From positions 308 through 64,307 of the forward strand of contig JAABSA010000002.1 of assembly GCA_011390635.1 (NCBI GenBank): a stretch of DNA of 64,000 nt, read 5' to 3'. How positions within the stretch are numbered: position 1 is the first letter of the stretch; each line of letters opens with the position of its first letter. The position numbers and the translations under genes are program-made. This document shows positions 1 through 64,000 of the stretch, in pieces. The notes beneath the pieces are model-generated. The model ran no database searches. It was not told the DNA's origin and saw only the letters and a list, made by a program, of their open reading frames with translations. The stretch comes from Desulfotignum sp. Its GTDB lineage: Bacteria; Desulfobacterota; Desulfobacteria; Desulfobacterales; Desulfobacteraceae.

Positions 1-156
1 GGCCTTGAACAAACAAGGGTCAGAAGTCAACATGGCGTTGTTTTCCGCTCGACGCTTACAACCATAGCAACCTTACTGATTGAAATGGCTGGTTTGAGGA
101 GAAAACCCCGAAAGAAAAACACTGAACAAATGGAGTTGTTTGCCGCCACAGGATAA
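1..156 (+). CDS. 3' end of an unidentified protein-coding gene (partial, cut by window start)
   Basis: From base 1 the first forward frame stays open for 51 codons and stops with TAA at 154-156. The deduced tail contains a hydrophobic helix-like stretch (about residues 20-31), a basic patch (RRKPRKK) and an acidic/hydrophobic end (EQMELFAATG). I do not recognise the family. The tail is compatible with the C-terminus of a transposase or other mobile-element protein, but nothing in it proves that. No start codon is visible because the gene begins outside the window. A random open frame of this length is quite possible, so confidence is low. Confidence 0.35.
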   Translation, partial: GLEQTRVRSQHGVVFRSTLTTIATLLIEMAGLRRKPRKKNTEQMELFAATG

Positions 157-482
157 CCAAAAGCATACTATAGAAACGGTTTTCAGAGTCTGATTGAATC
201 GGACTGTTGGAGTATTGCCCGAATTTTACACAAGGGCCAAAAAGTGACAATGTCACACAGGCCAAAAACACAGAATCTGGCAAGAATCTGGCAAGTCAGA
301 CAAAACAGACCCTGAAAAATTTATTTTGAAAAATGAAGAAGATTTATAAACCGATCAAATTCTGAACGGTTTCAACACCCTTTTGTAGTGGAAAAATGGT
401 GGACAAATAAATTTTGGTGGACAATGGGTGGACAAAACAAAAAAGGCTTTCAACCCAGAAAGCTGAAAACCCTTGATATTAT
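157..482. other. Non-coding stretch with short repeats, tRNA-proximal
   Basis: No convincing gene is visible between the partial frame at the window start and the tRNA. The stretch holds an 11-bp tandem repeat (GAATCTGGCAA twice, 273-294), a short dyad GTGACA-A-TGTCAC (244-256), two copies of GGCCAAAAA (235-243 and 260-268) and the GGTGGACAA repeats listed separately. Together with its position against the 3' end of a tRNA gene it looks like the border of an integrated or decayed mobile element. Confidence 0.45.
398..435 (+). repeat. Three direct GGTGGACAA repeats (possible integrase arm sites)
   Basis: GGTGGACAA occurs exactly at 398-406, 416-424 and 427-435, about 50 bp from the 3' end of the tRNA-Arg gene. 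Closely spaced short direct repeats flanking a tRNA 3' end are typical of arm-type binding sites of tyrosine recombinases in integrative elements. No integrase gene is visible on this side within the window, so the assignment is inference. Confidence 0.4.
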
Positions 483-559
<77 letters not shown>

Positions 560-708
560 AACAAAAAAATTTTTTACCAGATACACCCTAAAAAGTCCAG
601 CAAAAAATATCGGGACTTCGGGGTTTTTCAAAAATTATTGCTTTAATACAAATCATTAAAATGATATAGTTATCTTTTTTACATCATTTGTTGCTGAAGG
701 TTCATTGA

Positions 709-1674
709 ATGAAAAAAAACGCAGATCAGAAGCATTCTGAAATAGATAAAAAACGCCTGGGCAAAAAAGATTTTCTGCTTCCGGTGCCCAAAGCCAGGGC
801 ATCCAATTCAAAAGCCCTGGTCAAATCAGATCCCATCCAGAGCTATCTGAATGAAATCAACCGGTACAGACTGCTCAATCGGGACGAAGAAATTGAACTG
901 GGCAAGCGCATCCAGGAGGAAGGGGACCAGGAGGCAGCCTATATAATGACCACCTCCAATTTACGCCTGGTGGTGAAGATTGCCCTGGAGTTCCAGCGGA
1001 TCTGGATGCAGAATCTTCTGGACCTTATACAGGAAGGTAACATCGGCCTTGTCCAGGCAGTCAAAAAGTTCAATCCCTATAAAAATGTAAAATTTTCCTA
1101 TTATGCTTCATTCTGGATAAAGGCCTATATCCTCAAATTTATCATGGACAACTGGCGCATGGTCAAAATCGGCACCACCCAAGGCCAGCGCAAACTGTTT
1201 TTCCGGTTGAAAAAAGAAAAACAGCTGCTCATTGAACAGGGATTTGATCCAAAACCAAAGCTTTTGTCCGAACGTCTGGGCGTGTCTGAAAAAGAAGTGA
1301 TGGACATGGACCAGCGCCTGGCCAACTGGGATTTATCCCTTGATGAACCCTTAAAAAATGATTCCAACACCGAACGTATCGAATTTATCAATACAGAATC
1401 AGATTCCTCAGAAGATCAGATGGCAAAAAAAGAAATCGAAGATATCCTGCACACCAAGGTCACTGACTTTAAAACCACCCTCAATGACAGGGAGCTGGAG
1501 ATTTTTGAACGGCGCATTTTTTCTGATTCACCCCAAACCCTCCAGGAGATTGGAGAAGAATACAATATATCCAGAGAACGGGTGCGGCAGATCGAAAACA
1601 ATATCTTAAAAAAAATGAAGGCCTTTTTTAAAAAAGACATGCCGGATTTCGACATGTATGACCACAGTCAATAA
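709..1674 (+). CDS. rpoH: RNA polymerase sigma factor, RpoH (sigma-32) type
   Basis: A 321-residue sigma-70 family protein. Region 1.2 starts near residue 43 (DPIQSYLNEI). Region 2 has the core-binding and -10 segment (LLDLIQEGNIGLVQAVKKF, with FSYYASFWIKAYI following). The segment QRKLFFRLK at about 160-168 is close to the RpoH box (Q-R/K-KLFFNLR) that separates heat-shock sigma factors from other alternative ones. Region 4 has a helix-turn-helix around LQEIGEEYNISRERVRQIE near residues 277-295. It is expected to direct core polymerase to heat-shock-type promoters. The length is slightly above the usual 280-300 because of a lysine-rich N-terminal extension. The two downstream lipoprotein genes follow at once, so they may be co-transcribed. 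Confidence 0.85.
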   Translation: MKKNADQKHSEIDKKRLGKKDFLLPVPKARASNSKALVKSDPIQSYLNEINRYRLLNRDEEIELGKRIQEEGDQEAAYIMTTSNLRLVVKIALEFQRIWMQNLLDLIQEGNIGLVQAVKKFNPYKNVKFSYYASFWIKAYILKFIMDNWRMVKIGTTQGQRKLFFRLKKEKQLLIEQGFDPKPKLLSERLGVSEKEVMDMDQRLANWDLSLDEPLKNDSNTERIEFINTESDSSEDQMAKKEIEDILHTKVTDFKTTLNDRELEIFERRIFSDSPQTLQEIGEEYNISRERVRQIENNILKKMKAFFKKDMPDFDMYDHSQ

Positions 1675-1705
1675 AAGAGCAAAGCAAATAGTGATACCAC
1701 CTTCC

Positions 1706-3490
1706 ATGAAAAAAGTAATTGCCCTTATATGTATACTGGCAGCAGTGCTTGGTTTTTCAGGCTGCAACCAGATCCGCCATGCACCAGCAGTTCAGAAACA
1801 GGCAAACCCTCTGCCGGATGGTGCGCCTGTTTCTGAACAGCCCCTTTCTGCCAGATATTATTATCTTGAATCTGTGATGCTGCACCAGGAGGGTCAGCCT
1901 GGCCCTGCTGCGGCATCCCTTGAAAAAGCCATTGCAGCAGATCCGGAATCCTCATTTTTGCAGCGGGATCTGATCCGGCTGCATTTAGAAATGGGCCAAG
2001 AGGAAAAAGCGCTGGCCATGGCAGAGGAGCTGGCCGTCCGTGACCCGGATGATGTGGATAACCTTCTCATGCTGGTCCGCCTTAATAAAGATACCAACAC
2101 AGAAGACCAATTGCTTTCTTTGATGCAAAAGATTCTGGAACTGGACCCGGAAAACAAGGAAACGTACCTGCGCCTGGGAAAAACATACATGGAAAACCAG
2201 CAGTTTCCCCAGGCTTTGGAATTGTTTTCCCAAATGGCAGACCACCTGCCCCGGTATTATGTGGCCCATTTTTATCTGGGTGAAGCCCATCTTCTTTCCG
2301 GAAACTATAAAGAAGCGCAAGAGGCATTTTTAGAAACCATCCGCCTTGAACCGGATCTGGTTGAACCCCGTTTCAAACTTGTTGAAATCTTCCGGCACAA
2401 GACAGATGATACTGACCATGAAAAAATCCTTACAATATATGAAGAAATCCTGGAAATGGAACCGGACAATGACCGAGCACTGCTGGAATCAGCCCTGATC
2501 TATCACAAGACTGGACAAAAAGACAAAGCAGCAGATCTGTTCACTGCCCTTGGCAGGCAGGCGGCCACCAATTCCCGGCTGATCATGGTGGCGGTGGATA
2601 CCTTTATTGCCCAGAAACGGTATGATGATGCCGTGGTTGTATTTTCCGAACTGCTCAAGGCAGACCCGGACAGCGACAACCTCAATTTTTTCCTGGGGAT
2701 GGCCTATGAATCACAAAAAAAAGCGGATCAGGCCATCCAGCATTATCTCAAGGTGTCTTCCGCACATCCCCAGTATAAAAAAACCCTTTTAACCATAGCA
2801 TTTTTATACCGGGAGATGGGCCGGGAAGAAAAAGCGGTGACATTTCTTGAACAGCACCATGCTAAAAATCCCAAAGACATTGATATCATATCCTATCTTT
2901 CCGCATTTTATGAACAGCAGGGCCGGCTGGAAAAAGCCATGGACCTGCTTGCCAAAGGACTGGCGGATGCACCGGAAAATACGTCTCTTTTGTTCAGGCT
3001 GGGTACCATCCAGGACAAGGCCGGCAAAAAAGAGGCCTGCATTGCCACCATGAAAAAAATCATCGAAATTGATCCTGAGGATGCTTCTGCCCTGAATTAT
3101 CTGGGATATACCTATGCTGACCTGGGCATTCATCTGGACCAGGCAGAGATCCTGATTCAGAAGGCCATGGAAATTAAACCGGAGGACGGTTATATCACTG
3201 ACAGCATGGGATGGGTCTATTTTCAACAAAAAAAATATGAAAACGCGGTCATTTATCTGGAACGGGCTGCTGAACTCACAGACTTTGAATCCATTATTGC
3301 CAGCCACCTGGCAGATGCCTATGTGAAAACCGGCCAGCTGGCCAAAGCCCTGGCGGCGTACCGCAAAGCCCTGGCCAATGCCAAAAAGGAAGATGCCGAC
3401 CTGGTACAGGAGATAACAGAGAAAATCAAAGATCTTGAGCGCCGGTCAGGTAATTCTGATGCCGAAAAAACAGCCCCGGTCACCCCATGA
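1706..3490 (+). CDS. Large tetratricopeptide-repeat lipoprotein
   Basis: A 594-residue protein beginning with a lipoprotein signal: charged MKK, hydrophobic core, and the lipobox LGFSGC with Cys20 as the lipidated residue. The rest is an almost continuous series of 34-residue TPR units (recurring A-x-LL...DP pattern, for example LDPENKETYLRLGKTYMENQ), ending in a Lys/Glu-rich tail. It is expected to sit in the outer-membrane periplasmic leaflet as a protein-binding scaffold. I chose the ATG at 1706 because it places the signal peptide at the very N-terminus. An in-frame ATG at 1658 would overlap the sigma-factor gene and put 16 charged residues before the signal. The end overlaps the next gene by 4 bp. 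Confidence 0.85.
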   Translation: MKKVIALICILAAVLGFSGCNQIRHAPAVQKQANPLPDGAPVSEQPLSARYYYLESVMLHQEGQPGPAAASLEKAIAADPESSFLQRDLIRLHLEMGQEEKALAMAEELAVRDPDDVDNLLMLVRLNKDTNTEDQLLSLMQKILELDPENKETYLRLGKTYMENQQFPQALELFSQMADHLPRYYVAHFYLGEAHLLSGNYKEAQEAFLETIRLEPDLVEPRFKLVEIFRHKTDDTDHEKILTIYEEILEMEPDNDRALLESALIYHKTGQKDKAADLFTALGRQAATNSRLIMVAVDTFIAQKRYDDAVVVFSELLKADPDSDNLNFFLGMAYESQKKADQAIQHYLKVSSAHPQYKKTLLTIAFLYREMGREEKAVTFLEQHHAKNPKDIDIISYLSAFYEQQGRLEKAMDLLAKGLADAPENTSLLFRLGTIQDKAGKKEACIATMKKIIEIDPEDASALNYLGYTYADLGIHLDQAEILIQKAMEIKPEDGYITDSMGWVYFQQKKYENAVIYLERAAELTDFESIIASHLADAYVKTGQLAKALAAYRKALANAKKEDADLVQEITEKIKDLERRSGNSDAEKTAPVTP

Positions 3491-4248
3491 AAAGATCCCC
3501 TGCCTTACTTTTTGTGTTCATCCTCTCAACAACCATCTGTATGGCAGGTTGCGGACTGCCAAGGCCCCAAACCGATCCATCCCTGGACAAGGCCGCATGG
3601 CAAGCTGCCCGGGACCTCAGATCCATGAACCAGGAGATTCAGACCAGCAAAGGAACCGGCAAAGTACGCCTGGAATCCCCCGGCGGGATCCAGACATACC
3701 AGATCGCCTGGGCTGCCCGGGCCCCCAACCGTGTGCGCATTACCTTTACAGCCTCGGGCCATCCGGTGGAAACCATTGCAGCAGACGGCAGCCGGGTTAC
3801 CTTCCTTTCCCATACCGGCCAACACAAACCCCATACCCCGGCCGCAGATGATCCTGACCTGGAACCCTATACCCGGGTGCCGGTCCGGCTTTCAGACCTT
3901 ATCTCCCTGCTGCTGGGACAAATCCCGGTCCAAAACTTTGATGATGCCTGGTTTGTACCAGGGGATCAGTCACGGATACTGCTGCGCAAAAATTTTCGGT
4001 CCTACTCCCAGGAACTGATCCTGGAACCAGACAATACCATCCGGTTGCTGCGGCTGCTGGACAGAGAGGATGTTGTTCGCTGGGAAATCCACTACCATGC
4101 CTTTGATACCATGGACAAAAAAAAAATCCCGGTCCACATGACCATCACTAACGGAGAACACCGGAAAGCGCATGTCACCATCACCCGTTTCTGGCCAAAT
4201 GTCCCGGTAAAAGAATCGGTTTTCCAGTTGACACGAACCGGATCATGA
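3487..4248 (+). CDS. Outer-membrane lipoprotein, LolB-like
   Basis: A 253-residue protein with a lipoprotein signal peptide and lipobox MAGC (Cys22). The mature part begins with the pattern TSKGTGKVRLESPGG and alternates strands, as in the LolB/LppX-like beta-barrel fold that carries lipoproteins or other lipids. The start ATG overlaps the stop of the TPR lipoprotein (ATGA), which indicates translational coupling. LolB has little sequence conservation, so the assignment rests on signal, size and fold-like pattern. An uncharacterised DUF4292-type lipoprotein is the main alternative. Confidence 0.6.
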   Translation: MKRSPALLFVFILSTTICMAGCGLPRPQTDPSLDKAAWQAARDLRSMNQEIQTSKGTGKVRLESPGGIQTYQIAWAARAPNRVRITFTASGHPVETIAADGSRVTFLSHTGQHKPHTPAADDPDLEPYTRVPVRLSDLISLLLGQIPVQNFDDAWFVPGDQSRILLRKNFRSYSQELILEPDNTIRLLRLLDREDVVRWEIHYHAFDTMDKKKIPVHMTITNGEHRKAHVTITRFWPNVPVKESVFQLTRTGS

Positions 4249-4321
4249 CAATAATTGGGGGTGGTTTCAAAACAGCGTCTGATTTCAACCACGGATTTCT
4301 CAAAAGGAGATACAAAATACA

Positions 4322-5191
4322 ATGATTCACGACAGCGTAGACAAAGCAAAAAAACCCAAAGGGTGTCCTTCCCAGGGAGGGGATATGGCCGGAAAACAAC
4401 AGGAACAGCAGGCCATGATCAAGGCATCCCTGGGCCGGATAAAACATAAAATTTTCGTGCTCTCAGGCAAGGGTGGTGTGGGCAAAAGCTCCGTATCCGC
4501 CAACCTGGCGGCTGTGTTGTCCAAAAAAGGATACAGGACCGGGCTTATGGATGTGGATGTCCATGGACCGTCCATTGCCCATATGCTGGGACTCACCGAA
4601 CTGCTGGACATCACAGAAGACCAGCAGCGTCTGATCCCCAAACAGGTGAATGAAAACCTCAAAGTGGTATCTGTCCAGGCCTTGATGCAGGACAAGGACC
4701 AGGCCATCATATGGCGGGGTCCTGCCAAAGCCGGCATGATCCAGCAGTTTGTGGGCATGGTGGACTGGGGGGAACTGGATTTTTTGATCATTGACGCCCC
4801 TCCCGGTACCGGTGATGAACCCCTAACCGTAGTCCAGACTATTCCCGAAGCCCTGGGCGTGATTGTAACCACCCCCCAGGAAGTGGCCCTGGCAGACATC
4901 AGAAAATCCATATCCTTCTGCAAGACCGTGAAACTCAAAACCTTAGGGATTGTGGAAAACATGTCCGGTTTCAAATGTCCCCACTGCAATGAACCCATTG
5001 ATCTGTTCATGCACGGGGGCGGTGAAAGAACTGCCAGAGAACAGGGTCTTACGTTTCTGGGCTCCATTCCCTTTGACACCGGGGTGGTGGCCTCGGGAGA
5101 CCAGGGGGTTCCCATCATGTTCCAGGATAAAGAAACCCCTTTTACCAAGGCATTTTCCACAGTGGTGGACAATATCATCAAACAATTGTAA
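4322..5191 (+). CDS. mrp: Mrp/NBP35 family iron-sulfur cluster carrier ATPase
   Basis: A 289-residue P-loop ATPase. The deviant Walker A motif GKGGVGKS lies at about residues 49-56, followed by the MDVDVHGPS signature and the Walker B region DFLIIDAPPGTGDE. A CPHC pair at about 219-222 is the cysteine motif that bridges an Fe-S cluster in dimers of this family. The role is assembly and delivery of Fe-S clusters in the cytoplasm, a large need in an anaerobe rich in Fe-S enzymes. The start has an upstream AAGGAGAT with rather long spacing. An ATG at 4385 directly after GGGAGGGGAT is an alternative start that would remove the Cys-containing N-terminal leader. Confidence 0.93.
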   Translation: MIHDSVDKAKKPKGCPSQGGDMAGKQQEQQAMIKASLGRIKHKIFVLSGKGGVGKSSVSANLAAVLSKKGYRTGLMDVDVHGPSIAHMLGLTELLDITEDQQRLIPKQVNENLKVVSVQALMQDKDQAIIWRGPAKAGMIQQFVGMVDWGELDFLIIDAPPGTGDEPLTVVQTIPEALGVIVTTPQEVALADIRKSISFCKTVKLKTLGIVENMSGFKCPHCNEPIDLFMHGGGERTAREQGLTFLGSIPFDTGVVASGDQGVPIMFQDKETPFTKAFSTVVDNIIKQL

Positions 5192-5248
5192 TCCTATAAC
5201 CTGATTTTCAGATATGCAGTGATGAAAAGCCGGTTATAAGTCATAAAG

Positions 5249-6424
5249 GTGCCTTTGGATGACCATCTGAAAAAAGCCAGAGAACTGCTGCAGCTCCTGA
5301 ATCATAAGGAAAAGGGGTCGTTGCGTTCTCTGGCCTGTTTTTCCCGATCCGCTGTCCGGCGGCATGGAGAAAAACTGGCCCACAATGAATACCGCCAGGC
5401 CTTCAGCCAGGATGCAGATCGGATACTCAACTCTCTTGCCTTTACCCGGTATATCGACAAAACACAGGTATTTTCTCTGATCCGCAATGATCATCTCACC
5501 CACCGGGTGCTCCATGTGCAGCTGCTCTCCCGTGTGGCCAGAACCGCAGGCCGCTACCTGGGCCTTAACCAGGACCTTATCGAGGCAGCCAGCCTGGGCC
5601 ATGACATCGGCCACCCTCCGTTCGGCCATGACGGGGAAAGATTTTTGTCCCGATTGACCCATGCCAGCGGGGCCGGCTATTTTCACCACAACATCCAGAG
5701 CATCCAGTTTCTGGACAGGATTGAGCGAAAAGGAATGGGGTGGAACCTGAGTCTTCAGACCCTGGATGCCATTTTGTGCCATGACGGGGAAACCCATATC
5801 CAGCAACTGACCCCTGTGCAGCACCGAACCTTCGGGGACCTGGACCGGATAATCCAGGATTTTCAAACCAAAGAACAATGTAACGCAGTTCCCATGACCC
5901 TGGAAGGGTGCGTAGTGCGCATGGCCGATACCATCAGCTACATCGGCCGGGACCTGGAAGACGGCATCCGCCTGGGGCTGGTCAAACGGAATCAGATTCC
6001 GGCAGTATGCCAAAAAAAACTGGGTACCACCAACGGCACCATCGTGTTCAACCTGGTGACCGATCTGATTGCCACCAGCCTGGACCAACCCTTTGTGGGG
6101 TTTTCAGATGAGATTGCCCGGGCCCTTGAAACCCTTAAGGTTTTCAATTACCGCCATATCTACAAAAATCCGGCCATCAAGCGCCACCTGGCATCCATTG
6201 GCGCCATATACGATCATCTGTTTCACCAGTATCTGGAAGACCTTGCAACAGAAAACCTGTCATCGGCCATATTCACCCAGTTTCTGGCGGACATGGCCGC
6301 CCCCTATTGCCGGAACCATTCGCCTGCCCAGATGGTGCGGGACTTCATCTCCGGCATGACCGATTCCTATTTTATCCGCCAGGCCCCGGCCCATCTGCGG
6401 CCTGAACCAGTGGACCATGTTTGA
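5249..6424 (+). CDS. dGTP triphosphohydrolase-like HD-domain protein
   Basis: A 391-residue HD-superfamily phosphohydrolase starting with GTG. The N-terminal part has the dGTPase signature RHGEKLAHNEYR-like region. His85 lies in THRVLH, and the HD pair is at 118-119 in LGHDIGHPPFGHDGE, which is diagnostic of the Dgt family. The family hydrolyses dGTP (or dNTPs) to the nucleoside and tripolyphosphate and acts in dNTP pool control. Length fits the shorter Dgt-like proteins (YfbR/Dgt type 2). The end overlaps the next gene by 8 bp, so the two are probably translated together. Confidence 0.88.
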   Translation: MPLDDHLKKARELLQLLNHKEKGSLRSLACFSRSAVRRHGEKLAHNEYRQAFSQDADRILNSLAFTRYIDKTQVFSLIRNDHLTHRVLHVQLLSRVARTAGRYLGLNQDLIEAASLGHDIGHPPFGHDGERFLSRLTHASGAGYFHHNIQSIQFLDRIERKGMGWNLSLQTLDAILCHDGETHIQQLTPVQHRTFGDLDRIIQDFQTKEQCNAVPMTLEGCVVRMADTISYIGRDLEDGIRLGLVKRNQIPAVCQKKLGTTNGTIVFNLVTDLIATSLDQPFVGFSDEIARALETLKVFNYRHIYKNPAIKRHLASIGAIYDHLFHQYLEDLATENLSSAIFTQFLADMAAPYCRNHSPAQMVRDFISGMTDSYFIRQAPAHLRPEPVDHV

Positions 6425-7142
6425 AAACAGGACTATCTACCGACAGCAGCACCGCAAAAAAGGCCTGACATCCTTTGAAATCACAGTGCAGGAAACCAAC
6501 CTGCACATCCAGGCACAAACAGACCTGTCCCACCGGGCCATCCAGGCGGTGCAGCACTGCCGGCAGCAGATTGAAGCCCATATCCGGCAGGATCCAAAAT
6601 TTGCCGACGCACTGGTGCCGGTGCCGGTCCCGAATACCGCCCCACAGGTGATACAGGAGATGGCACGGGCCGCCGAGATAACGAAAGTCGGCCCCATGGC
6701 AGCCGTGGCCGGAGCAGTGGCCCGGGCCTGCGGTCAACACCTGCTGCACTGGTCCTCCGAAGTGATCGTGGAAAACGGGGGCGATATCTTTGTCTGCTCT
6801 GGAACCGACACGGTATTCACCATTTTTGCGGGCGCCTCACCCCTGAGCCTGACCACCGGCATCCAGGTGCCAAAACAGGACAGCGCCTTCGGGGTGTGCA
6901 CCTCATCAGGGACCTTCGGGCACTCCAAAAGCTTTGGCAAAGCCGACGCGGTCATGGTCATGGCCCCATCCTGCCTGCTGGCGGATGCAGCTGCCACGGC
7001 CCTGGCCAACCAGGTCCGGACCGGTGAAGATATCCCCAAAACCCTTGATGCCGGCAAAGCCATCCCGGGGATACAGGGACTGGTGATCATCCTTGGTTCT
7101 CAGATCGGGCTTTGGGGAAACCTGAAGCTGGTGCGTGTGTGA
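6417..7142 (+). CDS. UPF0280 family protein
   Basis: A 241-residue protein with the features of the UPF0280 family: an RKKGLTSFEITVQETNLHI-like N-terminus, the central segment GPMAAVAGAVA, VENGGDIFV, and the FGVCTSSGTFGHS stretch. Members are common in methanogens and sulfate reducers and are related in fold to ApbE flavin transferases, but no activity is firmly established. It overlaps the Dgt-like gene by 8 bp. It ends 25 bp before the convergent hutH stop, and I see no clear terminator hairpin between them. Confidence 0.82.
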   Translation: MFENRTIYRQQHRKKGLTSFEITVQETNLHIQAQTDLSHRAIQAVQHCRQQIEAHIRQDPKFADALVPVPVPNTAPQVIQEMARAAEITKVGPMAAVAGAVARACGQHLLHWSSEVIVENGGDIFVCSGTDTVFTIFAGASPLSLTTGIQVPKQDSAFGVCTSSGTFGHSKSFGKADAVMVMAPSCLLADAAATALANQVRTGEDIPKTLDAGKAIPGIQGLVIILGSQIGLWGNLKLVRV

Positions 7143-7167
7143 GCAGCAACAAATTTCGGGTAGCGCC

Positions 7168-8703
7168 TTAATACAGTTTTCCCACGGCAGATTCTACCGC
7201 CTTCACAATCACCCCCTTTTCCAGCAGGGCTTTGACCGTGGCAATGTCTTTGGACAAAAGCCGGTCCTCTTTCATGTAATCCACATGCTGTCGAATGGTC
7301 TCATAAGCTGCCAGGGTACCGTCCCCTGCCTTGATATTGGTGAACAGGTCGATGGCCTGGGCCCCGCACAGCAGTTCAATGGCAATGACCTCTTCGGTAT
7401 TTTGTACAATATCCCGGCATTTTCTGGCGGCAAATGCGCCCATGGACACATGGTCTTCCTTGTTGGCCGAGGTAGGAATGGAATCAACCGATGCCGGATG
7501 GGCCAGCACTTTGTTTTCAGATACCAAGGCTGCGGCGGCATACTGGGCGATCATATAACCGGAATTCAATCCCCCGTCCTCCACTAAAAATGCGGGCAGA
7601 CCTGACAGATAGGGATTTACAAGACGTTCGATGCGCCGTTCGGATATATTGGCCAGCTCTGCTATGGCAATGCCCAAAAAATCACAGGCCAGTGCCAGGG
7701 GCTGGCCGTGGAAGTTGCCACCGGATAAAAATTCCTCGGAATCGGGAAAAATCAAGGGATTTTCAGTGGAACTGTTCATTTCCACCCGGATCACCTTGTC
7801 CACATAGGCAAAGGTATCCCAAGATGCCCCATGGACCTGGGGAGAACATCTCAGGGTATAGGCGTCCTGGACCCGGGAACAGTCTTCATGGGAGGAAATA
7901 ATCTCGGAATTCTGCGTAATCTTGAGCATGTTCTGGGCTGCCAGTATCTGGCCCTGGTGGGGCCGGGCCTGATGAATCCTGGGGTCAAAGGCGGCCCTGG
8001 TGCCCATGAGGGTTTCCAGGCTCATGGAAGCGGCAATGTCGGCGTGCTTGCACAGATTCAGGGCATCATGCAGGGCGAGGCACCCTAAGGCAATCATGAA
8101 CTGGGTGCCATTAATCAATGCCAGGCCTTCTCCGGCTGCCAGCTCCATCGGTTTCATGGACCGGGATGCCAACGCCTGTGCACCGGTCATACGGATACCG
8201 TCCACAAAGGCCTCGCCTTCTCCAATGAGCACCAAAGACAGATGGGCCATGGGCACCAGGTCCCCGCTGGCACCAACAGACCCTTTTTCCGGCACCAAAG
8301 GCACAATGCCACAATTGAGCATGTCGGCCAGCATCTCAATGGTGTGAAGGCGCAGTCCGGAATTGCCCCGGCAAAAATCATTGACCCGCAGGGCTATCAT
8401 GGCCCGGACCACGTCATCTGCCATGTGGTTTCCCATGCCGGCGGCATGGGAGAACAAAATTTTTTTCTGCAGCCGTTTGGTATCTGCCAGAGAAATGGTG
8501 ACATCAGACAAGGCCCCGAACCCGGTGGTTACCCCGTAAATGCGCTCCCCGTTGTTCACCCATCTGTCCACCAGAATCCTGGCCTTTTTAATACGGCTTT
8601 CCGATGATACGGAAATGGCAATATCTTTGCCGTTTCTGGCGATATCCACCAGTTCTTCCAATTGGAAATGTTCCCCGTCAAGTATAATGGTCTGCTTATC
8701 CAT
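7168..8703 (-). CDS. hutH: Histidine ammonia-lyase
   Basis: A 511-residue enzyme that converts L-histidine to trans-urocanate and ammonia, the first step of the Hut pathway. The electrophilic MIO cofactor forms from Ala-Ser-Gly at residues 145-147 (VGASGDL). The catalytic tyrosine is Tyr56 (YGVTTGFG). The selectivity pair Ser-His at 85-86 (LFSHAAG) is the one typical of histidine-specific members rather than Phe/Leu or His/Leu. A good ribosome site (GAGGAAAAACC) precedes the ATG. The start overlaps the end of hutC by 8 bp, so regulator and enzyme form one transcript. Compare the second MIO enzyme at 40218-41840, which has a different signature. Confidence 0.97.
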   Translation of the reverse strand: MDKQTIILDGEHFQLEELVDIARNGKDIAISVSSESRIKKARILVDRWVNNGERIYGVTTGFGALSDVTISLADTKRLQKKILFSHAAGMGNHMADDVVRAMIALRVNDFCRGNSGLRLHTIEMLADMLNCGIVPLVPEKGSVGASGDLVPMAHLSLVLIGEGEAFVDGIRMTGAQALASRSMKPMELAAGEGLALINGTQFMIALGCLALHDALNLCKHADIAASMSLETLMGTRAAFDPRIHQARPHQGQILAAQNMLKITQNSEIISSHEDCSRVQDAYTLRCSPQVHGASWDTFAYVDKVIRVEMNSSTENPLIFPDSEEFLSGGNFHGQPLALACDFLGIAIAELANISERRIERLVNPYLSGLPAFLVEDGGLNSGYMIAQYAAAALVSENKVLAHPASVDSIPTSANKEDHVSMGAFAARKCRDIVQNTEEVIAIELLCGAQAIDLFTNIKAGDGTLAAYETIRQHVDYMKEDRLLSKDIATVKALLEKGVIVKAVESAVGKLY

Positions 8704-9427
8704 TGGTTTTTCCTCTGTTGAATTTTCCCTTGAGTTTATACCGAGATCCCGGTGAAATCATGGTGCTGAAGGTAGCAACCCGGTCAAAAGACCAGGTGCG
8801 CCGGGTCAGGCACAGGCAGGGCTCGGTGGCGCTGATCTGTAAATGGCTGCGCACATGGGAAGGACAGCGCACTGCCTCGATCACATGTTCCGCCTCCTGG
8901 ACAGGAGCCGCACCAAGCAGGTAATCACTGGGGGTGATCTTTGTATAATCCTGTGCAAGATAATCCGGGGCTACTTCAGGATTGATGAAGCGTTCTGAAT
9001 ACTGCACCCCCACCCCCCGGTCCTTGTGAAGCAGGATGGAATGAAAAACAGGATTGTCCGCCGACAACCCCATTTTGGCTGCAATGTCGGGGGTGGGGGT
9101 TTCTTTTTTCAGCAGCAGCACCTCGCAGGAATGGATGCCGCCCCAGTCGGCTATTTCTTTGGCAATGCTTTTGATTTCCAAAAGCGCTGCATCCGGCTTG
9201 GGCCGGGCCACAAAGGTGCCTACCCCCTGGATCCGGATGATGCGGTTTTCTTCGCTCAATTCCTTGAGTGCGCGGTTGGCGGTCATGCGGGATGCGGCAA
9301 ACATGGTGGCCAGCTGTGTTTCCGAGGGCACCCGGTCATCGGGCTGTAGTTTTCCCGAATCCATTTGGGTGACAAGGTGTTGCTTGATACGGCTGTACAA
9401 TGCAATGGGACGTGTTGATGTTTTCAC
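8696..9427 (-). CDS. hutC: GntR-family histidine-utilization repressor HutC
   Basis: A 243-residue regulator. The N-terminal winged helix (YSRIKQHLVTQMDSGKL, PSETQLATMFAASRMTANRALKEL) is GntR type. The C-terminal UTRA ligand-binding domain runs from about residue 90 to the end. In known systems HutC represses hut genes and is released by urocanate. It is transcribed away from hutU and overlaps hutH by 8 bp. A palindrome of HutC type lies in the divergent region, which supports the assignment. Confidence 0.92.
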   Translation of the reverse strand: MKTSTRPIALYSRIKQHLVTQMDSGKLQPDDRVPSETQLATMFAASRMTANRALKELSEENRIIRIQGVGTFVARPKPDAALLEIKSIAKEIADWGGIHSCEVLLLKKETPTPDIAAKMGLSADNPVFHSILLHKDRGVGVQYSERFINPEVAPDYLAQDYTKITPSDYLLGAAPVQEAEHVIEAVRCPSHVRSHLQISATEPCLCLTRRTWSFDRVATFSTMISPGSRYKLKGKFNRGKTNG

Positions 9428-9455
9428 TGTTGATCCTATATGGTTGGTACAGGGA

Positions 9456-9511
9456 TATGAGGGGTGACGTCAAGATGGAAAATTTCCGGTTTGCCATGCT
9501 CACTCCTCATA
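9456..9511. promoter_or_regulatory. Nested dyad symmetry in the hutC-hutU divergent region
   Basis: TATGAGGGGTGA (9456-9467) and TCACTCCTCATA (9500-9511) form a 12-bp inverted repeat with one mismatch. Almost at its centre lies the palindrome GGAAA-A-TTTCC (9477-9487). The structure is separate from the HutC-type operator 30 bp further on. It sits just upstream of hutC and could bind a second regulator or serve hutC autoregulation. Function is inferred from symmetry and position only. Confidence 0.4.
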
Positions 9512-9524
9512 CCCCAAAAAACCC

Positions 9525-9556
9525 TTGACATCCTATCTATACTTGTATAGACAAGT
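9525..9556 (+). promoter_or_regulatory. hutU promoter overlapped by a HutC operator
   Basis: A consensus -35 box TTGACA lies at 9525-9530. The -10 candidate TATAGA at 9546-9551 (15-bp spacing, short) lies inside the 16-bp near-perfect palindrome ACTTGTATAGACAAGT at 9541-9556. That palindrome resembles the known HutC half-site pattern CTTGT-n-ACAAG. A repressor bound there would cover the -10 box, giving a simple induction switch by urocanate. The strong ribosome site AGGAGG follows at 9591-9596. Confidence 0.72.
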
Positions 9557-9603
9557 AGTAGCCAATCCACACCCAAAAGTCAACACTTCCAGGAGGAAAA
9601 ACC

Positions 9604-11328
9604 ATGACCCCGAAAGAAAAATTACGTACCGACCTGAAAATAGGCTGCGGCAAACCCAGGACGGTGAGAGCCCCCAGGGGCAGCCAGCTCCACTGCAAAG
9701 GCTGGTACCAGGAAGCCGCGTTGCGCATGCTGTGCAACAACCTGGACCCGGACAACGGAGAAAATCCCGATGAGCTGATTGTATACGGGGGCCTGGGCAA
9801 GGCAGCCAGAAACTGGGACTGTTTTGATGCCATTGTCAGAACCCTGCTGGATCTGGAAAATGATGAGACTCTGCTGGTGCAGTCCGGCAAGCCCGTGGGG
9901 GTGCTCAAGACCCACACATCCGCCCCCAGGGTGCTCATTGCCAATGCCAACATCGTTCCCCATTGGGCAAACTGGGACTATTTCCATGAGTTGGATAAAA
10001 AAGGGTTGATCATGTACGGCCAGATGACTGCCGGGTCCTGGATTTACATCGGCACCCAGGGGATTCTCCAGGGCACCTATGAAACCTTTGCTTCTTTGGG
10101 CGTAAAGCACTATGGTGCGGATCTTACGGGTAAAATTGTTGTAACCGCCGGACTGGGGGGCATGGGTGGTGCCCAGCCCCTGTCCGTGACCATGGCAAAC
10201 GGGGTGGCCCTGTGTATTGAAATCGACCCCTCCCGCATTGCCAAACGCCTGGAAAAAAACTATCTGGATGTGGCAGCCGACAACCTGGACCAGGCCATGG
10301 CCATGGCCAGACAGGCAGCAGAAAAAAACAGTGCATTATCCATCGGATTATGCGCCAATGTGGTGGATGTACTGCCCGCCATGATGGAAAAGGGATTTAT
10401 TCCGGATGTCATCACCGACCAGACCAGTGCCCATGATGAGCTCAACGGGTATTTCCCCAAAGGCATCTCCTTTGAACAAGCCTTAAAACTGCGCAAAACC
10501 GATCCCGACACTTATAAAGATATGGCCCTGACCTCCATGGCCGAGCATGTGCGGTCCATTCTGGCCATGAAAGACAAAGGTGCCATTGCCTTTGACTACG
10601 GCAATAACCTGCGGGCCCAGGCCATGAAAAAAGGGGTGGACAATGCCATGGATTATCCCGGATTTGTGCCGGCCTATATCAGAGAATTGTTCTGCAAAGG
10701 CGAAGGGCCTTTCCGATGGGCGGCCCTGTCCGGTGATCCTGAAGACATCAAGGTTACGGATGAAGCGCTCATGCAGTTGTTTCCAAAGAAAACCAAAATG
10801 ATCAACTGGCTGAAAATGGCAGGGGAAAAAGTAAAACACATGGGACTGCCCAGCCGGATCTGCTGGCTGGGGTACGGGGAACGGGAAAAGGCGGGAAAAC
10901 TGTTCAATGACCTGGTGCGCGAAGGAAAGGTAAAGGCACCCATCGTCATTGGCCGGGATCATCTGGACTGCGGGTCTGTGGCTTCGCCTTACCGGGAAAC
11001 CGAAGCCATGAAAGACGGATCTGATGCCGTGGCGGACTGGGCACTTCTCAACTGCATGGCCAATGTGGCTTCCGGTGCCACCTGGGTTTCTTTTCATGAC
11101 GGCGGCGGCGTGGGCATCGGCTATGCCCTGCATGCAGGGCAGGTAACGGTGGCCGACGGCACAGATGAGGCGGAAAAAAGGGTAACCACTGTTCTGAGAA
11201 ATGATCCGGGCACCGGCATCATCCGCCATGCCGATGCCGGATACCAGACCGCCATCGATGTGGCCAACGAAAAAGGGGTCAAGCTGCCCATGCACAACAT
11301 GCATGGCGCACACCCCGTCAATGTATAA
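9604..11328 (+). CDS. hutU: Urocanate hydratase
   Basis: A 574-residue enzyme that adds water to urocanate to give 4-imidazolone-5-propionate, using tightly bound NAD+ as an electrophile. The NAD-binding region [12 protein letters not shown] (about residues 182-193) and the C-terminal conserved block from [15 protein letters not shown] to the [11 protein letters not shown] segment are intact. Length matches the family. It is preceded by AGGAGG and the operator-controlled promoter. hutI follows after 52 bp. Confidence 0.97.
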
Positions 11329-11380
11329 TGCCCTTGGCGCAGCCCCGGAATAGAAAGCTGATCCGGCAAAGGAAATATCA

Positions 11381-12637
11381 ATGATCATTACTTCTCACAG
11401 CAGCAATCCATTTCCCGATAATGTCGACCAGATGTTCACCCACTGTCGCATGGCCACCATGGCCAAAGGGAATTACGGTATTATGAAAAACGCGGCCCTT
11501 GCGGTATCCGGAAAAAAAATTTCCTGGATCGGCCCCATGGATGCCCTGCCTGAAACCCTTGGCACCATAAAGGTGACAGACTGCCGGAATCAATGGATTC
11601 TGCCCGGGTTTGTGGACTGCCACACCCACCTGATCTGGGCGGGTTCCCGGGCCGATGAGTTTGAAATGCGCCTGGCCGGGGCATCCTATGCAGACATTGC
11701 CCGGGCCGGGGGCGGTATTTTTTCCACGGTCACCGCCACCCGAGCTGCTGACGAAGACATGCTGTTTGATCTGGCATCACGGCGCATGGCAAGGTTTTTA
11801 CGCCAGGGCATCACCACGGTGGAGATCAAATCCGGCTACGGCCTGGACCTGGACACGGAACTTAAGATGCTGGCCGTGGCAGGCCGGCTGCAAAAGGCCT
11901 GTCCCCAGGATGTGTCAACCACCTTTCTGGGAGCCCATGCCCTGCCCCCAAAATTTGCCGGCCGGTCAGACGATTACATTAAAGAGGTCGTCCGGATAAT
12001 GCTGCCCGAAGTAAAGGACCAGGGCATTGCCACGGCAGTGGATGTGTTCTGCGAAAATATCGCCTTTTCCCGGGATCAGACCCGGCAGGTGTTTGAAAAA
12101 GCCCTGGCGCTGGGGTTTGCCATCAAGCTGCATGCCGAGCAGTTATCCGATTCCAACGGTACGGCACTGGCAGCACAAATGGGCGCCTTGTCCTGTGATC
12201 ACCTGGAATATCTGTCTTTGGACGGTGCCCGAAAAATGGCAGATCATGGCACGGTTGCCGTGTTATTGCCGGGGGCTTTTTATTACCTGAGAGAAACCCG
12301 GATACCGCCGGTGGAATATTTCAGGAACTTACGCATTCCCATGGCCGTGGCCACCGACCTGAACCCCGGTTCCAGCCCGGTTTTCGGCATGATGCCAGTG
12401 CTGAACATGGCCTGCCTGCTCTTTGGCTTAACCTGTGAAGAGGCCCTGGCCGGGGCCACTATCAACGGAGCCCGTGCCCTGAACCTGGCAGATTGCAAAG
12501 GCAGCCTGGAACCGGGCAAAGATGCGGATTTTGTAATCTGGGATGTGGACACACCGGCGGATCTGTGCTATCTCACCGGCATCACTCCCTTACAAAACGT
12601 TGTCATCGGGGGCAAAACAGCATATGTGATGGCATAA
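11381..12637 (+). CDS. hutI: Imidazolonepropionase
   Basis: A 418-residue amidohydrolase that opens imidazolone propionate to N-formimino-L-glutamate. Metal ligands of the superfamily are visible: the His-x-His pair in VDCHTHLIW, a later His in KLHAEQLSD and the Asp in ATDLNPGSS. The AGGGIFSTV segment is typical of HutI. The ribosome site AAGGAAAT precedes the ATG. No gene for the next step (formiminoglutamase HutG, FIGlu deiminase HutF or formimidoyltransferase) is found in this window, so the operon is incomplete here. Confidence 0.96.
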   Translation: MIITSHSSNPFPDNVDQMFTHCRMATMAKGNYGIMKNAALAVSGKKISWIGPMDALPETLGTIKVTDCRNQWILPGFVDCHTHLIWAGSRADEFEMRLAGASYADIARAGGGIFSTVTATRAADEDMLFDLASRRMARFLRQGITTVEIKSGYGLDLDTELKMLAVAGRLQKACPQDVSTTFLGAHALPPKFAGRSDDYIKEVVRIMLPEVKDQGIATAVDVFCENIAFSRDQTRQVFEKALALGFAIKLHAEQLSDSNGTALAAQMGALSCDHLEYLSLDGARKMADHGTVAVLLPGAFYYLRETRIPPVEYFRNLRIPMAVATDLNPGSSPVFGMMPVLNMACLLFGLTCEEALAGATINGARALNLADCKGSLEPGKDADFVIWDVDTPADLCYLTGITPLQNVVIGGKTAYVMA

Positions 12638-12719
12638 GCATGCTACCTGGAAAAACGCAAATGCACAGATAAAGGTTTTTCTACTTGCATACTGGAAAGT
12701 GAGATACTAAGGAGCCGCA

Positions 12720-14090
12720 ATGACGGACACCCTGATTTTTTTTGGCAATCTTGTCCTGTTTGCCGCAGCCGGTTTGTTTTTTTTTATGCTGGCGGTCTCC
12801 TCTTTTCAAGAAGGTGCCTTCCGGGCCTGTATTCTCGCTTTTTTCTTTCTGGCAGCCAACACGCTGTTCTGGGGGCTGGTGATCAGGACAGCGCCCCTGT
12901 GGCTGAACCTGGGCATTCTGGCCCTGGCCGGGGGTTTCATCATTCTGTCAAGTATCTGTTTTTTTCCGGACCCTGTCCAGCCCCGGGATCTGTCAACCGC
13001 TGTACAATATGACGAACGGGATCACATGTTTGCCAGAAACAATTTGAAACACCACCCGGACCTGGCAGACATCTATTATAACATGCATCCGGAAAACAAA
13101 TCCCGTGACCGGCAGATCCACAAAAAACCCGATTTCGGAGATCCGAACCAGGTGTATTACGACCCATACACCACCCCCTGCTATGAGGCGGCCTTTGCAT
13201 ACCTGCACCAGACCATCCCGGCATCCATGGGAGAACCGGCGCCCGAACACGTGCCGGTGGACACTGACAGACTCATTGCCACCATAACAGATCTGGTGCG
13301 ATTTTACGGGGGGTGTGACACAGGATTTGTAAGACTGGCTCCCCATCATTTTTACAGCCACCGGGGCCGGCATGCAGCAGGCTGGGGTACCCCCACTGAC
13401 CAGACCCACCACAGTGCCATTGTCATTGTAGTGCCCATGAATATCAGGATGCTCAAACACAGCCCCACTGCCACAGTGATCCAGGAATCCGCTGGAAAAT
13501 ATGTGGAGGCCGCCAAGATTTCCAATATTGTTGCCGGATACCTGCGCCGGTTCGGGTACCAGGCCCGGGCCCATAATGACGGCAACTATGAGGTGCTTTG
13601 CGTGCCCCCGGCAGTGGCATCCGGACTGGGGGAGCTGGGCCGCATGGGTATTTTCATGCACCACCGTTATGGCCCCTGTGTGCGGCTGGCCGTGGTGACC
13701 ACCACCTTGGATTTGCCTGAATCCCGGGGAGAGCAGCGTCTTTATATGTCGCATTTTTGCCGCATCTGTAAAAAATGCGCTGACAACTGCCCGTCCGGGT
13801 CCATCACCACAGGCAAAGAGCAAGAATCCCGCAATTTTGCCCACTGGTCCATTGACCAGGAAAAATGCTTTTCCTATTGGAAAACCATCGGATCTGACTG
13901 CGGCATGTGCATATCCGTGTGCCCCTACACCAAACCCGATACCCTGGTGCACCGGCTGGTCCGGTTCTATATCAGCAAAAACAGCGCAAACCAGCGGATT
14001 GCCCTTTTTATGGATGATCTGCTGTACGGCCGCCGTAAAAAAATTGCAAAGAACAATCCGGATCCGTTTTTCAGGCATTCGAACGGCTGA
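12720..14090 (+). CDS. Membrane-anchored reductive-dehalogenase-like Fe-S protein
   Basis: A 456-residue protein. Three hydrophobic helices (about residues 5-26, 32-52 and 58-80) form an N-terminal anchor in place of a Tat signal. The soluble part resembles the corrinoid-dependent reductive dehalogenase (RdhA) domain: ASGLGELGRMG, HHRYGPCVRLAVVTT, then two 4Fe-4S motifs, CxxCxxCxxxCP at about 347-358 and a second set at about 383-401 (C, long gap, CGMCISVCP). QueG shares the ferredoxin arrangement but lacks such an anchor and segments. In respiratory systems RdhB is the small membrane anchor, so this looks like anchor and catalytic unit in one chain. Substrate is unknown, and no other rdh genes flank it. 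Confidence 0.75.
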   Translation: MTDTLIFFGNLVLFAAAGLFFFMLAVSSFQEGAFRACILAFFFLAANTLFWGLVIRTAPLWLNLGILALAGGFIILSSICFFPDPVQPRDLSTAVQYDERDHMFARNNLKHHPDLADIYYNMHPENKSRDRQIHKKPDFGDPNQVYYDPYTTPCYEAAFAYLHQTIPASMGEPAPEHVPVDTDRLIATITDLVRFYGGCDTGFVRLAPHHFYSHRGRHAAGWGTPTDQTHHSAIVIVVPMNIRMLKHSPTATVIQESAGKYVEAAKISNIVAGYLRRFGYQARAHNDGNYEVLCVPPAVASGLGELGRMGIFMHHRYGPCVRLAVVTTTLDLPESRGEQRLYMSHFCRICKKCADNCPSGSITTGKEQESRNFAHWSIDQEKCFSYWKTIGSDCGMCISVCPYTKPDTLVHRLVRFYISKNSANQRIALFMDDLLYGRRKKIAKNNPDPFFRHSNG

Positions 14091-14212
14091 TAATAAGTGA
14101 TCGAACGTTGCTATTCTATGAATTTTATTTTACACTGAAAATACGCTTGTGATAAATTTGCTGACCTGCACAAATGTATTGCGGGCACCAAACTTTTTTT
14201 TGGTGTAAAATA

Positions 14213-16204
14213 ATGAACAGCAACCCCATACTTCCCCGGGAATCTGAGATTGAACAGGTCTTGCGCCATCGTGTTAACGAGATTCCCGTTGTATCGCCTG
14301 CCATGGCCAAACTGCTGCACATCTGCGGCGATGAAGATGTTTCCATTGCTGATCTGTCCAGACTTGTTGAAACCGATCCGGGTGTTTCCACCCAGGTACT
14401 CAAAATTGCCAACGCAGCCTTTTACGGCATAAGACACGGAATCACCAGCATTCCAGAAGCGATCATTCATCTTGGATTGGATGAAGTGAAAAAGATTGCC
14501 CTTGGGGTCACTGTATTTGAGAAAATGATCAAAACCGGAAAAATACAGCATTTTGACAGAATTTTCTTCTGGCGCCACTGCCTGTGTGTGGCTGTTTTGA
14601 GCCGGGCCATTGCCAGGGAATGCCTTTATCCGAATCCTGAGCAGGCATATGTCTGCGGGCTGCTGCATGATCTGGGCAAAATTGTTTTCGATCTTTACGG
14701 CAGGGTTGATTATGATGATTTTATCGCCAATGTAGCCAGGCATACCGGCACCCTGATTGCCGAAGAAAAACAGATCATGGGCATGGGACACGATGACATC
14801 GGGGCTTATTGCTGCCATCTGTGGCAGTTGCCCCGATCCCTTGCCCTGGCGGTCAAATACCATCACCAGCAATATGAACATCTGGGTGTCTCATCTGAAG
14901 AGGCTTGTCTTATTGCCATTATTTCCCTTGCTAATTTTCTGGCCTGGACCCAGGGAATGGGGTCAATTGATATCATCCGGCCCCCGGTGCTTCAGCCGGA
15001 AGTGGAACAAAAGATTGACCTGGACAATATTAACTTTACAGCAGTCATCACTGGTATGGACCGGGAAATGGAAAACATATCACAATTTTACAATTTTGTT
15101 TTCCCCTCTCCCAGCCAGTTTCGGGAAAATATGTTCCGGGCAAATCTGAAACTGGGCAGTATCAACACCATGTATTATTTTATGAACCAGCAGCACCTGC
15201 CGGCCGTGGATATAACCCGACTGCGGCACAGTCTGACAACCCCCCATCGCAGCCTTGATCCCAATATCATCATCACCTCCACCCTGGAAGCTGTTTACAA
15301 GGATTTGAAATGTGACAGACTTTATATCATGAAGGTGGTCAAAAAACTGCGGCGCCTCAAAATGCACACTTTTCTGGATGCGGCCGATTCAGGAATGGAT
15401 CTGGGATCCATTGAAATTCCCATCAACAGGGCAGCAGGCGGTTTTATCACCTGCATGAGAAACAAGAAACCTGTGCTGATTACCGGCAAAACATCCGGTG
15501 AAAAACAGACCCTGGAAAAATTTGACATCACACAAATGGTTATCGTACCGTTCTGCAGTCAGAACAAGGTCATCGGCATCCTGGGCATGGACAATGTCGT
15601 ATCAAAAAAGCCCATTGTGCAAAATATTTTATCCGCCATTGCTATTGTGGCCAATGAGCTTGGCATAGCCATGGAAAATGCCGGCATTTACAAAGAAGCC
15701 AAAGCCGCTTCTCTCAAAGACGGGCTCACAGGCCTCTTAAACCGCGTGGCAGTAGATGAACTGCTGGCCAAAGCATTCAGAAAGGCGGTGGATGGAAAGC
15801 ATGATCTCTCTCTGGTGATGATTGATATCGATTATTTTAAACGGTTCAATGATACATTCGGACATCAGGCCGGAGATAATATTCTCAAGCTCATCGCCAC
15901 GACCCTCAAAAAACTGTCCCGGCCCTTTGACCATGTAGGGCGGTATGGCGGCGAGGAATTCATAGTGGTTTTAAATGATACTGATATGCCCAAAGCCCTT
16001 GTTTATGCACAAAGAATCCAAAAGGAAATTGCCCAGCTGGGCAGACTTCTGGCCAGCAGGTTTCCAGGTACACTACTGACCATCAGCGCCGGCGTCAGTG
16101 AGTACAAAAAAAACATTAAAAACCGAGATGAACTAATTTCCCGTGCGGACAAGGCCCTTTACCGGGCAAAGGAAAATGGCAGAAACCGGGTGGAAGCAGG
16201 ATAA
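14213..16204 (+). CDS. HDOD-GAF-GGDEF signalling protein
   Basis: A 663-residue cytoplasmic protein with three parts. The HDOD domain (about 15-215) has the HD-like GLLHDLGKI segment. A GAF-like middle part (about 330-475) contains MVIVPFCSQNKVIGILGMDN. The C-terminal GGDEF domain (about 500-660) has an intact GGEEF active-site loop at about 579-583, so diguanylate cyclase activity is plausible. I start at the ATG at 14213. An in-frame ATG at 14174 would add 13 residues encoded across a small hairpin (CACCAAA 14186-14192 with TTTGGTG 14199-14205). Neither start has a strong ribosome site. Confidence 0.88.
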   Translation: MNSNPILPRESEIEQVLRHRVNEIPVVSPAMAKLLHICGDEDVSIADLSRLVETDPGVSTQVLKIANAAFYGIRHGITSIPEAIIHLGLDEVKKIALGVTVFEKMIKTGKIQHFDRIFFWRHCLCVAVLSRAIARECLYPNPEQAYVCGLLHDLGKIVFDLYGRVDYDDFIANVARHTGTLIAEEKQIMGMGHDDIGAYCCHLWQLPRSLALAVKYHHQQYEHLGVSSEEACLIAIISLANFLAWTQGMGSIDIIRPPVLQPEVEQKIDLDNINFTAVITGMDREMENISQFYNFVFPSPSQFRENMFRANLKLGSINTMYYFMNQQHLPAVDITRLRHSLTTPHRSLDPNIIITSTLEAVYKDLKCDRLYIMKVVKKLRRLKMHTFLDAADSGMDLGSIEIPINRAAGGFITCMRNKKPVLITGKTSGEKQTLEKFDITQMVIVPFCSQNKVIGILGMDNVVSKKPIVQNILSAIAIVANELGIAMENAGIYKEAKAASLKDGLTGLLNRVAVDELLAKAFRKAVDGKHDLSLVMIDIDYFKRFNDTFGHQAGDNILKLIATTLKKLSRPFDHVGRYGGEEFIVVLNDTDMPKALVYAQRIQKEIAQLGRLLASRFPGTLLTISAGVSEYKKNIKNRDELISRADKALYRAKENGRNRVEAG

Positions 16205-16426
16205 TAAAATTTTTTTGTGACAGGCAGTGCAATCCCATGCAGATGTTATACCAGGTTGATTTAACAAGACATCCACAGCTGGCGGGCACCGATTACCGAA
16301 CACGACTGCGCTGCATGCCATTGCCCTGTTATTTCTGCAAATCCCTTGCGGTCGGCTGAACAGCAGTGGTAGTATAAGGGATGAGAAAATGCATAACAAC
16401 ACACCACAAACACTAAGGAGATTCCC

Positions 16427-16618
16427 ATGTGTGAATCCAATGTATATCTGAAAGAAAACGGCACAGAAACACTGATCATGGAAAATGTGGCAGCTATCAC
16501 CCCGGCCGGCGAGAACCAGTTTGTTCTCAAAGGACTTTTGGGTGAACAAAAACAGGTATCAGGCATCATAGAAAATATTAATCTGATGGGACACAAAATC
16601 ATTCTCAAAGCGGTCTGA
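16427..16618 (+). CDS. CooT family small protein
   Basis: A 63-residue protein starting MCESNVYL, with the pattern of the CooT family (PF10133): conserved Cys2, a short beta-rich chain, MENV...PAG, and a final HKIILKAV strand. CooT of Rhodospirillum rubrum binds nickel through Cys2 and helps mature Ni-CO dehydrogenase; other members are annotated as predicted RNA-binding. A strong ribosome site AAGGAGA precedes the ATG. The stop overlaps the following start by 1 nt, so the two genes are coupled. No cooS/cooC gene is visible in the window. Confidence 0.78.
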   Translation: MCESNVYLKENGTETLIMENVAAITPAGENQFVLKGLLGEQKQVSGIIENINLMGHKIILKAV

Positions 16619-17187
16619 TGACCCGTTTCACATCATATCTTGCATATCTTGCATCAGCCAACAATCTCGGAGATGATATCCAATGGCTGTTTTATCCGGG
16701 CATGCTGGCTGAAAGCACAAGTAAATGGTGGGCGGATTTTGGAGACCGCCATGCATCCCATGAAGGCATTGACCTGTGTTTTTACCGGAAAAGAGGCGGC
16801 ACAATCCGCCATCTTGAAACCGGCGCAGCGGTTCCTGCCTGGTCGAATGGAACAGTTTTGCATATATGCAAAGATTTTTTAGGCCATACACTGGTGGTGG
16901 AGCCCGACAAAAAAATTGCCGGCCCCACCCGGATACTGGAGGTCTTTTCCCACCTGGATCCCCACAAAAGTATGGCACCCGGCACCCGTGTAAAGGCCGG
17001 CCAAAACATTGCCCGAACTTCCGATATACAACCCAAAAGCCGCACACAGGCAAGAAGACCGGTTCTTTTGCCCCACCTGCATTTGTCCTGCATCGAAGTG
17101 CCGGCCGATACCCCTGTAACGTCCCTGAACTGGTCATTGTTTTGTTTGCGTAAAAAAGTCAATGTGCTCAATCCGGTTTTCATGTAA
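16618..17187 (+). CDS. M23-like metallopeptidase domain protein
   Basis: A 189-residue protein carrying the LytM/M23 fingerprints: H-x3-D in SHEGIDLCF (about residues 48-52) and H-L-H in LLPHLHLSC near residue 160, with GTRVKAGQNIA between them as in peptidoglycan endopeptidases. No signal peptide or membrane anchor is visible at the N-terminus (MTRFTSYLAYLASANN), which is unusual for a cell-wall enzyme. The gene overlaps the CooT-like gene by 1 nt, and the pairing may indicate a different substrate or role. Confidence 0.65.
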   Translation: MTRFTSYLAYLASANNLGDDIQWLFYPGMLAESTSKWWADFGDRHASHEGIDLCFYRKRGGTIRHLETGAAVPAWSNGTVLHICKDFLGHTLVVEPDKKIAGPTRILEVFSHLDPHKSMAPGTRVKAGQNIARTSDIQPKSRTQARRPVLLPHLHLSCIEVPADTPVTSLNWSLFCLRKKVNVLNPVFM

Positions 17188-17324
17188 TGTGTGTATAATA
17201 TTGCGTATAGATGTAATGTCCATGGGACAGGGATTGCCAAAAGAAAATTTGAAAAAAAATTAAAATTGATCTATGATCACCCACACGTAATATTTACCTT
17301 TGAAACAGTACCTGGAGAAAAGGC

Positions 17325-17873
17325 ATGAAGACGATAAAATTTTTGTTTTTACTGATCATCATCGGGCTGCTCGCACTTTTAATTTACCAGAATATCGATT
17401 ATTTCACCACTGCCAGATCCCTGACCCTGGATTTGAAAATCAATCAATGGCAATGGGCATCCCCTGCCCTGCCCAACTGGGCGTTCTGGGGCATGTGTTT
17501 TGGCCTCGGTCTGGTGATCACCGGTATCAAGGGTTTGGTAACCGCCTATGGACTGGGACGGGAAATCAAAAACAAGGATGCCCGGATCGCGGAACTGAAA
17601 ACCCGCAATACAGAGTTGAAAAACCGACTGGATGTGTTTATCCATGATCCGTATATAAAAAAAGGCCTCTCTGAGGCAAATTCCGGTGAAAAAGTCCCCG
17701 ATCCGGCCGACAGAACAGACAAACATGATACTCAAAACGCACCTCGATCCCAAGAAGATGGTGCCAACGCATCCGGCCCACAGATGGTGGAGGCAAAAAC
17801 AGATGAACCTGATACGACTGAAACCGAAACATCTGAAACGGACGCTGCTGATCCAAAAACTGCCCGAAATTAG
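17325..17873 (+). CDS. LapA-domain membrane protein
   Basis: A 182-residue protein with two N-terminal hydrophobic helices (about residues 4-22 and 50-72) separated by a short loop, then a coiled-coil-like segment (KNKDARIAELKTRNTELKNRL) and a long acidic, Thr/Glu/Asp-rich tail. This is the LapA/DUF1049 layout; E. coli LapA works with LapB in lipopolysaccharide assembly. The tail after residue 115 is low-complexity and probably disordered. It ends 21 bp before mutS. Confidence 0.7.
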   Translation: MKTIKFLFLLIIIGLLALLIYQNIDYFTTARSLTLDLKINQWQWASPALPNWAFWGMCFGLGLVITGIKGLVTAYGLGREIKNKDARIAELKTRNTELKNRLDVFIHDPYIKKGLSEANSGEKVPDPADRTDKHDTQNAPRSQEDGANASGPQMVEAKTDEPDTTETETSETDAADPKTARN

Positions 17874-17894
17874 TATGTTTTTAAACATCCATTC

Positions 17895-20558
17895 ATGACC
17901 ACCAGCAAACAAACTCCCATGATGGCCCAGTACCTGTCCATCAAGGAACAATACAAGGATACCATCCTGTTTTACCGGATGGGAGATTTCTATGAAATGT
18001 TTTATACGGATGCCCGGAAAGCCGCGGCCATTTTAGAAATCGCCCTGACTTCCAGAAACAAAAACGATGATTCCCCGGTTCCCATGTGCGGAGTGCCTTT
18101 TCGGGCCGCAGACACCTATATTGCCAAACTCATTGCACATGGATGCAAGGTGGCCATCTGCGACCAGGTGGAGGATGCATCTGCTGCCAAAGGTCTGGTG
18201 AAACGCGAAGTGGTCCGTGTCATCACCCCGGGCATGATTCTCAATGATACGCTTCTGGATAAGACAGCCAACAATTTTCTGCTGTCCCTGGCCATGGTAA
18301 AAGACAGGGCCGCACTGGCCTGCCTGGATATCTCCACCGGCACCTTTAAAACCTGCGAAATACCCAAAAAAGGGGCTTATATACCGGCAAATCTCCTTGA
18401 TGAGGCACTGAAACAGGATCCGAAAGAAATCCTGCTGCCTGACACCTTTGAAAAAGACCCTGCCTATAAAACAGTGCGGCAGGCATTTGCCGGAAGACAG
18501 ATCTCCTATCTGCCCCAGTCACACTTCCAGGAGGATGATGCCAGGGATCGGCTGACCAAAAAATTCGGCACCATCAGCCTCAACGGTTTCGGTATTGACC
18601 ATATGCCCGCCGCCATATGTGCTGCCGGAGCTGTCATGGCCTATGTCTCCGACACACAGATGCAGGATACCACCCATATTTTCCAGATCTGTCCTTATGA
18701 TCTGGCACAGTTTTTAAAACTGGATGACCGGTCATGCAGGAACCTGGAACTGCTGGTAAATCTTCAGACCCAGGATAAAAAAGGATCATTGATTTATGTT
18801 CTGGATAAGACAGTCACCGCCATGGGCGGCCGGCTGATCAAAAACTGGATCCGTCATCCCCTGGTGGACAAAATAGAAATTGAAAGGCGTTTGGAGGCCA
18901 TCGAACAATTGGCGGCAGCCCCTCATATCCTTGGGTCATTGATCACCATTCTCAAATCAGTATATGATCTGGAACGGCTTGGTTCGAAAGTTTCCATGGG
19001 CCAGGGCAATGCCAGGGACCTGCTGGCATTGAAAAATTCTCTGGCCCGGCTGCCCCGGCTGTTTACGGAGCTGGCCCGGCTGGACAATCCACTGCTCAAC
19101 GGCAGCCGACTGGAAGACTTGGGACAGATGCTGGACAAACTTGCCGGGCTGGCAGAACTGATCGAAAAAGCCGTCAGAGAAGATGCACCCCATGTGCTTA
19201 ATGAGGGCGGTTTAATCAATGATGGCTACAACGCACAACTGGATGAACTGGTCTCCATTTCACGGGATGGAAAATCCTGGATTGCAAAGGCCCAGGCAGA
19301 AGAAAAGCAGAAAACCGGGCTGTCTTCTTTAAAAATCAAATACAACAAGGTGTTCGGATATTTTATCGAAGTATCCAAAACCCAGGCCCCCATGGTGCCG
19401 GACCATTATGTCCGCAAACAGACCCTGGTGAATGCGGAACGGTTCATCACCGATGAAATGAAACAGGTGGAAACCACCATATTAAACGCCCAGGACAAAA
19501 GAAATACCCTGGAATACACCATCTTCTGTTCCGTGCGGGACCAGGTGGTGGACAATGCCGTGAAAATTTTGAAAATAGCGGATTTCATTGCCCGGGTGGA
19601 TGTGCTCCAGGGTCTGGCAAGGGCTGCATCGGAAAACGGATATACCCGGCCGAATATCAATGACCAGGGCGGCATTTGCATCACAGAAGGCCGCCACCCT
19701 GTGGTGGAAAAATTGATCACAGGGGAAAGGTATGTGCCCAACTCCATTGAAATGGATAACAACCACAACCAGATACTGCTGATAACCGGTCCCAACATGG
19801 CCGGAAAATCCACGGTGCTGCGCCAGGTGGCCCTCACGGTTCTCATGGCCCAGATGGGCTCTTTTGTGCCGGCAAAAAAAGCATCACTGTGCCTGGTGGA
19901 CAGGATCTTCACCAGGGTGGGGGCTCTGGACAACCTTAGCTCCGGTCAGTCCACCTTTATGGTGGAGATGGAAGAAACCGCCAACATCGTGAACAATGCC
20001 ACCGCCTGTTCCCTGGTCATCCTGGATGAAATCGGCCGCGGTACCTCCACCTATGACGGCATGAGTATTGCCTGGGCCGTTGCAAAATACCTCCATGACC
20101 TTTCCGGCACAGGGGTTAAAACCCTGTTTGCCACCCATTACCATGAATTGATCCGACTGGAACAAACCCACCCCCGGATACGCAATTTCCATGTGTCGGT
20201 TAAGGAATTCAACGACAATATTGTGTTTTTGCGGCAGCTGGTTCAGGGTGGCACCAACAAAAGTTATGGGATTCAGGTGGCCAGGCTGGCAGGGGTTCCC
20301 CAACAGATCATCGCAGATGCAAAACAGGTGCTGGCGGCCATTGAAAAACAGGGCGGCGGGCAAGTACCGGATCTGGTACCTGAAAAACAGACGGCAAAAA
20401 AACGAAAAAAAACCGGAGAAACACCCGGACAGATGGAATTGTTTGGCCCCAGGGACCAGGAACTGTCAACCATGCTTGCCCGAGCGGATATTTTCAACAT
20501 GACTCCACTGGAGGCCCTCAATTTTTTACATGAACTCAAGAAAAAGGCAGGGACCTGA
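17895..20558 (+). CDS. mutS: DNA mismatch repair protein MutS
   Basis: An 887-residue MutS of full length. The N-terminal mismatch-reading domain contains the Phe-x-Glu motif in MGDFYEMF (about residue 35). Connector, lever and clamp domains follow. The ATPase has Walker A GPNMAGKST at about 632-640, Walker B DEIGRGTSTYDG near 709 and the FATHYHEL switch. It recognises mismatches and recruits MutL. The C-terminal tail has a Lys-rich linker before the helical dimerisation part. It ends 3 bp before the amidase gene, so co-translation is likely. Confidence 0.98.
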   Translation: MTTSKQTPMMAQYLSIKEQYKDTILFYRMGDFYEMFYTDARKAAAILEIALTSRNKNDDSPVPMCGVPFRAADTYIAKLIAHGCKVAICDQVEDASAAKGLVKREVVRVITPGMILNDTLLDKTANNFLLSLAMVKDRAALACLDISTGTFKTCEIPKKGAYIPANLLDEALKQDPKEILLPDTFEKDPAYKTVRQAFAGRQISYLPQSHFQEDDARDRLTKKFGTISLNGFGIDHMPAAICAAGAVMAYVSDTQMQDTTHIFQICPYDLAQFLKLDDRSCRNLELLVNLQTQDKKGSLIYVLDKTVTAMGGRLIKNWIRHPLVDKIEIERRLEAIEQLAAAPHILGSLITILKSVYDLERLGSKVSMGQGNARDLLALKNSLARLPRLFTELARLDNPLLNGSRLEDLGQMLDKLAGLAELIEKAVREDAPHVLNEGGLINDGYNAQLDELVSISRDGKSWIAKAQAEEKQKTGLSSLKIKYNKVFGYFIEVSKTQAPMVPDHYVRKQTLVNAERFITDEMKQVETTILNAQDKRNTLEYTIFCSVRDQVVDNAVKILKIADFIARVDVLQGLARAASENGYTRPNINDQGGICITEGRHPVVEKLITGERYVPNSIEMDNNHNQILLITGPNMAGKSTVLRQVALTVLMAQMGSFVPAKKASLCLVDRIFTRVGALDNLSSGQSTFMVEMEETANIVNNATACSLVILDEIGRGTSTYDGMSIAWAVAKYLHDLSGTGVKTLFATHYHELIRLEQTHPRIRNFHVSVKEFNDNIVFLRQLVQGGTNKSYGIQVARLAGVPQQIIADAKQVLAAIEKQGGGQVPDLVPEKQTAKKRKKTGETPGQMELFGPRDQELSTMLARADIFNMTPLEALNFLHELKKKAGT

Positions 20559-20561
20559 CCC

Positions 20562-22388
20562 ATGTGCTTTTGCCGGACATATAGTGCCTTTTTCCTTACC
20601 CATAGTACTTTTTGCCGGTCCATCCGGATCATGGCTGTGGGCATATGCCTGTTTTTATTCTGGGAAGGGTATAATGCAGCAGCGGCAATGGCCTCGGTGC
20701 CCAAGCAGAAATACCTGGCAGCAGATGCCTGTTTTAAGGAGCTTCGCCATTCTCCGGTAAAACGGCAGAAAGTCTCGGAATGGCTGGGCTGCATCCACCG
20801 GTATGAGGAAATTTATAAAACAGACCCACAAAGTTCCTGGGCACCGGCCGGCATGTACAAGGCAGCAGAACTCTACCTGCAGTTGTTTTCACTTTCCAAA
20901 GATGAGATGTACAAAACCCGGGCCATTGACCTGCTGGTAAGAATCCGTAACAAATATCCACAATCCGCTTACAATGCCCGGGCCAAAACCCAGCTCACCT
21001 CCCTTTCCGTCAGCCCGGACCCCCAGAGCCACCCCAACTTGCATATCCGATCCAAAAAAGCGGAAACCAGAAAAGACACCCTGGATACTGCCCCGGCAGA
21101 TGCCCCGAAGAAAAGTCTGCCTGACCAGGGAGAAGATTTTGACCACCAAACCATCACCCGTGAATCAGAATTGCAGGATATAGAGGATGGCTATAGTCTT
21201 GAAGATGCGCCTTTCGACCAGAAAATTTCGGGCGCAGATGCCCATATCACCGACCTGCGGTTCTGGTCCAACCCGGAATACACAAGAATTGTAGTCAATG
21301 CCACCCGGGACCGGACCTTTTCCCATCACCTGCTCAAAAAAGATCCGGATTTAAACATACCGTTTCAACGCCTTTACGTGGATATTCCCCAGTCCCGGCT
21401 GGGGAAAGGTGTGGCAGAACATACCCCCATCAACGATGACCTGCTCAAACAGGCCAGAGCCGGCCAGTACCTCCCCCACACAGTACGGGTAGTGGTGGAC
21501 ATCAAATCCTTTGAAAACTATAAGATCTTTTCCTTAAAAGACCCGTTCAGGATTGTGATTGATGTCTGGGGCAAAGGTGCCGGCACTGATGATCAGCTGC
21601 TGCAGCAGCAGGTGGCTGCCAAAATCGATGATGCGCTCTCATCCAGCCCCATGACCACAGACAACCTGAAATCTTCCGACATCGCCCGGCAGCTGGCCCT
21701 GGGGGTGCGGAAAATCGTTATTGATCCCGGCCATGGCGGCCCGGATCCCGGGGCTCCGGGATATATCAAAGGGGTCTGGGAAAAAGACATTGTGCTGCAG
21801 CTGGCCAAAAACCTGGCCGTCAAACTGCGGGACCGTCTCAAATGCACCGTTATGCTCACCCGGAGCACTGACACCAAACTGACGCTGGAAGAACGCACTG
21901 CCATGGCCAATACCCAGCGGGCGGACCTGTTCATTTCCCTGCACACCAACGCGGCACGGAATAAAAACCTGGCAGGCATCGAAACCTATCTTCTGAACCT
22001 GGCCACAGATGAACAGGCCATTGCAGTAGCTGCCCGTGAGAACGCCACATCTAAGAAAAACATCTCTGATCTGGAATACATTTTAAGTGATTTAATGAAA
22101 CATGCCAAAATTGGAGAATCCACCCGCCTGGCCAATGATGTCCACCAGGCCATGATCCAGGGCATGAAAAAAAAATACCCGGACATAAATGACCTGGGTG
22201 TCAAGCAGGCCCCTTTTTATGTACTTTTGGGCGCCCGCATGCCATCCATTCTCATTGAAACCTCTTTTATCTCCAACAAACTGGAGTGTAAACGGCTGCT
22301 AAACCCGTCTTACCAGGAGGATATCTGCAATGCCATTGCAGATGGTGTACAAAAATATGTTGAGGCAACAAACCCGATGCAATTATAA
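20562..22388 (+). CDS. N-acetylmuramoyl-L-alanine amidase with AMIN domain
   Basis: A 608-residue exported cell-wall hydrolase. A hydrophobic segment (about residues 22-44) serves as signal or anchor. A TPR-like stretch (about 45-145) and a low-complexity linker lead to an AMIN domain (about 225-340, ITDLRFWSNPEYTRIVV), which directs the enzyme to the septum. The amidase_3 domain begins at about residue 384 (VIDPGHGGPDPGA). Zinc ligands are visible as His in DPGHGG, Glu in VWEKDI and His in SLHTNAA, with the catalytic Glu in LIETSFISN. It cleaves the peptide from glycan strands during cell separation (AmiC type). Confidence 0.93.
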   Translation: MCFCRTYSAFFLTHSTFCRSIRIMAVGICLFLFWEGYNAAAAMASVPKQKYLAADACFKELRHSPVKRQKVSEWLGCIHRYEEIYKTDPQSSWAPAGMYKAAELYLQLFSLSKDEMYKTRAIDLLVRIRNKYPQSAYNARAKTQLTSLSVSPDPQSHPNLHIRSKKAETRKDTLDTAPADAPKKSLPDQGEDFDHQTITRESELQDIEDGYSLEDAPFDQKISGADAHITDLRFWSNPEYTRIVVNATRDRTFSHHLLKKDPDLNIPFQRLYVDIPQSRLGKGVAEHTPINDDLLKQARAGQYLPHTVRVVVDIKSFENYKIFSLKDPFRIVIDVWGKGAGTDDQLLQQQVAAKIDDALSSSPMTTDNLKSSDIARQLALGVRKIVIDPGHGGPDPGAPGYIKGVWEKDIVLQLAKNLAVKLRDRLKCTVMLTRSTDTKLTLEERTAMANTQRADLFISLHTNAARNKNLAGIETYLLNLATDEQAIAVAARENATSKKNISDLEYILSDLMKHAKIGESTRLANDVHQAMIQGMKKKYPDINDLGVKQAPFYVLLGARMPSILIETSFISNKLECKRLLNPSYQEDICNAIADGVQKYVEATNPMQL

Positions 22389-22431
22389 TCTTTTGACACA
22401 AACTACAAACGTAAACTGCAAGGAGAAACCC

Positions 22432-23220
22432 ATGTCTTTTGAAAACATTATCCTGACAATGGAAAACAACATTGCTTTGATACAGTTCAACCGTCCCAAG
22501 GCATTGAATGCGTTAAACAATGCCATGTTTGATGACCTGGACCAGGCCCTGGACCAGGTACAGGCCAACACTGATGTCCGGGTGCTGGTGCTCACCGGTG
22601 CCGGGGACAAAGCGTTTGTGGCAGGTGCCGACATTGTGGAACTGACCAGGATGACCCCTTTGCAGGGCAAGTATTTTTCCAGAAAAGGCCAAAAGGTTTT
22701 TTCAAAAATTGAAGACCTGCCCATCCCCGCCATTGCCGCTGTAAACGGCTATGCGTTAGGGGGCGGTTCCGAGGCCGCCCTGGCCTGTGATTTTATTTAC
22801 GCATCTGAAAAAGCGGTCTTCGGACTGCCGGAAATCAATCTGGGCCTGATCCCGGGTTTTGGGGGCACCCAGCGCCTGGCACGCCTGGTGGGAAACAATC
22901 TGGCCCGGGAAATGGTGTTTACCGGCAAAAACATTACAGCGCAGCAGGCATATGAATACGGCATTGTCAACCAGGTCTGCCCACCTGAAGACCTCATGGA
23001 CGCGGTTATGAAGACCGCCGGCATTATTGCCGCCAAAGGGCGTGTGGCCCTGCGTGCTGCCAAGGAAGTCATCCACAACGGCAGCAACGCGGACATGGAA
23101 ACCGGCTGCAGGATAGAAAACGATGCATTCGGCCTGACCATGGCCAGTGAAGATGCCAAAGAAGGCACATCCGCCTTTCTGGAAAAACGAAAACCCGTGT
23201 TCAAAGGAGCGCTCAATTAA
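22432..23220 (+). CDS. Enoyl-CoA hydratase (crotonase family)
   Basis: A 262-residue crotonase. The oxyanion-hole segments (AFVAGADIVEL and NGYALGGGSE) are present. Both catalytic glutamates of true hydratases are retained (Glu of GGGSEAAL and Glu of LPEINLG), so hydration of 2-enoyl-CoA to 3-hydroxyacyl-CoA is the likely reaction. The ATG at 22432 is preceded by AAGGAGA at the right distance; longer in-frame starts lie inside the amidase gene. It stands directly before a phenylacetate-CoA ligase gene, so it may act on a CoA thioester in the same aromatic or fatty-acid route. Confidence 0.9.
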   Translation: MSFENIILTMENNIALIQFNRPKALNALNNAMFDDLDQALDQVQANTDVRVLVLTGAGDKAFVAGADIVELTRMTPLQGKYFSRKGQKVFSKIEDLPIPAIAAVNGYALGGGSEAALACDFIYASEKAVFGLPEINLGLIPGFGGTQRLARLVGNNLAREMVFTGKNITAQQAYEYGIVNQVCPPEDLMDAVMKTAGIIAAKGRVALRAAKEVIHNGSNADMETGCRIENDAFGLTMASEDAKEGTSAFLEKRKPVFKGALN

Positions 23221-23278
23221 CCTGGTTTGCATCTGTGCCCAAATGCCGGATGCGCCAGGCCCATGAGAGGAAAGACCC

Positions 23279-24583
23279 ATGCCCATTTTTAATATTGATT
23301 TTGAAACCATGCCCAGAGAAGGCCTATCGGCCATCCAGCTGAGACGACTCCAGACCACCATTGACCGGGTCTATGCAACTGTGCCTTTTTACAAAAAAAG
23401 TTTTGACGCAGCCGGAATCACACCGGCAGATATAAAATCCCTTGATGATCTGGAAAAAATTCCCTTTACCACCAAGCAGGATCTGCGGGACAACTACCCC
23501 TATGACATGTTTGCCGTGCCCATGGAACAGGTGGTGAGAATCCATGCCTCATCCGGCACAACAGGCAGGCCAACGGTGGTGGGATATACCCGGCGGGATA
23601 TTGAAAGCTGGGCTGAACTCATGGCCAGAAGTTTGTCCGCAGCCGGCGCAGGCTCCGGGGACATCATTCACAATGCCTTTGGATACGGCCTGTTCACCGG
23701 AGGCCTGGGAGCCCATTATGGAGCGGAAAGATTGGGGGCATCTGTAATTCCGGTATCCGGGGGAAATACCAGACGGCAGATCACCATTATGAAGGATTTC
23801 AAACCCACCATCCTGTGCGGTACCCCGTCCTATATTCTTCACCTGGCAGAAGTGGCAGATGAAATGGGCGTTGATTTCAAGGACCTGTTTTTCAAAGCCG
23901 GTATTTTCGGGGCTGAACCCTGGACGGAAAGTATGCGCATTGAACTTGAAACCAAACTTCATCTCAAGGCCGTGGATATTTACGGACTCAGTGAGGTCAT
24001 CGGGCCCGGTGTCTCCATTGAATGCCATGAAGAACAAAAAGGCCTCCATGTATTTGAAGACCATTTCATCGTGGAAATCATCGACCCTGAGACAGGAGAA
24101 ACCCTTCCGCATGGTACACCAGGAGAACTGGTCTTTACCTCCATCACCAAGGAAGCATTTCCCGTCATCCGTTACCGTACCAGGGATATTTCATCTCTGG
24201 ACCCCACTCCCTGCACCTGCGGCAGGACCCATATCCGCATGAGCAAACCTGCAGGACGGACCGATGACATGCTCATCATCCGGGGGGTCAATGTGTTTCC
24301 TTCCCAGATCGAAAGTGTGCTCATGGAAAGCAAAAAAACACTTCCCCATTACCAGCTGGAAGTGGATAGAAAGGATAACCTGGATACCCTCACGGTAAAA
24401 GTGGAAATAGATGAAGGCCTTTTTTCCGATGATATCAAAACCCTCCAGATCATGGAAAACAAAATTGCCATGGATATCAAAGAAACCCTGGGGGTTTCGG
24501 CAAAAGTAAGGCTGGTGGAGCCCAAAGCCATTGAACGGAGCCAGGGGAAGGCAGTCCGGGTAATTGACAAAAGAAACGTATAA
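23279..24583 (+). CDS. paaK: Phenylacetate-CoA ligase
   Basis: A 434-residue AMP-forming ligase of the PaaK family. The phosphate-binding loop [14 protein letters not shown], the acyl-binding region [15 protein letters not shown], the adenylate motif YRTRDIS and the hinge region [20 protein letters not shown] are all present. It activates phenylacetate (or a close aryl acetate) with ATP and CoA. Anaerobes make phenylacetate from phenylalanine by transamination or indolepyruvate-type oxidoreductases and process its CoA ester to benzoyl-CoA. The ACT-domain gene downstream is the standard neighbour in anaerobes. Confidence 0.92.
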
Positions 24584-24603
24584 GTAAAAAAGGAGAACCC
24601 CAC

Positions 24604-25035
24604 ATGCTTGCCGAACAAATATCCATATTTATTGAAAACAAAGAAGGCCGACTGGCTGAAGTTACCGCCATCCTGCGGGATGCCGACGTGAATATCCGGG
24701 CACTGTCCCTGGCAGACACCACCGATTTCGGGGTGCTTCGGCTCATTGTAAACAACAATGATGCGGCGGAACAGGCCTTGAAAAAAGAAGGGTTCACCGT
24801 GGGAAGAACCAAGGTACTGGCCGTGGAAGTTACTGATGAACCCGGCGGTCTTAACAAGGTTCTGGATCCTTTGTGGATGCAGAACGTCAATGTTGAATAC
24901 ATGTATGCTTTTGCCAATCCCCAGTGCAAAAATGCCATCATGGTATTTCGGTTTGATGACCATGAAAAAGCACTCGAGATACTCGAACAAAAGCAGATCA
25001 AGGTGATCAGTGCCGAACAAATTTCCAGCCTGTGA
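24604..25035 (+). CDS. Tandem ACT-domain protein linked to PaaK
   Basis: A 143-residue protein made of two ACT domains (about residues 3-68 and 71-140; the first has ISIFIENKEGRLAEVTAIL, the second EVTDEPGGLNKVL). Such proteins follow paaK in many anaerobes and are thought to bind an amino acid, probably an aromatic or branched one, as an allosteric or regulatory subunit. The gap from paaK is 20 bp with an AAGGAGA ribosome site. Confidence 0.9.
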   Translation: MLAEQISIFIENKEGRLAEVTAILRDADVNIRALSLADTTDFGVLRLIVNNNDAAEQALKKEGFTVGRTKVLAVEVTDEPGGLNKVLDPLWMQNVNVEYMYAFANPQCKNAIMVFRFDDHEKALEILEQKQIKVISAEQISSL

Positions 25036-25125
25036 GCTTTTTGAAAAGTCTTATTGGGGAAAAAAGTCTGGAACGCCTCCGGCAGGGTATTGTAACCAGC
25101 CCGGCAGAACCAAATGAGGGCGGTA

Positions 25126-27159
25126 TCAGGCCGGCAGGGTGATGGTGAAACAGCTGCCTTCACCAGGTCTGGAATCCACCAGAATCCGGCCCTTGTGGTT
25201 TTCGGTGATGATAAAATAGGAAACCGCAAGGCCCAGACCTGTGCCCTCTCCCACACGCTTGGTAGTAAAAAAAGGTTCAAATATCCGTTTTCGCTGATCT
25301 GCACTCATACCGGGTCCGTTGTCCTGGATCTGGACACTGACCATGCCGTTGGATTTAAACAGCCGCAGTGTAAAACAGGGTTCCCGATCCATTTTTCCTG
25401 ACATCATGGCCTGGGCACCGTTAGAAAGGATATTGAAAAATACCTGTTGAATTTCACTGGCTTTGCAGAAAATTTTGGGCAATCCAGGCATGTAGTCCCG
25501 CTCTATGACAATCTTTTTAAAATCAAATTGTTTTTTTAGATTATAATCACTTTTTGCCAGTTCAAGGGTCTGATCCAAAAGTGTTGCCACATCTTCTGCA
25601 ACAAAACCGGAAGATGATTTTCTGGAAAAAGACAGCATATTGGAAACAATGGCAGCTGCACGCCGGCCGGCTGTCAACACCGCGTCAATCATTTTACAGA
25701 TATCGCGTTTTTCCATGTAGGCTGCCATGAGGTCCAGATCCAGGCCCAGGTCCCTGGCCGTCTCAAGATTGGCGGGCAGTTTGTTTTTCAAGCGGTTCTG
25801 GATGACCTGGGTGTTTTGCAGAATACCTGCCAGCGGATTATTGATTTCATGGGCCATGCCCGCAGCCAGTCCCCCTAAGGACACCATTTTTTCCGACTGA
25901 ATCATCATTTCTTCCAGCCTGAGTTTTTCTTCTTCCTCGTGTTTGAGAGCCAATGCTTCGGTCAAGGCCATGGCCAGCATCTGGGCGGCTTCCTTGTCTT
26001 GCTCGTCATAACCGGTCTGTTTTCCGCTGAATGCCACAATGCCTTTAATTTTTGACCCGCCACCCAGGGGCACCCCCATGAAATTGTCAAGGGGAATATG
26101 GGCAGCCGGCATGTCTGAAATATCCGGATGAGTGGAGGGCGTATTGGCAATGATAGCGGTATTCTCCCGGATGACCCGGGCCCGGATGCCGGAAAGACAG
26201 GTACCTTTCAGGCGCAATTCTCTTTCCATATCAACCAGGGCGCAATCAGCAAGGGCCTGTTGGGAAATTGCCAGAATACGCAGGCGTTCTTCTGGATGAA
26301 ATTTATCCACTTCACCCACAAAGCAGTATTTGCTGTCAATAACTGCCACGGCAATGGGAATGAAAAGTTCTGCAACTTCCCGGGGGGAAGAAGCCGTCAT
26401 TGATTTTTGAAAAAAAGTGTTCACCGAAAAGATAATGCTGCTTTGGTGCAGCATCTTTTTTTCATTGATTTCCTTTTGCCGGATTTGGCTTATCAGATTT
26501 TTGTTGATATGATCCAGATCATTAATTTTATCTTTGATGGCATCCTGCATGAATGCAAAATTTTTTGCAAGAATCCCCACTTCTCCTGCCCCGTCCCGGG
26601 GAATTTGTTTTTCAATATTTCCTGCTGCAATTTCAGAAGCAGCCGCCGCAAGCCGGGCGATGGGTGCCATCAACCGGTTGATGATAAAACCCAATACCAC
26701 CACCATGATTACGATAACGGCAAAGGTAAAAAACAGCATCTGAGTGCGAAATTCTGTCAGCTTTTTTTCAATCAGACTGGTGGAATACACCACCTTCATT
26801 TTGCCCAGATTCATTCCTTTATAAAATATATAAAAACTTTTTTCGATATCCTCGGCACTGGACTCAAATTTTCTTTCAAACGTGATATTGATACCGCTAT
26901 CTGCTTCATCAATGGAGATGTGTTTCATGTTTTCATCGTCAAAGAATGTCTCCATATTGATTTTCAGTGTCTCTTTATCCACATTGTAAATCGGTCTGGC
27001 ATTCACCAGTTTCATCATGTGGGTGGTTTTATCAATTTTGTCCCTGAGCGTTTTGAGTTCAAGATCCCTGATCTGGGCGATAAAATAAAAGCATAAAAAC
27101 AAATTGATGATACTGCTGGCAAGCACCACAACAATAATGATACGTGTCCTAAGTCCCAT
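25126..27159 (-). CDS. Membrane sensor histidine kinase (HAMP-GAF-HisKA-HATPase)
   Basis: A 677-residue protein. It has an N-terminal helix (about 6-28), a periplasmic sensor part with predicted mixed structure (29-150), a second helix (about 155-178), a HAMP domain (IARLAAAASEIAAGNIE), a coiled coil, a GAF-like domain (about 265-420) and the kinase core. The phospho-acceptor His is in GMAHEINNPLAGIL, and the ATP lid includes DNGPGMS and GTGLGLAVSYF. I start at the ATG at 27159, which has AGGAAAG in front. A GTG at 27216 overlapping the ParA stop is an alternative. No receiver gene is next to it. Confidence 0.9.
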   Translation of the reverse strand: MGLRTRIIIVVVLASSIINLFLCFYFIAQIRDLELKTLRDKIDKTTHMMKLVNARPIYNVDKETLKINMETFFDDENMKHISIDEADSGINITFERKFESSAEDIEKSFYIFYKGMNLGKMKVVYSTSLIEKKLTEFRTQMLFFTFAVIVIMVVVLGFIINRLMAPIARLAAAASEIAAGNIEKQIPRDGAGEVGILAKNFAFMQDAIKDKINDLDHINKNLISQIRQKEINEKKMLHQSSIIFSVNTFFQKSMTASSPREVAELFIPIAVAVIDSKYCFVGEVDKFHPEERLRILAISQQALADCALVDMERELRLKGTCLSGIRARVIRENTAIIANTPSTHPDISDMPAAHIPLDNFMGVPLGGGSKIKGIVAFSGKQTGYDEQDKEAAQMLAMALTEALALKHEEEEKLRLEEMMIQSEKMVSLGGLAAGMAHEINNPLAGILQNTQVIQNRLKNKLPANLETARDLGLDLDLMAAYMEKRDICKMIDAVLTAGRRAAAIVSNMLSFSRKSSSGFVAEDVATLLDQTLELAKSDYNLKKQFDFKKIVIERDYMPGLPKIFCKASEIQQVFFNILSNGAQAMMSGKMDREPCFTLRLFKSNGMVSVQIQDNGPGMSADQRKRIFEPFFTTKRVGEGTGLGLAVSYFIITENHKGRILVDSRPGEGSCFTITLPA

Positions 27160-27212
27160 GTGCACTTTCCTGCACCTTGGACTGCAGATACAAAACAGCT
27201 GGTATCTGCTTT

Positions 27213-28151
27213 TCACACAAGGGCGTTTTCATTTAAACTTACTTTTCTGACCAGTTGTCGGTAGTCTGCAGATGCGGTGGATCCCGGTGCAAATTCAAAA
27301 ATGGATTTGCCAAAGGAAGGTGCTTCTGACAGACTTTCATTGTAGCGGATCGGGGGACAGATGTATTCGGGATATAATTTTTTCAACTCAGCATACAGAT
27401 TCTGGGGGCCTTTTATCCTGTTATCCAGAAAGGTCGGCACGATATATTTGAGCTGTATTTCTTTACGGTATTTCTGGATAGAGCCAAGGCTTTTCAAAAA
27501 TTCGGACAGACCGTGAAGGGGCATAACCTCCAATGCTACAGGCACCAGCACTTCAGTTGCATAAAACAACACATTTACAATGAGCTGGTCCCATCCCGGA
27601 GAGGTGTCCATGATGATAAAATCATATTCATGCTCCAGGGATGCCATGGCTTCGGACAGGGTCCATTCCGCCCCGAAACTTTTCCGGTCAATGATACGTT
27701 TAACCCCTGCCAGGGATTTGCCGCCACCCAGAAGCCACAGATTTTTCCGGGCCTCCAGAATGCATTCCTTGGGTGTCAATTCCTGGGTGAGCAATTCGGT
27801 CAAACCTGCAACAGGTTTACGACCCAGCATATACGCTGACTGTCCCTGGGTATCGGTATCCACCAGCAGCACTTTATATCCAGCCAGGGCCAGCCCGCTG
27901 CCTAAATTGACAGCAGTGGTGGTTTTACCAACCCCGCCCTTGCTGAGGGTTACACAGATCTTTCTTGCCTTGAATTTTTTGATGATTTCCGGTTGGCCGT
28001 TCTGGGCAAAAAGGGCATCCAATTGGACCGGAAATCTATGTTTACAGGATTTACAGGTGGCGGTAAGTTTTTTGCCGGTACCAACATAGGGCTTGACCAC
28101 ATCCGGACTGACATTGTGCTTTCTGCTGCATCTGGGACAGACAATAATCAC
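27213..28151 (-). CDS. ParA/MinD-type ATPase with N-terminal zinc ribbon
   Basis: A 312-residue protein. Residues 1-40 carry two CxxC pairs (CPRC and CKSC), as in MJ0042-type zinc ribbons. The rest is a ParA ATPase with the deviant Walker A KGGVGKTT (about 70-77), VDTDTQGQS and the switch region IIMDTSPGWDQL. ParA-like proteins form nucleotide-dependent gradients that place chromosomes, chemotaxis arrays or pili. No parB or centromere-like repeat is visible nearby. The gene is between an unknown gene and a histidine kinase, which suggests positioning of a signalling complex rather than DNA partition. Confidence 0.85.
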   Translation of the reverse strand: MIIVCPRCSRKHNVSPDVVKPYVGTGKKLTATCKSCKHRFPVQLDALFAQNGQPEIIKKFKARKICVTLSKGGVGKTTTAVNLGSGLALAGYKVLLVDTDTQGQSAYMLGRKPVAGLTELLTQELTPKECILEARKNLWLLGGGKSLAGVKRIIDRKSFGAEWTLSEAMASLEHEYDFIIMDTSPGWDQLIVNVLFYATEVLVPVALEVMPLHGLSEFLKSLGSIQKYRKEIQLKYIVPTFLDNRIKGPQNLYAELKKLYPEYICPPIRYNESLSEAPSFGKSIFEFAPGSTASADYRQLVRKVSLNENALV

Positions 28152-28152
28152 C

Positions 28153-28461
28153 CTAATCCTCCTTTTTCAGCTCTTTGAGAATCGCATCCACTGCAATACT
28201 TGCTATCCGCTTCATGGAAACCTGCCTGTTTTTATCCAGCGAAACCCGCATCCGTATCTTGGCCTTGCTTTCCCACACCTCCACCGACACATTGTCCTTG
28301 GACACTTTCCAGGAATCTTCTGACGGCCCGAAAAACGGCGTATCTTCCGGATCTCCGGACTCACTGCGGTATATCAGGCAGTCCAGTGCACGGGTACGGC
28401 CCTCTAGCCCCTCATCGTTTCCGGCGAGAATTCTTCCCATGATATCTTTTTTTTGGTTCAT
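28153..28461 (-). CDS. Uncharacterised 102-residue protein
   Basis: I do not recognise a family. The chain is charged and soluble, has no signal or membrane helix, and seems to have a beta-rich middle (WKVSKDNVSVEVWESKAKIRMRVSL) and a helical Lys/Glu-rich end. The start overlaps the PilZ gene stop by 4 bp and the end is 1 bp from the ParA gene, so it is part of the same tightly coupled four-gene unit. Confidence 0.75.
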   Translation of the reverse strand: MNQKKDIMGRILAGNDEGLEGRTRALDCLIYRSESGDPEDTPFFGPSEDSWKVSKDNVSVEVWESKAKIRMRVSLDKNRQVSMKRIASIAVDAILKELKKED

Positions 28462-28892
28462 CTTTCCTCGTCTGTTTCTTCTGGCAAAGGTGTCTTTGAC
28501 GATGCCAGCACACTTTTTTTCAGCTGGGTCAGCATCTGTTCCAGCTCATTTTTCTGTGAATCTTTCATCTGAATCCACTGGACTCCGTATTGCCATAAGT
28601 CACTGCCAAAGGCAGGGGCAGAGCGATGAACCACCCGTCCGGTCAAATCGGTCAACACCTTGTGCGCAAACTGCAGCTGGCAGGAAACCAGTTTCTCTCC
28701 GATCTGAAAAGCCTGATCATCCTCCAGAAGGAGGCTGACACCCCCAAGGCTGATATCTGCAACAGGATAGGATATTGACGCGATGAGAACACAAATGGAT
28801 TCGCCTGCATTTACAGGTATACGGAAAAACCGTCGTCCCTGTTGGCCGGCATTTTCAGGCATGGGTACAAACTCAATGGATGAATGGTTCAT
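28458..28892 (-). CDS. PilZ-domain protein (cyclic-di-GMP binding)
   Basis: A 144-residue protein with the PilZ signature: an arginine motif in GRRFFRIPV (about residues 19-27) and the D-x-S-x-x-G motif in VADISLGGVSL about 25 residues later. It probably binds cyclic-di-GMP in the cytoplasm and passes the signal to a partner. It is the first gene of the unit PilZ, unknown, ParA, histidine kinase. The HDOD-GGDEF protein at 14213-16204 is a possible source of the ligand. Confidence 0.82.
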   Translation of the reverse strand: MNHSSIEFVPMPENAGQQGRRFFRIPVNAGESICVLIASISYPVADISLGGVSLLLEDDQAFQIGEKLVSCQLQFAHKVLTDLTGRVVHRSAPAFGSDLWQYGVQWIQMKDSQKNELEQMLTQLKKSVLASSKTPLPEETDEER

Positions 28893-29000
28893 AAACCCCC
28901 CTTTACGGTGAATGGATCATCCGAATTCCGATCCTGTATGGAATATAATATTATGGCATAGTTTGCAACAAAACAAAACAAGGTAGTGGTCTGCTATACG

Positions 29001-29039
29001 AAAAAAAGGTGCAGAGCAAAAGAGCCCTGCACCTTTTTA
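29001..29039 (-). terminator. Bidirectional intrinsic terminator after atpE
   Basis: GGTGCAG (29008-29014) pairs with CTGCACC (29027-29033), flanked by A and T tracts on either side. On the minus strand this gives a hairpin followed by a T-run, about 30 bp after the atpE stop. The A-tract on the left also makes it usable from the other direction. Confidence 0.8.
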
Positions 29040-29069
29040 TATTCCAGCTTGGTTCAGTTGTGAATGGTA

Positions 29070-29339
29070 CTAATGTGCGCCAAGTGCAGCAGTAGCAGCT
29101 TCCAGTGCAGGATGGGCATACATGAGAATCAAAGATACAACCAGTGCATAGATACACAGTGATTCAATGAGTGCCAGACCGATAAGCATGTTCACCTGGA
29201 TTTTACCGGCAGCTTCCGGGTTTCTGGAAATACCGCTCATGGCACCGTTCAGACCCAAACCCTGTCCAATGCCGCAACCAAATGCTGCAATACCGATAGC
29301 CAGACCTGCTGCCCATACACTTCCAACAAGAAATTCCAT
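29070..29339 (-). CDS. atpE: ATP synthase Fo subunit c
   Basis: An 89-residue double-helix hairpin proteolipid, with the polar loop RNPEAAGK between helices and the ion-binding Glu in the second helix (LIESLCIY). Aligned by eye to the Ilyobacter tartaricus subunit, the Gln of helix 1 (GIGQG) and the Glu-Ser pair plus Tyr of helix 2 are conserved, as in Na+-binding rings, but the Thr after Glu-Ser is replaced by Leu. Coupling ion is therefore uncertain. It is the last gene of the Fo group. Subunit b and F1 genes are not in the window. Confidence 0.95.
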
Positions 29340-29422
29340 TTTTTACTCCTTCTAACCTTTAAGTTAAATGAATATAACTACAAAACAACGGGCTTCTTCC
29401 ATTTCCCGTAAAAAAAACTATG

Positions 29423-30112
29423 TTAATGCGCTTCTTCTATGGCCCCTGCAATATACATGGTGGACAAAAGGAAAAACACGAACGCCTGAACCAGTGCCAC
29501 AAAAACCCCCATGGCCATGACCGGCAGAGGCGCCAGAAACATACCGCCCAGCATGAGCAGGATAAGCACCACCAGTTCATGGCCCATCATGTTTCCAAAC
29601 AGACGGAAGGTCAACGACAGGACCCTGGCGGTATGGGCAATCAGTTCAATGGGGAGAAACAAGGGGATCATCAGGGGAACAGGGCCTAAAAAGTGTTTAA
29701 TATATTTGAATCCATGGTGCCAGACACCGATGACATGGCTCCAGCCCACTGCGATAAGTGCCAGGGCCATGGTGGTATTCACACTGGCTGTGGGTGGATA
29801 AAGGCTTGGCACAAGGCCCATGAGATTGCCCACCAGGACAAACAAAAAAATGGTGATCAACAAAGGATAGGATTTGCGGCCCTCTTCTCCGGTGATGCTC
29901 ACCACAAATTCCTCCATGCCGGAAATCAAGACCTCAAACACATTCTGGGCTGTCTTTGGCACCAGGGATACACTTTTGCCGGCCAGCCAGCCGAAAACAA
30001 TCAAAATGATCATGGCAAGCCACATATAGGTCACATGGGGATGATGCGCCGCCCATTCTTCCAAGCCAAACAGTCCGAATACAGATGTCAGAAATAAATA
30101 TGGATGTTCCAC
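29423..30112 (-). CDS. atpB: ATP synthase Fo subunit a
   Basis: A 229-residue membrane protein with about five or six helices. The conserved helix near the C-terminus carries the essential Arg (SLTFRLFGNMMGHELV), which faces the c-ring, and the end has the typical VQAFVFFLLSTMYIAGA segment. It forms the ion half-channels. It begins 1 bp after the atpI-like gene and is followed by atpE after 83 bp. Confidence 0.96.
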   Translation of the reverse strand: MEHPYLFLTSVFGLFGLEEWAAHHPHVTYMWLAMIILIVFGWLAGKSVSLVPKTAQNVFEVLISGMEEFVVSITGEEGRKSYPLLITIFLFVLVGNLMGLVPSLYPPTASVNTTMALALIAVGWSHVIGVWHHGFKYIKHFLGPVPLMIPLFLPIELIAHTARVLSLTFRLFGNMMGHELVVLILLMLGGMFLAPLPVMAMGVFVALVQAFVFFLLSTMYIAGAIEEAH

Positions 30113-30113
30113 C

Positions 30114-30515
30114 TTATACCGCCTCCTTAAAATATAATCTTGTCACCACAAGCAGTGTTACGATGAACACACTTGCAACCACCACCGAAAGCCCCGCCAG
30201 AAGCCCCAGCGGATGAACAATATGGTTTGATATCAGCAGAAAAATCAAAATACTGCTGACGGCAAACCGGATATAATATTTCACCATGACATGCCCCACC
30301 AGGGACCGCCCTTTTTCTGATACCACTTCAGGACGAATACTGTTTTTAATGGTTCGCTTCAAAAGATGGAAATTCACCGCCACAATCAATCCTCCTGCCA
30401 AAACGCCCAGATAAAAGGACATTGAGGTGGTCATGACAGCCACCATGGCCAAAACCACCAGAAGCAGCCAGTTGGATTTTGTGATCAGGTCAACCACTTT
30501 TGTAAGGTCCTGCAT
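30114..30515 (-). CDS. atpI: ATP synthase subunit I-like membrane protein
   Basis: A 133-residue protein with four hydrophobic helices (about 15-33, 35-52, 75-96 and 101-123) and a central loop with basic residues (HLLKRTIKNSIRPEV). This is the AtpI layout; AtpI helps assemble the c-ring. The start overlaps the atpZ-like stop by 1 bp, and atpB begins 1 bp after its end. Sequence conservation is low in this family, so assignment relies on size, topology and position. Confidence 0.8.
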   Translation of the reverse strand: MQDLTKVVDLITKSNWLLLVVLAMVAVMTTSMSFYLGVLAGGLIVAVNFHLLKRTIKNSIRPEVVSEKGRSLVGHVMVKYYIRFAVSSILIFLLISNHIVHPLGLLAGLSVVVASVFIVTLLVVTRLYFKEAV

Positions 30516-30733
30516 TAATAATCCTTCCCTTTTTTACCGGCCCGGATGATGTTGCTGAACCCGGCCACGATACCAAGGCCCAGCCCCACAAACATCAGGA
30601 TCGGATTTGTCTCGAACTTTTTATCCAGCCACAGACCCACACCAAGGCCGATAAAAATCGAAAGTGCCACCGATATGCCAAGGCTCGCAAAATACCCCAG
30701 TTCTCTCAGGTTTTTGCCGGTTTCCTTTTTCAT
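30515..30733 (-). CDS. atpZ: AtpZ/ATPase gene 1-like small membrane protein
   Basis: A 72-residue protein with two helices (about 14-36 and 45-63) and a glycine-rich pattern GLGVGLWLDKKF...LMFVGLGLGIVAG, typical of the PF09527 family that opens many atp operons. AtpZ works with AtpI in Fo assembly and possibly Mg2+/Ca2+ transport. I start at the ATG at 30733 because AGAGGAAAAAG lies just before it. A longer frame upstream would add 36 residues without family similarity. Confidence 0.82.
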   Translation of the reverse strand: MKKETGKNLRELGYFASLGISVALSIFIGLGVGLWLDKKFETNPILMFVGLGLGIVAGFSNIIRAGKKGKDY

Positions 30734-30853
30734 CTTTTTCCTCTTGTCATCGGTCCATGACAGCTCAAAGATCAATTTATCACTGAGCAAATACCATATG
30801 CTCCTGGTGAAGTCAACGTGAAAAAAGAGATGATCCACCATTCTTTTTATACC

Positions 30854-31684
30854 TCAGCGCATGGCAATTACACAGGCAAACCTCCCGGTTTTCCGGGCGG
30901 CTCGATAAGAAAAAAAACGGTCTGCCCGGCAGCGGGTGCACAGGCGCATATTTTTTATGTGGTCCTGGTCCAGGCCTTTGGCCAGAAGCTGATCACAGGA
31001 AAGTGCCCAGAAATCGAAATACGCTTTATCCTGTGCCTTATACTGCCACAGATTCTGCGGAATCTCTGTGACAAAATGTTTGAACTCAGCGCAGCAGGGT
31101 CCCAGGGACGGAGATATTCCCGCCAGAATATGTTGTGGATCACACCCGAACCGGCTGGTCATGACATCCACGCATTTGCCGATGATATTTTTCAGGCTGC
31201 CCCGCCACCCGGAGTGCACATTGGCAATGACCTTTCTATAGGGGTCTGCCAGCATCACCGCCTGGCAGTCCGCCACCTGGATCACCAAAGCAAGGCCCGG
31301 CAGGTTGGTCACCACTGCGTCTGCCGTCGCTGAAATGCCGGGGGCCGGATGGCCGGGTTTCCAGAAAAGGCGAGGGTCTGCATCATCCGCCGGCAGCACC
31401 AGAACATGGCTGCCATGGACCTGATGTAAAAACAGGGCACTGGGAATATCAAGCATGGATATTATCCGGTCCCTGTTTTTTTTGACAGCATCCGGATGAT
31501 CACCCGTGCTGACCCCCACGTTCAAGGTGTCAAAGGGGGGGAGGCTTACCCCTCCTTTGCGGTCGAACACCCCATGAACCAGGTCGGGACAAGATAAAAA
31601 ACGGGAAAAGGTTAACGGAGAACCGATCGACAGGGTCATGTTGCGGCACCATATGGTGTATTCATTGATTGTATCACCATTCAT
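30854..31684 (-). CDS. pgeF: Multicopper polyphenol oxidase/purine nucleosidase, YfiH (LACC1) family
   Basis: A 276-residue protein with all YfiH-family landmarks: HQVHGS, a zinc-site ADCQ, HSGWRGS, GPCCAEF and the final CTRC...FFSYRA. E. coli YfiH acts in peptidoglycan editing, and the family has purine nucleoside phosphorylase/adenosine deaminase activity in LACC1. The start at 31684 has GGGA in front; an internal ATG at 31639 is possible. It lies 120 bp upstream of the atp group on the same strand. Confidence 0.88.
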   Translation of the reverse strand: MNGDTINEYTIWCRNMTLSIGSPLTFSRFLSCPDLVHGVFDRKGGVSLPPFDTLNVGVSTGDHPDAVKKNRDRIISMLDIPSALFLHQVHGSHVLVLPADDADPRLFWKPGHPAPGISATADAVVTNLPGLALVIQVADCQAVMLADPYRKVIANVHSGWRGSLKNIIGKCVDVMTSRFGCDPQHILAGISPSLGPCCAEFKHFVTEIPQNLWQYKAQDKAYFDFWALSCDQLLAKGLDQDHIKNMRLCTRCRADRFFSYRAARKTGRFACVIAMR

Positions 31685-31972
31685 GTAAATCCCATTGATG
31701 ACATGGTATATTTTTTTGCTGTTGCAGCGTCCAGTTCAAGTGCTTACCATATCCTGTAAGGACATATATCGCAACCAGATTCTCTTGTGCTCAAGTTTGT
31801 TTTCCCTGGGTTCCTCTTGACTTTTAATGCAGATTTCGGTAACCAATTAAAATTAGGAAATAAAAGAAAAAATATTAATTTTTTAAAGACAAAGACCGGA
31901 TACTACAAAATAATCACAAGTTGCTGAAGGGCATCACCTTTTTTATGCAAACACCCGTAAGGAGAAATCATC

Positions 31973-32524
31973 ATGACCAAATCATTTCTTAAAGGCAAGC
32001 ACATACTGGCGGTGGATGATGAACAGGACATCATTGAAACCATCCAGGAGATACTGGATACAGCAAAAGTAGATGTGGCGACAGATTATGAGACCGCATC
32101 ACAAAAAATTTTTCGCACCCGGTATGACCTTGCTATCCTGGATATCATGGGTGTCAACGGTATCAAACTGCTGGAAGAATGCGTCAGCCGGGATATCCCG
32201 GCCATCATGCTTACCGCCAATGCCATGAACCCCAAATCACTTATAGAATCCATTAAAAAAGGGGCCATATCCTATCTGTCCAAAGAGCATTTAAGTGATC
32301 TGGACACCCTGATTGATGAATTGATGGGTGCAAAAAGCCAGGGCAAACCCACCTGGAAACTGCTGTTTGACAAATTAGGCGACCACTTTGATCTGCGGTT
32401 CGGTGACAACTGGAAAGATGAAAACAGACATTTCTGGGATGAGTTTGAACAGCACTGGACCGTGTCCAGAGGAATCCAGGAACGGCTGCGCCACAGCGCC
32501 AATATCATTGATAAAGGTATTTAA
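31973..32524 (+). CDS. Orphan response regulator with unclassified C-terminal part
   Basis: A 183-residue protein. Residues 8-125 are a CheY-like receiver: acidic pair VDDE near the start, phospho-acceptor Asp in AILDIMG (about residue 60), Thr in IMLTANA and Lys in YLSKEHL. The last 60 residues (KPTWKLLFDKLGDHFDLRFGDNWKDENRHFWDEF) are rich in aromatic and charged residues; I do not recognise a DNA-binding or enzymatic domain there. A strong ribosome site (AAGGAGA) precedes the ATG. No kinase gene is adjacent; the AT-rich 288-bp region before it shows no other feature. Confidence 0.85.
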   Translation: MTKSFLKGKHILAVDDEQDIIETIQEILDTAKVDVATDYETASQKIFRTRYDLAILDIMGVNGIKLLEECVSRDIPAIMLTANAMNPKSLIESIKKGAISYLSKEHLSDLDTLIDELMGAKSQGKPTWKLLFDKLGDHFDLRFGDNWKDENRHFWDEFEQHWTVSRGIQERLRHSANIIDKGI

Positions 32525-32539
32525 AACCGATACCATGGA

Positions 32540-32575
32540 GCCTGTCATACCGGGTTGATATGGCAGGCCCCTTTT
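32540..32575. terminator. Intrinsic terminator between convergent genes
   Basis: GCCTGTCATA (32540-32549) pairs with TATGGCAGGC (32559-32568) with one G-T type mismatch, followed by CCCCTTTT. It lies between the response-regulator gene (+) and dctM (-), 16 bp after the stop of the former and 17 bp after the stop of the latter, so it probably serves the forward transcript best and may serve both. Confidence 0.7.
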
Positions 32576-32591
32576 CCATCACCATGTCGCA

Positions 32592-33884
32592 TCAATTGTA
32601 ACCGAACATTCGGGGCAGAAACAATACCACCTGGGGAAAATAGGTCAAAAAAAACAGCACGGCGATCTGGATCACCAGAAACGGCCATATGGCACGGGAC
32701 ACATAGATAATATCGCGCTTGGCCAAAGAGCCGGTAATAAACAGGCTTACCCCCATGGGCGGGGTGCAGTAACCAATGGCCAGATTCACGGTCATGATGA
32801 GCCCGAAATGCATGGGATCCACACCAAACGGGCCCAGAAGCGGCAGAAATACCGGTCCCAGGATCAGGGTCGCGGAAATAATATCCATGAACATGCCGAT
32901 GATGAGCAGCAGAATATTCATGGCCAGTAAAAACATAATGGGAGACTGGATGGTGGAGACCACCACCTCTGCCACCCGGTTGGGGATATTTTCAAAGGTA
33001 AGATACCTGCCGAAACAGGTGGCGGATGCCACGATAAGCAGCAGGGTGGCGGATGTGACCGCAGAACTTACGGTCACATCCTTGATATCGTTAAAACTCA
33101 TGGACCGATAGATAAAATATTCCACAAAAAATGCATATACCGATGCCACAACCGCTGCCTCATTGGCGGTGAACATCCCGGAGAATATCCCGCCGAAGAT
33201 GATGACAATGAGCATCAACGCCCAGAACCCTTCCTTGAAAATCGCCAGCAGATCACCCATTCTGGGGGCGGGCAGCCGTTTGATATCGGTTCTGTTTCTG
33301 TATTTGAGCCAGGTATAGATACATACGCAGAAAATAATCAAGAGCCCTGGGATGAACCCGGTGATGAACAAACCTTCCAGCGACACATTGCTGATCATGG
33401 AATAAAATATCATGCTGATGCTGGGGGGAATGATCACGCCTAAGTTCGGGGAGGTGGTCATGAGACCCAGGGTATATTTTTCATCATATCCATTTCTCAT
33501 CAAAGCAGGGATCATGAACCCGCCCAGGGCCACCACGGTTGCCACAGTGGAACCGGAGATGGCGCCGAACAGCCCGCATCCGATGACTCCGGCCATGCCT
33601 AAGCCCCCTGGCAGCCAGCTCACCAGGGCATTGGCCAGGTTGATCAGTTTTTCCACAGTTTTTCCCTTGCTCATGATATTGCCGCAAAGGATAAAAAACA
33701 GCACCACCACCAAAGAAAAATTGTCCAGACTCCTGAATAAGGTCTGGATCAAAAGCCCCAGGGGCATGTCCAGAAAAAAAATCAGCCCGATGGCAGCGGT
33801 GAAGAACAGACACAAAAAAACTGGTACATAGGTAAACATGCATCCCAAAAGAACACAAAGAATAATCAGATCACTTGTCTGCAT
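32592..33884 (-). CDS. dctM: TRAP transporter large permease
   Basis: A 430-residue membrane protein with 11-12 helices, the DctM family size. Conserved DctM segments include GCGLFGAISGSTVATVVALG, LVPGLGVIIPPSIS-like text (SPNLGVIIPPSISM) and FTANEAAVVASVYA. It is the sodium-coupled translocation unit of a tripartite ATP-independent periplasmic transporter. It is the last gene of the block and starts 15 bp after dctQ. Placement beside the aminomutase/BKACE genes points to uptake of the substrate of that route. Confidence 0.95.
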   Translation of the reverse strand: MQTSDLIILCVLLGCMFTYVPVFLCLFFTAAIGLIFFLDMPLGLLIQTLFRSLDNFSLVVVLFFILCGNIMSKGKTVEKLINLANALVSWLPGGLGMAGVIGCGLFGAISGSTVATVVALGGFMIPALMRNGYDEKYTLGLMTTSPNLGVIIPPSISMIFYSMISNVSLEGLFITGFIPGLLIIFCVCIYTWLKYRNRTDIKRLPAPRMGDLLAIFKEGFWALMLIVIIFGGIFSGMFTANEAAVVASVYAFFVEYFIYRSMSFNDIKDVTVSSAVTSATLLLIVASATCFGRYLTFENIPNRVAEVVVSTIQSPIMFLLAMNILLLIIGMFMDIISATLILGPVFLPLLGPFGVDPMHFGLIMTVNLAIGYCTPPMGVSLFITGSLAKRDIIYVSRAIWPFLVIQIAVLFFLTYFPQVVLFLPRMFGYN

Positions 33885-33899
33885 GAAAAAAAGCCCTTT

Positions 33900-34382
33900 T
33901 TATTTTGATGTGAAATCCTGAACCATCACCTGAATCGTCCTGAGAAACACCATCATGCCTGTAACAGGCATGACGGCGTATACAACAACCAGGGGAATCT
34001 GCATGATGATGGTTTTCTGGTGGGTTAAAAACTGGAGATGGGTCATTTTATATCCATAATAAATCATCATCCCGGCAAACACCAGCATCAGGATATTGGT
34101 ATAAAAAGTCAGGCCTTTTTTCAGTTTGGGAAAAATCTGGACCACTGCGTCGATCCGGATCATGGCCCGCTGCTTGACCGCCACGCTGGCCCCCACGAAC
34201 GTGGAGTAAATGATCACAATCCGGACCAGCTCTTCACTCCAGGCAAGGGTATAGTTAAATCCATACCGCAGGACAACATTGAAAAATAAAGCGATCAACG
34301 CTGCGATGACAATAATGAAAAGGGTCCATTCTTCAAAATGGCCGGCAGCTGTATCCAGTTTCCTAAGTATCTTCCCAAGCAT
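33900..34382 (-). CDS. dctQ: TRAP transporter small permease
   Basis: A 160-residue membrane protein with four helices and the conserved DctQ region FNVVLRYGFNYTLAWSEELVRI. It forms a complex with DctM in the inner membrane. It lies 70 bp after dctP and 15 bp before dctM. Confidence 0.93.
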   Translation of the reverse strand: MLGKILRKLDTAAGHFEEWTLFIIVIAALIALFFNVVLRYGFNYTLAWSEELVRIVIIYSTFVGASVAVKQRAMIRIDAVVQIFPKLKKGLTFYTNILMLVFAGMMIYYGYKMTHLQFLTHQKTIIMQIPLVVVYAVMPVTGMMVFLRTIQVMVQDFTSK

Positions 34383-34452
34383 AAAAACAATCCCAGGTTA
34401 AATGATTAATATCCTTTTAGATTCTATGGTTTCTCGTGACTTTATCAAAAAC

Positions 34453-35529
34453 TTACTCGGTTAAAAAGTCCTGCACTTCTTTAAGATAGTTATCGGGTTT
34501 ATAGGTATCACCGGGATATAATCTGTTGATTTCTTCAGCATATTTTTCATAGGTGGCCTGGCTCTGGTCTTTGAGAATTTCTATTTCCGCATCAGGCAGC
34601 TGGATGAATTCCACCCCTTCCCCCTGGGCGGCCACTTTGTTCTCCTCTTCCCAGACAGCTGTTCTTTTCCGGTTCTCAGCAGCGACATCATGTACCGTCT
34701 CAATAAAGGTCTGCCGCAAATCCCCGGGCAGGCTGGCCAGCCATGCCTTGTTGAAAATCCAGATAAACAGCCCCTGGGCATAGTTTATCTCGGTAAAATA
34801 TTTGGCCACTTCAAATTTTTTGGTCAGGTAGCACACGGCCAGGGTGTGGTCCAGACCGGTTATGACCCCCTGTTTCAATGCAACCGGTACATCCGGCCAG
34901 GGCATGGACACAGGATTGAATCCCCAGTTTCGGTAAGACAGCTGATTCACGGCAGCCTCGGCAGTCCGGAATTTTATCTTTTTGGCATCTGCAATGGTCC
35001 TCACCGGTTCAGTGGTGGCCCAGCCATAGTGACCGTATCCGGTAATATCCAGGCCCGTGATGCCCTGGTGGTCCATGGCATTCAAAAAATGGCCGAACAG
35101 TTTTTCATTGGCGATGAACTTGTCCAATTTTTCATAGGAATCCACCAGAAAGGGCAGGTTGACAATACCGAACCTGGGTCCCAGGTTGGTGGATGCCACA
35201 GAAGATACCCCCATGCCCTGGATGGCACCCATCTGCAGCATGTTGAGCACTTCCACTTCGCCACCCAAAATGGAAAGGGGCTTAAAATCAATATAAATCT
35301 GGCCGTTGGTGCGCTTCCACAATTCATCCCGCATTTCAAACCCGGCATGGGTGCCCACCAGGGCGGGTGTGGAAACATTGGAAACAATGCACCGGTACTT
35401 GGCCCCTTTGGGATCAAAGTCGGGTTTCCACTTATCAAGAGAGGGGGCAGCAGCCAGACCGGAAGAAGTGAACATGAATGTTGCCACCGTCAATACCAGC
35501 AGTGAATGGGTAAATGTTCGAAATCTCAT
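34453..35529 (-). CDS. dctP: TRAP transporter solute-binding protein
   Basis: A 358-residue periplasmic protein with a cleavable signal peptide (MRFRTFTHSLLVLTVATFMF, cleavage after SSGLAA-like). The DctP pattern is clear: ILGGEVEVLNMLQMG, FLVDSYEKLDKFI, the gate-Arg region KIKFRTAEAAVNQLSYRNWG (carboxylate binding) and FTEINYAQGLFIWIFNK. Such proteins bind organic or amino acids in the periplasm. I start at the ATG at 35529 because it brings the signal peptide to the front and has AAGGAA upstream. Ligand is not fixed by sequence. Confidence 0.94.
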   Translation of the reverse strand: MRFRTFTHSLLVLTVATFMFTSSGLAAAPSLDKWKPDFDPKGAKYRCIVSNVSTPALVGTHAGFEMRDELWKRTNGQIYIDFKPLSILGGEVEVLNMLQMGAIQGMGVSSVASTNLGPRFGIVNLPFLVDSYEKLDKFIANEKLFGHFLNAMDHQGITGLDITGYGHYGWATTEPVRTIADAKKIKFRTAEAAVNQLSYRNWGFNPVSMPWPDVPVALKQGVITGLDHTLAVCYLTKKFEVAKYFTEINYAQGLFIWIFNKAWLASLPGDLRQTFIETVHDVAAENRKRTAVWEEENKVAAQGEGVEFIQLPDAEIEILKDQSQATYEKYAEEINRLYPGDTYKPDNYLKEVQDFLTE

Positions 35530-35621
35530 AATGTGTGTTCCTTTCCTTAAAATTAAAGTTATGCTGTTGTCAGTGCGGGGGGCCCGTTGCATCCACACTG
35601 GTTGTAACTTTGGTTTGGAAC

Positions 35622-37202
35622 CTATACCAGTTGTTTAAATGCTTCTTTGCGGCCGGTATATTTTTGTCTGAGCTGGGGTTTCATCAATTTTCCCGTGGGA
35701 TTTCTGGGCACTTCATCAAACATTACCTTCCTGGGAACCTTGTACAACGACAATTTGGTTTTGGCAAATGCAATCACTTCTTCCTCACTCATTTTTTGCC
35801 CTTCCTTGAGCTGGACCACGGCCATTACAATTTCCACCAGCCTGTCATCGGGATATCCGATGCAGGCCACATCATCAATATCCGGATGATCCATGAGCGC
35901 GTCTTCGATCTCCACCGGATAAATGTTTTCGCCGCCGCTTGTGATCATGTCTTTCATGCGGTCCACAATATAGAAAAATCCATCCTTATCCCTTTTTAGT
36001 AAATCGCCGGTATAAAGCCAACCATTTTTTATGGTTTCTGCCGTTTTTTCAGGATTGGAGTAGTATTCATACATCATGCGGGGGGTTCTGAAAACCAGTT
36101 CTCCCACTTCTCCGGCAGGCAGTTCATCCCCCAGGGGATCCACAATTTTTGCTTCCACACTGAAGGTAGGCTTCCCGATGGAACCCGGCTTGGTCAACAC
36201 ATCTTCAGGATACAGGTTAAAGGTGCCGCCCCCGCCGCCTTCGGTGATGCCGTAGATATTGGACACCTTGCAGGGCAGTTTTTCCACCAGCTCCTTCATG
36301 ATATCAAAGGGCACCGGCTGGGCACCCACCTCCATGTATTTCCAGGCGGAGAGATCATACTCATCCAGTGTAATCGTCCCTTTATTCATGGCATTGAGAA
36401 TGGCAATGGCAATGGGTACCACAAACAGGGTATCTGTACATCCTTCTGCCGCCAGGGCTTCGATGATCCATTTGGGATCCTTGAAATCTTTGATGATGGT
36501 GCCGGCCGCACCTGTAGCGTAAAACGGGGCCCACAAAAACAGGGTGCCTGAATGGTACAGGGGCAGAAAGATCAGGTAGTTGTCATCTTTTTGCACAAAA
36601 TAGGTCATGCCGTTGCCCACGGCAGTGCTGTTCAAAGAATAATGGGTATGAAGCACCGGCTTGGGTTTTCCGGTAGTGCCCGATGTGAACATCATGGCAA
36701 GACCATGATCCCGTTCCACCTGCACCATGGCATCGGCGGTATCTCCGTATGCGTTGATGGTGGAAAAATCGATCATGTCTTCAGGGACAGTTTTTCCGAC
36801 ACAGATATAATGTTTGATTGAGGTGAGTGAGTTCTGGATCGGCTGCACCACGCCCAGAAATTCGGATCCCAAAATGAACACATCCGGATTGCACACCCCG
36901 GCTGCATACTCGATATCCGGGCTTTCAAACCGGAAGTTCAGGGGCACCACCAACGCACCCAGGCGGATAATGGCATAATAGGTTACCAGCCACTCCAGAG
37001 AATTGTTTTGAAGATGCATGACAAAATCCCCTTTTTTCACCCCCAGTTCCTTTGCCAGAAAATTGGCGGTCCGGTTGATCTCATCATTGAATTCCTGCCA
37101 GGTAAAAGTGCGCCGGGTGCCTGAAGCTGGTGTTCTTTCAATCAGGCAAACCTTTTCAGGAATGTGTCTTGCATGGATTGAAGCATAACCTGAGTAGTTC
37201 AA
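35622..37202 (-). CDS. Acyl-CoA ligase (AMP-forming)
   Basis: A 526-residue class I adenylate-forming enzyme. Motifs: MMFTSGTTGKPKPVL (P-loop-like, about 178-192), YGITEGGGGGTF (acyl pocket), GWLYTGDLLKRD, RMKDMITSGGENIYP hinge and catalytic Lys in RNPTGKLMK. It resembles long-chain or aromatic/short-chain acyl-CoA ligases; the glycine-rich run after TEG is unusual. In this locus it could activate the acetoacetate released by BKACE, or an aromatic acid taken up by the TRAP system. It starts with TTG, preceded by the strong site GGAGGAG. The gap to BKACE is 120 bp. Confidence 0.9.
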   Translation of the reverse strand: MNYSGYASIHARHIPEKVCLIERTPASGTRRTFTWQEFNDEINRTANFLAKELGVKKGDFVMHLQNNSLEWLVTYYAIIRLGALVVPLNFRFESPDIEYAAGVCNPDVFILGSEFLGVVQPIQNSLTSIKHYICVGKTVPEDMIDFSTINAYGDTADAMVQVERDHGLAMMFTSGTTGKPKPVLHTHYSLNSTAVGNGMTYFVQKDDNYLIFLPLYHSGTLFLWAPFYATGAAGTIIKDFKDPKWIIEALAAEGCTDTLFVVPIAIAILNAMNKGTITLDEYDLSAWKYMEVGAQPVPFDIMKELVEKLPCKVSNIYGITEGGGGGTFNLYPEDVLTKPGSIGKPTFSVEAKIVDPLGDELPAGEVGELVFRTPRMMYEYYSNPEKTAETIKNGWLYTGDLLKRDKDGFFYIVDRMKDMITSGGENIYPVEIEDALMDHPDIDDVACIGYPDDRLVEIVMAVVQLKEGQKMSEEEVIAFAKTKLSLYKVPRKVMFDEVPRNPTGKLMKPQLRQKYTGRKEAFKQLV

Positions 37203-37213
37203 CGATCTCCTCC

Positions 37214-37225
37214 TTTTATATCACG
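37214..37225 (-). promoter_or_regulatory. Shared 12-bp element upstream of the acyl-CoA ligase gene
   Basis: CGTGATATAAAA on the minus strand (TTTTATATCACG on plus) lies 11 bp before the TTG start of the ligase gene. The same 12-mer occurs at 38289-38300 before BKACE. It may be a common operator or a -10-like element. A perfect palindrome ATATCGATAT (37258-37267) lies a little further upstream. Confidence 0.35.
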
Positions 37226-37322
37226 TTTTAGGTCATATCTGTGTTATGGTTGGCCTATATATCGATATGTTTCCATCTCCTTTTGCAATGGGTTATCCTT
37301 GTTTCAGCGCATATGGCCGGCA

Positions 37323-38255
37323 TCAGAAATTTACCTTGTCAAGTCCCTTGAGCCCCAGAATTTCTCTGGCCTCATCCGAGGTAGCCGGGGTAAGGCTCAT
37401 CTCTTTGGCCACATTTTTGATCATGTTTACCTGATCTGCAGAGGCCTTGGCCATAATGCCTTTTCCGGCATACACCGAATCCTCCAGTCCCACCCGCACA
37501 TTCTGGGCACCCATTGCCATGGCAGTGGTGGTGATGGGGATCTGGAACCTGCCCCCCGCAGCCACAGACCACGTGAAATTTTCTTCCCCTAAAACCTCTT
37601 TGGCTTCATCATGGATCAGTACCAGATGTTTGACGGACGGGGTCATCCATCCCACCATGGGGCCGAACACAAACTGCAGGTGCACCGGCAGTTTTACCAG
37701 GTTTTCCTCCATGAGCCATTTCACATAGGAAACATGACCCAGTTCATAGATCTCAAATTCCGGTTTGGTATCAATTTCCAGGAAGGTTTTGGCATAGATC
37801 AGGTCATCATTGAAGGTGGGCCGGAAGGTGACGTTCTTGCACAGTTCCAGGTAGTCTTTTTCCCAGTCATGCTTGAATTCCTTGAACCTGCTGGCAATCT
37901 GGAAAATCCCGAAGTTAAAGGGTGCCGGATCAAAAGAGCACATTTCAGGTTTCAATTTTTTAATGGGGATCAGTTTTTCTTCCGTGGTCTGGTTCATGCC
38001 GCCCCCGGTGGTGGGAAGCAGCACCATGTTGCACCGGGCCTTGATCTTGGAATGGACCTCGAGGAACAGGTTTGGATCCGATACCGGCAGCCCGTTTTCA
38101 GGATTGCGCACATGGATATGAGCAATGGCGGCCCCGGCCTCCCAGGCCTTGACCGCATCTTCCACAATCTCATCCGGGGTGATGGGCAGATAATCACTCA
38201 TGGTAGGAATGTGGACAGATCCTGTGATGGCTGCTGTAATAATGAGTTTATCCAT
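37323..38255 (-). CDS. Beta-keto acid cleavage enzyme (BKACE, DUF849 family)
   Basis: A 310-residue TIM-barrel enzyme of the family of 3-keto-5-aminohexanoate cleavage enzyme (Kce). The zinc ligands His46 and His48 (AHIHVRN) are at the same positions as in Kce, and the third ligand is the Glu of RVGLED (residue 258). The GGGMNQT loop and the family stretch GSVHIPTMSDYLPITPDEI are also present. These enzymes transfer an acyl unit: a beta-keto acid plus acetyl-CoA gives acetoacetate and an acyl-CoA. Kce itself acts in lysine fermentation, but family members differ widely in substrate. Here it lies with an aminomutase-like enzyme and a beta-amino-acid-type aminotransferase, so an aromatic beta-keto acid is a reasonable guess. 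Confidence 0.9.
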   Translation of the reverse strand: MDKLIITAAITGSVHIPTMSDYLPITPDEIVEDAVKAWEAGAAIAHIHVRNPENGLPVSDPNLFLEVHSKIKARCNMVLLPTTGGGMNQTTEEKLIPIKKLKPEMCSFDPAPFNFGIFQIASRFKEFKHDWEKDYLELCKNVTFRPTFNDDLIYAKTFLEIDTKPEFEIYELGHVSYVKWLMEENLVKLPVHLQFVFGPMVGWMTPSVKHLVLIHDEAKEVLGEENFTWSVAAGGRFQIPITTTAMAMGAQNVRVGLEDSVYAGKGIMAKASADQVNMIKNVAKEMSLTPATSDEAREILGLKGLDKVNF

Positions 38256-38288
38256 ATTATTATTCTCCTGTATGTAAAGGTTTTGGAT

Positions 38289-38300
38289 TTTTATATCACG
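38289..38300 (-). promoter_or_regulatory. Shared 12-bp element upstream of the BKACE gene
   Basis: Second exact copy of CGTGATATAAAA (minus strand), 33 bp before the BKACE start, in the 105-bp gap that separates the Lrp gene from BKACE. Two identical 12-mers in two gaps of one locus could be a local regulator site; a search of other members of the regulon would be needed to decide. Confidence 0.35.
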
Positions 38301-38360
38301 GGGCCGGCCTGGATCTAAAATACCACAAGCCAGACCTGCTCCAGTTCCGTCAACAAGTGG

Positions 38361-38843
38361 CTACACCCTGTATTCTTCCTCCAGATCCAGCATAAACATT
38401 CTTTTTTCTTTTACATTATCAATGATAAAGGAGGATTTAATGACCTGAATGCCTTCTATCTGCGTCAGTTTCTTGTTCATGAATTCGCCATAAGTCTTAA
38501 TGTCCTTGGCAGCCACCTTGAGAATAAAATCATTGGCGCCCGCTATCTGGTAACACTCGATCACCTCATCCAGGGCCATAAATTTTTCCTTGATCATGGC
38601 CACGGAAGACAAATTGCTCAAATTCAGGCTGATGTTCACCATGGCCATGATGGAAAATCCGATCGTTTCCGGATTCACCACTGCTGTAAAATGGGTGATT
38701 ACCCCTGCCAGTTCCAGACGCTTGACCCGCTCCAGGGTGGCAGGGGCGGATATACCCACAATTTTTGACAACTTTGAATTTGTTATCTTCCCATTTTCCT
38801 GAAGGGTGTTCAATATTTTTTTGTCAATTCTGTCCAATACCAT
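38361..38843 (-). CDS. Lrp/AsnC family transcriptional regulator
   Basis: A 160-residue regulator: N-terminal helix-turn-helix (LDRIDKKILNTLQENGKITNSKLSKIV, then ISAPATLERVKRLE) and a C-terminal RAM/ACT-like effector domain (from about residue 65). Such proteins sense an amino acid or related compound. It lies 17 bp after the aminotransferase gene and is therefore co-transcribed with it and the MIO enzyme. It is the obvious candidate to sense the amino-acid substrate of the locus. Ribosome site AAGGAGA precedes the ATG. Confidence 0.93.
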   Translation of the reverse strand: MVLDRIDKKILNTLQENGKITNSKLSKIVGISAPATLERVKRLELAGVITHFTAVVNPETIGFSIMAMVNISLNLSNLSSVAMIKEKFMALDEVIECYQIAGANDFILKVAAKDIKTYGEFMNKKLTQIEGIQVIKSSFIIDNVKEKRMFMLDLEEEYRV

Positions 38844-38860
38844 CTGTTTTCTCCTTTGTT

Positions 38861-40198
38861 TTACAAGAGCAGATGGTTATATTTTTCTTCGATCAATGGC
38901 AACAATTCTTGTAAGGTCTCATCAATTTTTTCCAGGAACATGTCTATGTCATCGTCCGTGATCACTGTGGATAGGATAAACAATCCTCTGGGAATATTGA
39001 AAATCTTTTTGTTGAGCAAAGACAGGTGCATCAGGGTATGCAGTTCTTCTTCCGATGCCAGCACATGCTCGGCACGGGTGGTGGGCTGATTCACAAAATG
39101 AATGTTCAGCAGAGATCCGATCTGGTTGGACTGGATCTTCAGGCCATTAGCGGCAATCTTTGCCAAAAGCCCTTTCTGGAAACGGTCCCCCTTGGCATTG
39201 ATGGCGGCCACTGCTTTTTCATCAAATTTGGACAGGGCTGCAAACCCGGCCTGCATAACCGTTTCATACCCGTTAAAGGTCCCGGAATGGTACAAGGGTT
39301 TTTCGGTATTTTCATGACAGTAAACATTCATGAATTCGGTTTTGCCGCCCAGAACCCCGATGGGCAGGCCCCCGCCCACCACCTTGCCAACAGTGGTGAG
39401 ATCCGGTGTGATACCATACAGGTTCTGGCATCCGCCGGTATCCACCCGGAAAGAAAAGATCTCATCAAAGATCAACAACACACCATGGGCTGTTGTGACC
39501 TCCCTGATCCGTTTGAGAAATCCCTCTTTGGGCAGTACCACACCACCAGCCCCCAAAAAAGGCTCCATGATGACAGCTGCCAGTTCAGAAGCATTTTCCG
39601 TCACCATTTTTTCTGCGGCATCTGCATCATTGAACGGAACCTCCAGCATATCTTCCGTCATGCCCGCCGGAATCCCTGCGGTAATGACGTTTTTTTTGGT
39701 GGAGGCAGCCACGCAGTCATGGGTCCCGTGAAACCCGCCGATCATTTTCAGAATCTTGTTTTTTCCGGTAATGGCCCGGGCCGTGCGCAGGGCAAACATG
39801 GTGGCTTCGGTACCGGAGTTGAGAAACCGCACCTTGTCAAACCCCGGCACCCGGTCACACAACAGTTTTGCCAGATGGTACTGGCCGTCGGTGGGGGTGG
39901 AATACTGGGAACCCCGGGCAATACCGGCCTGGACCGCCGCCACCACATCCGGGTCTCCGTGGCCGTGCACCAGTGCCCCATAGGCATTGGTGACATCCAA
40001 AAGTTCATGGCCGTCATGGGTATATACATGGGCCCCTTTGCCATAATCAATGTGGATGGGCCAGGGTTTAAAATAACTCAAACTCCTGGTGGCACCGCCT
40101 GGAATATAATTGACCAGCCGCTGGTGCCGTTCCCGGGAAGCAGGATACATCTGCTTGTATTCATCGACTATTTTTGCTGCAACAGGATGCACTGACAT
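38861..40198 (-). CDS. Class III aminotransferase, beta-amino-acid (beta-Phe aminotransferase) type
   Basis: A 445-residue PLP enzyme. The Schiff-base lysine is Lys272 in TTVGKVVGGGLP, and DEIFSF holds the Asp that binds the PLP ring nitrogen (residue 245). Annotation pipelines would call it glutamate-1-semialdehyde aminomutase. The segment YIPGGATRSLSYFKPWPIHI (31-50) and the C-terminal IFNIPRGLFILSTVITDDDID instead recall the beta-phenylalanine aminotransferase of Variovorax paradoxus, whose Arg41 binds the carboxylate; Arg38 here is in the matching place. It would convert a beta-amino acid to a beta-keto acid, the substrate class of the BKACE two genes on. The similarity is from memory, not from an alignment run. 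Confidence 0.8.
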   Translation of the reverse strand: MSVHPVAAKIVDEYKQMYPASRERHQRLVNYIPGGATRSLSYFKPWPIHIDYGKGAHVYTHDGHELLDVTNAYGALVHGHGDPDVVAAVQAGIARGSQYSTPTDGQYHLAKLLCDRVPGFDKVRFLNSGTEATMFALRTARAITGKNKILKMIGGFHGTHDCVAASTKKNVITAGIPAGMTEDMLEVPFNDADAAEKMVTENASELAAVIMEPFLGAGGVVLPKEGFLKRIREVTTAHGVLLIFDEIFSFRVDTGGCQNLYGITPDLTTVGKVVGGGLPIGVLGGKTEFMNVYCHENTEKPLYHSGTFNGYETVMQAGFAALSKFDEKAVAAINAKGDRFQKGLLAKIAANGLKIQSNQIGSLLNIHFVNQPTTRAEHVLASEEELHTLMHLSLLNKKIFNIPRGLFILSTVITDDDIDMFLEKIDETLQELLPLIEEKYNHLLL

Positions 40199-40217
40199 AA
40201 TTCTCCCCTATTTTGAC

Positions 40218-41840
40218 TTATTCTTTTTTGTGAACAATGAGCAGTTCTCCTACAGCATCTTCCACTCTTTTGACAAACTCACCGGATTCGATCCTGGCCT
40301 TGAGTTCCTCCATATCATCAATATATACCTTGTCCTGACCCATATAGGGAAGGGTTTCGCGGACGGCATCATACATCACCTTAGCGGCCGGCCCCAGTTT
40401 TTCAGGTCCCCGCAGATCGGCTGCCTGGGCCGCACACAGCAGTTCAAAGGAAAGGATGTGGTTGGTGTTTTCCACAATCTTTCTTGCCTTTCTGCCTGCG
40501 ATAAGACCAAAGCTGACAATGTCCTGAAAATCAGCCGTGGAAGTAATGGACTGAATGGAGGCCGGCACGGCCAGAGTCCGGTTTTCCGCCACAAGAGAGG
40601 TGGTCATGAACTGGCCGCCCATAAGTCCCATGCGCACACCGGTATCTTCCTTGCACAAAAACGGCGGCAGCCCGACGCTGTTGGAAGGATCCAGGAAACG
40701 GTCGATACGCCGGTCCGACACCACCCCGATATTGACCATGGAAATCCCCAGGCAGTCCATGACAAAAGAGATGGGCTGGCCGTGGAAATGGCCGTTGTGA
40801 ATAAAGGTGTCAAATTCGGTGAAAATCAATGGATTGTCATTGCTGGAATTCAACTCTCGCAACAACACTTCGCGGGCATGGTTGACAGCCTCTTTGGTGG
40901 GTCCCACAAACTGGGGGGTGCACCGGATGGAATAAGCATCTTCCACCGGGATGTCCGCCACGGAAATGCCTTCATGCTTTTTGAGCACAGCCTGAAGTTT
41001 CAAGGACAATTCCTGCTCATCAATGGCCATATTGGAACCTGTCAACAACTTGGTGAGGTTCATGGCCGTGGCATACTGGCCCGGGTGGTATTTTTGTTCA
41101 TGGACCCGAACATCAAAGGGATTGATCCGGCCCATGAGGGTTTCAATGGCAAATGCGGCAATGATATCCGAGTTTTTCAATGTGTTGGTGGCCTCGGTGA
41201 TCACGGTGCAGGCCAGGCCCACCATGGCGGAGGTGCCGTTGATCAAAGAAAGACCCTCTTTGGCATTCAGGTACATCAGTTCCACGCCGGCTGCATCCAT
41301 GGCTGCTTTGCCGGGCATGACCTCACCTTTATACCGGGCTTTCCATTCGCCGAATCCCACTGCGGCAATGCACCCCAAAGGCCCCAGGTCCCCGCTGGTG
41401 CCCAAAGAGCCTTTTCTGGGAATCAACGGAAACACCTGTTTGTTGATCATATCCAGGTAGATTTTCAGATTTTTTTCCTTGATGCCGGAATAGCCCCGGC
41501 ACAGGGAATTGGCCCGGGCGATCATGAAGATTCTCACCAGAGTGTCTTCAAAAGGTTTTCCCACCTGGGTGGTGATACTTCTCACCAGGTTTTTTTGAAA
41601 ATCATTGTCCCGTTCCTTGGGCAAAAGATGGTCCACAAGCCCACCGCAGCTGGTATTCACCCCGTAAATGCAGCGTTCTTCATTGGCCCATTTATCCACA
41701 AGCTTGCGGCATTCTCTGATCTTGGGCCAGTTGTCCTCATGAACCTGCACCTGCATGGACAGGTCATTGCCCGCCTGCATCAGTTCTTCAATGGTCATTG
41801 TATACCCGTCCAGAATAAGGCGATTGTCTTTGATCGGCAT
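40218..41840 (-). CDS. MIO enzyme of the aromatic aminomutase/ammonia-lyase type (AdmH/PaPAM-like)
   Basis: A 540-residue member of the aromatic amino acid lyase/aminomutase superfamily. The cofactor tripeptide is Thr-Ser-Gly at residues 148-150 (SLGTSGDLGPL) instead of Ala-Ser-Gly, as in the phenylalanine aminomutase AdmH of Pantoea agglomerans. Tyr59 (CIYGVNTS) is the catalytic Tyr. At the selectivity site the pair is Ser-Ile (LVRSIT), not the Ser-His of histidine lyases. Other AdmH-like stretches are WKARYKGE, VEDAYSIRCTPQ and GLMGGQFMT. It probably moves the amino group from C2 to C3 or eliminates ammonia from an aromatic or related amino acid. The ATG at 41840 has GGGAGGAT before it. First gene of the locus. 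Confidence 0.87.
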   Translation of the reverse strand: MPIKDNRLILDGYTMTIEELMQAGNDLSMQVQVHEDNWPKIRECRKLVDKWANEERCIYGVNTSCGGLVDHLLPKERDNDFQKNLVRSITTQVGKPFEDTLVRIFMIARANSLCRGYSGIKEKNLKIYLDMINKQVFPLIPRKGSLGTSGDLGPLGCIAAVGFGEWKARYKGEVMPGKAAMDAAGVELMYLNAKEGLSLINGTSAMVGLACTVITEATNTLKNSDIIAAFAIETLMGRINPFDVRVHEQKYHPGQYATAMNLTKLLTGSNMAIDEQELSLKLQAVLKKHEGISVADIPVEDAYSIRCTPQFVGPTKEAVNHAREVLLRELNSSNDNPLIFTEFDTFIHNGHFHGQPISFVMDCLGISMVNIGVVSDRRIDRFLDPSNSVGLPPFLCKEDTGVRMGLMGGQFMTTSLVAENRTLAVPASIQSITSTADFQDIVSFGLIAGRKARKIVENTNHILSFELLCAAQAADLRGPEKLGPAAKVMYDAVRETLPYMGQDKVYIDDMEELKARIESGEFVKRVEDAVGELLIVHKKE

Positions 41841-41964
41841 GGTATCCTCCCTCATAAAATTATGTTGTTGCCTGCAATGGTACTTTCCAGGGAAAAATCT
41901 ACAGACGTCTGGGCAGTAAAAATGGTGCCGGATAGAAACCAAAAATCTGATTTTCCCTGTATCA

Positions 41965-41994
41965 AGGGTAGCCAGATCCCCATTTCTTTGTCAA
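41965..41994 (-). promoter_or_regulatory. Candidate promoter of the aminomutase locus
   Basis: On the minus strand a consensus -35 TTGACA (41994-41989) is followed after 18 bp by TACCCT (41970-41965) as a -10 candidate, about 125 bp before the start of the MIO gene. The DNA upstream is strongly AT-rich (42000-42110), as is common for promoters controlled by Lrp-type proteins. Confidence 0.45.
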
Positions 41995-42102
41995 GAACTA
42001 TTTTTAATTTTATAAGGGAAATATAAAGATTGTGATGTAATTATCTGATAAAATCGGAATGAAGGCTTATTTTCTAAGTTTTTTTGTATTAAAAACCTTA
42101 TT

Positions 42103-42717
42103 TTAATTAAAATTTTTCAGGTAATGTTCCAGGATTTCGCCCAGCTGCTCCAGACAGCCTCCATAAAAATGATCACATCCCGGAATGATGTGAAATTCAG
42201 GGCTGATTTTCCATCGATTGATGTGGGCCAGAACCATATCAGGCGGTGCAATGTCATCTTCCTGACCGGTGATTATCAATCCTGTGGACGGCAGGGTTTC
42301 AATATCGTCAAAAGAGAGGAATCCCACCGGCGGGGAAACCATTGCATGGTCTTTTATGTCATATCCCTGTGACACAACCGATGCATTGATTCTGGCACCG
42401 AAGGAATACCCGGCCAGGAAAAGGGTCTGCATTCCCAGGTTTTTGAGAAACGCCAGGGCTGCTGTGACATCGGTCTGTTCACCCTGACCATTGTCATACA
42501 TGCCCGTGCTGCCGGCAGTGCCCCTGAAATTGAAGCGCAGGGTGGTGAACCCTTTTCGGGCAAAGCTTTTGGTCACCTGGACCACCACGGAGTTGTCCAT
42601 ATTACCGCCGTACAGGGGGTGTGGATGGGTGATCACAACTGCACGGCTGGAAGAGCTCTTTTCCAGCATGGCCTGGAGCCGGATGGTGTTGTTTTTTATG
42701 ACGATGGATTCTTCCAT
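42103..42717 (-). CDS. Alpha/beta hydrolase, dienelactone-hydrolase-like
   Basis: A 204-residue hydrolase with the nucleophile Ser in GYSFGAR, the oxyanion-region THPHPLYGG near the front, Asp in GQEDDIAPP and His in PGCDHFYGG, giving a complete triad. It belongs to the YdeN/DUF3530-like group of short alpha/beta hydrolases that often sit at the end of operons; substrate is unknown. I start at the ATG at 42717; an earlier start would overlap the pyrG end. It is co-directional with pyrG and eno. Confidence 0.82.
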   Translation of the reverse strand: MEESIVIKNNTIRLQAMLEKSSSSRAVVITHPHPLYGGNMDNSVVVQVTKSFARKGFTTLRFNFRGTAGSTGMYDNGQGEQTDVTAALAFLKNLGMQTLFLAGYSFGARINASVVSQGYDIKDHAMVSPPVGFLSFDDIETLPSTGLIITGQEDDIAPPDMVLAHINRWKISPEFHIIPGCDHFYGGCLEQLGEILEHYLKNFN

Positions 42718-42730
42718 AGGTGCCTGGCCC

Positions 42731-44386
<1,656 letters not shown>

Positions 44387-44413
44387 CTATAGTAAAATTG
44401 AGCTTATTGATAG

Positions 44414-45748
<1,335 letters not shown>

Positions 45749-45834
45749 TTAATACCAATTCCCTATTTGACATTCAAGCACTAATCAAAATAAATTATTG
45801 GGGTTGACCCTGAATCTGGGTGTCGGTCTTTGTC

Positions 45835-45861
45835 TTGACAAAACCATATACCTCTTATAAG
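45835..45861 (+). promoter_or_regulatory. Candidate adk promoter
   Basis: TTGACA (45835-45840) is followed 15 bp later by TATAAG (45856-45861), 59 bp before the adk start. Spacing is shorter than optimal, so this is a weak candidate. It lies in the divergent 235-bp region between eno and adk. Confidence 0.35.
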
Positions 45862-45920
45862 TAGAAAAAGCTGTGCTCATTTACCATGTATTTTAATTGA
45901 CTGAATAAAAAGGAGTTTTC

Positions 45921-46595
45921 ATGAACATTTTATTTTTCGGACCCAACGGCAGCGGCAAAGGCACCCAGGGAGCCATTCTCAAAGACAAATTCAACATCGC
46001 ACACATTGAATCCGGCGGTATTTTCAGAGAAAATATCAAAGGCGGGACTGAACTGGGAAAAAAGGCCAAGGAATATATTGACAGAGGAGATCTGGTCCCT
46101 GATGATATCACCATCCCCATGGTCCTGGACCGGCTCAAAAAAGATGACTGCAAAAATGGATGGCTGCTGGACGGATTTCCCAGAAACAAGGTCCAGGCCC
46201 AGAAACTCCATACGTCTTTGGAAGAAGCCGGCATGAAACTCAATTATGTCATTGAAATGATCCTGGACCGGCAGGTTGCCAAAAACCGCATCATGGGGCG
46301 CCGTCTGTGTGAAAATGACAACAACCACCCCAACAATATTTTTATTGATGCCATCAAACCTGACGGCGACAAATGCCGGGTCTGCGGCGGTGCCTTAAGC
46401 GCCCGTGATGACGATCAGGATGAAAAAGCCATCGACAAACGTCATTCCATTTATTATGACACCAACACCGGTACACTGGCTGCTGCATATTATTTTAAAG
46501 ATCTGACTGCAAAAGATGACACCATAAAATACATCACCCTGACAGGGGAAGCTCCGCTCAACGATGTAACAGATGAACTGCTGTCCAAATTGTAG
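45921..46595 (+). CDS. adk: Adenylate kinase with a Cys3-His metal-binding LID
   Basis: A 224-residue kinase that interconverts ATP, AMP and ADP. The P-loop GPNGSGKGTQ (7-16), LLDGFPRN (82-89) and GRRLC lid start are present. The LID holds Cys130, His136, Cys152 and Cys155, exactly the C-x5-H-x15-C-x2-C spacing reported for Desulfovibrio gigas adenylate kinase, which binds Zn, Co or Fe there, unlike the Cys4 lid of other bacteria. The metal is thought to be structural. The start has AAGGAG in front. rpsU follows. Confidence 0.96.
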   Translation: MNILFFGPNGSGKGTQGAILKDKFNIAHIESGGIFRENIKGGTELGKKAKEYIDRGDLVPDDITIPMVLDRLKKDDCKNGWLLDGFPRNKVQAQKLHTSLEEAGMKLNYVIEMILDRQVAKNRIMGRRLCENDNNHPNNIFIDAIKPDGDKCRVCGGALSARDDDQDEKAIDKRHSIYYDTNTGTLAAAYYFKDLTAKDDTIKYITLTGEAPLNDVTDELLSKL

Positions 46596-46614
46596 GATGC
46601 AATCCAAGTTTTAC

Positions 46615-46643
46615 TTGCATTCACAAAAGCAATTTGTTATATG
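46615..46643 (+). promoter_or_regulatory. rpsU promoter
   Basis: TTGCAT (46615-46620) and TATATG (46638-46643) are separated by exactly 17 bp, in the gap between adk and rpsU and 56 bp before the rpsU start. Together with the terminator after rpsU this suggests a short separate transcript. Confidence 0.55.
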
Positions 46644-46699
46644 AGCTGTTTATAAATATCTTTGCGTATTTAAATCCACAATGAAAGGGGCGATGTTTT

Positions 46700-46909
46700 T
46701 TGAAAGAAATTTCTGTCACAGTTATTGACAACGATGTTGAAAAAGCCTTGAGAATATTGAAGAAAAAAATCCAGAACGATGGTCTCTTCAAACGTCTCAA
46801 AGTGAAAAAGCATTTTGAGAAACCCTGTCAGTACAGAAGACGTAAAATGAGAGAAGCAATGAGAAGACAGAGAATTGCTGCATCAAAATCCCGCAGAAAA
46901 CGCAGATAA
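46700..46909 (+). CDS. rpsU: Ribosomal protein S21
   Basis: A 69-residue basic small-subunit protein that takes part in translation initiation. The VIDNDVEKALRILKKKIQNDGLFKRLK pattern (split by region) and FEKPCQYRRRKMREAMRRQ are typical of S21. The start is TTG at 46700, with AAAGGGG at 46684-46690; a nearby ATG at 46693 is out of frame. An intrinsic terminator follows directly. Confidence 0.95.
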   Translation: MKEISVTVIDNDVEKALRILKKKIQNDGLFKRLKVKKHFEKPCQYRRRKMREAMRRQRIAASKSRRKRR

Positions 46910-46921
46910 ACACCTTATATC

Positions 46922-46965
46922 ATCCCGGCAGTCCAGTTATGCACTATGGAATGCCGGGATTTTTA
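46922..46965 (+). terminator. Intrinsic terminator after rpsU
   Basis: ATCCCGGCA (46922-46930) pairs perfectly with TGCCGGGAT (46952-46960) and is followed by TTTT. It lies 12 bp after the rpsU stop. It also argues that folC begins at the ATG after it, at 46976, rather than at an ATG inside the hairpin. Confidence 0.85.
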
Positions 46966-46975
46966 TGTGCTGACA

Positions 46976-48295
46976 ATGGCTGTTACCTACCAGGAATGTC
47001 TTGAAAAGATTTACCAATTGGGTCGGTTCGGTATCAAACTGGAACTGGATACCATATGGAACATATTACATAACCTGGGCCATCCTGAAAAACAATTTCT
47101 TACGGTCCATGTTGCCGGTACCAACGGCAAAGGCTCCACCGCCACCTATATTGCATCCATTCTCCAGGCCGCCGGTTTCAAAACCGGCATCTACACATCC
47201 CCTCACCTGGTAACATTCAACGAAAGAATCTGTGTCAATGGACAGATGATCTCCGATGCAGATGTGGTGGCTGCTTATGAAGCTGTCAATGCTGCAGATT
47301 CAGGAGACAGAAAAGCCACTTTCTTTGAAATTGCCACGGCCATGGCTTTTACCCATTTTGCCGAACAGCATGTGGAGTGGGCAGTGATTGAAACCGGCAT
47401 GGGCGGACGGTTTGATGCCACCAATATCATTGTGCCCAAGGTCTGCGTAATCACCAATCTGTCCATTGAACATACCGAATATCTGGGCGGCACCATCCGG
47501 GCTCTGGCAACGGAAAAAGGCGGCATCATCAAGGAAAACACACCGGTGGTAACCGGCGTAACCCAGCCCTCGGGACTTGAAGTGCTCAAACAGTTCGCCC
47601 GGGAAAAATCTGCTGCCCTGTATCAATTCAGACATGATTTTTTTGTCCGGAAAAATGGTGGGAAATCCACTCTCACATACCGGGGTCTTAACCTGCACAT
47701 CCCGGATGTAAAAATGCCCCTGCCGGGTGACCACCAGAAGGAAAATATCAGCCTGGCCCTGGCCGCATGTGAGCTGATTTTTGACCACTGCGCCAAATGC
47801 AGCCAGTATGGCAAAACAGATCCCCGGTTCAGGCTCACCCCAGAACTTGCCAAAAAAGGGCTTGCCATGGCCAGGTGGCCGGGCAGGCTGGAAATCATCC
47901 GGCAAAAGCCCCTGGTCATTCTGGACGGGGCCCACAATCTCAAGGCAGCCCAGGTTCTGGGAAAATACCTGTCCACCACCCTGGCAGGTAAAAAATTGAC
48001 CCTGGTAGTTGGTATTTTGGATGACAAACCCTATGAGGCCATGCTCAAATACCTGCTGCCCGCAGCACACCGGGTGATCCTTACCCGGGCAAAGATCGAC
48101 CGCAGTCTTTCACCGGACCTTTTACAGGCTGCTGCAAAAAAAATCTTTACCGGTTCCATTCAGGTTGTGGAAGACGTGCCTGAAGCTGTAAATCTCGCAA
48201 TTTCAACCAGTTCCGATGAAGATGCCGTGTGCATTGCCGGCTCTTTGTATGTGGCAGGAGAGGCAAAAGAAAAATTTAATATGGATTTTATCTGA
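46976..48295 (+). CDS. folC: Bifunctional folylpolyglutamate/dihydrofolate synthase
   Basis: A 439-residue Mur-ligase-like enzyme that adds glutamate to (dihydro)folates. The P-loop VAGTNGKGSTATY, the SPHLVTFNERI segment, NLSIEHTEYLGGTI and DGAHNLKAAQVL in the C-terminal domain are conserved. I start at 46976 because the longer frame begins inside the rpsU terminator. One-carbon metabolism through folate is central in sulfate reducers that use the Wood-Ljungdahl pathway. Confidence 0.95.
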   Translation: MAVTYQECLEKIYQLGRFGIKLELDTIWNILHNLGHPEKQFLTVHVAGTNGKGSTATYIASILQAAGFKTGIYTSPHLVTFNERICVNGQMISDADVVAAYEAVNAADSGDRKATFFEIATAMAFTHFAEQHVEWAVIETGMGGRFDATNIIVPKVCVITNLSIEHTEYLGGTIRALATEKGGIIKENTPVVTGVTQPSGLEVLKQFAREKSAALYQFRHDFFVRKNGGKSTLTYRGLNLHIPDVKMPLPGDHQKENISLALAACELIFDHCAKCSQYGKTDPRFRLTPELAKKGLAMARWPGRLEIIRQKPLVILDGAHNLKAAQVLGKYLSTTLAGKKLTLVVGILDDKPYEAMLKYLLPAAHRVILTRAKIDRSLSPDLLQAAAKKIFTGSIQVVEDVPEAVNLAISTSSDEDAVCIAGSLYVAGEAKEKFNMDFI

Positions 48296-48324
48296 TAATC
48301 TGGTATAACAGCTATTGTTTTTAT

Positions 48325-48400
48325 GCGCCCGTAGTCCAGTGGATAAGACGTCAGCCTCCGAAGCTGAAAATCGCTGGTTCGATTCCAGCCGGGCGCACCA
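48325..48400 (+). tRNA. tRNA-Arg (anticodon CCG)
   Basis: A 76-nt gene. Acceptor strand GCGCCCG (48325-48331) pairs with CGGGCGC (48390-48396), with discriminator A and encoded CCA (48398-48400). The anticodon stem TCAGC/GCTGA closes a loop C-T-CCG-A-A, and the T arm has GGTTCGATTCC. Anticodon CCG reads CGG arginine codons. It lies between folC and the glycosyltransferase gene. Confidence 0.96.
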
Positions 48401-48412
48401 AACGCTTTTCCC

Positions 48413-49648
48413 ATGAAATCATCCCTTAAAATAGGTCTGCTCTCCTACAGGAGCAACCCCCATTGCGGGGGCCAGGGTGTGTATATCCGGCACCTGAGCC
48501 AGGCGCTTTGTGATCTGGGCCACCAGGTGGAAATCATTGCAGGCCCGCCTGATCCCCAGTTGAACGGCCATGGCAAACTGACCATGCTCAAGACTCTGGA
48601 TCTGTATAACCCCGACGACCTGTTCCGAACCCCGAAACTTGCCGAACTTACAGACATGATAAACCTGCTGGAATGGCTGGATGTGTCTGCCATGGGATAC
48701 CCTGAACCCTGGACTTTCGGCATGCGGGTGGTCCGCCATCTCAAGGGCAAAGAAGACCGGTATGATATCATCCATGATAACCAGAGCCTTTCCTATGGTC
48801 TTTTGTCTTTGATGAAAAAAGTGCCGGTCACGGCCACCATCCACCATCCCATGACCGTGGACCGCAGGCTTGCGGTCCAGAGCACCCGTTCGTTTATCAA
48901 AAAAATAAAAGCCCTGCGCTGGTATTCCTTTATCCACATGCAAAAACGGGTGGCCAGAAAACTCCCCCGGATTCTCACGGTGTCAGACATATCAAAAAAG
49001 GATATTTCAACGGAATTCCATATCCCGGAGACACGGTTTACCACCATTGCCAACGGCATCGATACCAGCAGTTTTTATCCCCTGGAAGGGGTGAGAAGAA
49101 TTCCCGGCCGCATCATTGTCACCAATTCTGCTGACACGCCCCTCAAAGGACTCTACCATCTGCTGCATGCCCTAAAAAACATTGTGAAAAAAGGATCGGT
49201 TTATCTGGTGGTCATCGGCACCCCCAAAAAAAACGGGGGCATTGAACGGCTGGTAAAACAGCTGGACCTGGGAAATCACATTGAATTTACCGGCCGTATC
49301 AGCCACCACCGGTTTGTCAGAGAATATGCCAAAGCCAGCATTGCTGTCGTTCCCTCTTTGTATGAAGGATTCGGCCTGCCCGTGGGAGAGGCCATGGCCT
49401 GCCGGATACCGGTAATCTGCACCACAGGCGGGGCTTTGCCCGAGGTGGCCGGAGATGCGGCAAAACTGGTCCCCCCCGGTGACAGCCCTGCCCTGGAAAA
49501 AGCGATCCTGGAGCTGCTGGATGATGCATCCCTGAGAGATACCCTGGCCCAAAAAGGCTATGAACGGGTATTGTCACAATTCACCTGGGAAGCCACGGCC
49601 CGCAAAACCGTGCAGGCATATCGGGAAATCATCCATGATTACCATTGA
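48413..49648 (+). CDS. Glycosyltransferase family 4 protein
   Basis: A 411-residue GT-B enzyme. The N-terminal glycine loop (CGGQGVYIRHL) binds the acceptor side, and the C-terminal domain has the E-x7-E element in EGFGLPVGEAMA, which contacts the sugar nucleotide. It is most like GT4 retaining transferases of lipopolysaccharide or exopolysaccharide assembly; acceptor and donor are not evident. It overlaps the methyltransferase gene by 14 bp, so the two are likely to act on the same glycan or lipid. Confidence 0.85.
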   Translation: MKSSLKIGLLSYRSNPHCGGQGVYIRHLSQALCDLGHQVEIIAGPPDPQLNGHGKLTMLKTLDLYNPDDLFRTPKLAELTDMINLLEWLDVSAMGYPEPWTFGMRVVRHLKGKEDRYDIIHDNQSLSYGLLSLMKKVPVTATIHHPMTVDRRLAVQSTRSFIKKIKALRWYSFIHMQKRVARKLPRILTVSDISKKDISTEFHIPETRFTTIANGIDTSSFYPLEGVRRIPGRIIVTNSADTPLKGLYHLLHALKNIVKKGSVYLVVIGTPKKNGGIERLVKQLDLGNHIEFTGRISHHRFVREYAKASIAVVPSLYEGFGLPVGEAMACRIPVICTTGGALPEVAGDAAKLVPPGDSPALEKAILELLDDASLRDTLAQKGYERVLSQFTWEATARKTVQAYREIIHDYH

Positions 49649-50345
49649 TTTCAGCCGGCTGGATATCCATCCCAAAGACCGGATCCTGGATATCGGATGC
49701 GGCGAGGGACGTCACCTGGTGCAGGCCTGCCGGCAGCAGGACACCTGGTGCATGGGGGGTGATTTTTTATATGACAACCTGAAATCCACCCAAAAAAAAC
49801 TGGCATTTCATCAGGCACTGGATGATCTTGCCTCTAAAAAATTTTATCTGTCCTGCATGGATGTCACTTGTCTGCCTTTTAAAGACAGCAGTTTTGATGC
49901 GGTGATCTGCTCTGAAGTGCTGGAACATATAGGAGATGATGATTCGGCAGTATCTGAACTGATCCGCGTCCTCAAGCCCGGCCGGATACTGGCGGTCAGT
50001 GTCCCAAGATTTTTGCCGGAAAAGATCTGCTGGCTTTTGTCTGATGCGTATCACACTGCTGAAATGGGACATGTGAGAATTTACCGCAAAACTGCGCTGG
50101 TACAAAAATTTTTGACAAAAAAAATGACGTTTCTGGGATCCCATTTTGCCCACAGCATCCACACCCCCTATTGGTGGCTGAAATGTCTGACAGGACCTGA
50201 CCGCACCGATATCGGTCTGGTGAATCTGTACCACAAACTGCTCGTATGGGAACTGATGCAAAAACCCGCATCTCTTTGTTTTGTGGACCAGCTGCTGAAC
50301 CCTGTTTTGGGAAAAAGCCTGGTACTCTATTTCAAAAAAATGTAA
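49635..50345 (+). CDS. Class I SAM-dependent methyltransferase
   Basis: A 236-residue enzyme with the SAM motif I ILDIGCGEGRHL (about residues 17-28), motif II/III segments and VICSEVLEHIGDD (the UbiE/UbiG-type post-II). The ATG at 49635 overlaps the glycosyltransferase stop by 14 bp; longer starts lie inside that gene. Substrate unknown; the overlap points to modification of the neighbour's product. Confidence 0.83.
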   Translation: MITIDFSRLDIHPKDRILDIGCGEGRHLVQACRQQDTWCMGGDFLYDNLKSTQKKLAFHQALDDLASKKFYLSCMDVTCLPFKDSSFDAVICSEVLEHIGDDDSAVSELIRVLKPGRILAVSVPRFLPEKICWLLSDAYHTAEMGHVRIYRKTALVQKFLTKKMTFLGSHFAHSIHTPYWWLKCLTGPDRTDIGLVNLYHKLLVWELMQKPASLCFVDQLLNPVLGKSLVLYFKKM

Positions 50346-50369
50346 ACTGACCACCAGAAGGAGAATCCA

Positions 50370-51389
50370 ATGATACGCTTTTATATGATACTGGCCGTCT
50401 GCCTTTTGCTTCCCATGATCCAGTCCTGTGCTACAGCAGTCAAAAAACCGGCAAAACACGACCCTCTGGTGGGAAAAATTCTGGATACCAGCTCCGGAGA
50501 AATGATTTCATTTTCCGCCCTCATGGATGAAATCATGGGCCATGATGTGATCTATCTGTCGGAAAAACACGACAACCCCATGCACCATGCCATTCAGCAC
50601 AGAATCATCCAGCATTTGGTGGAAACCGGCCGCTCTCCTGCCCTGGGGTTTGAATTTTTCGCGGTCCACGATACGCCGCTGCTTCTCAGTTTTATGGATT
50701 CGGGCAACCACCTGCACGGCAAAAAATACGATGCCATGATCGAAACCGATCTGCGCCGGCAGCTGAACTGGGACCAGCAGTCCGATCAGATGTGGGGATA
50801 TTATTTTGATCTGCTGACACGGGCAAAAGACAACAGTCTTATGGCGGCGGGCCTGGACCTGCCGGGTTCCCTTAAACGCCGCATTACCCGCAAGGGTATG
50901 GCAGGGATCACCGATTTTGAAAAAACGCTGATATTTTCTACAGACTTTGAAAATCTGGCATATGCTGAACACATGAAAGCTATTTTTGCGGCAGTGCACT
51001 GCGGCATGGGAGATGATGCCATGCGCAACAGGCTCTATGATACCTGGAAAGCCAGAAATGATACCATGGCCCGGTCGATTACACTTCTGGCAAAGGAAAC
51101 AGCAGGACCTGTAGTGGTAATTATCGGCAACGGACATACGGAATACGGACTTGGGGTTGTGGACCGGGTAAGATATCTGAATTTCGGCCTGTCCCAGGTC
51201 AACCTGGCCTTAACCGAGATCAGACACGATCCGGCGGATCATGGCGTTTATCTTGCGCCCCTGGACCTGGATGGATTCGCACCGGTACCCCCGGCCGATT
51301 ATATCTGGTTTACCCGGCGGGTGTCTTATGAAGATCCCTGCCGGGCATTCCGGGAAAAGCTGAAACAGATGAAAACCGACACAGATTGA
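50370..51389 (+). CDS. ChaN-family lipoprotein
   Basis: A 339-residue lipoprotein with lipobox IQSC (Cys20). The body has the ChaN/Tiki-type pattern: IYLSEKHDNPMHHAIQ with His-rich segment, ALGFEFFAV, IIGNGHTEYGLGV. ChaN of Campylobacter binds haem and belongs to a superfamily with TraB/Tiki peptidases. It is probably tethered to the outer membrane and may handle haem or iron. A ribosome site AAGGAGA precedes the ATG at 24 bp after the methyltransferase gene. Confidence 0.82.
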   Translation: MIRFYMILAVCLLLPMIQSCATAVKKPAKHDPLVGKILDTSSGEMISFSALMDEIMGHDVIYLSEKHDNPMHHAIQHRIIQHLVETGRSPALGFEFFAVHDTPLLLSFMDSGNHLHGKKYDAMIETDLRRQLNWDQQSDQMWGYYFDLLTRAKDNSLMAAGLDLPGSLKRRITRKGMAGITDFEKTLIFSTDFENLAYAEHMKAIFAAVHCGMGDDAMRNRLYDTWKARNDTMARSITLLAKETAGPVVVIIGNGHTEYGLGVVDRVRYLNFGLSQVNLALTEIRHDPADHGVYLAPLDLDGFAPVPPADYIWFTRRVSYEDPCRAFREKLKQMKTDTD

Positions 51390-51498
51390 TTGCCCCATGA
51401 CTGATCCGGCCGGACATCACGCAACAAATATCACGTAAATGAAATCAGTGCCATCCCGGGTGCAAGGAACCTGGCCGGGCATGCCGGGTTGTTGCAAT

Positions 51499-51957
51499 TT
51501 ATCCGATAAGATAGGTGCCTGTGCCGGTGGCAATACACAGGTCCTGGTGATTGGACAATGCCATTTTTGCCACCACGATGCGCGATCCGGCCCGGATAAT
51601 CCAGCTTTTACACACAAAGGCATCTCCTTTGCCCGGCCGCAGATAATCCACCCGCATATCAATGGTGGCTGACGATGTCAACCGCTTGTAAAGTCTGTCA
51701 GGAGATTCTTTTTCATGGTATTTGCCACAGGAGATAAGAGCGCTCAATCCGCCTGTCAGATCAATCACCGCAGCCGTCACCCCGCCGTGGAGAATACCGG
51801 CGGCGGAGTTGCCGATGAGTTCGGGCTTCATGGGAAAACGCACCACCGCATCCCCTGTTTCATAATCCAGACGGTCAATGGTAATGCCCAGCACCTTGTT
51901 AAAGGGCAGAGAATCCAGGTAATAGGATTTGATCTGTTCCAGGACCGTTTGTTTCAT
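51499..51957 (-). CDS. PaaI-type hotdog thioesterase
   Basis: A 152-residue hotdog-fold protein. The segment GNSAAGILHGGVTAAVIDLTGG is the PaaI/YbgC-type active region with a His-Gly-Gly turn, and the C-terminal strand pattern (SSATIDMRVDYLRPGKGD) fits. It probably hydrolyses a free CoA thioester (aromatic or medium chain). It follows the methyltransferase gene after 24 bp on the minus strand, at the end of the rnj-ftsK unit. Confidence 0.85.
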   Translation of the reverse strand: MKQTVLEQIKSYYLDSLPFNKVLGITIDRLDYETGDAVVRFPMKPELIGNSAAGILHGGVTAAVIDLTGGLSALISCGKYHEKESPDRLYKRLTSSATIDMRVDYLRPGKGDAFVCKSWIIRAGSRIVVAKMALSNHQDLCIATGTGTYLIG

Positions 51958-51981
51958 GGATTTTCCTTATATGCTGGTTGT

Positions 51982-52608
51982 TTATACAAGGATGTTCTGC
52001 TGCAACACCCCCAGGGTACGGGTCATGGGAAGTTCGGTATAATCGTTGGTCTGCAAGGCCATTTCATAGACCTGTCCGGGTGCCTGCCCTCCTTCGGCCG
52101 GGTCGAAAAAAATATCATGGATTACCAGAAATCCCTTTGCCATGATATGGGGAGCCCAGGTCAGAAAATCCTGGTATGCTGTGTCAAAAGAATGCCCGCC
52201 GTCAATGAAAACCATGGCCAAAGGGGTCTTCCACATTTTTCCGGCAGTGGCAGAGGAACAGACCATGGGAACAACATGCTCGGTCAATCCGGCCTTTTCC
52301 AGGGTGTCTTGAAAAAACGGCAGGGTATTCACACGCTTTGTTTTTTTATCATACAGATCCGGATCAAAAAACGCTTCTCCAGGCTGCTGTTCTTCAGATC
52401 CGGTGTGGTGGTCAATGGAAAAAAGCACCCCGTTTTTTTCCTTGCACGCCCAGCCGATGATGACGGCGGACCTGCCGCAATAGGAGCCGATTTCCAGAAT
52501 TGGTCCCATGGATGCGGCAGCCAGGGCCAGCTCATGGAGGCGCACCGCCTCCTCATCCGCCATAAATCCCTTGATGGTATGCAATAAATTAAAATCCATC
52601 TTCCGCAT
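51982..52608 (-). CDS. O-methyltransferase-like protein (Methyltransf_24 type)
   Basis: A 208-residue class I methyltransferase: motif I ILEIGSYCGRSAVII (about residues 37-51), the acidic loop FSIDHHTGSEE and VFIDGGHSFDTAYQD, which resembles cephalosporin hydroxylase/Methyltransf_24 proteins. Substrate unknown. The start overlaps ftsK by 20 bp; an in-frame ATG three codons later is possible. Confidence 0.78.
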   Translation of the reverse strand: MRKMDFNLLHTIKGFMADEEAVRLHELALAAASMGPILEIGSYCGRSAVIIGWACKEKNGVLFSIDHHTGSEEQQPGEAFFDPDLYDKKTKRVNTLPFFQDTLEKAGLTEHVVPMVCSSATAGKMWKTPLAMVFIDGGHSFDTAYQDFLTWAPHIMAKGFLVIHDIFFDPAEGGQAPGQVYEMALQTNDYTELPMTRTLGVLQQNILV

Positions 52609-54973
52609 AGTCTTTCACCAGAATTTCTCTGGGTTTGGTGCCGATCTGGGGGCCGATAATCCCCTCATGCTCCATGATTTCAATGAGCCGGGCCGCCCGG
52701 TTATACCCGATGCGCAGCCGTCTTTGCACATAGGAAATGGATGCCTGACCGGACTGGGTTACCACGGCCACTGCCTCATCATATTTTTCGTCATATTCAG
52801 ATTCATCAAATTCCTTGATCCCTTCGTCTGCATCGCCTTTGGTGACATTGTCATCATAATCCGGCTGTCTCTGCTCCTTGAGAAACCCTGTCACCTTAGC
52901 AATTTCCTTTTCAGAAATATACGCCCCCTGGATACGCATGAGCTTGCCGGTGCCCGGCGGACAGAACAGCATGTCCCCGTTGCCCAGAAGGCTTTCAGCC
53001 CCGCCCTGGTCCATGATGATCCGGCCGTCGATCTTGGAAGATACCTGAAAGGAAATTCTTGTGGGAAAATTGGCCTTGATTGTGCCGGTGAGTACATCGG
53101 CCGAAGGCCTCTGGGTGGCGATAATGATATGAATACCTGCTGCCCGGGCCATCTGGGCCAGGCGGGTCAGGGCAAATTCCACATCTTTGGATGCCACCAT
53201 CATCAAATCGGAAAGTTCATCCACAATGACCACGATATAGGGCAATTTTTCCAGCAACGCCGGTACAGCAGGACCCTTTTGCGGGCCGTTTGCCGCTTCA
53301 TCGGGCCGGGCCTGTTTTTTTACCCGGGCCTGGTTTTTTTCTTTCACCATGGCATTATACTGGGCAAGGTTCCGCAGTCCGTTTTCTTCCAGCAGTTCGT
53401 ACCGCCGTTCCATCTCTTTTACGGCCCAGAACAGGGCATTGGTGGCTTTTTTCATATCCGTTACCACCGGGGATATGAGATGGGGAATATCATTGTAGAC
53501 CGACAATTCAATGCGCTTGGGATCGATCATAACAAACTTGACCTCATCCGGGGTGGCCTTGTACAACAGGCTGATGATCATGGCATTGAGCCCCACACTC
53601 TTGCCTGTGCCGGTGGCACCTGCGATGAGCAGATGGGGCATCTTGTCCATCTTGGTGATCACAGGCCGGCCCATGAGATCCTTGCCCAGCCCCAACGTAA
53701 GCATGGAATCAGACTGGATAAAATCTTTGGATGCGATCATCTCCCGCAGATTCACCATTTCCCGCTCATCATTGGGAATCTCAATGCCCACCACATCCCG
53801 GCCCGGGATAGGTGCCACGATGCGGATGCTTACCGCACTCAGTGCCAGGGCCAGATCATCGGAAAGCCCGGTGATTTTAGACAATTTTATGCCGGGAGCC
53901 GGCCGGTATTCAAAGGTGGTGATCACAGGACCCGGCAGGATCTCTACAACATCCCCCTTGACATTGAAATCATTGAGCTTTGTTTCCAGTATTCTGGCCT
54001 TGTTCTGCAGTTTTTCCGTATCGATTTCCCGTTTGATTTTGATTTTTTCTTCCAGAAAATGAATCGGCGGCAGTGTAAAGGTCTGTGTCTCTCGAATATC
54101 GTTCAGCACCATATCTGAAACATATTCTGTATCATCAATTTCAGGGGCCACAATGGCAGGGGCAAACAAATCATCCAGTGCAGCAGGGTGGTCTTCAGGT
54201 GAATCCAAATCAGAAGAACCATGGGGTTTCCGGCTGGATAATCTCCGACCGGACAGGCCCTGCTCCGGGGGATCTGCTTCATTGTTCTGCCAGGTTGCCG
54301 GCAGTTTTTTTTCGAACATGGGCCGGGACAGATCAGGATCACCGTATTCGTCATTGATGCCGGACCGTCTGGCTTTCCATTGGGTTACCAGGTGTCCCAG
54401 ATACTGTATAAATTCTTTGAGATCTTCTGCTATGGAGGTCCTCAGATCCAAGATCTTTTTTTGGACAAACAGAACCAGGGACACCATGGAGATCCCTGTG
54501 GTAAGGATAAACCCAATAATGGAAAAAAACAAAAGGATAATGATGCATCCGGCGATATTGGCATATGTGAGCAAAAATCCGGTCACAGCCGTGCCAAGAA
54601 AGCCGCCTGCCGGTATCAGGGTATTGGAAACCGCATAGGCATCCTTGAACAGAAAAAACCCGGCACCGGTGCAGACCATCAAAATCATCCCCCCTGCGAT
54701 GGTAAGCCAGATAATTTTTAATGGTTTTTCCTTTACATACCAAAGGGTGAGCAAAGACAGAATCACCGGCACCCAGAAAGCGCCGATGCCGAATAAAAAG
54801 ATGAAAAATCCGGCCACATGGGCGCCCATGAGGCCAAACTGGTTATGAACGGTATCCGGTATCACCAGAAAATTATGGCCCGGGGCAGGATCCATAGCAT
54901 GAAAGGAAAACAGGCTGACCGCGGTCAGGATGATCAAAAACAGCAGCAGCAATGAGGTCAGTTCTTTTTTCAT
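52589..54973 (-). CDS. ftsK: DNA translocase FtsK
   Basis: A 794-residue protein. The N-terminal part has four membrane helices (to about residue 165), then a short linker (to about 290), and the motor domain with Walker A GATGTGKSVGLN at about 445-456 and Walker B IVVIVDELSDLMM. The C-terminal winged-helix gamma domain (QASISYVQRRLRIGYNRAARLIE) recognises KOPS and activates XerCD. It pumps DNA through the septum at division. It overlaps rnj by 4 bp. Confidence 0.97.
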   Translation of the reverse strand: MKKELTSLLLLFLIILTAVSLFSFHAMDPAPGHNFLVIPDTVHNQFGLMGAHVAGFFIFLFGIGAFWVPVILSLLTLWYVKEKPLKIIWLTIAGGMILMVCTGAGFFLFKDAYAVSNTLIPAGGFLGTAVTGFLLTYANIAGCIIILLFFSIIGFILTTGISMVSLVLFVQKKILDLRTSIAEDLKEFIQYLGHLVTQWKARRSGINDEYGDPDLSRPMFEKKLPATWQNNEADPPEQGLSGRRLSSRKPHGSSDLDSPEDHPAALDDLFAPAIVAPEIDDTEYVSDMVLNDIRETQTFTLPPIHFLEEKIKIKREIDTEKLQNKARILETKLNDFNVKGDVVEILPGPVITTFEYRPAPGIKLSKITGLSDDLALALSAVSIRIVAPIPGRDVVGIEIPNDEREMVNLREMIASKDFIQSDSMLTLGLGKDLMGRPVITKMDKMPHLLIAGATGTGKSVGLNAMIISLLYKATPDEVKFVMIDPKRIELSVYNDIPHLISPVVTDMKKATNALFWAVKEMERRYELLEENGLRNLAQYNAMVKEKNQARVKKQARPDEAANGPQKGPAVPALLEKLPYIVVIVDELSDLMMVASKDVEFALTRLAQMARAAGIHIIIATQRPSADVLTGTIKANFPTRISFQVSSKIDGRIIMDQGGAESLLGNGDMLFCPPGTGKLMRIQGAYISEKEIAKVTGFLKEQRQPDYDDNVTKGDADEGIKEFDESEYDEKYDEAVAVVTQSGQASISYVQRRLRIGYNRAARLIEIMEHEGIIGPQIGTKPREILVKDYAEDGF

Positions 54974-56619
54974 ACTTCAATAACAATGGGCACAATAAGC
55001 GGCTTTCGGTTGATAGTGTAAGAAAAATATTGTTTCAACGCCTTTTTCAGTCGGGTCCTGATCAGTTCCACCCTGGATTCCATGCCCGCTTCAATTTCTT
55101 CAACAATTTCAAGAATAACGCACTGGGCATCATCCACGAGATGGCCGGTGGCTGAATCAAATACAAACCCCTTGGAAACAAGTTCCGGTCCGTAGAGCAC
55201 CACCCCGGTTTCCTCATCAATGATCATGGTCACCACCACAAGTCCCCCTTCGGACAGCTCCCGCCGTTCTTTGAGAACGCTTCTTCCCACATCTCCAATG
55301 CCCTTGCCGTCCACCATTACCCGGCCTGTGTGGACCTGGCCGTCAATGCGGCCACCGGTTTCATCAAACTTAATCACCTTGCCGTCCTCGGCAACCAATA
55401 CATTTTCTCTGGGCAGCCCCATTTTTTCCGCAAGTCTGGCATGTACCACCAGATGCCGGTACTCTCCGTGAATCGGGATAAAATACCTGGGTTTTGTCAA
55501 CGAGAGCATGAGTTTGAGTTCTTCCTGATGGGCATGGCCCGAGGCATGAATTTCCGCAGCTTTGGAATAAAATACATCTGCGCCCCTGCGGTAGAGTTTA
55601 TTGATGATACTGGCAATGGCTTTTTCATTGCCCGGAATATTTTTAGAGGACAAAATAACACTGTCCCCTTTTTTGATCCGGATGTGCTTATGCACCCCCG
55701 AAGCCATGCGCACCAGAGCCGACATGGGTTCTCCCTGGCTCCCGGTAGTAATGATCAGCACCTGAGAATCGGGCAGATGTTTGATCTGCTTGATATCCAC
55801 AATGGTATCCGGGGGACAGGTAATATGCCCCAGTTTATCGGCTACGGAGATGATCTGTTCCATGGACCGGCCGTTGAACACCACCTTTCTGCCATTTTTA
55901 ACGGCAATGTCAATGACCTGCTGGATCCGAAAAACATTGGAGGCAAACAAGGTCACGATCACCCGGCCCTGGGCTGCAAAAATGACTTTGCCCAGATTCT
56001 TTGCTACTTCCTGTTCAGACATGGTATACCCTTCCACCTCCACATTTGTGGAATCGGACAACAGGGCCAGGACTCCCTGTTCCCCATATCTGGCAAAGGA
56101 GGAAAGGTCCGTGTTTTTCATGGGATCGGTATTGTGGCTGATACGGAAATCCCCGGTATGGATCACCACCCCTTCGGGGGTATGAATAGCCAGTCCCACC
56201 CCGTCAATGGTGGAGTGGCTCACCCGGATGAACTCGATATCAAAAGGATCAATGGGCAGGGTTTCGCCGGGACTGACCAGATTGAGATCCACATGGGTAT
56301 TGAGTTCAAATTCCACCAGTTTGTTTCTGACAATCCCCAGGGTAAAGGCCGTCCCGTAAACCGGTATCCGGATTTCCCGCAACAGGTATGGCAATGCACC
56401 AATATGGTCTTCATGGGCATGGGTGATGATGATGGCGTGGATTTTGTGCCGGTTTTCCCGGATATAGTCCATTGCCGGAATCACGATATCCACCCCCAGC
56501 ATATAATCTTCGGGAAACATGAGCCCGGCATCTATAATGAACATGACATCTTCATATTCCACAACCATCATGTTCAGGCCGATTTCTCCCAACCCTCCCA
56601 GCGGTATCAGTTTCAGCAT
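54970..56619 (-). CDS. rnj: Ribonuclease J
   Basis: A 549-residue metallo-beta-lactamase/beta-CASP nuclease. The metal site HAHEDHIGALPYLL (H-x-H-x-D-H) and the later His in SHNTDP/HTGDFR and HASGHAHQEELKLM segments are present. It is a 5'-3' exo- and endonuclease of mRNA turnover. I start at the ATG at 56619 (MLKLIPLGGLGEIG); a longer frame adds 19 residues of no similarity. Directly upstream is a 110-residue gene, downstream ftsK with 4-bp overlap. Confidence 0.93.
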   Translation of the reverse strand: MLKLIPLGGLGEIGLNMMVVEYEDVMFIIDAGLMFPEDYMLGVDIVIPAMDYIRENRHKIHAIIITHAHEDHIGALPYLLREIRIPVYGTAFTLGIVRNKLVEFELNTHVDLNLVSPGETLPIDPFDIEFIRVSHSTIDGVGLAIHTPEGVVIHTGDFRISHNTDPMKNTDLSSFARYGEQGVLALLSDSTNVEVEGYTMSEQEVAKNLGKVIFAAQGRVIVTLFASNVFRIQQVIDIAVKNGRKVVFNGRSMEQIISVADKLGHITCPPDTIVDIKQIKHLPDSQVLIITTGSQGEPMSALVRMASGVHKHIRIKKGDSVILSSKNIPGNEKAIASIINKLYRRGADVFYSKAAEIHASGHAHQEELKLMLSLTKPRYFIPIHGEYRHLVVHARLAEKMGLPRENVLVAEDGKVIKFDETGGRIDGQVHTGRVMVDGKGIGDVGRSVLKERRELSEGGLVVVTMIIDEETGVVLYGPELVSKGFVFDSATGHLVDDAQCVILEIVEEIEAGMESRVELIRTRLKKALKQYFSYTINRKPLIVPIVIEV

Positions 56620-56638
56620 AGTTTTTCCCACTATTTTC

Positions 56639-56971
56639 TCAAATGCGGATGGCCAGCTTTTCAAGAATGGCATCAATCTGTTCGATCAACCAGTTGCGCT
56701 GGTCCTGAGTGGCATAGGCCATACAATCGCATCGGATCTGTTTTATGGTTCTTACCAGAAATTCACAGGTCAGACAGGTATTTTCCAGTTTCAGGGCAAC
56801 CACATGGGGAAAGCAATCCCCGTGTTCGGCCTGCACGGCTGTCAACAGCGTATTTTCCAGTACCAGCCAGTACATACCGACAATGCCGGCAGCTTTTGTG
56901 TACTGGTCCAGGTAGTCTTTTAACCGGTTATAATCCTGTGGCCGCAGCCCATCTATAACATATTGTTTCAT
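56639..56971 (-). CDS. Uncharacterised 110-residue protein preceding RNase J
   Basis: I do not recognise a family. The chain looks helical and soluble, with four cysteines spread over 40 residues (GDCFPH, TCLTCEF, RCDCMA), which could bind a metal. AAAGGG precedes the ATG at 56971. It ends 20 bp before rnj on the same strand, so the two are probably one transcript. Its position suggests a role in RNA turnover or its control, but this is only association. Confidence 0.7.
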   Translation of the reverse strand: MKQYVIDGLRPQDYNRLKDYLDQYTKAAGIVGMYWLVLENTLLTAVQAEHGDCFPHVVALKLENTCLTCEFLVRTIKQIRCDCMAYATQDQRNWLIEQIDAILEKLAIRI

Positions 56972-57124
56972 AACCCTTTTACATACCATCATCCATTGAC
57001 CGTTGCAATGGGTTTATCGAATCATCCGCCGTGTAATCGGATGTAAAAACTATTCGGGGTTACGGTGATACATGGACAATGGACCGTTCAACTTTTTGTC
57101 GGGGACCTGTGGCGGGCGGTCCGG

Positions 57125-58009
57125 TCAAACAGAGGACCGTCGGTGCAACGCCAGAAAATTGCCCCCCACCACCAGAATGAGGCCGGCAATGGCGGAAAAA
57201 CTCCAGACATAGCCTTCAAAAAAAGAAGAAATGATCAATGCCACCACCGGCACCACCATGATGCTGTAAGAGGCCTTGTCCGCGCCAATGGATTTGATGA
57301 GGGTCAGATAACTTGTGAATGCGATGATGGATCCGAAAACAGCCAGGTACATAAGGGATGTCATATAAGGAAGGGTTGCAGAAAAAGAAAATTCCTTGCC
57401 AAGTCCCAAAGCCAGGATTGTCAGGGCCAGTGCCCCGTATCCCATGCCAAAGGCATTGGCCTGGAGAACCGGAATATTATGCTTTGAATTTCTGGCCGAG
57501 GTAATGTTGCCGAATGATGCCAGCAATACGCTGGAAAACCCCAGTGCAAGTCCCAGCAGACTTTTGTCCGTCAGATCAAAGGATTCAATTTCATGCATGA
57601 AAATCAACCCGATCCCCAGAATGCCGACCATTGCACCCGCAACCATTTTTTTCTCCACCGGTGTGCCCAAAAAAAACGCACCATTGGCAATGTTCATAAA
57701 TACGATGGAAGAAAACAAAACCGCCACAAGACCCGATGTCAGATACACCTCTGCCACATACACCAGCCAGTAATTGACCGAAAACAACAGCAGTCCCAGC
57801 AGGGCCATGAAGGTATGTTCTTTTACCGAAAACGTAAGAGTAAGTCCGCGCATCTTACAGAAAAGCAAAAGCAGGGCAGCGGAAAGGGCAAACCGGTACA
57901 CCACGGATACCATGGGGTCCACAGTACCCAGCTGAAATTTAATACCGATCCAGGTGGAGCCCCAGATGACCACCGTAACCACATAGAGTAGATTGTTTTT
58001 CATGGACAT
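57125..58009 (-). CDS. EamA/DMT family transporter
   Basis: A 294-residue protein with ten hydrophobic helices arranged as two EamA repeats (about 5-135 and 155-285), for example VVTVVIWGSTWIGIKF near the front and TYLTLIKSIGADKASY in the second repeat. Members export amino acids or other metabolites. Amino-acid efflux would fit the metabolism of the window, but the substrate cannot be read from sequence. Confidence 0.85.
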   Translation of the reverse strand: MSMKNNLLYVVTVVIWGSTWIGIKFQLGTVDPMVSVVYRFALSAALLLLFCKMRGLTLTFSVKEHTFMALLGLLLFSVNYWLVYVAEVYLTSGLVAVLFSSIVFMNIANGAFFLGTPVEKKMVAGAMVGILGIGLIFMHEIESFDLTDKSLLGLALGFSSVLLASFGNITSARNSKHNIPVLQANAFGMGYGALALTILALGLGKEFSFSATLPYMTSLMYLAVFGSIIAFTSYLTLIKSIGADKASYSIMVVPVVALIISSFFEGYVWSFSAIAGLILVVGGNFLALHRRSSV

Positions 58010-58075
58010 TGTTCTGTACCCCCGGCATCCCATAAGAAGAAGGGCACCTGTTTCACCCTTTCGGATATTGTATTT

Positions 58076-58771
58076 TTAAAAAACAGCATAAAACATTTTT
58101 TGTATAATAAACCAGACCAGGGGAATGAAAATTGCCGGCAGCAGATTGCCCACCCTGATCTTTTTTTCCCGAAGCATGTTCATGCCGATACCCAGGATCA
58201 AAAGACCACCCACCCCGGACATCTGTGCAACAACCGCCGGTACCAGCAAAGGCTTGAGCACCGATGCCAGCAGGGTGATGGATCCCTGGTAGACCAGTAC
58301 CGGAACAGCAGAGAAAACAACCCCTATTCCCAGAGAGGAGCTCAAAATAATACTCACAATGCCATCCAGGCAGGATTTGGCAAACAAGGTGGCATGATTG
58401 CCGGACAACCCGCTCTCAAGGGCCCCGACAATGGCCATGGATCCCACACAATACATCAGGGATGCGGTGACAAATCCCTGGGCAAAGCCGCCTGCCCCTT
58501 TGGAAAATTTTTGTCCCAGAAATTTTCCCAGCCGGTCCAGCCAGTCCTCAATGCCGATCCATTCCCCCACAAGGGCGCCGATGGCAAGAGAAATAATGAT
58601 CACCAGAAGATCATCACTGACCATGGCGGTTTTAAGACCCACCAGGAGCACGGCCAGTCCGATACCCTGCATCACGGTCTGGTTGTAGCGCTCCGGGATG
58701 CCGTTTTTAAACAACAGACCCACCAGACTGCCGGCGATAATGGCAAGGCAGTTGACTATGGTTCCCAGCAT
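58076..58771 (-). CDS. DUF554 family membrane protein
   Basis: A 231-residue protein with six or seven hydrophobic helices and the DUF554 pattern: GTIVNCLAIIAGSLVGLL start, GLKTAMVSDDLL, YCVGSMAIVGALESG and the LDGIVSIILSSSLGIGV region. The family has no proven function (YdfK-like). It is the last gene of the dxr-rseP-purL-purQ group, 5 bp after purQ. Confidence 0.88.
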   Translation of the reverse strand: MLGTIVNCLAIIAGSLVGLLFKNGIPERYNQTVMQGIGLAVLLVGLKTAMVSDDLLVIIISLAIGALVGEWIGIEDWLDRLGKFLGQKFSKGAGGFAQGFVTASLMYCVGSMAIVGALESGLSGNHATLFAKSCLDGIVSIILSSSLGIGVVFSAVPVLVYQGSITLLASVLKPLLVPAVVAQMSGVGGLLILGIGMNMLREKKIRVGNLLPAIFIPLVWFIIQKMFYAVF

Positions 58772-58776
58772 GGTAT

Positions 58777-59601
58777 CTAGAAAAACCTTTCCGTGATGCA
58801 GTCCACACCGTTTCGAAACAATTGAATGCCTTTTGTATCCTGTGTGTCAAAGGTTTGTCCCCGGCGCTTTTGCCATTGCTTTTGCCGTGTCCAGTCAGGA
58901 TGGTTGGTCACATGGTTATAGGCTTCCGGATGAGGCATGAGCCCGAATATATTTCCTGTGGGATCACAGATACCGGCGATATCCTGCACCGACCCGTTGG
59001 GATTCAACGGAAACTTTCCTTCTGCCGGATGTCCCTGTTTATCGGCATACTGGAACACCACCTGGTGTCGGGCCCGCAAGGCTGCCACCACCTCCGGATC
59101 TGCAATGACCTTTCCTTCGCCGTGGCGCACCGGGTAGTCTGCTGTCCTTATCCCCTTTGTAAACACACAGGGACTGTCAGGATCAGCCTTCAGATGGACC
59201 CACTGGTCCCTGAAATTGCCGCAGTCATTATAGGTGATGGCCACCGACCGTCTGGTATACTCATGGTCCAGACCCGGCAGAAGCCCCAGGTTCACAAGGG
59301 CCTGGAACCCGTTACAGATACCGATGACAAGTTTGCCCTCTGCAACAAAAGACAGCAGATCATCTCCAATATGATTTTTCAGTTTCACTGCCTGGATCAC
59401 CCCGGCCCCGTGATCATCTCCCCAGGAAAAACCGCCGCCAAACACCAGCATATGAAAATCCGACAACTTCACTTTTCTGCCGACCAGTGCATTGATATGA
59501 ACCCTATGGGATCGGGCCCCGGCCAGTTCACATGCCAGGGCGGTTTCATGGTCGCAGTTCAATCCGAAACCGGTTAAAATAAGCGCCTGTACCTGTATCA
59601 T
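58777..59601 (-). CDS. purQ: Phosphoribosylformylglycinamidine synthase, glutaminase subunit
   Basis: A 274-residue class I glutaminase that supplies ammonia to PurL. The nucleophile Cys is in VIGICNGFQAL (about residue 95), and His/Glu are in FGLMPHPEAYN. The start overlaps purL by 4 bp. It is longer than the usual 220-230 because of inserted segments in the C-terminal half. Confidence 0.95.
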   Translation of the reverse strand: MIQVQALILTGFGLNCDHETALACELAGARSHRVHINALVGRKVKLSDFHMLVFGGGFSWGDDHGAGVIQAVKLKNHIGDDLLSFVAEGKLVIGICNGFQALVNLGLLPGLDHEYTRRSVAITYNDCGNFRDQWVHLKADPDSPCVFTKGIRTADYPVRHGEGKVIADPEVVAALRARHQVVFQYADKQGHPAEGKFPLNPNGSVQDIAGICDPTGNIFGLMPHPEAYNHVTNHPDWTRQKQWQKRRGQTFDTQDTKGIQLFRNGVDCITERFF

Positions 59602-62600
59602 ATCATGTCTCCAAAGGGTTTGTTAAAGGCATCAGCAAGGGCGGCACAGGAAAGATTTACAATCACATCACCCCGGGTTCCTTTTATCTGTAAGCCGTCT
59701 TTTTTTTCGGTCACCATGCCCACGTATTGGACAGCCAGACCTTTGCACAGCTTTTCAAACACCGCTTTTTGATCCGGGGCTACGGTTATGATAAACCGAC
59801 CGGTGGATTCGGAAAAAAGCAGCACATCATCAGACAAGGTATCTGCTGCAGCCGGAACCTTTGACAGGTCAATCTGCATTCCCAGTTCTCCGGCCATGGC
59901 CATCAGTGCCAGGTGGATCCCCAGTCCCCCCCGGGCAATCGCGTGACAGGATGCCGGCATCTCCGTTTGGATGGCTTTTTCCACGGTTTTGTATAATATT
60001 TTATTGGCGGTAAAATTCACCCGGGGAATATGCCGTCCTGTTTTACCGAACAAATCATAATATTCCGATGCCCCCAGTTCATTGCCGGTGATGCCCGCCA
60101 CATAGACAAAATCACCCGGCACCTTGGGGTCCAGGGTAAGACAGCGCATCACGTCCGCCACCACGGATGTGGCGGAAAACTGCACCGTTTCCAAAGCAGA
60201 TACCTTGATACGTTCTCCAAACGCCCCTTCCAGGTGGCCGTCCACATACATGGAGTCCTTACCGGAAAGCAGTGGAATTTCATAGGCCATGCAGGCATCT
60301 TTCAAAGCCCGGCAGGCCCGCACCAGCTGGGCTGCCTTGAATGCAGCGTCAGGATTGGTGTGTGGATCATACCCGATATCGGGCCAGCAGAAATTGTCCA
60401 CCCCCCCGATATGGGCAACACTCCCCCCCACGGAAATGAGGCGCCGCACGGCCTCATCAATGGTGCAGGTCATCATGTGATATGCATCGATTTTAGAATA
60501 CCAGGGCAACAGTGTCTGGGAAAAGGCCAGGCCTTTTTTGCCGGTGAGCACCGGCCGGGTCACGGACGCATCAGAAGGAATATTATGATTGACCCCCACC
60601 AGGGGCTTGATGACGGAACCGCCCTGTACCTCATGATCATACTGGCGGAGGATCCATTCTTTGGAGCAGATATTGGGCCGCTCCAGCATGGCCGTCATCA
60701 GCGCATTGAAATCTTTTGGCCTGCGGATCACCGGTTCAAAAAGTCCCCGGGCTTCAGGCGGAAGCCATACCGCATCAAACTCCCAGGCGGGAAATCCCTT
60801 GTCCAGCAGATCCATGTCCACATAGGCACAGGTGTTACCCTGGTACATAATGTGCAATTTTCCGGTATCGGTATATTCACCGATCACCGTGCTTTCCACT
60901 GCATGTTCACAAGACAGTGCCATAAACCGGTCCAAATCCGCAGGTTTTACAGCAATGGTCATGCGCTCCTGGGATTCGGACACCCAGATTTCCCACATGT
61001 CCAGGCCTTCATATTTCAACGGCACCTTGTCCAGGTGCACCACACACCCATTGGAAATCATGGCGGATTCGCCGATGGAAGAAGACAATCCCCCCCCGCC
61101 GTTGTCGGTAATAAATTGAATCAGCCCTTCATCCCGGCATTCCAGGAGAAAATCATGCATTTTTTTCTGGGTATAGGGGTCCCCGATCTGGACATGGCCG
61201 GCCGGGGTGTTTTCTGAATAACTTTCCGAAGAGGCGGTCACCCCGTGGATACCGTCCTTGCCCACCCGGCCCCCGCTCATGATGATCAGGTCCCCGGGTG
61301 TGGTTTTCTTTTCATGGCTGGGTCTGCCGGCAACCTGTCTGGGCATGATGCCCAGAGCCGTCACAAACACCAGGCTTTTGCCCATATACCCGGGATCAAA
61401 AAGGGTCTGGCCAAATGTGGTTGGGACCCCGCTTTTGTTGCCCCCGTCTTTGACCCCTTCAATAATCCCGTCCAGCAGCCGTCTGGGATGCAACGGCGGC
61501 TTCAGCGGGCCGGCATAATTGACATCTCCTACACAAAACCCGAAGCTGCCCATGAACAGTTTCGCGCCCAGTCCGGTGCCCATGGGATCACGGTACACCC
61601 CCACGATACCGGTGATGGCCCCGCCATAGGCTTCCATGTTGGAAGGCGAATTATGGGTTTCCCCGGTGATCACATAATGGTTGTCTTCATCAAAGGCACC
61701 CACGCCTGCATTGTCCCAGAGCACGGACACCACCCAGTCTTTTTTTTCCTTCAACGCCAGGGTGGGCTGCTGGATATAGGTCTTGAACAAGGAATGCTCA
61801 ATGGTCTCTTCGCCTGTCAGAATGTCTTTGTACCTGAAAATACCGTTAAACGTGTTGTGGTTGCAATGGTCGCTTCTGGCCTGGGAAATATATTCCAGTT
61901 CCACATCCGTGGGCCTGGACAATCCGACTTGTTTTCTGTCGGCAATCACATCCGGGTCCAGAAAATAGTTCCGGATGATGGGGATATCTCTGGGATTCAG
62001 GGCCAGGTTCCGCTGGTCACTGATCTGTGCCAGGGTATGGTCTGAATCAATATCAATAATATCAAAACAAGGGGTATGGTCAAGGATCACCCGGGCCGGT
62101 TTGACATCAGCACCAATTTTCGGATCCCAGTCAGATGATGAAAATATTTTGAACTGCTGGATAATGGGGTTGGACAAGAGTTCTTTTGCAAGTTTTTCCA
62201 TTTGGGACCGGGTCAGGGTTTTTCCGTTCAGGCAATAGCGTTTGGAGGTGTAAATGCCTTCATGCTGTCCAAACCGCTTGCCCAGCAGATCCTCAATGGC
62301 TTCCATGGCAGTGGCACCGGGATTATCCTTTACCCCGGGCCTGAAACCGATCCAGATGCACCAGTGAAAATCAATATCCAGCGACGACAAAGAAGACACC
62401 TGGGTCACCGGATTGGTAAAAATCTGCTGTCTTACCCGTTCCAGATCGGATATCTTGAGATCAGAATCAATGGTCACCATATGAACACAGCGCGCTGAGG
62501 CGATTTGGATACCAAAATAATCCTTGGCTTTTGTGACCAGCGACGATGCCTCTGCATCCCGCAACCCTTGTTTCAATGCTATTTCAATACTGCAGATCAT
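59598..62600 (-). CDS. purL: Phosphoribosylformylglycinamidine synthase, PurS-PurL fusion
   Basis: A 1000-residue enzyme of purine synthesis (FGAR to FGAM). The first 170 residues resemble PurS (for example GFRPGVKDNPGA, LLSNPIIQQFKI), which in many bacteria is a separate 80-residue protein, so it is fused here. The synthetase part has the ATP site (SDHCNHNTFNG, VSVLWDNAGVGAFDEDNHY and VITGETHNSPSNMEAYGGA). I start at the ATG at 62600, 1 bp after the rseP stop with GGTGG in front. PurQ is separate and follows with 4-bp overlap. Confidence 0.93.
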   Translation of the reverse strand: MICSIEIALKQGLRDAEASSLVTKAKDYFGIQIASARCVHMVTIDSDLKISDLERVRQQIFTNPVTQVSSLSSLDIDFHWCIWIGFRPGVKDNPGATAMEAIEDLLGKRFGQHEGIYTSKRYCLNGKTLTRSQMEKLAKELLSNPIIQQFKIFSSSDWDPKIGADVKPARVILDHTPCFDIIDIDSDHTLAQISDQRNLALNPRDIPIIRNYFLDPDVIADRKQVGLSRPTDVELEYISQARSDHCNHNTFNGIFRYKDILTGEETIEHSLFKTYIQQPTLALKEKKDWVVSVLWDNAGVGAFDEDNHYVITGETHNSPSNMEAYGGAITGIVGVYRDPMGTGLGAKLFMGSFGFCVGDVNYAGPLKPPLHPRRLLDGIIEGVKDGGNKSGVPTTFGQTLFDPGYMGKSLVFVTALGIMPRQVAGRPSHEKKTTPGDLIIMSGGRVGKDGIHGVTASSESYSENTPAGHVQIGDPYTQKKMHDFLLECRDEGLIQFITDNGGGGLSSSIGESAMISNGCVVHLDKVPLKYEGLDMWEIWVSESQERMTIAVKPADLDRFMALSCEHAVESTVIGEYTDTGKLHIMYQGNTCAYVDMDLLDKGFPAWEFDAVWLPPEARGLFEPVIRRPKDFNALMTAMLERPNICSKEWILRQYDHEVQGGSVIKPLVGVNHNIPSDASVTRPVLTGKKGLAFSQTLLPWYSKIDAYHMMTCTIDEAVRRLISVGGSVAHIGGVDNFCWPDIGYDPHTNPDAAFKAAQLVRACRALKDACMAYEIPLLSGKDSMYVDGHLEGAFGERIKVSALETVQFSATSVVADVMRCLTLDPKVPGDFVYVAGITGNELGASEYYDLFGKTGRHIPRVNFTANKILYKTVEKAIQTEMPASCHAIARGGLGIHLALMAMAGELGMQIDLSKVPAAADTLSDDVLLFSESTGRFIITVAPDQKAVFEKLCKGLAVQYVGMVTEKKDGLQIKGTRGDVIVNLSCAALADAFNKPFGDMI

Positions 62601-62601
62601 C

Positions 62602-63672
62602 TTATCCACCATTGAAGATTCTAATAATATCATTGTAAAAGACAAAGACCATCAACGCCACCAGGATGGCTGCCCCAAACTGAATCATCTTTTCCCGCAG
62701 CTTTTCGCTCACGCTTTTTCCGGTGACAGCTTCAATGCCGAAAAATACCAGATGGCCCCCATCCAGGACCGGTATGGGAAACAAATTGATAATGCCTAAG
62801 TTGACGGACAACAATGCGATAAACCAGGCAAAATTCACCGCCCCTGCTTTGGCCTGTTCTCCTGCCATCTGGGCGATCATGATGGGGCCGCCCAAATTGT
62901 CGGCAGACAGGCTGCCGGAAATCATTTTGCCCACCGAAACAATGGTGAGCTTCACCAGCCCTGCGGTATCGGAAACGGCACGCCACATTGCCTGGAACGG
63001 GTTCAAGGATATGTGAAAAACCTCTCCGGATCCTTTGATTCCAATGACATACCGGTCCACTGTTTCCTGGAATACATTTTTTGCCTCCCTCTGTTCCGGG
63101 ATGATGGAAATAGCTACCGGCCGGCCGTCCCGGTTCACCAACATATCCAGAGACTGCCCGGTCGAACTGCTGATGATCCGGGTAATATCCTCAAAGGAGT
63201 GGATCTCTTTTCCGTCAATGGTCTTTATGACATCACCGGGAATAAGGCCGGCATGCTGTGCCGGGGTATTGTCCAGTACTTCCCCTACGATGGGTCTGGC
63301 CAGGTAGATACCGGAAAACTGGTACAGCACATAAAAAATAAAAATGGCCAGGAAAAAATTGAATGCAGGACCGGCCGCCACGATCAGGCTTTTCTGGTGC
63401 AATGGTTTATGGGAAAATGAAACTGCCTTGTCTGCCGGATCCAGGTCCTTGCCTGGTTCTTCTCCCACCATTTTCACATATCCCCCCAAAGGAATGGCGG
63501 AAATACAGTACTCGGTGCGGCCGCGCTTTTTCTTGAATATCTTGGGACCGAATCCCAAAGAAAAAACATCCACCCCCACTTTAAAAAACCTGGCAGCCAG
63601 AAAATGGCCCAGTTCATGGCAGAAAACAAGAACACCAATAACAATTATAAATGCAACAGCGGAATGACCCAC
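62602..63672 (-). CDS. rseP: Intramembrane site-2 zinc metalloprotease RseP
   Basis: A 356-residue membrane protease. HELGHF (His19, Glu20, His23) is the zinc site, and the third ligand Asp is in PIPVLDGGH. Between them is a PDZ domain (about 115-200, GEVLDNTPAQHAGLIPGDVI). It cleaves membrane anti-sigma factors or signal peptides. It starts with GTG at 63672, preceded by GAGAGG, 13 bp after the dxr stop. A longer frame would extend into dxr. Confidence 0.95.
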   Translation of the reverse strand: MGHSAVAFIIVIGVLVFCHELGHFLAARFFKVGVDVFSLGFGPKIFKKKRGRTEYCISAIPLGGYVKMVGEEPGKDLDPADKAVSFSHKPLHQKSLIVAAGPAFNFFLAIFIFYVLYQFSGIYLARPIVGEVLDNTPAQHAGLIPGDVIKTIDGKEIHSFEDITRIISSSTGQSLDMLVNRDGRPVAISIIPEQREAKNVFQETVDRYVIGIKGSGEVFHISLNPFQAMWRAVSDTAGLVKLTIVSVGKMISGSLSADNLGGPIMIAQMAGEQAKAGAVNFAWFIALLSVNLGIINLFPIPVLDGGHLVFFGIEAVTGKSVSEKLREKMIQFGAAILVALMVFVFYNDIIRIFNGG

Positions 63673-63685
63673 TTTTACCTCTCTT

Positions 63686-64000
63686 TTAAATAAGGGATTC
63701 GGCTTTTGTCCTGGCCCAGTGATCCGCCTCAATAATACCTGAAAGATCTGGATTGTCAATGCAGGTGTGGCAGTCCATGGTAAGGGAGATAAGGCGGAAA
63801 ATATCGGAAAATCCCATGCGCCGGTCTAAAAATGCCTGGACAGCCACTTCATTGGCAGCATTCATCACTGCCGGCAAAGTGCCTTTTCGGATGCAGGCCT
63901 GCCTGGCAAATTCCAGGGAAGGAAACCGCTGGAAGTCCGGCGCATGAAAAGTCAAAGACTGCAGCTGAACAAAATCAGGAAATGCCATCCCCAGGTCCAG
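63686..64000 (-). CDS. dxr: 1-deoxy-D-xylulose 5-phosphate reductoisomerase (C-terminal part, cut by window end)
   Basis: The frame is open to the window end, giving the last 104 residues. They match the C-terminus of Dxr: PSLEFARQACIRKGTLPAVMNAANEVAVQAFLDRRMGFSDI. The enzyme makes methylerythritol phosphate in the isoprenoid MEP route and uses NADPH. The catalytic and NADPH domains lie outside the window. It precedes rseP by 13 bp, the common dxr-rseP order. Confidence 0.95.
   Translation of the reverse strand: MDLGMAFPDFVQLQSLTFHAPDFQRFPSLEFARQACIRKGTLPAVMNAANEVAVQAFLDRRMGFSDIFRLISLTMDCHTCIDNPDLSGIIEADHWARTKAESLI

Follow-up and report, generated by a model that had tools for sequence, protein, structure and literature searches.

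A putative MIO-dependent phenylalanine 2,3-aminomutase at the head of a conserved, catabolic-looking gene block in Desulfotignum

The 64,000-nucleotide stretch of DNA analysed here (the window; contig JAABSA010000002.1 of assembly GCA_011390635.1), from Desulfotignum sp., a sulfate reducer of marine origin, encodes hutH and a second enzyme of the MIO family. The second MIO gene lies on the minus strand at 40218–41840, with its ATG at 41840, its stop codon ending at 40218 and AGGGAGGA directly upstream of the ATG. Its product of 540 aa is matched over its whole length by PF00221 with 520 bits, so that chance is no issue for family membership, and the X-Ser-Gly triad needed for MIO formation is present as Thr148-Ser149-Gly150. 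An earlier note on this DNA had described a TSG triad at 148–150 and a Ser-Ile selectivity pair, and had set the enzyme apart from hutH. Translation of the ORF bears out the residues, with the pair at Ser88-Ile89, and the hutH of the window (8703–7168, minus strand) is indeed distinct, with an ASG triad and a Ser-His pair. We propose that the product of the second gene is a 2,3-aminomutase of aromatic amino acids, with L-phenylalanine as its most likely substrate, and that the gene opens a catabolic operon; from the sequence evidence we consider this reading probable, if well short of certain.

Eight NCBIfam models matched the protein and none reached its own cut-off. The best was that of phenylalanine aminomutase, TIGR04475, with 662 bits against a cut-off of 800, which makes the enzyme a near relative and not an equivalog member. 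Histidine-lyase models gave 487 bits against 524 (PRK09367) and 464 against 539 (hutH, TIGR01225). The expectation that automatic annotation would return a histidine ammonia-lyase therefore holds in part: such models do match, at 464–487 bits, but none passes its cut-off and TIGR04475 scores best. The closest PDB sequence is that of AdmH (3unv; 477 bits, 45% identity).

Residue states were compared in 98 aligned MIO proteins (stop-to-stop frames no shorter than 400 aa whose alignment covered 430 or more residues of the query), and among these the triad and the pocket pair are clade traits. The clade of the window enzyme (n = 38) has the triad TSG in 37 members and SSG in one, and the pairs Ser-Ile (29), Ser-Val (4), Ala-Ile (4) and Cys-Ile (1). 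In the 29 AdmH-like proteins the pair is Ala-Val in 27, Thr-Ala in one and Ser-Val in one; their 28 readable triads are TSG (26) and ASG (2), the triad of AdmH itself being written as a single X in the PDB entry. By itself TSG is thus not diagnostic, since it is common to both clades, with SSG in one member. All 29 histidine-lyase-like proteins have the Ser-His pair together with Glu at the position of window residue 439, and in 38/38 members of the window MIO clade this His and this Glu are replaced by Ile or Val and by Gln (Gln439 in the window enzyme). Both residues presumably have functional roles in histidine lyases. The Ser-Ile pair, hydrophobic like the Ala-Val pair of AdmH, and the Gln in place of Glu would speak for an aminomutase; the TIGR04475 score below cut-off and the absence from the window enzyme of the Ala-Val pair of the AdmH-like clade, where it has Ser-Ile, would speak against it.

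A maximum-likelihood tree of 42 of the 98 rows, rooted at the midpoint and accompanied by long-branch warnings, places the window MIO clade (99/98) beside the AdmH-like clade (100/99) and not inside it, both set off jointly by a 100/100 branch; 11 histidine-lyase rows form a separate 100/100 group. Clustering with true histidine lyases, set beforehand as the refutation of the idea, was looked for in this tree and not seen, and the view that the enzyme is AdmH-like rather than a histidine lyase is supported by the place of its clade. A review of MIO evolution contains neither 'Desulfo' nor 'sulfate' in its text (PMC9002059).

The MIO gene heads a block of eight co-directional genes on the minus strand. 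After a gap of 19 bp comes a class III aminotransferase (38861–40198; PF00202, 190 bits), proposed to be a beta-phenylalanine transaminase, then an Lrp/AsnC-type regulator (38361–38843; PF01037, PF13404 and PF13412 over cut-off), which is probably the amino-acid sensor of the operon, and a beta-keto acid cleavage enzyme (BKACE, formerly DUF849; 37323–38255; PF05853, 287 bits against a cut-off of 24.8). They are followed by an AMP-forming acyl-CoA ligase (35622–37202; PF00501, 249 bits), whose candidate roles are the rescue of cinnamate or benzoate, or the activation of acetoacetate, and by a TRAP transporter made of the binding protein DctP (34453–35598; PF03480, 174 bits), the small permease DctQ (33900–34382; PF04290, 89 bits) and the large permease DctM (32592–33884; PF06808, 370 bits). 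A gap of 262 bp (41841–42102), presumed to be the promoter region, separates the MIO start from the next gene upstream; one weak promoter-like match lies at 42036–42007 (9/12), and as the gap gave 12 matches against 13.0 expected by chance from shuffled sequence, the scan is no evidence of a promoter by itself. A terminator scan gave 10 matches against 11.3 in shuffled sequence. The upstream alpha/beta hydrolase gene (42103–42744) was considered as a member of the operon and rejected, since at most related loci it accompanies pyrG and enolase genes or is kilobases away from the MIO gene.

Gene order around the MIO gene is conserved. Leaving aside loci with too little contig, an aminotransferase follows the MIO gene in 37/37 related loci and BKACE in 34/34, and the Lrp-type regulator is found in 31 of 34; two of the 44 loci (L077 and L106) are contigs of one genome. 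A BKACE match was seen in none of the 29 AdmH-like loci within the flanks covered. The MIO gene also occurs in Desulfospira joergensenii DSM 10085. At two gammaproteobacterial loci, L075 and L110, the MIO gene is directly followed by genes for a CoA ligase, a thiolase-family protein and a class III transaminase, with no other gene between the members of this run; the transaminases are only 34% identical to that of the window, and BKACE is absent from the 8.4 and 10.6 kb covered. By analogy with acetophenone degradation, as described in the available part of one report (PMC4729919), the ligase and thiolase may here cleave a beta-keto acid of the same type by another route. The gammaproteobacterial MIO holders have ten BKACE matches, and the four whose loci were fetched are 27–28% identical to the window BKACE and unlinked to the MIO gene. 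The catabolic setting suggested earlier is supported by the conserved arrangement of the genes for aminotransferase, BKACE, ligase and TRAP transporter, and by the co-occurrence with the benzoyl-CoA pathway described below.

The closest PDB entry to the window aminotransferase is 6k8h, and the seven best entries also include 4ao9, 6iz9 and 2yku, together with three glutamate-semialdehyde mutases. Two arginines of the Variovorax beta-phenylalanine aminotransferase 4ao9, which we take to be R41 and R398 with their known roles, are matched in the alignment by R38 and R404 of the window enzyme; the glutamate-semialdehyde mutases 3bs8 and 3k28 are without both in the alignments shown. A glutamate-1-semialdehyde mutase was rejected because of the retained beta-transaminase arginines and scores below cut-off (PRK00062, 346 against 398 bits; hemL, 339 against 527). 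6K8H is given, in the part of the source available, as a Sphaerobacter transaminase active on beta-phenylalanine; a motif proposed for aromatic beta-transaminases has four residues, of which the window enzyme shows one and wild-type 6K8H, in spite of its activity, none (PMC10589169). The window enzyme ranks with the beta-transaminases, and activity on beta-phenylalanine is predicted. The BKACE reached 342 bits with its best NCBIfam model, NF053538, below the cut-off of 430. It has His at 46 and 48 and Val at 14, positions read without alignment to Kce, in which we take His46 and His48 to be metal ligands and position 14 to be Glu. The papers found tie the BKACE pocket to no substrate; cleavage of benzoylacetate with acetyl-CoA is what we propose from its class and setting.

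In the proposed pathway, the TRAP transporter would take up the amino acid, and the MIO aminomutase would convert L-phenylalanine to beta-phenylalanine, probably the S form. The class III transaminase would yield benzoylacetate, and BKACE would convert this and acetyl-CoA to benzoyl-CoA and acetoacetate, thereby capturing a beta-keto acid before it can lose CO2 and become acetophenone. The benzoyl-CoA formed would then enter an anaerobic ring-reduction pathway encoded elsewhere in the genome. What the sequences show directly is the class and clade of the enzyme, the residue states, the conserved gene order and the co-occurrence with a marker of the benzoyl-CoA pathway; we infer each reaction, the substrate, the stereochemistry, the ligand of the regulator and the role of the ligase. 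On balance it seems likely that this is a new anaerobic route, in which MIO aminomutase, beta-transaminase and BKACE would lead to benzoyl-CoA without ATP and without phenylacetate or phenylglyoxylate steps. The route would parallel lysine fermentation with an aromatic substrate and be common to sulfate reducers and to a number of gammaproteobacteria, and its cleavage step could be served by either of two exchangeable modules, BKACE or a ligase with a thiolase. In sulfate reducers that lack Pad genes, Desulfobacula toluolica among them, it would close the resulting gap as regards phenylalanine. Searches of open-licence papers brought up no precedent for a catabolic MIO aminomutase.

The genome to which the window belongs has the ring hydrolase of the benzoyl-CoA pathway (6-oxocyclohex-1-ene-1-carbonyl-CoA hydrolase, TIGR03200; 556 bits, cut-off 464; G000:C15:59831-60913). 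The match to subunit B of class I benzoyl-CoA reductase is below cut-off (TIGR02260, 181 against 487 bits), and a class II reductase is presumed. A benzoyl-CoA pathway marker was found in 37 of the 46 genomes reached through MIO loci, including all three gammaproteobacterial ones; at E 1e-60 the ring hydrolase was not seen in 9/46, and three more have only fragments below cut-off. Across 86 genomes of the family, 38 have both genes, 8 the MIO gene only, 4 the ring hydrolase only and 36 neither, as raw counts that ignore shared ancestry. Here the MIO gene is a match of at least 84% identity, a limit that leaves a 75-residue fragment in L114 (76%) uncounted, and the ring hydrolase is counted at an E value of 1e-60 or lower, which applies to 42 genomes, 39 with scores over cut-off. 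The eight MIO holders without ring hydrolase (8/46) include one genome stated to be 100% and one stated to be 96% complete. Among gammaproteobacteria, all three MIO holders have the ring hydrolase; in the class as a whole it is present in 9/274 genomes, a figure that includes two holders. 4-Hydroxybenzoyl-CoA reductase (TIGR03193), which a tyrosine route would need, is over cut-off in 0/47 and 0/3 genomes. Matches of up to 189.5 bits against the cut-off of 257.8 are nevertheless common, the threshold is perhaps too high for this group, and the result does not decide against such a route.

The transporter leads to cultivated relatives. The window DctM is 90% identical to a protein of the genome that we take to be Desulfobacula toluolica Tol2 (G496) and 85% to one of the presumed D. 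multivorans genome (G161), where other matches are at most 35%. The DctM, DctQ and DctP of G161 share 90, 75 and 79% identity with their counterparts in the G496 MIO block; the printed identities to the supposedly phenylalanine/phenylacetate importing TRAP of Tol2 are 74–90% in the available part of the paper (PMC5109826), and as the two sets match, the window TRAP is very probably that transporter. The same part links TRAP homologues to phenylalanine, phenylacetate and phenylpyruvate, reports Tol2 as thought to treat phenylalanine and phenylacetate via phenylpyruvate, IorAB and phenylglyoxylate, and gives padB and padEFGHI as absent from the sulfate reducer D. multivorans (PMC5109826). The phenylpyruvate route ascribed to Tol2 and the link to phenylacetate, which a MIO operon would not explain, both count against the aminomutase reading. 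The acyl-CoA ligase is 73% identical to a ligase in a phenylacetate/phenylpyruvate cluster of G161, which also has a 3-hydroxyacyl-CoA dehydrogenase, a dehydrogenase/hydratase fusion and a thiolase. That cluster has ligase and TRAP genes and no MIO, aminotransferase or BKACE gene within the 28 kb searched, which shows that ligase and TRAP genes also occur apart from the aminomutase gene.

The same pathway logic might serve another aromatic amino acid, above all tyrosine, through beta-tyrosine, 4-hydroxybenzoylacetate and 4-hydroxybenzoyl-CoA. MIO tyrosine aminomutases exist (SgcC4), and 4-hydroxybenzoyl-CoA, once reductively dehydroxylated, would feed into the benzoyl-CoA pathway as well. Nevertheless, the pocket pair of SgcC4 is Ser-His, whereas the window enzyme has an Ile that is hydrophobic as is the Val of AdmH, and the tyrosine aminomutase model TIGR03832 gives 443 bits, below its equivalog cut-off of 501 and against 662 for the phenylalanine model. 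With the printed links of the TRAP homologues also pointing to phenylalanine, phenylacetate and phenylpyruvate, we regard tyrosine as an unlikely, though not negligible, substrate.

It is likewise unlikely, though not negligible, that the enzyme acts mainly as an ammonia-lyase, forming cinnamate from phenylalanine, which the ligase would turn into cinnamoyl-CoA for beta-oxidation to benzoyl-CoA, with the aminotransferase and BKACE serving something else. AdmH shows lyase activity at elevated temperature, according to the accessible part of the report (PMC3903478), the homologue of the ligase in G161 is clustered with a dehydrogenase, a fusion protein and a thiolase, and the window contains an enoyl-CoA hydratase-like gene outside the block (22330–23220). 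Such a lyase would need neither the aminotransferase nor BKACE, the most constant partners of the MIO gene (37/37 and 34/34), and none of the eight block genes matches a hydratase or 3-hydroxyacyl-CoA dehydrogenase; the uninterrupted MIO, ligase, thiolase and aminotransferase run in L075 and L110 is a further argument against it.

It is very improbable that the block supplies a beta-amino acid for the synthesis of a secondary metabolite or for use as an osmolyte. The role of AdmH in andrimid synthesis, stated in the part of PMC3903478 at hand, would be the model, but no NRPS or PKS match is found among the ten proteins scanned at 30.8–42.7 kb, BKACE and TRAP uptake give the block a degradative look, and the MIO gene tracks the benzoyl-CoA pathway. 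A second histidine ammonia-lyase, for which PF00221 membership and the 464–487 bit matches could be cited, is rejected on tree, residues and score and retains hardly any probability: the enzyme is below both cut-offs and outside the histidine-lyase clade, the histidine-lyase residues are replaced in 38/38 members of its clade, and the normal hutH of the window has urocanase- and imidazolonepropionase-like genes beside it.

To our knowledge, MIO aminomutases are known only from biosynthesis, and the characterised relatives of AdmH that we know of are biosynthetic. If the aminomutase reading is true, an MIO aminomutase would have a catabolic job, there would be a further strategy from phenylalanine to benzoyl-CoA beside the phenylpyruvate route, and aminomutases, beta-transaminases and aroylacetate-cleaving BKACEs would be seen working together. 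It would give a concrete answer for phenylalanine in the genome that we take to be that of the cultivated strain Tol2 and in Desulfospira joergensenii DSM 10085. Phenylalanine from detrital protein is a common substrate in marine sediment, and the reaction could therefore be widespread.

In lysine fermentation, the amino group is moved to the beta carbon, oxidation gives a beta-keto acid and a BKACE (Kce) cleaves it with acetyl-CoA, which is the same logic as that of the proposed phenylalanine route. Lysine 2,3-aminomutase is a radical-SAM enzyme with an aliphatic substrate, whereas the window has an MIO enzyme with a probably aromatic one. The AdmH of Pantoea agglomerans (PDB 3unv) resembles the window enzyme in its 45% identity, its hydrophobic pocket residue, its Gln in place of Glu and its neighbouring clade. 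It differs in its Ala-Val pair, the window enzyme having Ser-Ile and staying below the TIGR04475 cut-off, and, by the portion of the report available, in making (S)-beta-phenylalanine for the antibiotic andrimid (PMC3903478), while the window gene heads a degradative-looking block. The anaerobic route of Thauera and Aromatoleum, as far as the available text of the sources goes, also starts with phenylalanine and ends in benzoyl-CoA, passing through phenylpyruvate, phenylacetyl-CoA and phenylglyoxylate (PMC9765128, PMC5109826); the proposed route would do without alpha-deamination, alpha-oxidation and phenylglyoxylate, and would break the C2–C3 bond of a beta-keto acid. The acetophenone pathway of Aromatoleum (Apc, Bal, thiolase) shares the benzoylacetate intermediate, and the ligase and thiolase with L075 and L110, but there, in the sections at hand, benzoylacetate comes from the carboxylation of acetophenone (PMC4729919), and here it would come from beta-phenylalanine, with BKACE in the window. 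In the aerobic route of Paraburkholderia, the accessible part of the source describes an (S)-selective transamination of beta-phenylalanine to the beta-keto acid, with beta-phenylalanine supplied and the keto acid decarboxylating to acetophenone (PMC6150868). In the window, by contrast, the aminomutase would make the beta-phenylalanine and BKACE would trap the keto acid.

The MIO gene (40218..41840, minus strand) is a complete open reading frame of 540 aa, with its ATG at 41840, its stop ending at 40218 and the sequence AGGGAGGA directly before the start codon. The translated ORF carries the TSG triad (residues 148-150) and the Ser-Ile pair (88-89) claimed in the earlier note, unlike the hutH of the window (8703..7168), which has ASG and Ser-His as the same note had read. 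This hutH scores 690 bits against the hutH model, above the cut-off of 539, and it and the MIO gene are the two PF00221 genes of the genome (4.09 Mb, 98 contigs). The best curated model for the MIO enzyme is phenylalanine aminomutase (D-beta-phenylalanine forming), at 662 bits and below the cut-off of 800, followed by hutH (464 bits) and tyrosine aminomutase (443 bits). Among solved relatives, compared by sequence, AdmH of Pantoea agglomerans ranks first (477 bits, 45% identity), ahead of the tyrosine aminomutase SgcC4 (about 354) and a histidine lyase (280). Histidine degradation seems to be provided for separately by the hut region (7168-12637), where the profile-scanned hutH is accompanied by a GntR-type regulator and by genes that read as urocanase- and imidazolonepropionase-like.

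The nearest named relatives come from Desulfotignum MAGs (94-96% identity), and one fragment at 98% from a MAG titled Desulfobacteraceae. Querying GTDB genome contigs with the MIO enzyme and AdmH gave 76 loci: 44 at 76-98% identity from Desulfobacteraceae, or from MAGs titled Desulfobacterales, Deltaproteobacteria or Proteobacteria; three gammaproteobacterial loci (L072, L075 and L110) at 67-78%; and 29 AdmH-like loci at 43-49%, from actinobacteria and a few proteobacteria. A sample of 395 genomes from the phylum added no further genome with an MIO gene more than 41% identical to that of the window; many MIO matches in its family lie at 33-37%. In a midpoint-rooted tree of 42 rows (LG+C20+F+G4), which contains no characterised PAL or TAL, the window clade (15 rows, support 99/98) and the AdmH-like clade (14 rows, 100/99) unite at 100/100, and the 11 histidine lyases form their own group (100/100), so that the clustering with true histidine lyases, which the earlier note had held against an AdmH-like class, does not appear. 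Long-branch warnings were raised for SgcC4, L032, L100 and the point where the histidine-lyase side meets the AdmH-like rows, all of which were kept in. L032, another MIO enzyme of the phylum, combines Ser-His with Gln in place of Glu and branches outside the histidine lyases as well as the window clade.

The TSG triad is a trait of the window and AdmH-like clades alike and is not diagnostic alone. In an alignment of 98 MIO proteins, the second residue of the pair is Ile or Val, and residue 439 is Gln, in all 38 members of the window clade; AdmH-like rows have Ala-Val in 27 of 29 and Gln in 29 of 29, SgcC4 has Ser-His with Gln, and histidine-lyase-like rows have Ser-His with Glu (29/29). The His and Glu of histidine lyases presumably bind the imidazole of histidine. 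Judged by these residue states, the predicted pocket of the MIO enzyme is nearer to that of AdmH than to a histidine or tyrosine pocket.

The MIO gene opens a block of eight co-directional genes, followed by a class III aminotransferase, an Lrp/AsnC regulator, a beta-keto acid cleavage enzyme (BKACE), an AMP-forming ligase and the TRAP transporter genes DctP, DctQ and DctM, with successive gaps of 19, 17, 105, 120, 23, 70 and 15 bp. Across the 44 related loci, the gammaproteobacterial ones set aside and each count restricted to contigs that extend far enough, the aminotransferase was found downstream in 37/37, BKACE in 34/34, the regulator in 31/34, the ligase in 29/30, DctP in 22/27, DctQ in 21/25 and DctM in 21/24. 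As a control, the flanks of the 29 AdmH-like loci (up to 10 kb, shorter at contig ends) gave no BKACE match and two aminotransferase matches (28 and 37% identity); ligase matches there were common but distant (23-26%). In one of these loci, from Saccharopolyspora elongata (L105), the class III aminotransferase (37%) lies about 1.7 kb downstream of the MIO gene, possibly another MIO-transaminase pairing.

The best solved relative of the aminotransferase by sequence is 6K8H, and the top seven include the beta-transaminases 4ao9, 6iz9 and 2yku together with three glutamate-semialdehyde mutases. Passages of PMC10589169 describe 6K8H as a Sphaerobacter thermophilus transaminase active on beta-phenylalanine, with Arg36 proposed to bind the substrate carboxylate. 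This residue aligns with Arg38 of the window protein, whose Arg404 lines up with the arginine of the PRG motif in 4ao9 (Variovorax beta-phenylalanine aminotransferase) and 6iz9, the position being Ala in 6K8H; the printed alignments of the mutases 3bs8 and 3k28 have neither arginine. The motifs GG.(S/T)R and PRG are also readable in the aminotransferases of L072, L075 and L110. At the four aromatic beta-transaminase motif residues discussed in those passages of PMC10589169, the window protein has Pro at one (S17P) and differs at the other three.

We propose, as the simplest pathway using the most constant genes, a putative three-step route in which the MIO enzyme would convert L-phenylalanine to beta-phenylalanine, the transaminase would yield benzoylacetate, and BKACE would turn benzoylacetate and acetyl-CoA into benzoyl-CoA and acetoacetate. 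AdmH is reported to give (S)-beta-phenylalanine (PMC3903478), and Paraburkholderia to transaminate beta-phenylalanine with (S)-selectivity (PMC6150868), which would make the two steps stereochemically compatible. The latter work also reports decarboxylation of the beta-keto acid to acetophenone, and a trapping enzyme would therefore help. The ligase may salvage cinnamate that escapes from the aminomutase, or it may activate benzoate or acetoacetate. Elsewhere in the window, 23279-24583 reads as a PaaK-like (phenylacetate-CoA ligase-like) gene.

Also present in the genome is the ring hydrolase that marks the anaerobic benzoyl-CoA pathway (TIGR03200, 556 bits, cut-off 464). The enzyme was found in 37 of the 46 genomes reached through MIO loci (E <=1e-60; 34 over the cut-off) and in none of the other nine. 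Among 86 genomes of the family, mostly MAGs like the others counted, 38 have both genes, 8 MIO alone, 4 the hydrolase alone and 36 neither (Fisher p = 3.9e-12, ignoring shared ancestry). The exceptions are partly incomplete genomes, but two MIO-only genomes are stated as 96 and 100% complete; among the 45 genomes at least 95% complete the counts are 20, 2, 1 and 22. Of the 19 genomes labelled as genus g249, two have both genes and the rest neither.

The genome G496 we take to be D. toluolica Tol2, and G161 D. multivorans DSM 2059. In G496 the stretch examined contains the block from MIO as far as DctQ, with DctM adjoining; G161 has DctMQP at 2.784-2.787 Mb, beside a ligase 73% identical to that of the window. 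Because DctM, Q and P of G161 are 90, 75 and 79% identical to those of the G496 block, in agreement with the 74-90% given in PMC5109826, and the remaining DctM proteins listed in G496 are at most 30% identical to that of the window, the transporter of the block is very probably DctM9Q9P9, in Tol2 a supposed phenylalanine/phenylacetate importer (PMC5109826). We infer phenylalanine as the substrate from one pocket position and the company of this TRAP and the benzoyl-CoA pathway; it may be tyrosine instead, since scoring genomes for the 4-hydroxybenzoyl-CoA reductase did not separate the two. Section 9 of PMC5109826 gives padB and padEFGHI as absent in D. multivorans. For Tol2 it reports a presumed phenylpyruvate route, which may therefore run alongside the one proposed here; alternatively, the MIO block may serve a related compound. 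At 2.775-2.795 Mb of G161 (L190 and L191) lies a phenylacetate/phenylpyruvate cluster with a 3-hydroxyacyl-CoA dehydrogenase, a dehydrogenase/enoyl-CoA hydratase fusion, a thiolase, two ligases and a BcrA/D-type ATPase; from its gene content it looks like a route from phenyllactyl-CoA through cinnamoyl-CoA to benzoyl-CoA, rather than one to phenylglyoxylate.

Open-licence full texts yielded no paper pairing an aminomutase with beta-keto acid cleavage, none on phenylalanine aminomutase in anaerobic degradation to benzoyl-CoA, and none that links an aminomutase to aromatic amino acids in Desulfobac- taxa; a precedent in a subscription journal is possible. Among the open-licence matches listed, titles for aminomutase with benzoyl-CoA concerned taxol, antibiotics, other biosynthesis, anaerobic enzymes and regulation, and no title or abstract opening in the related literature presented such a pathway.

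The gammaproteobacterial holders, the genomes of L072, L075 and L110, are MAGs that all carry the ring hydrolase (L169, L170 and L171; 664-675 bits), an enzyme found in 9 of 274 genomes sampled from their class, two of the nine being holders; in L169 it (oah) forms one contiguous stretch with had, dch and bcrCBA, all of which exceed their cut-offs. L072 (Halieaceae) has MIO, aminotransferase (70%) and regulator (67%); after them on the same contig, 4050-11319 holds a PaaK-like ligase (NF041878, 197 bits, cut-off 700) and then a run of genes that resemble, by ORF reading, heme d1 biosynthesis or nitrite-reductase maturation genes. In L075 and L110, perhaps of sponge origin judging by isolate names, three genes come directly after the MIO gene, which in L110 is a fragment where the contig begins. 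They encode an AMP-forming ligase (PRK12582, 711 and 699 bits, cut-off 777), a member of the thiolase family (TIGR01930, 170 and 175 bits, cut-off 241) and a class III aminotransferase, and BKACE is absent from the 8.4 and 10.6 kb searched. In L075 a D-amino acid dehydrogenase-like gene (6545-7804; 348 against 383 bits) follows the aminotransferase, and the thiolase of L190/L191 is 45-47% identical to those of L075 and L110. Two non-homologous modes of putative beta-keto acid cleavage beside the same MIO type and a transaminase are, in our view, the strongest hint at the chemistry. According to passages of PMC4729919, Aromatoleum handles acetophenone-derived benzoylacetate by a ligase and a presumed thiolase, and L075 and L110 share this combination of ligase and thiolase.
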